Source of the DNA: a virus
Virus record (IMG/VR): IMGVR_UViG_3300022865_000032
Coordinates: 1 to 25,678 of that record
Reading direction: 5' to 3' (one strand)
Length of the DNA: 25,678 nucleotides
A model generated the notes under the pieces. That model saw only the letters and a program-made list of their open reading frames with translations, ran no database searches and was not told the origin of the DNA. Numbering within the stretch: the stretch's first letter is position 1; every line of letters begins with the position of its first letter. A program made the position numbers and the translations under genes. This document shows positions 1 through 25,678 of this stretch, in pieces.

Positions 1-2
1 AG

Positions 3-125
3 AAACACCTACGCGAGATCAGTATAGGTGGGGGTGTGGCATTAGTTATTGACGAAACAAATATAGACATGCTAGAGTATTACGTTACTGGCAAACAAAT
101 ATTTAACATGAAGGATAAAACATGA
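3..125 (+). CDS. 3' end of an unidentified phage gene (partial)
   Basis: Frame 3 is open from the window edge to the TGA at 123-125 and gives about 40 C-terminal residues ending FNMKDKT. The stop overlaps the next gene's ATG at 122 in an ATGA arrangement, which is the normal junction style on this arm and supports a real gene. The tail contains a GGGVAL stretch but nothing that I can assign to a family. The 5' part lies outside the window. Confidence 0.6.
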   Translation, partial: KHLREISIGGGVALVIDETNIDMLEYYVTGKQIFNMKDKT

Positions 126-352
126 ATGCAGAAAATAATAAAGCAAAGAAAGAACTTACACGCATGCAAACTAAAGAACAAGTAATAGATATGTTAAGGG
201 AGGAGGGGTACACGGTTTTATACCCAATACCGAAAGAGGCTTCAAGAATACGCATGGAAGCGAGAATGGTAAGTGTATTAAAACAAAGCATAATACCTGT
301 GTTAGAGCATAGTGGGTATATGGTAACTAAAACAGGAGTGCCTAAAAGATGA
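122..352 (+). CDS. Small phage protein of unknown function (76 aa)
   Basis: The ATG at 122 is preceded by AAGGA at 111-115, a good ribosome binding site. It overlaps the upstream stop by 4 nt, and its own stop overlaps the next ATG at 349 by 4 nt. The protein is Lys/Glu/Met-rich and probably helical, with no membrane segment, cysteine cluster or motif that I recognise. It belongs to the early small-gene run ahead of the DNA polymerase. A long antisense frame on the other strand (103-390) lacks any supporting context, so I prefer this reading. Confidence 0.7.
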   Translation: MNAENNKAKKELTRMQTKEQVIDMLREEGYTVLYPIPKEASRIRMEARMVSVLKQSIIPVLEHSGYMVTKTGVPKR

Positions 353-564
353 ATGCAGAAGATGTAGATATGGTGAATCAACCGCCTCATTATACGAGTA
401 CCAAGTATGAGGTGATAGATATACTTGAAGAGTTTTTTAAAGACGACCCGCTACTATGGCAATGTGGTAAATATCTTTTACGTTGTAAAGGTAAGGGAAA
501 CCTAGAGCAAGACCTGAGTAAAATGATATGGTATGCCAAGCGGAAAATAGAACAGGAGAAATAG
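349..564 (+). CDS. DUF3310 family phage protein
   Basis: The 71-residue product carries the pattern I associate with DUF3310 phage proteins: V-N-x-P-x-H-Y near the N-terminus (VNQPPHY, residues 9-15), then E-V-I-D-I, a central KYLLR (41-45), and a D-L...WY segment (about 55-62) before a basic C-terminus. Such proteins are common in early or nucleotide-metabolism regions of tailed phages, and their function is not established. The start overlaps the upstream stop (ATGA). The gene is followed after 1 nt by the next ATG. Confidence 0.85.
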   Translation: MNAEDVDMVNQPPHYTSTKYEVIDILEEFFKDDPLLWQCGKYLLRCKGKGNLEQDLSKMIWYAKRKIEQEK

Positions 565-565
565 T

Positions 566-823
566 ATGAGTGCTGATTTATTTAGACGTACAAAAAGTTT
601 ACTACTCGATCACATAAGATTGCTCAACCATCACAGTATAGGCGACACTCATGTGGATGACGCACAAGCTATTGTGGATGAGATTAGTATTCTACTTAAA
701 AGCGATGAGATACAGGCGCTAGAACAAAAGATTGATGAAGTTGAACGTAAAGTAGTAAGTGATGATATTGCTGATGAAATACTTAACGGCAAGTACTGCG
801 TAGGTGGATCATGCGAAGATTAA
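566..823 (+). CDS. Small acidic phage protein, unknown function
   Basis: An 85-residue product preceded by AGGAGA at about 552-557. It is mostly helical in character, with a long Glu/Asp/Lys stretch in its second half (about residues 48-72) that could form a short coiled coil. It ends CVGGSCED, so two cysteines sit near the C-terminus. I do not recognise a family. Its position between DUF3310 and an HTH-like gene suggests an early accessory or host-takeover role, but that is inference from context only. Confidence 0.7.
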   Translation: MSADLFRRTKSLLLDHIRLLNHHSIGDTHVDDAQAIVDEISILLKSDEIQALEQKIDEVERKVVSDDIADEILNGKYCVGGSCED

Positions 824-836
824 TGAAAGGAGTATT

Positions 837-1073
837 ATGAGTAAAGCGAGTCACTATTCACAAGAAGAGAGAGATGAATTTCTAGCGAGAGCTATTGAGT
901 TTATGCAGAAAAAACCTGATGCGAGTAGGGCAAGAGTAGCTAAGTATTCAGGTGTAGGAATGAGTGTACTAGAACGATTTGAAAAAGAGGGTAAACTAAC
1001 ACTACCTAAACCAATGACTAAGAAACAAGTGCGTAACAAGTACAAGTGGATGGACACACTAGGAAAAATATAA
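837..1073 (+). CDS. Small putative helix-turn-helix protein
   Basis: I start this at ATG 837 rather than the in-frame GTG at 804. AAAGGAG at 826-832 lies 4 nt upstream of 837, and the GTG start would overlap the previous gene by 20 nt. The 78-residue product has a segment at about residues 27-50 (SRARVAKYSGVGMSVLERFE) that reads as a helix-turn-helix: helix, a turn at the glycines, and a second helix. It is followed by a basic tail (PKPMTKKQVRNKYKW). A DNA-binding role is therefore plausible. Its stop TAA directly abuts the next ATG. Confidence 0.7.
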   Translation: MSKASHYSQEERDEFLARAIEFMQKKPDASRARVAKYSGVGMSVLERFEKEGKLTLPKPMTKKQVRNKYKWMDTLGKI

Positions 1074-1274
1074 ATGGCAGATGAAGCAGACATTGCGAAT
1101 GACCACGTGCAAAAGACTCTTGATTTAACCATGAGGACTATAAATACTAAGGTACCTGAGAATGATAAGAGGATATGTATTTGGTGCGAGGGAAAGATTA
1201 AAGAGAAAGATGGTAGGCGGTGGTGTTCATTAGAATGCCGACAAGATCACCAACTATATGCGAATAAGATATGA
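1074..1274 (+). CDS. TraR/DksA-like zinc finger protein
   Basis: A 66-residue product starting MADEADIAND. The N-terminus has Asp at 6 and Ala at 8, matching the D-x-A tip that TraR (which begins MSDEADEA) inserts through the RNA polymerase secondary channel. A helical stretch follows, then a zinc site: C35-x2-C38 and C51-x3-C55 (CIWC ... RRWCSLEC). F-plasmid TraR is of similar size and acts on RNA polymerase without ppGpp. The C-x3-C spacing of the second pair differs from classical TraR, although I recall phage TraR-like proteins with an FCDxxC-type second pair. The likely role is modulation of host transcription during infection. The start follows the upstream TAA with no gap, and its TGA overlaps the next ATG. 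Confidence 0.7.
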   Translation: MADEADIANDHVQKTLDLTMRTINTKVPENDKRICIWCEGKIKEKDGRRWCSLECRQDHQLYANKI

Positions 1275-1435
1275 CAATTAAAGTAGGTAAGGCCGTGTGC
1301 CATAAGTGTAAACAACACGCTAAACTTTATTACAAAAAGAAATGGTGGTGTTCCGTTGAGTCGGACATGGGTACCTTTAATATAAAGGGTTATTGTAAAA
1401 ACAAAAAGGATCATAGTGCAAATAGTAACGATTGA
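1271..1435 (+). CDS. 54-aa Cys-rich (zinc ribbon-like) protein
   Basis: The ATG at 1271 overlaps the previous stop as ATGA, and the frame is open to TGA 1433-1435. The product has C10-x2-C13, then C27 after KKKWW, and C42 near GYCKN. The first three cysteines and perhaps C42 or a nearby His could hold one zinc. It is very basic. The coupled start, the Cys pattern and the small overlap (20 nt) with the polymerase start all favour a real gene. Its KWWCS segment recalls RRWCS in the preceding TraR-like protein, so the two may be distantly related. Confidence 0.65.
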   Translation: MTIKVGKAVCHKCKQHAKLYYKKKWWCSVESDMGTFNIKGYCKNKKDHSANSND

Positions 1436-3281
1436 TTTCGAAACATTTTATGACACGGGATTTAGTTTATCCCGCATGACTACAGAAGAATACATACAAG
1501 ACGATCAGTTTCAGGTCATCGGTGTAGCTATAAAAATTAACGATGATAAGACCGAATGGTATATCGGTGATGACTGTGCAAAAGCCCTTGCAGAAGTAGA
1601 CTGGGCAAACTCCATGTTACTTTGTCACAACACCCAGTTCGATGGTGCCATACTAAAATGGTACTACGGGTTCGAGCCGGCCGGGTACTTTGATACCCTG
1701 TCCATAGCACGTGCGCTACACGGTATCAATGCGGGAGGTTCACTTAAAGCTCTGGCTGAACGTTACAAACTAGGAGAGAAGGGAACCGAGGTAGTCGATG
1801 CTAAAGGTATGCGATTAGAAGATTTTCCTGAGCATCAGCTACGTCAGTATGGTGTGTACTGTAAGAACGATGTGAAGTTAACCTATGACTTATTCAAGGT
1901 TATATCTATGGGGTTCCCGGTAGACGAATTAAAACTGATAGATATAACATTAAAGATGTTCATCTCGCCTACCTTACAACTCGACACCGAGATACTAAAG
2001 ATACGACTACAAGAAGTAAAACAGGGAAAGACCCTACTGCTAGAAGGGCTAATGAAGAAATTAGAATGTGAGGATGCTGAGGCAGTACGTAAGAAGTTAG
2101 CTAGTAACAAACAGTTTGCTGAGCTACTATGCCAAATGGGTGTACGATGCCCTATGAAAATATCCCCCACTACAGGGAAAGAAACCTTCGCCCTAGCTAA
2201 GAATGATGTAGGGTTCATAGCCCTATGTGAACATGAGGACACATTTATTCAAGACCTATGTGCTGTACGTTTAGGTACGAAGTCGACGATGGAGGAGGCA
2301 AGGATCGAGCGGTTCATCTCCATAGCTACACGTAACAATAACCAACTACCTATCCCCCTTAAGTATTATGGCGCACATACTGGCCGATGGGCGGGTATAG
2401 ACAAGGTGAACTTCCAGAACCTACCATCCCGAGATAAGAAAAAGAAAGCATTAAAGAACGCTATCCTACCACCAGACGGACATGTCATCATGAACGTTGA
2501 CTCTTCACAGATCGAAGCTCGTATACTAGTCTGGCTTGCCGGGCAACACGATGTGGTTGAGCAGTTTAGAAAAGGTGAGGATGTCTACTCGGTATTTGCA
2601 TCTAAAGTATTTAACAGGGAGGTATCTAAAAAGACACCGACCGAACGCTTCATTGGTAAGACATGTATACTTGGATTAGGGTATGGCACGGGCGCTAAGA
2701 AACTACAACATACATTGAAGACATCTCCTCCGGGTGCTGATCTATCTGACCAAGAGTGTCAAAGGATTGTTAAGGTATACCGGGATGTTAATCATGAGGT
2801 GATTAAGTTATGGGACAAATGTGATAAGGCATTAAAATTCATGGCATCATGGCCTGAAGGTAAGCCGTTCTATTACCTCGACAATAGAAAATCTATACTA
2901 GTTACCCCGGGGGGTTTACGCTTACCTAACGGACTCTACATCTATTACCCTGATCTCGAATGGAAGACCGACGAGAGCGTTAGAGGTGGGTATGTCTATA
3001 AATCTAGACGTGGACAGGTGAGTATATGGGGTGGTGCTATGGTAGAGAATGTTGTCCAAGCATTAGCTAGGATAGTAGTGGGTGAGCAGATGATAGCTAT
3101 TAATGAGAGATACAAACCGGTGCTTACGGTACACGACGCTATTATATGTACGGCACCTAAAGATGAGGCACAAGAGGCACTAGACTTTTTAATGGCTGAG
3201 ATGTCTAAAGCTCCGGCTTGGGCAGAAGGCTTACCAATAACTTGTGAGGGAGCATATGGAGAAAACTATGGGGACTGCTAA
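1416..3281 (+). CDS. Family A DNA polymerase with 3'-5' exonuclease
   Basis: Replicative DNA polymerase of 621 aa, starting at GTG 1416 with AAAGGA at 1405-1410. The N-terminal proofreading domain shows Exo I D7/E9 (TIDFET), Exo II N72/D76 (HNTQFD) and Exo III Y148/D152 (YCKND). The polymerase domain shows HTGRW at 321-325, motif A with D362 and E367 (VDSSQIEAR), motif B R411/K415/Y423 (RFIGKTCILGLGYG) and motif C HDA at 573-575. The residue equivalent to E. coli Pol I Phe762 is Leu419. Motif C has Ala where most family members have Glu (HDE). There is no 5'-3' exonuclease domain, as is usual for phage enzymes of this type. It probably works with the helicase, ssDNA-binding protein and primase-helicase farther along this arm. 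Confidence 0.95.
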   Translation: MQIVTIDFETFYDTGFSLSRMTTEEYIQDDQFQVIGVAIKINDDKTEWYIGDDCAKALAEVDWANSMLLCHNTQFDGAILKWYYGFEPAGYFDTLSIARALHGINAGGSLKALAERYKLGEKGTEVVDAKGMRLEDFPEHQLRQYGVYCKNDVKLTYDLFKVISMGFPVDELKLIDITLKMFISPTLQLDTEILKIRLQEVKQGKTLLLEGLMKKLECEDAEAVRKKLASNKQFAELLCQMGVRCPMKISPTTGKETFALAKNDVGFIALCEHEDTFIQDLCAVRLGTKSTMEEARIERFISIATRNNNQLPIPLKYYGAHTGRWAGIDKVNFQNLPSRDKKKKALKNAILPPDGHVIMNVDSSQIEARILVWLAGQHDVVEQFRKGEDVYSVFASKVFNREVSKKTPTERFIGKTCILGLGYGTGAKKLQHTLKTSPPGADLSDQECQRIVKVYRDVNHEVIKLWDKCDKALKFMASWPEGKPFYYLDNRKSILVTPGGLRLPNGLYIYYPDLEWKTDESVRGGYVYKSRRGQVSIWGGAMVENVVQALARIVVGEQMIAINERYKPVLTVHDAIICTAPKDEAQEALDFLMAEMSKAPAWAEGLPITCEGAYGENYGDC

Positions 3282-4395
3282 ACAAAACGGCAAAGAATTA
3301 TATATTAAAAGTAGTGATGGTTCGGAGATTCATGCTTCAATGCGAGCGGATGGAGGATTTGATATATCAAACAGTAAAGGGAACAAAATATCTATGACGC
3401 GTAATGAAGCCAAAGAAGTAGTAAAAAATTCCAAATTTGCAGCCACAAATAATTTAAAAGCTCCTGTAAAAAGGGAGCCAGTCCCAGTTGTTATGGGAAA
3501 TACAACTAATTTATTAAAAAGTGTAAAGGATGCACTAGAAGATTATTATATAAAAATAACTATGGCCATAACTTATTCTAATATTAATAAATTAGTAAAG
3601 AACAAGGGCATTGAGGGTCAGAGGAAAAATGAGGGGGAAGAGATATTAAAAAATTTATTAGAGTACCCAAAAATAATTATTGAGCCACATAGTTACGCCT
3701 ACCAAAAACCAGAAGACCTAGATTTAATGTTAGAAGATTTTAAGTCGGTAGATCAAATTAAATTACCCTTTCCTCAAATGACTATTATTACGGGGGAGAA
3801 CATAACAGATAGTGGTATTGCAGTTAAAAAGACTTCTGAACAGAACCACTTAATTAATGTAATCTATCCTTATTATCTGTTTGAATATGAGGGAGGCGTG
3901 CGAGTAACTATGCTATTGGCGAGCGATTTTACCAAAATGTATACTCATAATACATTTATTACACTTGATAGCGAAACAGGATTATCTTGTGATGTACCTG
4001 AAAATCAATCTCCGATTGAGCGTTCCCACATTGAAGACCTCGTAAAAATTTGTATTACAGTTATTCATAAGATGACTCTGGGTAAAAATAATTTTTATGT
4101 GTCTGTGCCTACTCCCGAAGAAGCAAAAATTAATCGTAGTCGTGTGGCTAAGGGTAAAAAACCACTCATAAAATTTAAAATGGCAATGATTGAGGGTAAA
4201 AAAACAATGATGTCTTCAACAGGCCACGGCACGCATGCTTCACCTTGCTTGCATTGGAGACGAGGTCATTGGAGAACCATGAGTAAATCAGGTAAAAAAA
4301 CTTGGATTGCACCTATGGAAGTGGGCGATGAAGAGAACGGAAGAATCATTAAGACATATGCAATAGGGAATTATAGTCTTTTGGGGGCTACGTAA
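3268..4395 (+). CDS. Uncharacterised phage protein with conserved HWRRGHWR-type C-terminus
   Basis: The frame is open from GTG 3244. Candidate starts are 3244, ATG 3256 (AGGGAG only 3 nt away) and ATG 3268 (GGAG 6 nt away), and I favour 3268. The product is about 375 aa. The N-terminal 60 residues are polar and low in complexity. The middle is a mixed alpha/beta domain without motifs that I know. The C-terminal 60 residues hold HASPCLHWRRGHWR, then KTWIAPMEVGD and a final K-x-Y. I recall this block as a recurring tail of uncharacterised phage proteins; its His/Arg/Trp richness suggests nucleic-acid or metal binding, but this is unproven. Overlap with the polymerase is 14 nt. Its codon use is more AT-rich than the polymerase gene. 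Confidence 0.75.
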   Translation: MGTAKQNGKELYIKSSDGSEIHASMRADGGFDISNSKGNKISMTRNEAKEVVKNSKFAATNNLKAPVKREPVPVVMGNTTNLLKSVKDALEDYYIKITMAITYSNINKLVKNKGIEGQRKNEGEEILKNLLEYPKIIIEPHSYAYQKPEDLDLMLEDFKSVDQIKLPFPQMTIITGENITDSGIAVKKTSEQNHLINVIYPYYLFEYEGGVRVTMLLASDFTKMYTHNTFITLDSETGLSCDVPENQSPIERSHIEDLVKICITVIHKMTLGKNNFYVSVPTPEEAKINRSRVAKGKKPLIKFKMAMIEGKKTMMSSTGHGTHASPCLHWRRGHWRTMSKSGKKTWIAPMEVGDEENGRIIKTYAIGNYSLLGAT

Positions 4396-4397
4396 CT

Positions 4398-5174
4398 ATG
4401 GCGACTGCTAATTGCAACAGGAGGGGAGGGTCGTTTCGCTCAACCGAGCCAGGTTTTTCTAAAGATTTAAACTGGTTTATGGATTATAAGATAGATAAAT
4501 ACCTTGCATATTTAGATGCTACGGATAATGGGCTTTATTGTATTGAGTATGATGAGGATATTCCCACAAAAGAGGAACTGCTTGAAGGAATAGACCAACA
4601 TAATTATGTAGATGGTGATGGCTCATACCGACTACGTCAACGTTATATTGAAGAAGAACAAATAAGAATAGAAAGAGAATTTGAATTAAAAAGAATAGCG
4701 GAAGAAAAAAAACAAGAGGCGTATGAAAAAACGCCTGCATACTTATTAGAAGTACAAAGAAAACAAAAGGAACTAGAGAAAAAACAAAAGGAACTAGAGA
4801 AAAAACAGAAAAAAGAGGATAAAGATTATTGGGAGCAATACGATAAAATTGTGCGGCGAACCAATAATTACTTAGATGGGACTCCTACAGAAGAAGGCAT
4901 AAGTCAGGCAGTTTTAAAACAAGAATTGGAAGCAGTAAGTGAGGGAGGAAAGTTTAAAAATATAACACGGCAGAATGAGGAATATATAAATAGTAACAAA
5001 AAAGAAAGGGATAATATTATGCAAGATGCCGTAGCAAACATGTGCAAAATTCGCACTCTATTTTTTAATAAAGGCAGAATTATGAGCCCCATTATATATG
5101 ATAACAATTTAGAATTATTATATGTGTATACAGCAAGAGTAATATACATAAAAAAATTAATGGAAACTGAATAG
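4398..5174 (+). CDS. Coiled-coil protein of unknown function
   Basis: A 258-residue product starting 2 nt after the previous stop, so probably co-translated with it. The first ~75 residues form an acidic, aromatic region. From about residue 76 to 156 there is a highly charged helical segment (EEEQIRIEREFELKR, then repeats of KQKELEK) expected to make a long coiled coil. The C-terminal 60 residues are mixed. There are no catalytic motifs that I can see. Composition is AT-rich: a hand count of the row 4681-4740 gives 20 G+C of 60, against 29 of 60 in the polymerase row 2461-2520. This suggests a recently acquired accessory gene, perhaps as a pair with the gene before it. Confidence 0.7.
   Translation: MATANCNRRGGSFRSTEPGFSKDLNWFMDYKIDKYLAYLDATDNGLYCIEYDEDIPTKEELLEGIDQHNYVDGDGSYRLRQRYIEEEQIRIEREFELKRIAEEKKQEAYEKTPAYLLEVQRKQKELEKKQKELEKKQKKEDKDYWEQYDKIVRRTNNYLDGTPTEEGISQAVLKQELEAVSEGGKFKNITRQNEEYINSNKKERDNIMQDAVANMCKIRTLFFNKGRIMSPIIYDNNLELLYVYTARVIYIKKLMETE
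4761..4802 (+). repeat. Tandem 21-nt coding repeat (KQKELEK x2)
   Basis: Two identical 21-nt units at 4761-4781 and 4782-4802, followed by a degenerate third unit from 4803 (KQKKEDK). They encode heptads within the coiled coil of the 258-residue protein. Seven residues per unit equals one coiled-coil heptad, so gain or loss of a unit would change coil length without a frameshift. Confidence 0.9.
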
Positions 5175-5175
5175 T

Positions 5176-5790
5176 ATGGACTACAAGCGCATTAAGTTAG
5201 ACTTAGATACGGAAGAGATAATAAGAAGTATTTATGACTGCAGTGAATACTGGGAGCCACGGTCTGATGAGTATCCGTTCTTCACCTTGGGTAAGTCAGC
5301 ATACCTCGACGGAAAGACTGAGAGTTATTATAGAGATTCTATATGGCTCAATGATATAATGTTAGAACACTTCTCTGAGCTCTATGAATCAGTGATCGTT
5401 ACACTACAGGAAGAACTAGGAGAACCTATAGAGTTAGCACATGACTTAGCACTGCCGGGGTTTCATATCTTTCCTACTAGTCCTAAGTTTTTAACTATTG
5501 CCGGTAACTGGCATCAAGATTACCCTCATACAACTTTAGGGTTGGGAGACGTAGACCCCGTTGCCTTCACTGTTGCAATAAAGCTACCAAAATCTGGAGG
5601 AGGCATGGACTACATGGATGAGTTTCATCAGCCTCAACACTTGCAATATAATGAAAAAGATTTAATATTACACAACGGACAAACGATACACCGAATAGCG
5701 GGTATAAAAGAATACAGACCTGATGAGCATAGAATAACTTTTCAAGGACACATTATTAGACGTAATAATATTCTGGAGGTATTTTGGTAA
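5176..5790 (+). CDS. 2-oxoglutarate/Fe(II) oxygenase-like protein
   Basis: The 204-residue product shows the facial-triad pattern of double-stranded beta-helix oxygenases: H113-x-D115 in WHQDYPH, a distal H172 in QTIHRIAG, and R186 in HRITFQGH, which could bind the 2-oxoglutarate carboxylate. The spacing of about 57 residues from HxD to the distal His is normal for the family. The N-terminal third is helical and acidic and may be specific to this group. Phage members of this superfamily have been proposed to modify nucleic acids or proteins; the substrate here cannot be read from sequence. The gene starts 1 nt after the previous stop and overlaps the next start by 1 nt (TAATG). The first-assigned metal ligands are all present, so activity is likely. 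Confidence 0.75.
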   Translation: MDYKRIKLDLDTEEIIRSIYDCSEYWEPRSDEYPFFTLGKSAYLDGKTESYYRDSIWLNDIMLEHFSELYESVIVTLQEELGEPIELAHDLALPGFHIFPTSPKFLTIAGNWHQDYPHTTLGLGDVDPVAFTVAIKLPKSGGGMDYMDEFHQPQHLQYNEKDLILHNGQTIHRIAGIKEYRPDEHRITFQGHIIRRNNILEVFW

Positions 5791-5981
5791 TGGCACACGA
5801 CGAAGGTAAAAATAGTGAGAGTATGTCTCTTTTTAAAGAAAAAGAAAAGTGGCGAGAGGATGAGATACAAGCAGACGAAGAAAAACACTTAGGCACTGTA
5901 CGATGCCGATGGTGTAAATTTAAACAACAAAAACAGGGCTCGGTACTATGTGAGTCTTGTGGTAAAGAGGTGTTAGTATGA
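5790..5981 (+). CDS. Small zinc-ribbon protein
   Basis: I start at ATG 5790, 9 nt after GGAGGT at 5775-5780, in preference to the in-frame TTG at 5784, which sits only 3 nt from it. The 63-residue product has a charged N-terminal helix (residues 11-33), then C39-x2-C42 and C54-x2-C57 (RCRWC ... LCESC), a four-cysteine zinc ribbon. This is the third tiny Cys-rich protein on this arm. Nucleic-acid or protein binding is plausible, but nothing shows the partner. Its stop overlaps the next ATG (ATGA). Confidence 0.7.
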   Translation: MAHDEGKNSESMSLFKEKEKWREDEIQADEEKHLGTVRCRWCKFKQQKQGSVLCESCGKEVLV

Positions 5982-6229
5982 TGGCCGAGTTTGTATTGAT
6001 GGTAGCTTTAGGTAGTGAGGTGGGTAATAATAGTTGTTGCCTTGCAGAACATTACGTCGGCACGTTTAAATCGTGCGTTGAAGCCCATGAATACATAGAG
6101 AACCACATACCCAAAGGCCCAAAAGAAACACGATGCTTGCACAAAGGGGACATAAATTTACCGGAAGACTTCAAACACAAGTACATACTTGATGCGTGTA
6201 AAATAAAAAGGGATTGCGATGCCCAGTAA
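5978..6229 (+). CDS. Small phage protein of unknown function (83 aa)
   Basis: The ATG at 5978 overlaps the upstream TGA, and a second ATG follows at once (5981). The N-terminus EFVLMVALG is hydrophobic but short, more like a beta strand than a membrane anchor. Four or more cysteines are spread along the chain (CC at about 20-21, then about 33, 53, 74 and 80) without a clear zinc pattern. The C-terminal tail KIKRDCD is encoded by the first copy of a 23-nt direct repeat that recurs at 7062-7084, so the present C-terminus may have been altered by insertion of the HNH gene that follows. Confidence 0.65.
   Translation: MMAEFVLMVALGSEVGNNSCCLAEHYVGTFKSCVEAHEYIENHIPKGPKETRCLHKGDINLPEDFKHKYILDACKIKRDCDAQ
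6199..6221 (+). repeat. Direct repeat, left copy, bracketing the first HNH gene
   Basis: The 23-nt sequence from TAAAATAAAAAGGGATTG to the ATG recurs at 7062-7084 with one difference (C/T at 6217 versus 7080). This copy encodes KIKRDCD of the upstream 83-aa protein in one frame and supplies the ribosome binding site AAGGGA and ATG of the HNH gene in the other. Similarity stops abruptly on both sides. Confidence 0.9.
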
Positions 6230-7064
6230 AGCATATTACGAAGCTAATAAAGAAAAATTAAAAGCATATGGTAGAGCATACGGCAAAGCTAATAGAGAAA
6301 AATTAACAGCTCATAAAAAAGAATATTGCGAAGTTAATAAAGAAAGAATAAAAGCTTATGAAAAAGCATATCGCGAAGCTAATAGAGAAAAATTAACAGC
6401 CCAAACAAAAGCATACCATGAAGCTAACAAAGAAAAGATAAAAGCATATCGCGAAGCTAATAGAGAAAAAATAAGAATAAAGGCTAAAGCCTATCGTGAA
6501 GCTAATAAAGAAAAAATAAAAGGCTGGTACAAGGCTAATAAAGAAAAAATAAAAGCTTATGAAAAAGCACATTACGAAGCTAATTCAGAAAAAATAAAAG
6601 CTCGATCAAAAGCATACTACGAAGCTAATACAGAAGAGGTCCTTGCTAAAAACAAAGTATACCGCGAAGCTACTAAAGATAAAATAAAAGCGTACCGTAA
6701 AGCTAATAGAGAAATAAGAATGGCCCAGAAAAGAGCATGGCACAAAACGAATACAGAAAAAATAAAAGTATATGCTAAAACCTACCGCAAAGATAACAGA
6801 GCTATGATGTATACACATGTTGCAAAAAGAAGGGCATTAAAGATGAATCAGTATGAAAAGTTAAGTGCTGATGATAAATTTGTGATAGAAGAGTGCTATG
6901 GGTTAATGCAATTAAGGACTACAAAAATGGGGTTTGCGTGGCATGTAGATCACATTATCCCTTTGAGCAAAGGGGGTTTACATAAGCCCACTAATTTACA
7001 GGTAGTTCCTGCAACATGGAATTTACAAAAAAATAATAACCACCAGGAGAAATGGATTGGCTAA
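6219..7064 (+). CDS. HNH endonuclease with long Lys-rich repeat region
   Basis: The 281-residue product starts at ATG 6219, 5 nt after AAGGGA. Residues ~5-190 are a run of imperfect 11-15-residue units of the type A-Y-x-E-A-N-x-E-K-I-K, which are basic, helical and probably DNA-binding. Residues ~236-275 are the HNH nuclease core: W-H-V-D-H at 241-245, PLSKGG, N259 in TNLQ, and N268 in WNLQKNN. The core looks intact and should cut DNA. Such free-standing phage HNH genes are often homing or nicking enzymes. A 23-nt direct repeat brackets the gene, and a paralogue lies at 7333-7866. The repeat region is extremely A-rich and differs from neighbouring genes. Confidence 0.9.
   Translation: MPSKAYYEANKEKLKAYGRAYGKANREKLTAHKKEYCEVNKERIKAYEKAYREANREKLTAQTKAYHEANKEKIKAYREANREKIRIKAKAYREANKEKIKGWYKANKEKIKAYEKAHYEANSEKIKARSKAYYEANTEEVLAKNKVYREATKDKIKAYRKANREIRMAQKRAWHKTNTEKIKVYAKTYRKDNRAMMYTHVAKRRALKMNQYEKLSADDKFVIEECYGLMQLRTTKMGFAWHVDHIIPLSKGGLHKPTNLQVVPATWNLQKNNNHQEKWIG
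6228..6790 (+). repeat. Tandem coding repeats in HNH gene (approx. 33-45 nt units)
   Basis: Imperfect units around GCATA(T/C)CGCGAAGCTAA followed by A(G/A)AGAAAA(A)T repeat about a dozen times with spacing of 33, 39 or 45 nt, always in frame. They encode A-Y-x-E-A-N-x-E-K units. The purine-rich coding strand explains the long spurious hydrophobic frames on the opposite strand. Confidence 0.85.
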
Positions 7065-7084
7065 AATAAAAAGGGATTGTGATG
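7062..7084 (+). repeat. Direct repeat, right copy, bracketing the first HNH gene
   Basis: It matches 6199-6221 at 22 of 23 positions. Its TAA at 7062-7064 is the HNH stop, and AAGGGA at 7071-7076 plus ATG 7082 start the next gene. Read in the frame of the upstream 83-aa gene it would also encode KIKRDCD and then run GGH to a stop at 7093-7095. Confidence 0.9.
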
Positions 7085-7333
7085 GCGGACATTGAACACG
7101 AAATATATGATGGTCTATTAGTAATGGATCACTTTGATGATTGCATTATTGGAGTAGTAAAGGGTATTGATAATGAAGATAAGATTTGTTACAGCTACCA
7201 ATGTATCATCGCTAAACTTATGTGTGATGATGAGATGGAAGAGATTGATGCAATAGAATATTTTGAGTACAACATGATGGGTGCGTATGTAGGAGAAAAC
7301 ACTCCATGCTTTTTATTTACCGAGGATGATTGA
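7082..7333 (+). CDS. Small acidic phage protein of unknown function (83 aa)
   Basis: I start at ATG 7082, 5 nt from AAGGGA, rather than at the overlapping GTG 7079. The product is strongly acidic (many Asp/Glu, ending FLFTEDD), with DGLLVMDHFDDCIIGVVKGI forming apparent beta strands near the N-terminus. I do not recognise a family. It sits between two HNH genes and may originally have been directly downstream of the 5978-6229 gene. Its stop TGA shares its last base with the next ATG. Confidence 0.65.
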   Translation: MADIEHEIYDGLLVMDHFDDCIIGVVKGIDNEDKICYSYQCIIAKLMCDDEMEEIDAIEYFEYNMMGAYVGENTPCFLFTEDD

Positions 7334-7866
7334 TGCCCTATAAGAATCCTGAAGATAGAAAAGCGTATTGCGAAGCTAATAAAGAAAAAATAGTATCCAA
7401 TAAAAAAGCTTACCGTGAAAGAAATAAAGAAAAGATAAAAGCATATGCCAAGGCTTGGCAAAAAGCTAACAAAGAAAAAATGAAAGCTTACTACGAAGTT
7501 AATAAAGAAAAAATAAAAGCAAATGGCAAAGACTGGAAAAAAACTAATAGAGAAAGGGTAAAAACTAGCAACAAAGCTTACTACGAATCTAATAGAGGTG
7601 CAGCCTGTGCGCGAGTAAAAGTATACAAAGCAAAGAAGAAACAAAATAATCTCATCACTACAAAAGGGGATAAACAGTTAGCAAAATGGATATACACTAT
7701 GGCTTCAAAGCTTACAGAAACAACAGATATTGTGTGGCATGTAGACCATATTAAACCTTTATCCAAAGGGGGTATGCACTCACTAAATAACTTGCAGATT
7801 GCCCCCGCACAATGGAATTTACAAAAGAGTAATAACAACGAGGAAAGATGGAATGGCAAAGATTAA
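7333..7866 (+). CDS. Second HNH endonuclease, repeat-bearing paralogue
   Basis: The 177-residue product starts at ATG 7333, which shares one base with the upstream stop; GAGG at 7322-7325 is a possible ribosome binding site. Residues ~11-88 carry about five units of the A-Y-x-E-A-N-K-E-K-I type, fewer than in the first HNH gene. The C-terminal HNH core has W-H-V-D-H at 135-139, PLSKGG, N153 in NNLQ and N162 in WNLQKSNN, all in the same order and spacing as in its neighbour. The shared ending (NLQ-x2-PA-x-WNLQK) shows the two are paralogues. The nuclease core looks complete. Confidence 0.88.
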   Translation: MPYKNPEDRKAYCEANKEKIVSNKKAYRERNKEKIKAYAKAWQKANKEKMKAYYEVNKEKIKANGKDWKKTNRERVKTSNKAYYESNRGAACARVKVYKAKKKQNNLITTKGDKQLAKWIYTMASKLTETTDIVWHVDHIKPLSKGGMHSLNNLQIAPAQWNLQKSNNNEERWNGKD

Positions 7867-7993
7867 ACAAACAGAAACACGTAGGGAACCCGTACACAAA
7901 CGAACAAAGCAAGGTGGTAGGATACTTAAGACTAGCTCAATGAATAAGAACCAGAAGACTGATTACAAAAAATACAGAGGACAGGGCCGTTGA
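7853..7993 (+). CDS. Very basic 46-aa phage protein
   Basis: ATG 7853 lies inside the 3' end of the HNH gene (14 nt overlap) with GAGGAAA at 7840-7846. The product is almost entirely Lys/Arg/Gln/Thr-rich and ends DYKKYRGQGR. I choose this start over upstream in-frame codons because those lie deep in the HNH core and lack a ribosome binding site. The TGA overlaps the next gene's TTG. It is a plausible small nucleic-acid-binding protein; no family is assigned. Confidence 0.6.
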   Translation: MAKIKQTETRREPVHKRTKQGGRILKTSSMNKNQKTDYKKYRGQGR

Positions 7994-8211
7994 AAACCCT
8001 TATCCATGTTAACCAACATGTTATAAAGTCAAACAGAAAGAACAAGGTAGAAGAACCTGTATTGACTGTTAAGACGTACAAGAGCAACACCTATGCACAT
8101 GAAGTAAATATAAAAGGCGACTCTAAAGTAGTGTACAGCCCAGACAAACCACTATCATGTGGCGCACATGTTTGGATAGAAACCCAATCGGAAGTGGAGA
8201 TAATTAGATAA
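7990..8211 (+). CDS. Conserved small phage protein, HVNQH type
   Basis: The start is TTG 7990, overlapping the previous stop (TTGA) with AGAGGA at 7976-7981; no ATG or GTG start lies further in frame that would keep the conserved N-terminus. The 73-residue product begins MKTLIHVNQHVIKSN and contains LTVKTYKSNTYAHEV and PLSCGAHVWIET. I recall these segments from short uncharacterised phage and bacterial proteins. The pattern is beta-rich. Function is unknown. It overlaps the nuclease gene by one base. Confidence 0.75.
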   Translation: MKTLIHVNQHVIKSNRKNKVEEPVLTVKTYKSNTYAHEVNIKGDSKVVYSPDKPLSCGAHVWIETQSEVEIIR

Positions 8212-8873
8212 TGGTAGATTTTACATGGAGTTACTCTTCCTTAAAAGAGTTTGAGAATTGCCCTAAGAAATATCAAGAAGTAAGAATCTTAAAGAATTAT
8301 TCATTTGTAGATACCCCCCAAACGATATATGGTAAAGAAGTACATGAGGCACTAGAGCTTTATGTGCGTGATGGTAAGCCACTAGCAAAAAACTATTTAC
8401 GCTTCAAGAAGATGGTAGATACATTGATTGCTATCCCGGGAACTAAATATCCTGAATTAAAAATGGCGTTGACTAAGGACTTAAAGCAGTGTGACTTTGA
8501 TGATGAGAACCGATGGGTACGAGGTATCGCTGACTTGGTTATTGTAGATGGTGATAAAGCTTTTGTGATTGATTATAAAACCGGCAGCAATAAATACCCT
8601 GATCCTAAACAGTTGCGGCTGATGGCCTTGATGTGTTTCATTATATTTCCCGAGGTTAATCATATTAAAGCCGGGTTACTATTCTGTATGAAAAATAGTT
8701 TTGTTCAAGAGACGTATACTAGGGATGACATCCATAAATCTTGGAAGAAGTTTGAGAAGATATTAGATCGACTTACCATGTCATATGAGAACGATACGTG
8801 GGTACCTAACCCTACACCCCTATGTGGATGGTGTCCTGTAGAAACATGTGACCACCATAAACCTAGAAGATAG
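8211..8873 (+). CDS. PD-(D/E)XK nuclease, Cas4/RecB-like
   Basis: The 220-residue product has the nuclease signature in order: YSSLKEFENCPKKY (7-21), GKEVHEAL with H45, RGIADLV with D108, VIDYKTG with D121 and K123, and Q134 in KQLRLMAL. It also carries C17 and a C-terminal C205-x2-C208-x4-C213, the arrangement that binds a 4Fe-4S cluster in Cas4 and AddB-type nucleases. It should cut or resect DNA ends. No cas1, cas2 or CRISPR array is near, so a replication/recombination role with the helicase downstream is more likely than spacer acquisition. It starts on the last base of the previous stop (TAATG). Confidence 0.92.
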   Translation: MVDFTWSYSSLKEFENCPKKYQEVRILKNYSFVDTPQTIYGKEVHEALELYVRDGKPLAKNYLRFKKMVDTLIAIPGTKYPELKMALTKDLKQCDFDDENRWVRGIADLVIVDGDKAFVIDYKTGSNKYPDPKQLRLMALMCFIIFPEVNHIKAGLLFCMKNSFVQETYTRDDIHKSWKKFEKILDRLTMSYENDTWVPNPTPLCGWCPVETCDHHKPRR

Positions 8874-8905
8874 TGTATAATTATGGCTAAAAGAGGTAGC
8901 TAATC

Positions 8906-9211
8906 ATGCCATACACAAAGAGTCCTAGACCCTACAAAGCAGAATATAAGAAACAAAAAACACGAGGCGAACATGCAGATCGTATGGAACGTCAACGCGC
9001 TCGACGTAAGATGGACGCTACTAGTGTAGATGCAAATAAGAATGGTAAGGCAGATAAACGTGAGGGTAAAGATGTAGCCCACAAGAAGCCTTTATCTAAA
9101 GGTGGTAGCAATAAGGACGGTGTGACTATCCAGTCAAAATCTAAGAACCGTTCATTCAAAAGAAACTCTGATGGTTCAGTTAAAACCAGACAATATTTAG
9201 CTAATAAATAA
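8906..9211 (+). CDS. Basic HNH-like protein, probably lacking the core Asp
   Basis: The 101-residue product starts at ATG 8906 with AGAGG at about 8891-8895. It is Lys/Arg-rich with a segment DVAHKKPLSKGGSN (about residues 56-69) and a later SKNRSFKR. This layout matches short HNH proteins in which DxDH-x3-P-L-x-K-G-G is followed by a NRS block. Here the motif reads V-A-H where a D-H would be expected, so catalysis is doubtful. It may be a degenerate nuclease or a DNA-binding relative. Similarity to the two HNH genes upstream is limited to PLSKGG. Confidence 0.65.
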   Translation: MPYTKSPRPYKAEYKKQKTRGEHADRMERQRARRKMDATSVDANKNGKADKREGKDVAHKKPLSKGGSNKDGVTIQSKSKNRSFKRNSDGSVKTRQYLANK

Positions 9212-9226
9212 AAGGTAAAATAATAC

Positions 9227-9255
9227 TTGCGTTATCTTTTTAGGTAGTGCATACT
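9227..9255 (+). promoter_or_regulatory. Possible sigma70-like promoter before the helicase gene
   Basis: TTGCGT (9227-9232), a 17-nt spacer and CATACT (9250-9255) resemble -35 and -10 boxes, in one of the few gaps (9212-9277) of this arm. The match is 3 of 6 and 4 of 6, so this is weak. Confidence 0.25.
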
Positions 9256-9277
9256 CTAGTTTCCATGAGAGGAAACT

Positions 9278-10846
9278 ATGAAACTAATTGACAATAAAGC
9301 AGTAAAGATTACTGTGCCTAATGAGGTTGCGGGCTTAATACAAAAGCATATACCGAAGGCGACAGTAGTAGAAACAAGAGAGAACTTATCTGACATCCTA
9401 GTATATTGGGGTATCGATGAGATGATTAAACTCAACCAATTGGTTACGTTCAAGAAACCATTACCCTCACCTATAACACGAGACTACAAATGGTCTGGAC
9501 GCTTCCAACCCTTCGATCACCAAAAAGTTACCAGTGAATTTCTAAGTACGCATACTAGGGCATTCTGTTTTAACGAGGCCGGTACAGGTAAAACATCTTC
9601 GGTACTATGGGCATGCGACTATCTTATGAATGAGAAAAAGATTAAGCGTGTACTGGTGGTATGCCCTTTGTCTATCATGACATCTGCTTGGAAGAATGAT
9701 ATTTACAATACGTGTGTGCATAGGGTACCCGGCGTGGCATATGGTACAGCAGATCAACGAAGACTTATTATAGATAACCCTCAGTATGAGTTTGTTATTA
9801 TTAATTATGATGGGGTAAACATTGTTAAAGATGCTATTAAAGAGGCTAACTTTGATTTAGTAGTTATTGATGAGGCCAATGCTTATAAGACAGTGACTAC
9901 TGCTAGGTGGAAAACACTGGCTAAAATACTACGACCTGAGACAAGGCTGTGGATGTTAACAGGTACCCCGGCATCCCAATCTCCTGTAGATGCGTATGGT
10001 TTGGCTCGTTTAGTATGTCCAGATAGAGTGCCTAAATTTTCATCAGCTTGGCGTGACATTGTTATGAAACAGTTAACAAGGTTTAAGTGGGTACCTAAGC
10101 CGGGTAGTGAAACTAAAGTCTTTAACACATTACAACCCGCCATTCGGTTTGCTAAGAATGATTGCTTGGACCTACCCGACGTTATGTATCAGACTAGGAT
10201 AGTTCCTTTAACAAAACAAGTAGAAACTTACTACAACAAACTGAAGAAAGACTTTCTTATTGAAGCAGCGGGAGAAGAGATAAGTGCTGTGAATGCGGCG
10301 GCTAACATGACTAAACTGCTACAGATTTCTGGCGGTGCAGTGTACACCGACGAACATAAAGTAGTCGACTTTGACATTAGTCCTAGACTAAAAGTATTGA
10401 TGGAGACTGTTGACCAAACCAAACATAAAGTATTAGTCTTTGTACCCTACCGACATACCATAGATATTGTTGCTAAGAATCTTAATCAGAACAATATCAC
10501 TACTTCTATTATCAATGGAAGTGTATCAGCACACAACCGCACACAGATTATTAAAGAGTTTCAAACTGCTGATGATCCGAGAGTTCTTGTTGTCCAACCT
10601 CAATCTGCTTCACATGGAGTTACCCTTACCCGGGCCGACACGGTAGTATTCTGGTCGCCTGTGATGAGTGTAGAAGTATACCTCCAATGTATTGCGAGGA
10701 TTGATAGGGTGGGTCAGAAGAATAAGATGACAGTCGTTCATCTGCAAGGATCAGCAATTGAGAAGAGGATGTATGACATGCTACAAGGCAAGGTAGATAA
10801 TCATACGAAGTTAGTAGATTTATATAGAGAGGAGATAGGACTATGA
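9278..10846 (+). CDS. SNF2-type superfamily 2 helicase/translocase
   Basis: A 522-residue ATPase with motif I AGTGKT (101-106), Ia VCPLS, motif II DEAN (198-201, where SNF2 proteins usually have DEAH), motif III TGTP (228-231) and motif VI QCIARIDRVGQ (470-480) with the R474 and R477 arginines. The Q-x2-A-R-x-x-R-x-G-Q form of motif VI is characteristic of SNF2-like proteins. The first ~85 residues are a separate short domain. It likely remodels or unwinds duplex or branched DNA during replication or recombination beside the PD-(D/E)XK nuclease. GAGAGGAAA at 9268-9276 supports the start. Confidence 0.93.
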   Translation: MKLIDNKAVKITVPNEVAGLIQKHIPKATVVETRENLSDILVYWGIDEMIKLNQLVTFKKPLPSPITRDYKWSGRFQPFDHQKVTSEFLSTHTRAFCFNEAGTGKTSSVLWACDYLMNEKKIKRVLVVCPLSIMTSAWKNDIYNTCVHRVPGVAYGTADQRRLIIDNPQYEFVIINYDGVNIVKDAIKEANFDLVVIDEANAYKTVTTARWKTLAKILRPETRLWMLTGTPASQSPVDAYGLARLVCPDRVPKFSSAWRDIVMKQLTRFKWVPKPGSETKVFNTLQPAIRFAKNDCLDLPDVMYQTRIVPLTKQVETYYNKLKKDFLIEAAGEEISAVNAAANMTKLLQISGGAVYTDEHKVVDFDISPRLKVLMETVDQTKHKVLVFVPYRHTIDIVAKNLNQNNITTSIINGSVSAHNRTQIIKEFQTADDPRVLVVQPQSASHGVTLTRADTVVFWSPVMSVEVYLQCIARIDRVGQKNKMTVVHLQGSAIEKRMYDMLQGKVDNHTKLVDLYREEIGL

Positions 10847-11124
10847 ATTTAGATGGCATAGACACACAACTAGGAAACAACTTACATTGTTTTCATGTAG
10901 CAACAGAAGAAACGCCGCATCGAGAGTGGATTGATACCCCAGGATGGGGGCCTAAAGAAATAGAGGTACATTTATTTTTTTGGGATGAACATAATATAAA
11001 TCAGATAAAAGTTTTAAATATACAACACAATAAAGGAATAACACTTACCAATTGGTCAAGTGATGAGGGGGCTTCTACGCTTTTAAGAAAAGAGATTGTA
11101 AATTTAAGGGGAAAAAATAAATGA
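10843..11124 (+). CDS. Small phage protein of unknown function (93 aa)
   Basis: Its start overlaps the helicase stop by 4 nt (ATGA), and its own stop overlaps the next ATG at 11121. The product is acidic, Trp- and His-rich (HREWIDTPGWGPKEIEVHLF) and appears beta-rich. I know no family. It is AT-richer than the helicase gene. Translational coupling suggests that it is made with the replication proteins. Confidence 0.65.
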   Translation: MNLDGIDTQLGNNLHCFHVATEETPHREWIDTPGWGPKEIEVHLFFWDEHNINQIKVLNIQHNKGITLTNWSSDEGASTLLRKEIVNLRGKNK

Positions 11125-11522
11125 GTGATATAAAGGTAGGAACCTTAGTTGAAAGTTACCTTGCTATTAGACGAGAGCGAGAGATATTAGCTAAGAAATT
11201 TGAACAAGAAGATAGTGTCTACAAAGATCAGTTGAATAGACTGGAGGAGGCGATGCTAGAAACTTGTAACGATATTGGTGCTGAAACATTACGCACTGAA
11301 AGTGGCACAATTATTAAGTCTTTAAAAGAGAACTATGTTTGTGGGGATTGGGATAATTTTAAGCAGTATATCCTTGAGAACCAAGCGTTGGAGTTACTTC
11401 AACAGCGCATTAGCCAAACAAACTTTAAAGAGTTTTTAAGCACGAGGGGAGAAGAAGGATTACCTCCTGGAATTAGTACGATGAGAGAGTTTAAAATAAC
11501 TGTACGTAAACCAACAACTTAA
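11121..11522 (+). CDS. Conserved phage protein next to ssDNA-binding gene
   Basis: A 133-residue product with an N-terminal coiled-coil-like helix (residues ~13-50), then a strand-rich segment (TLRTESGTIIKS), W77 in GDWDNFKQYI, QALELLQQRISQTNFKEF (88-105), LPPGI (114-118) and a strand FKITVRK at the end. I recall this layout from uncharacterised phage proteins encoded beside single-stranded DNA-binding proteins, which agrees with the gene order here. A replication accessory role is likely but undefined. The stop is followed by AAGGAG, the ribosome binding site of the next gene. Confidence 0.75.
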   Translation: MSDIKVGTLVESYLAIRREREILAKKFEQEDSVYKDQLNRLEEAMLETCNDIGAETLRTESGTIIKSLKENYVCGDWDNFKQYILENQALELLQQRISQTNFKEFLSTRGEEGLPPGISTMREFKITVRKPTT

Positions 11523-11533
11523 GGAGAACTACT

Positions 11534-12202
11534 ATGGCTCAACAGCCTATTACATTTACAACGCCGAAAGGCATTGCGCAATATCCTTGGTTATCCACAC
11601 CGGATACTAAGTTTTCAGAGGAAGGGGAATATAAAGTTAATCTTATTATTCCTAAACAAGAAGCTATACCTGTATTAAAACAAATCAATGAGGTCTATGC
11701 TCAAAACGTTGAAAGCGAACTTAAGAAGGCCGGCGGTAAGGAAATTAAAAAAGCCCCACCACCGTACGCAGAAGAGCTTGATGAGACGGGTCAACCTACG
11801 GGTAACGTGATCCTTCGATTTAAATCAAAAGCCGCTTATAAGCCAGCTATCTTTGATTCTAAAGGCATCCCTATGATAGAAAGTAACATCTGGGGTGGGT
11901 CTGAGCTTAAAGTTAATGGTTCCGTAGCACCTTACTTCACTAGTTTAATTGGTGCGGGTGTTGCTTTAAGGTTAAGAGCAGTACAAGTTATCCAGTATGT
12001 ACAGGGTAACAGTTCATCATCTCGCTTCGGGTTCGAAGAAGAAGTTGGGTATGAGCACAAAGCTCCTAAGACTTTTGAAGAAGTTGCGGCTCCGACACAA
12101 GCTCCGGCAGTTGCAGAACCAACAGTACGTGCTGAGACATCTCCTCCTGTTAAACCGGCGGATGATTTATCAGACATCATTAACCAATGGGCTAAGGCTT
12201 AA
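11534..12202 (+). CDS. Single-stranded DNA-binding protein (DUF2815/gp2.5-like)
   Basis: The 222-residue product starts 7 nt after AAGGAG. An OB-fold-like region (~5-150) has FTTPKGIAQYPWLSTPDTKF, KVNLIIPK, and a strand-rich LRFKSKAAYKP through WGGSELKVNGSVAPY. This is followed by a Pro/Ala/Glu-rich linker and a short acidic tail DDLSDIINQW. The tail is the feature that lets T7 gp2.5 and similar proteins contact polymerase and helicase, although this one ends AKA rather than in an aromatic residue. It is expected to coat ssDNA at the replication fork. Homology to DUF2815-type phage proteins is by recall. Confidence 0.85.
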   Translation: MAQQPITFTTPKGIAQYPWLSTPDTKFSEEGEYKVNLIIPKQEAIPVLKQINEVYAQNVESELKKAGGKEIKKAPPPYAEELDETGQPTGNVILRFKSKAAYKPAIFDSKGIPMIESNIWGGSELKVNGSVAPYFTSLIGAGVALRLRAVQVIQYVQGNSSSSRFGFEEEVGYEHKAPKTFEEVAAPTQAPAVAEPTVRAETSPPVKPADDLSDIINQWAKA

Positions 12203-12204
12203 TT

Positions 12205-12552
12205 ATGCCTAAAAAATATAGCCAAGAGTTTTTGGTTGAGTTGAATACTCTTGATGAGACAAGACTCGGTGTGCAGTTAGCGAAGGCCTGTGTTAATGCA
12301 GAACTTCCTATCACCGAAATAGCAAAAGTCTTTGAGGTATCCCGGATGACTGTACACAGTTGGTTCCGGGGTTCCCCTATTCGAGATAAAAATGAGTCTA
12401 AGATTAAGAGATTTTTAGTAGCTCTTGATGGCGCATGGAAAGCTCAATTAGAAAACCATACTCAAGATTTACCTATTTCAGAGATGAAAAAGGCTAGGAC
12501 GTTTTTAGAAACGAATATTATTCCTAAAATCGTTGAAGATAAATCCATATAA
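12205..12552 (+). CDS. Helix-turn-helix DNA-binding protein
   Basis: The 115-residue product has a helix-turn-helix at about residues 24-58: VQLAKACVNAELPITEIAKV, then VSRMTVHSWFRG, where the recognition helix carries SRMTVHSWF. The C-terminal half is helical and charged. It resembles small phage HTH proteins found just upstream of primase-helicase genes. It may act as a transcription regulator of this arm or as a replication-site binding protein. It starts 2 nt after the previous stop; the upstream ribosome binding site is weak (AAGG). Confidence 0.8.
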   Translation: MPKKYSQEFLVELNTLDETRLGVQLAKACVNAELPITEIAKVFEVSRMTVHSWFRGSPIRDKNESKIKRFLVALDGAWKAQLENHTQDLPISEMKKARTFLETNIIPKIVEDKSI

Positions 12553-12560
12553 GGTATACT
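12533..12560 (+). promoter_or_regulatory. Possible sigma70-like promoter at primase-helicase start
   Basis: TTGAAG (12533-12538), a 16-nt spacer and TATACT (12555-12560) match -35 at 4 of 6 and -10 at 5 of 6. The start of transcription would fall at or just after ATG 12566, so if real it implies a leaderless message or use of a later start such as ATG 12617. Confidence 0.3.
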
Positions 12561-12565
12561 AGAAA

Positions 12566-15463
12566 ATGCTCCGCTTAAATCCCGGGGCATTTTTAACCTT
12601 AAAAGATAGAGAGAAAATGTTAAAACAATTCTATGAAAAGGCACTGCCTAATGAGGGCTACTACTGTGTAGCTTATAACATTCCTAATAGTAAAGCCTAT
12701 GTACATGACTATGCATCATCTATAGACGAAGTTGTTGAGTTAATTCAGACACACGTAAAAGAAGAGCGTAATGTTTTTGTAGCGATGAGTACATTCAACG
12801 AACAGGACCGGAAGGCTTCTAAATCTATATTTGTTAAGTCCTTTTATCTTGACCTTGATGTTGGTGAGAGCAAAGATTACCAGACACAGAAAGAGGCCTT
12901 AATTGATCTTAGTAACTTTCTTGAAACTTCTAAGCTACCTATGCCTGCTATTGTTAATAGTGGTAACGGGATACATGCTTACTGGTTCTTAAAAGAACAA
13001 ATTACTGTTGAAGAATGGAAACCTTTAGCAACTCAGCTTAAAAATCTATGTGTAGCTGAAGGATTAAAGATAGACTTAGCTATCACTGCAGACTGTGCTC
13101 GATTGCTTAGGTGTCCTAATACAGTTAACTATAAAAAAACTCCACCTAGTCCAACACTCGTAGTAAAAGATGCAGAAGAATATGACTTAAAAGTAATAAA
13201 AACGATACTAGACAATGTAGAAATACCTTTAGAAGAGTTAGTTAAAAAGTCTAACTTTACCGACGAAGAAAAACGAGTGAAGTATGGCAACTACGAGAAC
13301 CACTTCAAGCCTCTACTTATTGATAGTATGCAAGAAAACGAAGATGGGTGTGCTCAGATTAAACACTATATAGATAATGCTAAAACTGCTGACGAACCTT
13401 TATGGTGGCGCGTGTTATCTCTTGCACAAAACTGTGTGGATAGAGACGATGTTATCCATGTTATATCTAAGGACCATGTAGGATATTCCTATGATGAGAC
13501 AGAAGAGAAAGCAACTTCAACTGATGGAAAGCCACACACATGTAAAGACTTTAATAATGTTAGCCCAGGTATCTGTACATCGTGCCCACACTGGCAGACT
13601 ATATCAACACCTATTCAGTTACATAAGGTAACCGCTAAGGCGGAGCCGGTAGAAGAATCAGTGGAACTGATAGCTATAGAAGGAGAGGTATTACCTGTAA
13701 TACACAAGAAGAAGAACGGGTTACCTCAAACTTTAGATGATAAAGGTTACTGGCTAGGAGCTAAACAGGGCGGTATATTTAAAAGCATTACTACCGTAGA
13801 TAAAAAAGGTGCTACCCTTAAAGAAGACTTACTAGTATATGAGTATGATATGTTTGCTATCCGACACCTTAAAAGTAATGCGGATGGTAACTGTCTAGTT
13901 ATTAATGTAATGCATCCTCATGACGGTACACTCGAGTTTTTACTGCCTATGAAGTCGGTATATGACCCTACAGAATTAAGAAAGACATTAACGAGCCAAG
14001 GTATTTATTATGATTCAAGACAACAGGAGGAATTAATTATGCGTTATTTTATTGATTGGGCAAAGGATATGCAAAGAAAGAATAAGTATGATGTTATGTA
14101 TGATCAGATGGGATGGAACGAAGATCATAGTTCCTTTGTGGCAGGTAACATAGAAATGTCTAGGGATGGGACAGAAAAGATTACACCTATATCTCCTCTT
14201 GCTAGGCCAGTAGCACCCTTTGTAACTAAGAGTGGAACCTATGAAGGATGGAAAATAGCCGCGCAAAAGCTCAACCAGAACGGTATGGAGATGCATATGT
14301 TTACTATGCTATGTGGATTTGGTTCTGTGCTTATGACTTTTTCATCTACTAATGGGGTTGCTATATCATTAACAGGAGAATCCGGTGCGGCTAAGACTGG
14401 CGCATTAAAAGCAGCGATTAGTATATGGGGTGAACCAGAAAACCTATATGTGCAAAACATTACTGCTAACGCTTTACAAGGAAGGTTCTTAACACTTCAC
14501 AACTTACCTATGGGATTTGATGAAGTAGGTAATAAAAATCCATACCTTATTTCTGATTTTATATTAGGAGTTTCACAAGGTAAGGCAAAAGTTAAGATGC
14601 AAGCATCAACTAATTCTGAACGTGATTATGAAGCACCTTCATCTTTGATTGCTATCATGACCTCTAACCATTCGTTGATTGATAAACTAAAACAGATTAG
14701 GTCTAACCCTAATGGTGAGGCGGCTAGGTTGATTGAGTTCTCTATGAGAAAGCCTAAATCATTCATTGATAACGCACGACTAGGTAAAGAAATCTTTGAT
14801 GAGTTTAATGTACATTACGGATGGGCAGGTCCTGACTTTATTAGGGCACTGTACAAGTATGGTGATGAAGCAGCTATCAAAGCTAATCTAGGTAAGTGGG
14901 AAAACCGATTTGTAGCAGATTTTGGTAATGATACTGCCTACCGGTTCTACGAGAACTTAGTGGCCGTTACTATGACAGCCGCAGAAATAGTTGTTGATGC
15001 AGGTATTTTGGTGATAGACATTGAAAGAATCTATAAGTTTATTGTAGGTGAAATGATTAGTATTAAAGATGAAACAGTTAAGATTAATGATGTAGATTAT
15101 GAGTCTGTTCTAGCAAACTATCTTGATTCTAATATAGACAAGGTCCTCGCGTTCTCTGAGGAAGGTAACATGATTAGTGAACCTAGAAACCAATTAGCTA
15201 TTCGTATAGAACACGCTAAAGATTATATGTGGATTTCGAAGAAAGAGTTCGACGCATACCTTGCAGAGCTACCTATCAGTACAAAAGAGTTTGTATACCA
15301 GATGAAACAGATGGGGGTAGGGGTAGATGTAGGTGCTAAAATTAAACAACGTATGAATGCCGGGTGGGTAGATGTACAAAAATCTGCTACGGCGGTGTAT
15401 AGGTTTAAGCTAAGTACCATTGGTAAGACATATGAGGTAGAAAAGCTTGCAGCTACACAATGA
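12566..15463 (+). CDS. Primase-helicase: AEP-like primase fused to DUF927-type ATPase
   Basis: A 965-residue protein. Residues ~30-200 resemble an archaeo-eukaryotic primase/RepB-like domain: D96-x-D98 (FYLDLDVG), SGNGIH (132-137), and TADCARLLRCPNTVNYK (174-190). A Cys/His cluster follows at 324-342 (H324, C326, C337, C340, H342; PGICTSCPH), probably a zinc site. Residues ~380-730 resemble the DUF927 helicase module: Walker A GESGAAKT (604-611), Walker B FDE (651-653), and TSN (699-701). The last 200 residues are a separate helical domain. It should prime and unwind DNA in one polypeptide, filling the place of T7 gp4. ATG 12566 has only a distant AAGG; ATG 12617 is an alternative start that would keep all motifs. 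Confidence 0.9.
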   Translation: MLRLNPGAFLTLKDREKMLKQFYEKALPNEGYYCVAYNIPNSKAYVHDYASSIDEVVELIQTHVKEERNVFVAMSTFNEQDRKASKSIFVKSFYLDLDVGESKDYQTQKEALIDLSNFLETSKLPMPAIVNSGNGIHAYWFLKEQITVEEWKPLATQLKNLCVAEGLKIDLAITADCARLLRCPNTVNYKKTPPSPTLVVKDAEEYDLKVIKTILDNVEIPLEELVKKSNFTDEEKRVKYGNYENHFKPLLIDSMQENEDGCAQIKHYIDNAKTADEPLWWRVLSLAQNCVDRDDVIHVISKDHVGYSYDETEEKATSTDGKPHTCKDFNNVSPGICTSCPHWQTISTPIQLHKVTAKAEPVEESVELIAIEGEVLPVIHKKKNGLPQTLDDKGYWLGAKQGGIFKSITTVDKKGATLKEDLLVYEYDMFAIRHLKSNADGNCLVINVMHPHDGTLEFLLPMKSVYDPTELRKTLTSQGIYYDSRQQEELIMRYFIDWAKDMQRKNKYDVMYDQMGWNEDHSSFVAGNIEMSRDGTEKITPISPLARPVAPFVTKSGTYEGWKIAAQKLNQNGMEMHMFTMLCGFGSVLMTFSSTNGVAISLTGESGAAKTGALKAAISIWGEPENLYVQNITANALQGRFLTLHNLPMGFDEVGNKNPYLISDFILGVSQGKAKVKMQASTNSERDYEAPSSLIAIMTSNHSLIDKLKQIRSNPNGEAARLIEFSMRKPKSFIDNARLGKEIFDEFNVHYGWAGPDFIRALYKYGDEAAIKANLGKWENRFVADFGNDTAYRFYENLVAVTMTAAEIVVDAGILVIDIERIYKFIVGEMISIKDETVKINDVDYESVLANYLDSNIDKVLAFSEEGNMISEPRNQLAIRIEHAKDYMWISKKEFDAYLAELPISTKEFVYQMKQMGVGVDVGAKIKQRMNAGWVDVQKSATAVYRFKLSTIGKTYEVEKLAATQ

Positions 15464-15647
15464 TCCGGAGTGGCTCTTCCCCTATGAGATGATGCAAGTA
15501 GGGGATAGTTTTTTTATTCCGACACTTAAGAGTGCACCACTAATCTATTCAATTGAAACCGCAGCGAAACGTGCTAAGGTAAAAGTTAAAACGTATGCGG
15601 TAGTAGAGGATGACTTGATGGGTGTACGTACGTGGCGTATAGGCTAA
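15447..15647 (+). CDS. Small conserved phage protein (66 aa)
   Basis: It starts at TTG 15447 with AGGTAG at 15435-15440, overlapping the primase-helicase by 17 nt; the in-frame ATGs at 15489 and 15492 would remove conserved-looking residues. The product has PYEMMQVGDSFFIPTLKS, AAKRAKVKVKTYAVVEDD and a final VRTWRIG. I recall short phage proteins with a similar M-x-V-G-D-S-F-F ... A-A-K-R ... V-R-x-W pattern; no function is known. It is the last gene of the + strand arm. Its TAA overlaps the stop of the facing gene. Confidence 0.75.
   Translation: MQLHNDPEWLFPYEMMQVGDSFFIPTLKSAPLIYSIETAAKRAKVKVKTYAVVEDDLMGVRTWRIG
15644..15647. other. Convergent stop-codon overlap between the two arms
   Basis: The bases CTAA contain TAA (15645-15647) for the + strand 66-aa gene and, on the other strand, TAG (15646-15644) for the 2181-aa gene. 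The head-on gene arms meet with no spacer. Confidence 0.95.
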
Positions 15648-18600
15648 TCAGGTATTCCATAAATATCATTTAATGATTCGTCGTATTTTTTACCAATGAA
15701 TACACCATTTACAGAATCTTTTAATCTAGCGTCCCTTGCTTTCATAGACCTTTGTATAGTCTTTCTTGATAGCTGAAAACCTTTTGGAGCTTTGCTATTA
15801 AACCTATCAATATCTCGTTGAATATCTTCTACACCATCCTCATCTCCTGCTTGTCTGGCTAGGTAATATTTTAATAATAGTTTAGACTTCCGAGCTAACA
15901 GTTTTCTTTCTGGGCCTTTTAATGCATTAGCTTTAGTATAAGCTTCTGCTAACTCAATGTTACTAAACCCTACTATTTGCATGAAGGACTCGTATACACT
16001 TGGATCACCTTCTATAATAGGCACACCATATTTGTTAGTCATGCCGTCAGTATTATATCTAACAGTCTTAAGGGCATTTCCTAGGAAAGTAGGTAACACT
16101 CTTTCAGCTCCTCGACCTACGTCGCCATCTGCAATCATACCAACGCCTTCCGTAAATCTACGAAGTATTCCATATCCAGGACCACCTAATACTTCCATCA
16201 TATAAGCCGACGCACCTATTTTTTCTAATCTAGCTGGGTCTTCTCTAAATGCTAAGTCTCTAAAACCTGTTCGTTGAGATATGTCTATACCAAGTAGTGC
16301 ACTTAAAGGACCTCGAAAGGCTAAGTCTCCCACTGCTGCATTAACATATGTATGTGGTTCAAATGGCTCATCGTCATCATCTAATAACAATGAAGCTAAT
16401 ACGGTGGCTCCTCCATACAATGGCATACCTTGAATTCCTGCCATTAAGAAAGAATACCCATAGACACCTATCAATTGTTTTGCTGCAATGGCACGAGTTT
16501 CTTTATCTGCCTCTGTTTTAGGTTTTGCATTAAACACATCATTAAATAATTTACTTACTAAATAGATCTGTGCCTGAGCAAATCGTTTAAAGACGAAAGC
16601 TACTTTACCAATACCGTCTTGGAACATGCTAGGACCTACTTCAGGTAACGCGTGAGAATGGACTTTACTGGTAAGCTCAATAGCTTTTTGTATAGCGTCT
16701 GTTTCCGAAGCTCCTTTCGATCTTGCTAAATTAAATGCAGCAATTAAAGTAATCTCACGGTTAATTCGTTCAGAGTTTTGAAACACATACCCTATTCCTG
16801 CCTCAACTTTTGATTTAATTTTTAATCCACTACCCACTTCCTGACCTAAGTTTTTTTGTAGTTCGGTTATTTCGTACCCTATACCCCGACGTAACGCGGC
16901 CGTTTCTTCTGCCCTTGTAAATAAATTGTGGTACTTACCCCCTTCTTTGAATAACTTAGCATTTTTTCCGGTGTAGGTTTTCTCACCTGTTTTTTCATTA
17001 ATGGTAAAAGGAGCAGATGTTCTATCAGGAAGGAACCCTCTATTCTGCTCAAACCCGCCAGCTCCATATAGTTTCATTGCATCAAATAAAGCTTTTTGTG
17101 AAGAATCAAACCCATACTCACCCTGTAAAAAAGGTAATACAATAAGGGGGATTTGCGTTAAGTTAACAATAGCTGAAGATATATTACCACCAATGTACCA
17201 TACATAACTTAAATATGCTGGCATAGCCGCCCACCCTTTTGCTACTGGGTTAAGATAAAAAGGTAAGCTTTTAATAGTATCGGCACCTATTGCTCGTATT
17301 AAAGCACTGTCAGAGTTAGAAGCTTCCTTACTAATTATATCTGATGTGTTAACTATTTTATTATTATACTTTGCATTCGCTATAGAGCTTACTATCTTAG
17401 GTGCTGTACTTGCATAAGCAAATAAAATATCCTCTTCATAACCCGGTATACCTTTACGATGTGCTTCTTGGTTTCTTAGTGACTGTTCAGGAAATAAAGA
17501 TAGATACTGTTCTTCAATATTTTCAATTGTTAGTTTTTTTGCCTCATCACTTAATTTAGGGTCATTATTAATCTTTGCTTTTAGCCGTTGAACAAATGCT
17601 GCTGGTGGGGCCCCACGTATTTCAGCTCTTTGTGATTGTGCAAAATCTTCAAAGTTTGTGGCGCCTTCTTGACGTAATTGTTCTTTTTTCTTTTTCCTTA
17701 AGAATGGTGATTCTGCAGAAGCTTTACCTTCTTCCCCATCTTTAGTTACATACTTAAACCAATAATCACCTTTACGTACCATAGGTAAATAATAGTTAAG
17801 TGGTACAAACTCTTCGCGTAAATTTGCTTCAGCTTCCGGATAAGCCTCAATCATTGTATCTAAAAGTGCTTTGTATTTATTTCTTAGGTCGTTAACAATC
17901 TGATTACCTAAATCTTTTAGGTCTTGTGGTAGCCGTTCGTACCGCTCTACAAACTCAGCTGCTTTAGGATTTTCTTGCAATAGCTGTTGTCTAGCTACTT
18001 CGTCTTTAATAATAGCTTCGGGGTCTATATTTGCTCTAGATAGTTCAAGTAATACACGGTTCCATTCTTTAACAAGCTGTTTACCTCTTGGGGTTTGAGC
18101 ATACTTTTTACTTATAAGGTCTTCTGCATACCGCAACACAACAGATACTTGTTCTCTACCTTGTTTAATTATGTTTGCTTTGAGTTCAAGAAAAGATTGA
18201 AGTTCTCGTAGGCCAGATATTTGGTCGCCAAACAACTCAATCTTATTAGGAATAGATAAAAACCCCATGTATATCCGCGCAGCTTTATCTTTTAATGTAG
18301 ATAAAAATGATACCAGTTCTCTACCAGTACCCGACTGTACTACAGGCATATTCAGAATAGAGTTGCCTAGTTTGTCAAACTGTTTCATTGCAAAGCTTTT
18401 GGATGGTACGCCACCAAGATCGACTATGTTAATGTCTGATGCTGCTTTTTCTTCAGCTGTTAATTCTTTTGCAGGTACTACCTCTGGTATTTCTTCATCT
18501 TTTTCTAATACACCTTTTTTGTTTTCATCTTTAATAGGGTTAGTATTTTTAGGTAATCTTATGTTAAGGGCTTCTCCCTGTACCTTCGCCGCCGCTTCTC

Positions 18601-21600
18601 TAGGCTTGGCGGGCTGTATCTTACTTTTAAGCTCCATGATAGTGTCGGTTACTTCTTCTTTTGAGAACTGAATGTCTTGTGACACTTCAGGGTTAACATT
18701 AAAATCTATCATTTCTCTAATAGCAGCTTCATTTTCAGGCTCTATAGAAATTATATTATCTATAACAGTATTTTCTTCAAATTCAAATCTGGCTTCTTGT
18801 TTTACAAATTTTTTGCCAGCTATATTAGGGACAGCTACTCTTTTTGGAAATCTTGTGTCGGTGTTGTCTGGGGCTATTTCTCTTCGAGGACCTATCATAA
18901 GCACCGGCATTTGTGTGACGCCCAGTCGTTGTAGAGCCCTTGCTCTATGCCTGCCTTCATGGCCTGTAATTTTTGCCCATCCTCTCTCAGGTGACTCAAA
19001 TGTTAGATTGGGCACATCGTATGGGTTGCCCATATAAGCGCCATCTTTATCGAATTGATTAACCCATTTTACAACGGCTTCAGAATTACCTTCAAAATAT
19101 TCAGCAATTTGTGCATCTAAAGATTTAATTGATTCCGCCTCTGTCCCTATAAGTTTTTGTGAGGCTAAATCTAAAAATTGTTGAGGCGACATTGTAGCTA
19201 CGTAATAGGTTCCCTGCTTAGCGTAATTTGATGCCGTATTGTTATTGTTTAATTCTTCTATTAGTTTAGTTATTCTTTCAGGTAGCCATCCTGCAATAGT
19301 TTTTATTTCTTTCTTAGACATCTGTACAGCCGCTGTACTTGATGTCTGTCCTCTAGTACTAGTAGCCTCTGCTAAGGAAACTCTCAGAGAGTTCAAGATC
19401 ATGTCTTGGATGTCTGCATCGCTAAACTTGTTAACGTCGTACAAGCCAAGCCTGCGTAAGAAGTTTTTCACTGCGCCTACTATGCGTCTAAACAACGAGT
19501 TGTTAGGGGCACGTTCACCTAGCTTAGCCATGACCTCTTGTAAGAAGGGAGTACTGTCTACCGTAAGTTCTGGATAGAGGCGTTGCACTTCATCAAAGAT
19601 TGCCTGCACCTCAGCGTTTTGTTTTCTTAATGTTTTAAGGCGGTTGAGTAGTGGGATGTAGTCTTTACCTACCATACGTTCTAGCCCGTAATGCTCACCT
19701 ATTTCGTGCAGTAAGATACGACGCGCCTGGCCTTTCTGTATACGGTTAGCTACTATATAAGAGGTTTGTGTTTTAGGGGCGTAAGCACCATTAGCTGTAG
19801 AAGACATTTTAATATTGGCAGGCAATTGATCTACGCTATTCACGATGACTAACTTGCCGCTCTCTATCATTCTGTTCACGCCAGGTCCAAACTCTTGGAC
19901 CAACTCTGCGGTTACGGTTTCTGTAGTTTGTCCGGTGCCTTCTGTTTCAACTCGTGATTCTTGAGTAGCTAGGTAGTCAGCTTTTTCTTTTCGTAAAGCT
20001 CTAACTCGGTTGGCTATATAAGAAGGAATCTTACGGTTGGGTTCTTGGTTTAGGTAACTCTGCACTTCAAATTCTGCTTGCGCTAATCGTGACTCTATGT
20101 CCGCCAATTGTGTATCAGTTCGTGACTCTTGTGTTTCTTGAGGTGGAGGAGTTATACCAAATTCAACTTCTAACTGTTCTACATAATTTAAAGCCATTGC
20201 AGGATCTTCGTCAACAATGTTATCTAGCTCGGTAATAATATCTGACTGAGGATCATCTATTTTAATACGTGCTTTAAGTGCATTTATTCTTTGTGTTAGT
20301 GAACGAGGCTCTCCGCTTGTTCCACTTTCAACTGTTCCAGCAACATTTGGATCGACCACCACTGGAGATCCGTCAGTTGGGATAGCGCTCTCGGTAGGGA
20401 TGCTGTCGGGTACTCCAATGCTATCATTGCTAACTCCAGCTGTTCCAGCGGTATATTCTGCAGTTCTGTTTCTAGCATTTTCTATCTCCTTCCTTAACTT
20501 AGGTAGAGCTTTTTTAAGGTTTCCAAACTTTGTAATTGCTTCTACATTATTATCCGTTTTTGCTTTAGTAAGCATAGCTTGTGCTTGTTTACCAAAGTCT
20601 GCTAATTCTTTTGAAGAAAAAGGTCTTTCAGTAAAATAGTTAACTAATCCTTGGTCTACTGTGTCGGCCGTAATACCTGCACTTTCTAACATAGCAGGAG
20701 TAATGACTACTTCATCAGGGTTTACTTTATTAGCTATGTTTTGTTTACTATTGGCTAATTTCGCATCAGTTTCTGCAGTTCTTCCTAATGCTTTAGCTTT
20801 AGTAATTTCACTACGTAATTTTTTTAAATCATTTCTTATTTGTTTTCTTTCATTTTCATTATACCCGCCAAAGTATGTATCTAAATCTTTCTCCATAACT
20901 TGAGTAATACTTTTTTCGTCGAGTAGCTGGGTGTCTAAATCTTTCTGAAGTTGTTCAACTTTTGCTTGCTGAGCTAATACGTTAGCTGCTTCTTGATCTC
21001 TAGCTTCTGTTGAGGGCTGTGGTTCTATTACTGCTTCTGTTGTCGTAGTCGCTGTCTGTGTAGTAGCCACAGGAGTTGTTACTGTAGTGTCTACTAGCTT
21101 AGTTTCTTCTATAATCTCTTCTTGTTTTTCTGGAGATGCTTTTTTAGTTAATGCTTTTTCTCTAAGATGTTCTGGTATAGAAGCTACACCCTTGAATGCA
21201 CCACCAGCAACGGCACCTTTTATACCAGCTTCTAACATACGATCAAAGTCATCAGAATCAAAGATAGCTGAATGCCCTTGCACAAACTTCTCCGCTGCAA
21301 TACTAACGGCCTCTTGTGTAGCCTCAGTCAATCCTTCGGTACCAAGTCCACCTAATATATTAGATGTAGCACGTCGAGCAAGTCCGGGTTGCATACCTGA
21401 CTTCTGTAGTATCTCAGTAACAACTGATGCTCTGCCGGGCTTACTAAAGCTTTTCATAATACTAGTAGGTAGGATGCTATCAAGAGAAGCATTAACAATC
21501 CCTGCAAGAGAGGCTGCTAGAGGTTCAAAGTCCCCTGTCTGCTCGTAGATATTTTGGAATACTTCGGGAGCATTGAGAGCATAAGAACCTAAAAATACAC

Positions 21601-22189
21601 CGGCGGCTTGCCCCTTTGCCTTACTTTTATTGATGTCTGATAGAATCTTTTTTGCGGCTCTAGCTGAGGCTTGTTCTGATATTTGTTTTTTAAATTCTTT
21701 TTTAGTTAATGCTTCGGTTGCTTTCTTCGCTGCAGTTTTCGCTGCTATACCTCCAGCAACACCACCAACACCGCCGGTACCTATGATACCAAATAGATTA
21801 GGGATTTGTTCAAAGGCTGTTTCTAATACAAACTTTCCAGCATCTCCTACACCTTTAACGTCTTTATAGGAAGGGTATTGAGGTGCCATAGTTTTAGCAA
21901 TTGTAGCTTCACTAGCTTGGGCTTCTTGCATTTGCTTTTTAGCATATTCATCAAAACCTAATGCACTTGCACCCATTGCGGGTAACACGTCACCAATAGT
22001 AGAGCCAATACGTTTCGCACCACGACCAAAACCTTTGCTAACGATTTCGCCTAGTGAGTAATCTCTTTCTAGCTCAGGAGTATATAGTTGCTCCGTCGCA
22101 GTTCTTATCACTTCATCTTGGGAGAGGCCATCAGGTCCTTCAAAGCTATGGATTTTACCATCAGGGCTCGCTACATCATATATAGCCAT
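15644..22189 (-). CDS. Giant (2181 aa) internal virion / polyvalent ejection protein
   Basis: The start at 22189 has AGGAG about 7 nt upstream. The first ~35 residues (YDVASPDGKIHSFEGPDG) resemble the N-terminal signature of long phage internal proteins. Residues ~100-350 are Gly/Ala-rich and hydrophobic. Residues ~350-750 are Thr/Gln-rich linker and coiled coils. At 828-833 there is HEIGEH, close to a zinc-protease motif, with an E-rich helix LQEVMAKL about 50 residues on. At ~1073-1100 GHEGRHRARALQRLG resembles the ParB/Srx-like fold. From ~1240 the helical C-terminal half carries a hydrophobic stretch (about 1640-1690, GGNISSAIVNLTQIP) typical of large polyvalent protein-associated domains. 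By gene order it occupies the T7 gp16 position, so DNA ejection is likely. No lytic transglycosylase motif was seen. Confidence 0.8.
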   Translation of the reverse strand: MAIYDVASPDGKIHSFEGPDGLSQDEVIRTATEQLYTPELERDYSLGEIVSKGFGRGAKRIGSTIGDVLPAMGASALGFDEYAKKQMQEAQASEATIAKTMAPQYPSYKDVKGVGDAGKFVLETAFEQIPNLFGIIGTGGVGGVAGGIAAKTAAKKATEALTKKEFKKQISEQASARAAKKILSDINKSKAKGQAAGVFLGSYALNAPEVFQNIYEQTGDFEPLAASLAGIVNASLDSILPTSIMKSFSKPGRASVVTEILQKSGMQPGLARRATSNILGGLGTEGLTEATQEAVSIAAEKFVQGHSAIFDSDDFDRMLEAGIKGAVAGGAFKGVASIPEHLREKALTKKASPEKQEEIIEETKLVDTTVTTPVATTQTATTTTEAVIEPQPSTEARDQEAANVLAQQAKVEQLQKDLDTQLLDEKSITQVMEKDLDTYFGGYNENERKQIRNDLKKLRSEITKAKALGRTAETDAKLANSKQNIANKVNPDEVVITPAMLESAGITADTVDQGLVNYFTERPFSSKELADFGKQAQAMLTKAKTDNNVEAITKFGNLKKALPKLRKEIENARNRTAEYTAGTAGVSNDSIGVPDSIPTESAIPTDGSPVVVDPNVAGTVESGTSGEPRSLTQRINALKARIKIDDPQSDIITELDNIVDEDPAMALNYVEQLEVEFGITPPPQETQESRTDTQLADIESRLAQAEFEVQSYLNQEPNRKIPSYIANRVRALRKEKADYLATQESRVETEGTGQTTETVTAELVQEFGPGVNRMIESGKLVIVNSVDQLPANIKMSSTANGAYAPKTQTSYIVANRIQKGQARRILLHEIGEHYGLERMVGKDYIPLLNRLKTLRKQNAEVQAIFDEVQRLYPELTVDSTPFLQEVMAKLGERAPNNSLFRRIVGAVKNFLRRLGLYDVNKFSDADIQDMILNSLRVSLAEATSTRGQTSSTAAVQMSKKEIKTIAGWLPERITKLIEELNNNNTASNYAKQGTYYVATMSPQQFLDLASQKLIGTEAESIKSLDAQIAEYFEGNSEAVVKWVNQFDKDGAYMGNPYDVPNLTFESPERGWAKITGHEGRHRARALQRLGVTQMPVLMIGPRREIAPDNTDTRFPKRVAVPNIAGKKFVKQEARFEFEENTVIDNIISIEPENEAAIREMIDFNVNPEVSQDIQFSKEEVTDTIMELKSKIQPAKPREAAAKVQGEALNIRLPKNTNPIKDENKKGVLEKDEEIPEVVPAKELTAEEKAASDINIVDLGGVPSKSFAMKQFDKLGNSILNMPVVQSGTGRELVSFLSTLKDKAARIYMGFLSIPNKIELFGDQISGLRELQSFLELKANIIKQGREQVSVVLRYAEDLISKKYAQTPRGKQLVKEWNRVLLELSRANIDPEAIIKDEVARQQLLQENPKAAEFVERYERLPQDLKDLGNQIVNDLRNKYKALLDTMIEAYPEAEANLREEFVPLNYYLPMVRKGDYWFKYVTKDGEEGKASAESPFLRKKKKEQLRQEGATNFEDFAQSQRAEIRGAPPAAFVQRLKAKINNDPKLSDEAKKLTIENIEEQYLSLFPEQSLRNQEAHRKGIPGYEEDILFAYASTAPKIVSSIANAKYNNKIVNTSDIISKEASNSDSALIRAIGADTIKSLPFYLNPVAKGWAAMPAYLSYVWYIGGNISSAIVNLTQIPLIVLPFLQGEYGFDSSQKALFDAMKLYGAGGFEQNRGFLPDRTSAPFTINEKTGEKTYTGKNAKLFKEGGKYHNLFTRAEETAALRRGIGYEITELQKNLGQEVGSGLKIKSKVEAGIGYVFQNSERINREITLIAAFNLARSKGASETDAIQKAIELTSKVHSHALPEVGPSMFQDGIGKVAFVFKRFAQAQIYLVSKLFNDVFNAKPKTEADKETRAIAAKQLIGVYGYSFLMAGIQGMPLYGGATVLASLLLDDDDEPFEPHTYVNAAVGDLAFRGPLSALLGIDISQRTGFRDLAFREDPARLEKIGASAYMMEVLGGPGYGILRRFTEGVGMIADGDVGRGAERVLPTFLGNALKTVRYNTDGMTNKYGVPIIEGDPSVYESFMQIVGFSNIELAEAYTKANALKGPERKLLARKSKLLLKYYLARQAGDEDGVEDIQRDIDRFNSKAPKGFQLSRKTIQRSMKARDARLKDSVNGVFIGKKYDESLNDIYGIPD

Positions 22190-22201
22190 TAAGAGCTCCT
22201 A

Positions 22202-23812
22202 TTATCTTGAACCTACATATGTAAGACCACCACGTTGTGTGCCAGCTGATAGTGCTTTTGCTGCAGCATTATCTAATACTTGTTGTTTAGCCGCTGCATA
22301 GTTAGGTTGATTTACTACATCTTTACCTTTTGATTCTATCATACCTTTTTCCCAATTAGCTACTTCTAATAGAACTTGTTCATTTTCAGTTGCATCTAAT
22401 CTATCTCCTGGATCAGCCATCTGTTTTAATGCTACTTTTAGCTGCATATCTTGTTGAGCTAATTGAAGTTTCATAGCTCGAGTATCTTCAAATTGTTTAC
22501 TGTCCATACCGTATTGTACCGCAGCTAATTGCTCAGCTCTTTCAGCTTGACGTAGTTGTATAGCGGTATCAAATTGTTGTTCTTCTAACGCTCTTCGTTC
22601 TTTTTCAGATGCAGCATAGGATTCAATACCTCTAGTTGCTCCTGATGCAATATTAGTTAAAGCGTTTTGATCTTGACCTGCAGCTATTGCCAGTCCTGCT
22701 TCTGTTAATGCCATCCACGGAGCTATCTCTGCTTGTCTATCAGCTGACGCATCCATTTTTTTCCTTTTCTCAGCTAACATATCATTATATGTATCATCGC
22801 CCATGAGGGATTTAAACTCTGCTATCCTGTCTGCCATAGTAACTTCTTTAGCTGGAGCAGCTGGAGGTTGTTGATTAGCTAAGTTCTTTTGCACTTCTGC
22901 TTCTAGGGCTGATTTTTTAGCTTTTTCTTGAACATCAGAACTTCCTTCCCAATACTTATCCTCTTGTTCTTTAAGATACCTTTTGTTTGCTATGTCTTGT
23001 TGCGTATATTCGCTGTATGGTTTTTGGTCTAATTTTTCTAACTCTATCGCGTAAGGGGATTTAAACTGTTTCTTTAACTGTTCTGTTTGTTGTCGTTGAT
23101 CTGCAGCAAATAGTGGAGGAGCTGCTCTTTTTTGTGCTTCTGTAAAAGACTCAAATGCTTCGTTTCCACCGGGTAAATCTTCAAAGAAAAACTGTCCGGC
23201 TTCTGCTATTTCTGTTGGCCGTGTGACTCCGCTAAGATTAGGGTTTCTTCCACGTAAGTTGTCAACAAGACCGCCGGGAGCGTATCCCATTATGCCTGCC
23301 ATTTCTTCAGGACTATATCTTTCAGCTGCTTGTACTTCTCCTGGCCACATACCACCTACAATAGGGCCAGCAAATTTACCCATAAATAACCCAGCTGCAT
23401 CTAATCCAGGACTGACGTAGTCATCAACAACTATATCAAACATGTCTCGCTCTTCACCTACAATACCACCCTCTGCGTAGTTACCTACATTAGGTGCAGG
23501 TAAGTTAGCTATGCCGGTTTCCGTGATAGTTTCAGACTCTGACATGACTTCTGGTTGTGGCATTTGTGGAGCTGACATACTATTAGTTAAAGCACCAATA
23601 CCCATTTGTGGAGTAGCTTTGGCTACAATTTCTTCTGATACGGTTTCAGTAGGGGTAGCTTGCGCTTGATACTTTGCTCGCATCTGTTCTCTACGTTGAA
23701 GTTCACCAAGTGCTAAATATGTAGGGACGTCAGGGGTAGGTCGTTCTACATATCCCACTAACGATTGATCATCTACACCTTTTAATCTGTCTTGTACCTG
23801 AATAATATTCAT
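22202..23812 (-). CDS. Probable internal virion/DNA-ejection protein (gp15 position)
   Basis: A 536-residue protein preceded by AGGTGG about 6 nt from its ATG, with 3 nt to the gene before it. The N-terminus has QDRLKGVDDQSLVGYV. Residues ~110-190 contain Gly-rich motifs (YAEGGIVGEE, YAPGGLVDNL), which I associate with structural proteins of uncultured marine phages. Much of the rest is Gln/Ala/Lys/Glu-rich helix expected to form coiled coils (~230-320 and ~400-500). There is no enzymatic motif. In T7 the gene at this place encodes gp15, part of the internal core that enters the cell envelope; homology is inferred from order and composition only. A tape-measure-like role is the main alternative. 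Confidence 0.65.
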   Translation of the reverse strand: MNIIQVQDRLKGVDDQSLVGYVERPTPDVPTYLALGELQRREQMRAKYQAQATPTETVSEEIVAKATPQMGIGALTNSMSAPQMPQPEVMSESETITETGIANLPAPNVGNYAEGGIVGEERDMFDIVVDDYVSPGLDAAGLFMGKFAGPIVGGMWPGEVQAAERYSPEEMAGIMGYAPGGLVDNLRGRNPNLSGVTRPTEIAEAGQFFFEDLPGGNEAFESFTEAQKRAAPPLFAADQRQQTEQLKKQFKSPYAIELEKLDQKPYSEYTQQDIANKRYLKEQEDKYWEGSSDVQEKAKKSALEAEVQKNLANQQPPAAPAKEVTMADRIAEFKSLMGDDTYNDMLAEKRKKMDASADRQAEIAPWMALTEAGLAIAAGQDQNALTNIASGATRGIESYAASEKERRALEEQQFDTAIQLRQAERAEQLAAVQYGMDSKQFEDTRAMKLQLAQQDMQLKVALKQMADPGDRLDATENEQVLLEVANWEKGMIESKGKDVVNQPNYAAAKQQVLDNAAAKALSAGTQRGGLTYVGSR

Positions 23813-23815
23813 ATG

Positions 23816-25099
23816 TTACCCACCTAATACATTATATAAGCCTAGACCTGCTAGCCCTAAACCACCAATTTGAGAAGCCATGCTTGGAGCTGGCGCATAC
23901 TGTGTCTGTGTTGAACCTAATGCACCCGCTGTACCACGTAGGATGTTTGACTGGAACTCAAGAGCCCGTCTTTCAGCATCTTGATTTTCCATAAACTGTT
24001 GATAAGCAATATTTAATTCTTCTTGCGACATAGCTTGTTGCTCAGCGCCTGTTGCAGCTTGAGCTTGAAGTCTTTCTAACTCAGTCGCTTGATCTGCTGC
24101 TCCAATTGTAGCTTGTTGCCCAGCTCCTGCCATCTGAGCTTGTAACCCAGCAAGACCAATATCTTTTTGTAAACCCGCACCATACTGATCGCCTTGTTGC
24201 TGTAGTTTTCTTCGGTCCATTTCTGCTTGAAGAGTTCTTTCTTCGGCTGTCATGCCCGCAGCTCTATCTCTTTCAAACTGTGACTGCGCATTGAGGAAAG
24301 ATTTTTCTTGTCCTTGTGCCCTTAAATCTGCTATCAATGCCCTAGTCTGAGCATCTGCCTCACCTGTCATTAAAGCCTCACGCCCACTCCCAAATGTACC
24401 TCGACCTATAGAGCTCATTGCGTTAGCATTTTTTTGTATATCTGCTTGTTTTTTAGCTTCTCTAATAGCTGCATCAGTAACATTAGTTTGATAAGGACTC
24501 ATGTATGTAGCGGCAGCTGTTGCATCAAACGTGCCCGGTGTAGTCATACCTAACGATTCTACTGTTCCTGGAGTGTATCCTAATGCCGAACCAATACCCC
24601 CTGCAGCTGTTCTACTAGTGCCAATGGCATCAGCTATATTTGTTTGTGCTAAATCAAACTCACCTCTTGGGCTCATACCTGCTACATCAGTTTGAACACG
24701 CTCTTGTAAGTCAGTAAATCCAGCTACTCTATCTCCAGCATAGGGAGTGTCAGTTTTAACTCCAGTAACGTTACCTGAAGCATCGGTAGTATATGTTTGC
24801 TTACCTGATTGTTTTAATAGTTCTTCATAGAAAGGCTTAGCATATTCAGGAAGGTCAGAGGTATACGTAGTGTTTTCTTGGGGAGCCGACGAACCACCAC
24901 CACCTTTGCCTTTAAACTCTACAAGACCTGTGCGAGGATTAATGGTACCTGCACCGCCGTGAGCTTTTAAGAGAGATACCTCCATAGTGTTGACGTGAGC
25001 TAATGTAGTGTCACCACCATCGCCCATAGCTGCAATGTCTGCATACAGGTGTTTGATTAGCCATACTTTAATTTTATTTGGTATTAGTTTTAACAACAT
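23816..25099 (-). CDS. Probable internal virion protein (gp14 position)
   Basis: A 427-residue protein starting at 25099 with GGAG about 9 nt upstream, and 5 nt after the GNAT-like gene. Residues 1-20 are basic and amphipathic (LIPNKIKVWLIKHL). There is then a Gly-rich KGKGGGGSS, a TAAAT/GIGSALGY region and a long Ala/Gln/Glu/Arg-rich helical part (~200-395) with coiled-coil character. The final ~20 residues (QIGGLGLAGLGLYNVLGG) are hydrophobic and could insert into membranes, as expected of a gp14-like protein. Start alternatives include Met25 (MGDGGDTT), which would remove the amphipathic head. No catalytic motif is seen. Confidence 0.65.
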   Translation of the reverse strand: MLLKLIPNKIKVWLIKHLYADIAAMGDGGDTTLAHVNTMEVSLLKAHGGAGTINPRTGLVEFKGKGGGGSSAPQENTTYTSDLPEYAKPFYEELLKQSGKQTYTTDASGNVTGVKTDTPYAGDRVAGFTDLQERVQTDVAGMSPRGEFDLAQTNIADAIGTSRTAAGGIGSALGYTPGTVESLGMTTPGTFDATAAATYMSPYQTNVTDAAIREAKKQADIQKNANAMSSIGRGTFGSGREALMTGEADAQTRALIADLRAQGQEKSFLNAQSQFERDRAAGMTAEERTLQAEMDRRKLQQQGDQYGAGLQKDIGLAGLQAQMAGAGQQATIGAADQATELERLQAQAATGAEQQAMSQEELNIAYQQFMENQDAERRALEFQSNILRGTAGALGSTQTQYAPAPSMASQIGGLGLAGLGLYNVLGG

Positions 25100-25104
25100 T
25101 TATA

Positions 25105-25518
25105 TTACTCCACTGGTAATTCGTAAAACACGAGTCTTTTTTCATACCCCTGTTCCTTCCATATTTTTTCCCAACCGGGTCTACCGTAGGATTCTATTTT
25201 ACTGCATCCTGTATCTCTTGCAAATTTCTGCAGCTGAGATAACCCAACTGTTTGCCACTCTTCAATATCTCGACCACCTACAAAATGCATTACTAATGTT
25301 TTTATTTGAGGGTACGTTATTACTTCAGTAACCCAAAAAGCATGAATACCTTCGTCATCAAAAGCAATCCACAGTTGTTGGTCTTTAGTAAGTAGACCTT
25401 CTAACATATCTTCCGCAGTAAATCTACCAAAAGTATACTTGGCACACCGTTCTGCAAACCCTTTAATACTATCCCAAACTACAGAAATATGTTCTCTAGG
25501 AACAAGTGATGTCTTCAT
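25105..25518 (-). CDS. GNAT-like phage protein resembling T7 gp13
   Basis: A 137-residue product. The central FWVTEVITYPQIKTLVMHFVGGRDIEEW (residues ~61-88) and C-terminal KIESYGRPGWEKIWKEQGY (107-125) match the layout of small GNAT-fold phage proteins: a strand pair, a Gly turn in place of the acetyl-CoA loop, a helix, and a G-R-x-G-W segment. T7 gp13 is of this type and is needed for virion assembly. The canonical Q/R-x2-G-x-G/A acetyl-CoA loop is not clear here, so it may not be an active acetyltransferase. It starts on the last base of the upstream stop (TAATG) and precedes the ejection-protein genes. Confidence 0.75.
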   Translation of the reverse strand: MKTSLVPREHISVVWDSIKGFAERCAKYTFGRFTAEDMLEGLLTKDQQLWIAFDDEGIHAFWVTEVITYPQIKTLVMHFVGGRDIEEWQTVGLSQLQKFARDTGCSKIESYGRPGWEKIWKEQGYEKRLVFYELPVE

Positions 25519-25678
25519 TAAGCAGGCATATACCTTTCGGGATTAATTTGTTTCCCTTGTTGTTTGTTTCCTGTTCTCGCTTGTCTTACTTTATCCATCA
25601 TAGCATATAATCTTCTTGATCCTGCGTCGGAAGAGCCATTACCTAAATGACTAACTACGTCCGCTGGCACAACAAATT
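25518..25678 (-). CDS. C-terminal fragment of a phage virion-type protein (partial)
   Basis: The minus frame is open from the window edge to TAA at 25520-25518 and gives 52 residues that begin FVVPADVVSHLGNGSSDAGS and end with the tail NPERYMPA. I recall similar tails (PADVVS-LGNGS, then R-x-A-R-T-G and -N/P-P-x-R-Y/F-x-P-A) on uncultured phage structural proteins. The shared TAATG junction with the GNAT-like gene indicates one operon. The N-terminal part is outside the window. Confidence 0.7.
   Translation of the reverse strand, partial: FVVPADVVSHLGNGSSDAGSRRLYAMMDKVRQARTGNKQQGKQINPERYMPA

Follow-up and report, generated by a model that had tools for sequence, protein, structure and literature searches.

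A compact TraR-like zinc-finger protein encoded by a phage and its probable action on host RNA polymerase

Introduction

Host RNA polymerase is regulated by the homologs of TraR, which are very small proteins; the tests reported in PMC9239242 concern TraR together with five of them. The locus described here raises the question of whether a small phage protein, which begins like TraR and carries a zinc finger of a different spacing, belongs to the same group, and what it would do to the polymerase of its host. The locus is found in IMG/VR virus record IMGVR_UViG_3300022865_000032, of which positions 1 to 25,678 were analysed; this whole stretch of 25,678 nucleotides is termed the window. The features at the centre of the question are the following.

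1074..1274 (coding 1074-1271, stop 1272-1274), + strand: TraR-like compact zinc-finger protein of 66 aa, from its open reading frame, its match to PHROG 54, the profile match to TraR and a structural model
1074..1097, + strand: codons of the tip MADEADIA (DxxDxA motif), read in the sequence and kept in relatives
1176..1238, + strand: compact finger, codons 35-55, CIWC-EGKIKEKDGRRW-CSLEC, from the sequence, the loop statistics and the lack of a match to PF01258

The initial annotation had given 828-1274 for the TraR-like protein next to an HTH gene; the reading frame at 1074-1274 holds, and the start at 828 marks only the ribosome-binding region of the gene that precedes it.

The tip and the cysteines of the window protein

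The 66-residue product, MADEADIANDHVQKTLDLTMRTINTKVPENDKRICIWCEGKIKEKDGRRWCSLECRQDHQLYANKI, displays the DxxDxA tip directly at its N terminus (M-A-D3-E-A-D6-I-A8), with D3, D6 and A8 at the positions that they occupy in TraR (MSDEADEA, PDB 5w1s). Cysteines 35, 38, 51 and 55 are arranged as C-x2-C-x12-C-x3-C, that is, one CxxC pair (35/38) and one CxxxC pair (51/55), and are presumed to be the zinc ligands, while Arg48-Arg49 is also present. Both the MADEADIA start with Asp6 and Ala8 at TraR positions and the four-cysteine site with a C-x3-C second pair, as they had been described beforehand, are confirmed by the reading frame and by comparison with the TraR sequence in 5w1s.

Relationship to TraR

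A phmmer search of the PDB with the window protein as a single sequence returned only HIT1 (E 0.59), and a profile search was required to detect TraR. When a profile built from 42 compact-finger proteins was used instead, the best PDB match was TraR (5w1s), with a sequence E-value of 3.1e-4 and a domain E-value of 0.0016. The alignment pairs profile positions 1-48 with TraR 1-49 and ends at the R48-R49 pair; the homology to TraR hence extends beyond the tip, past the first zinc knuckle and as far as the two arginines. YbiI was the third PDB match of this profile (E 0.016). By hhalign, the compact-finger alignment matched classic TraR-type phage proteins with a probability of 99.3%, and an alignment of proteins with a short C-x2-C finger, described below, with 99.1%.

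Among phage protein families, residues 1-62 of the 66 match positions 1-67 of the 75 in PHROG 54 (DksA-like zinc finger) at E=2.8e-8, and this family matches 41 of the 42 compact-finger proteins at E<=0.001. With the protein split, E was 0.18 for residues 1-32 and 0.01 for residues 24-66, so the PHROG 54 match is not carried by either half by itself. No match was found in NCBIfam, nor to Pfam PF01258 (zf-dskA_traR) at E<=1; PLATZ (0.007) and zf-FLZ (0.26) are the weak Pfam matches of the window protein. Identities to its relatives in IMG/VR lie between 100% and about 30%, with 37 loci from the single-sequence search and 42 from the alignment search. The proposed relationship to TraR, already suggested by the initial annotation, is supported by the top rank of TraR in the PDB profile search, the hhalign probability of 99.3 and PHROG 54, and we treat the window protein as a homolog of TraR on these sequence comparisons.

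A finger shorter than the classic one

The published spacing CxxC-17-CxxC is absent in the window protein, which has CxxC-12-CxxxC. To describe this finger, alignments were selected from the loci in hand: 42 compact, 12 classic or near-classic, and 14 short C-x2-C proteins (L023, L025-L028, L046, L047, L055, L082, L106, L125, L091, L093, L118). Three rows of alignment A3 (L005, L009, L013) begin outside the likely start, with the aligned core unaffected. PF01258 matched none of the 42 compact and none of the 14 short C-x2-C proteins at E<=0.1, against 12/12 of the classic or near-classic ones. For the residue statistics, 69 distinct proteins were picked and, with that of the window, sorted into four groups: compact (41), short C-x2-C (15), classic (9) and other (5).

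In the compact type, the second knuckle takes the form [W/F/Y]C-x3-C and the loop that leads to Cys3 in TraR is absent. The residue before Cys3 is aromatic in 41/41 compact-finger proteins, an Arg stands at -2 in 34/41 and at -3 in 34/41, the residue at +4 after Cys2 is hydrophobic in 40/41, and the first Cys falls at position 34-37 in 40/41. In TraR (CEACGNPIPEARRKIFPGVTLCVEC; 5w1s) the RR pair lies at +8/+9 after Cys2. Among the 20 members with a ten-residue loop, RR is at these same positions in 11 and a single R or K in seven, with neither R nor K in two (L133, L147); the loop of the window protein is twelve residues long and has RR at +10/+11. The simplest reading of these alignments is that a deletion removed the loop that separates RR from Cys3 in TraR, and that C-x3-C replaced the original second knuckle. 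Since the loop is missing, the second knuckle is [W/F/Y]C-x3-C and PF01258 gives no match, the window protein is a compact TraR-like variant rather than a canonical C4-finger TraR, and not a standard member of the TraR type.

A protein that bridges the two types is encoded by Proteus phage 2207-N35 (L171; 60 aa, CLTCGEEIPEPRRWCDKEC). It matches PF01258 weakly, with 21.9 bits (cut-off 24.9) and E=1.7e-4, over residues 34-48 only, and its depositors labelled it 'transcription suppressor'.

Other finger forms occur behind related tips. A second compact class combines the MADEADxA tip with a short CxxC-x10..11-CxxC finger (for example CDWCGExxPRLVxGxCARCRD), and Salicola phage CGphi29 (L040) has a short C-x2-C finger behind MTDTIDEA. 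In L044, whose sequence is the same as that of Burkholderia phage BcepMigl (L039), the first Cys pair is C-x3-C (CLNGC), so both knuckles are variable within the tip family.

Constraint on the tip

In the 42 aligned compact-finger proteins, M1, D3, E4 and D6 are invariant and A8 is present in at least 90%, though many of these rows came from searches whose patterns included the tip. Evidence independent of the tip search comes from loci reached only through the gene upstream, which encodes a helix-turn-helix (HTH) protein: at 14/14 such HTH-only loci (L060-L073), a gene starting with [M/V][A/S]DExDxAN lies directly downstream. For 12 close relatives, a set partly gathered through tip patterns, pN/pS was 0.056 for residues 2-10 and 0.53 for both residues 11-24 and 25-34; the finger gave 0.24 and the C-terminal part 0.23. 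The contrast is smaller, 0.21 for the tip versus 0.43 and 0.47, for nine sequences reached only via the HTH gene (nine of the 14 HTH-only loci, L065 and L067-L070 being dropped). Synonymous sites are near saturation, and the figures are therefore qualitative; within this limit, the tip appears to be the most constrained part of the TraR-like protein.

How common the compact form is

The DNA of IMG/VR was scanned for MADEADxA codons, blind to the finger, which gave 82 stretches that reduce to 80 loci; the counts are of loci, some of them identical, with the 66-residue sequence of the window at four. The scan required an ATG start and, at the variable position of MADEADxA, a residue of the ILVMF kind, which excludes GTG starts and TraR itself (MSDEADEA). 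The finger pattern of the window, C-x2-C-x10..12-C-x3-C, was found at 36 of the 80 loci (one of them, L135, being ambiguous), the second compact pattern, C-x2-C-x10..11-C-x2-C, at 20 (including L096, L105 and L137, which are longer proteins of about 120 aa), and the classic C-x2-C-x14..17-C-x2-C at 10, three of which were scored as spacing 14 owing to an extra Cys. The remaining 14 have none of the three patterns: four are cut by contig ends (L086, L097, L103, L144), four are not TraR-like (L085, L109, L120, L136), and six have altered Cys spacing (L090, L115, L117, L130, L140, L145), with L090, L140 and L145 read as near-classic. By pattern, compact loci thus outnumber classic ones 56 to 10 of the 80, and annotation by PF01258 only would miss many candidate phage regulators of RNA polymerase.

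Isolated phages carry relatives as well. At E<=0.01, 38 phage records were matched by one compact protein and 56 by another, with hosts that include Vibrio, Pseudomonas, Proteus, Burkholderia, Acinetobacter, Yersinia, Pantoea and Erwinia, among others, all of them proteobacteria. TraR homologs of this sort are described in PMC9239242 as found primarily in that group. A scan of genome contigs added one relative, on a Myxococcales contig, with a classic-type finger. Five of the six isolate-phage relatives compared have the C-x2-C...C-x3-C finger, and in the sixth, from an Acidovorax phage (L172), His replaces the last Cys. Their tips are looser: DxxDxA is at residue 3 as annotated in L171 only, is shifted to residue 4 or 7 as annotated in L168, L169 and L170, and is absent in L172 and L173; by our own reading, a start at the second Met of L168 would place it at residue 3. 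The exact tip is therefore a trait of the relatives of the window protein and not of every compact-finger protein.

Predicted structure

The AlphaFold2 model of the TraR-like protein, of middling confidence (mean pLDDT 71, pTM 0.44), consists of helix 5-22, the finger and helix 53-65. The lack of an N-terminal helix that reaches the active site had been named in advance as one result that would count against the assignment; the model of the monomer has an N-terminal helix at 5-22. In TraR, the N helix spans residues 2-27 and the C helix 58-73 (PMC6970531), and the predicted helix-finger-helix layout is in line with these two helices. The predicted helix 53-65 is similar in size to the C-terminal helix of TraR, the one that meets beta Si1. 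A Foldseek search of the PDB with the model (pLDDT 71) found no TraR chain, its best matches being MYND domains (E 0.45), with LIM fingers and archaeal large-subunit ribosomal proteins among the other weak matches, and VIA-align gave one row, 5mq4, at Z 2.3. We take both outcomes as uninformative at this model quality.

Neighbouring genes

The genes around the TraR-like gene, and the larger ones of the window with a family assignment, are listed below.

349..564, + strand: DUF3310 protein, upstream in the same gene row (PF11753, E=4.6e-10; PHROG 236, labelled nucleotide kinase, E=9.5e-20)
837..1073, + strand: helix-turn-helix protein, 78 aa (helices 9-25, 31-38, 42-51 and 62-77; model pLDDT 77)
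1271..1435, + strand: Cys-rich protein, 54 aa, conserved, its start overlapping the stop of the TraR-like gene by 4 bases (ATGA)
1416..3281, + strand: family A DNA polymerase, the replication gene directly downstream (PF00476, E=1.3e-33; PHROG 17, E=2e-84)
12566-15463: DUF927-type primase/helicase-like protein, 965 aa (PF06048, E=5.4e-23; PHROG 25314, E=1.9e-89)

The stop codon of the HTH gene directly abuts the start codon of the TraR-like gene. Its product is predicted to have four helices, with an HTH-like pair at 31-38/42-51, and the structural neighbours of the model include many DNA-binding regulators at low Z, the best being 4.8 (FapR); model and neighbours support an HTH protein, with no family named. 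A TraR-like gene follows the HTH gene at 22 of 24 HTH loci (HTH identities 51-100%), four of which are near-identical to the window; the other two are cut by the contig end (L074) or consist of a 26-residue match on a 336-kb contig (L075). More distant phages with the compact finger have what reads as a different gene at the upstream position (21 loci, judged by eye), and the HTH gene as a neighbour seems to be confined to the clade of the window. The coupling to an upstream HTH gene and a downstream Cys-rich gene that had been noted for this locus consequently stands as adjacency in the window and, for the HTH neighbour, fails outside its clade.

For the 54-aa Cys-rich protein, neither Pfam nor PHROGs nor NCBIfam gave a family at E<=1; its own search found relatives at 12 loci, and its pattern is VGKAxCHKC...WWC..ESDMGTFN.KGYC, shared with relatives that include L080 and L081. 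At other loci (L010, L012, L014, L018, L020, L060-L063) a small Cys protein just after the TraR-like gene has a pattern such as PCxxxCRYE...CxxCxRTYDDLDxW, which may resemble DUF1289.

In G011, a record with a Cys-rich relative, PF00940 identifies a phage RNA polymerase (E=5.6e-100), and the TraR-like profile has no match there. Among 11 chosen records, PF00940 was absent from 10/10 that carry the TraR-like gene, one of them of 49.5 kb and most of them fragments, and it was likewise not found in G012, the record of the Cys-rich relative L080. A link of the TraR-like gene with the lack of a phage RNA polymerase is only suggested by these records, which are mostly fragments. Vibrio phage VBP47 (Schitoviridae) carries a compact-finger relative and, as a member of that family, presumably has RNA polymerases of its own, so the link between a TraR-like gene and the lack of a polymerase is not general.

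As for the rest of the window, its DNA polymerase, when compared with phage records, comes closest to those of Rhizobium phages and KPP25-like Pseudomonas phages, at about 35%. Two proteins, at 6219-7064 and 7330-7866, have what we read as an HNH-like end (WHVDHIxPLSKGG...NLQ) behind long Lys/Glu/Ala repeats (for example EANKEKIKAY), and the 2181-aa protein at 15644-22189 on the - strand is perhaps an internal virion protein, a guess from its size and position. The window contains no tRNA. A scan of positions 1-4000 for sigma-70 promoters found 7 where 11.8 are expected, and carries no information.

Proposed action and its alternatives

Several properties of TraR proteins bear on what the window protein would do. 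In PMC9239242, five TraR homologs bind RNA polymerase at the DksA site and inhibit rrnB P1 without ppGpp; lambda Orf73 is weaker when it carries D3N or D6N, and TraR likewise requires D3 and D6; R48 of TraR is important for binding the rim helices and R49 contacts beta'Si3. E46, R49 and K50 make up the Si3 contact, which serves activation more than inhibition according to PMC6970531, and the Pseudomonas prophage TraR proteins reported in PMC10449497 retain DxxDxA. The window protein keeps D3, D6, A8 and the RR pair and has lost the loop from K50 onwards, from which we infer binding in the channel, inhibition of rRNA-type promoters and weaker activation. Our preferred reading, to which we assign a probability of roughly 0.7, is that of a compact TraR relative, with its gene among those for phage replication, that would bind the secondary channel of host RNA polymerase and repress rRNA-type promoters without ppGpp. 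Open complexes at rRNA and ribosomal-protein promoters would be weakened in the absence of ppGpp, host polymerase and resources would thereby be freed for the phage, and host gene expression would probably be slowed during infection. Inhibition would be better preserved than activation, because K50, the beta'Si3 contact for activation, and the rest of the loop are gone.

Three other explanations are less likely. The protein could enter the secondary channel and act mainly on promoters of the phage, with the adjoining HTH protein as recruiter or targeter, rather than on host rRNA promoters; the order of the two genes at 22 of the 24 HTH loci over HTH identities of 51-100%, and the start-stop junctions, which suggest translational coupling, speak for such a pairing. 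The different upstream genes at the 21 distant loci indicate that the TraR-like protein can do without the HTH protein, and we hold this explanation to be unlikely. Another possibility, and in our view an improbable one, is a general FCS/treble-clef zinc finger that binds nucleic acid or protein, comparable to those found in some HNH endonucleases and in MYND or polyhomeotic proteins, and whose acidic N-terminal helix merely resembles that of TraR. It would explain why the finger half by itself scores almost equally against an HNH PHROG (0.011) and PHROG 54 (0.01), and it fits the weak whole-protein matches at E<=0.1 to PLATZ in 24/42 and to DUF2116, a probable treble clef, in 16/42 compact-finger proteins, the weak match of the compact-finger profile to a polyhomeotic finger in the PDB (0.061), the weak MYND and LIM hits of Foldseek, and the absence of DxxDxA from two of the six isolate-phage relatives. 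It sits badly with the first rank of TraR in the full-length profile search, where homology runs through the first knuckle to RR, with the weak PF01258 match of the bridging protein L171, and with a tip that is the most constrained part.

A protein that enters the secondary channel and works on elongation or on backtracked complexes like the Gre factors, not on initiation, appears very improbable to us: GreA and GreB do have a similar tip, DxxExA (PMC9239242), but that of the window protein is DxxDxA as in TraR and DksA, and the predicted order of helix, finger and helix is that of TraR.

Significance

The window protein is of a known kind, the phage TraR homologs, in a variant form that PHROG 54 already lumps with the DksA-like fingers; no description of a C-x3-C or compact TraR was found in the open-access literature searched. 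A broader interpretation, which we offer as speculative and on balance doubtful, is that phages hold a large, so far unnamed group of compact TraR proteins that would have retained the tip and the rim-helix Arg pair and remodelled the remaining zinc domain on two or more occasions (C-x3-C and short C-x2-C), with inhibition kept and beta'Si3-dependent activation lost, and with an adjoining HTH partner that adds promoter choice in the clade of the window. If this were true, the compact class would separate the two activities of TraR in nature. The compact proteins form a natural experiment on the parts of TraR that inhibition requires and those that activation requires.

Comparison with known systems

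The FCS/treble-clef fingers (DUF2116, PLATZ, MYND, polyhomeotic) share with the window protein a second knuckle of the form [W/F/Y]C-x3-C followed by a helix, but the matches to them are weak and the matched stretches displayed lie in the C-terminal half. PHROG 54, the 'DksA-like zinc-finger protein' family, includes the window protein and does not separate compact from classic fingers.

The TraR protein of the F plasmid (5w1s, 6n57) shares DxxDxA at 3/6/8, the N-terminal helix, the first CxxC (35-38 in the window protein, 37-40 in TraR, and so almost equally far from the tip), the Arg pair at 48-49 and a short C-terminal helix, which is predicted at 53-65 in the window protein. TraR differs in its length (73 aa versus 66), in the distance from RR to Cys3 (eight residues versus one) and in its second pair, C-x2-C versus C-x3-C, while the window protein lacks K50 and a match to PF01258. 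Lambda Orf73, P2 Orf82, VP882 Orf61, VHML Orf8 and X. bovienii Gp34 are, like the window protein, small phage-borne homologs of TraR. In PMC9239242, TraR and lambda Orf73 have the spacing CxxC-17-CxxC, and four Cys are stated for TraR and the other homologs, as against CxxC-12-CxxxC here; the paper places some of the five in regions with replication genes and proposes for them a ppGpp-free inhibition of host rRNA promoters.
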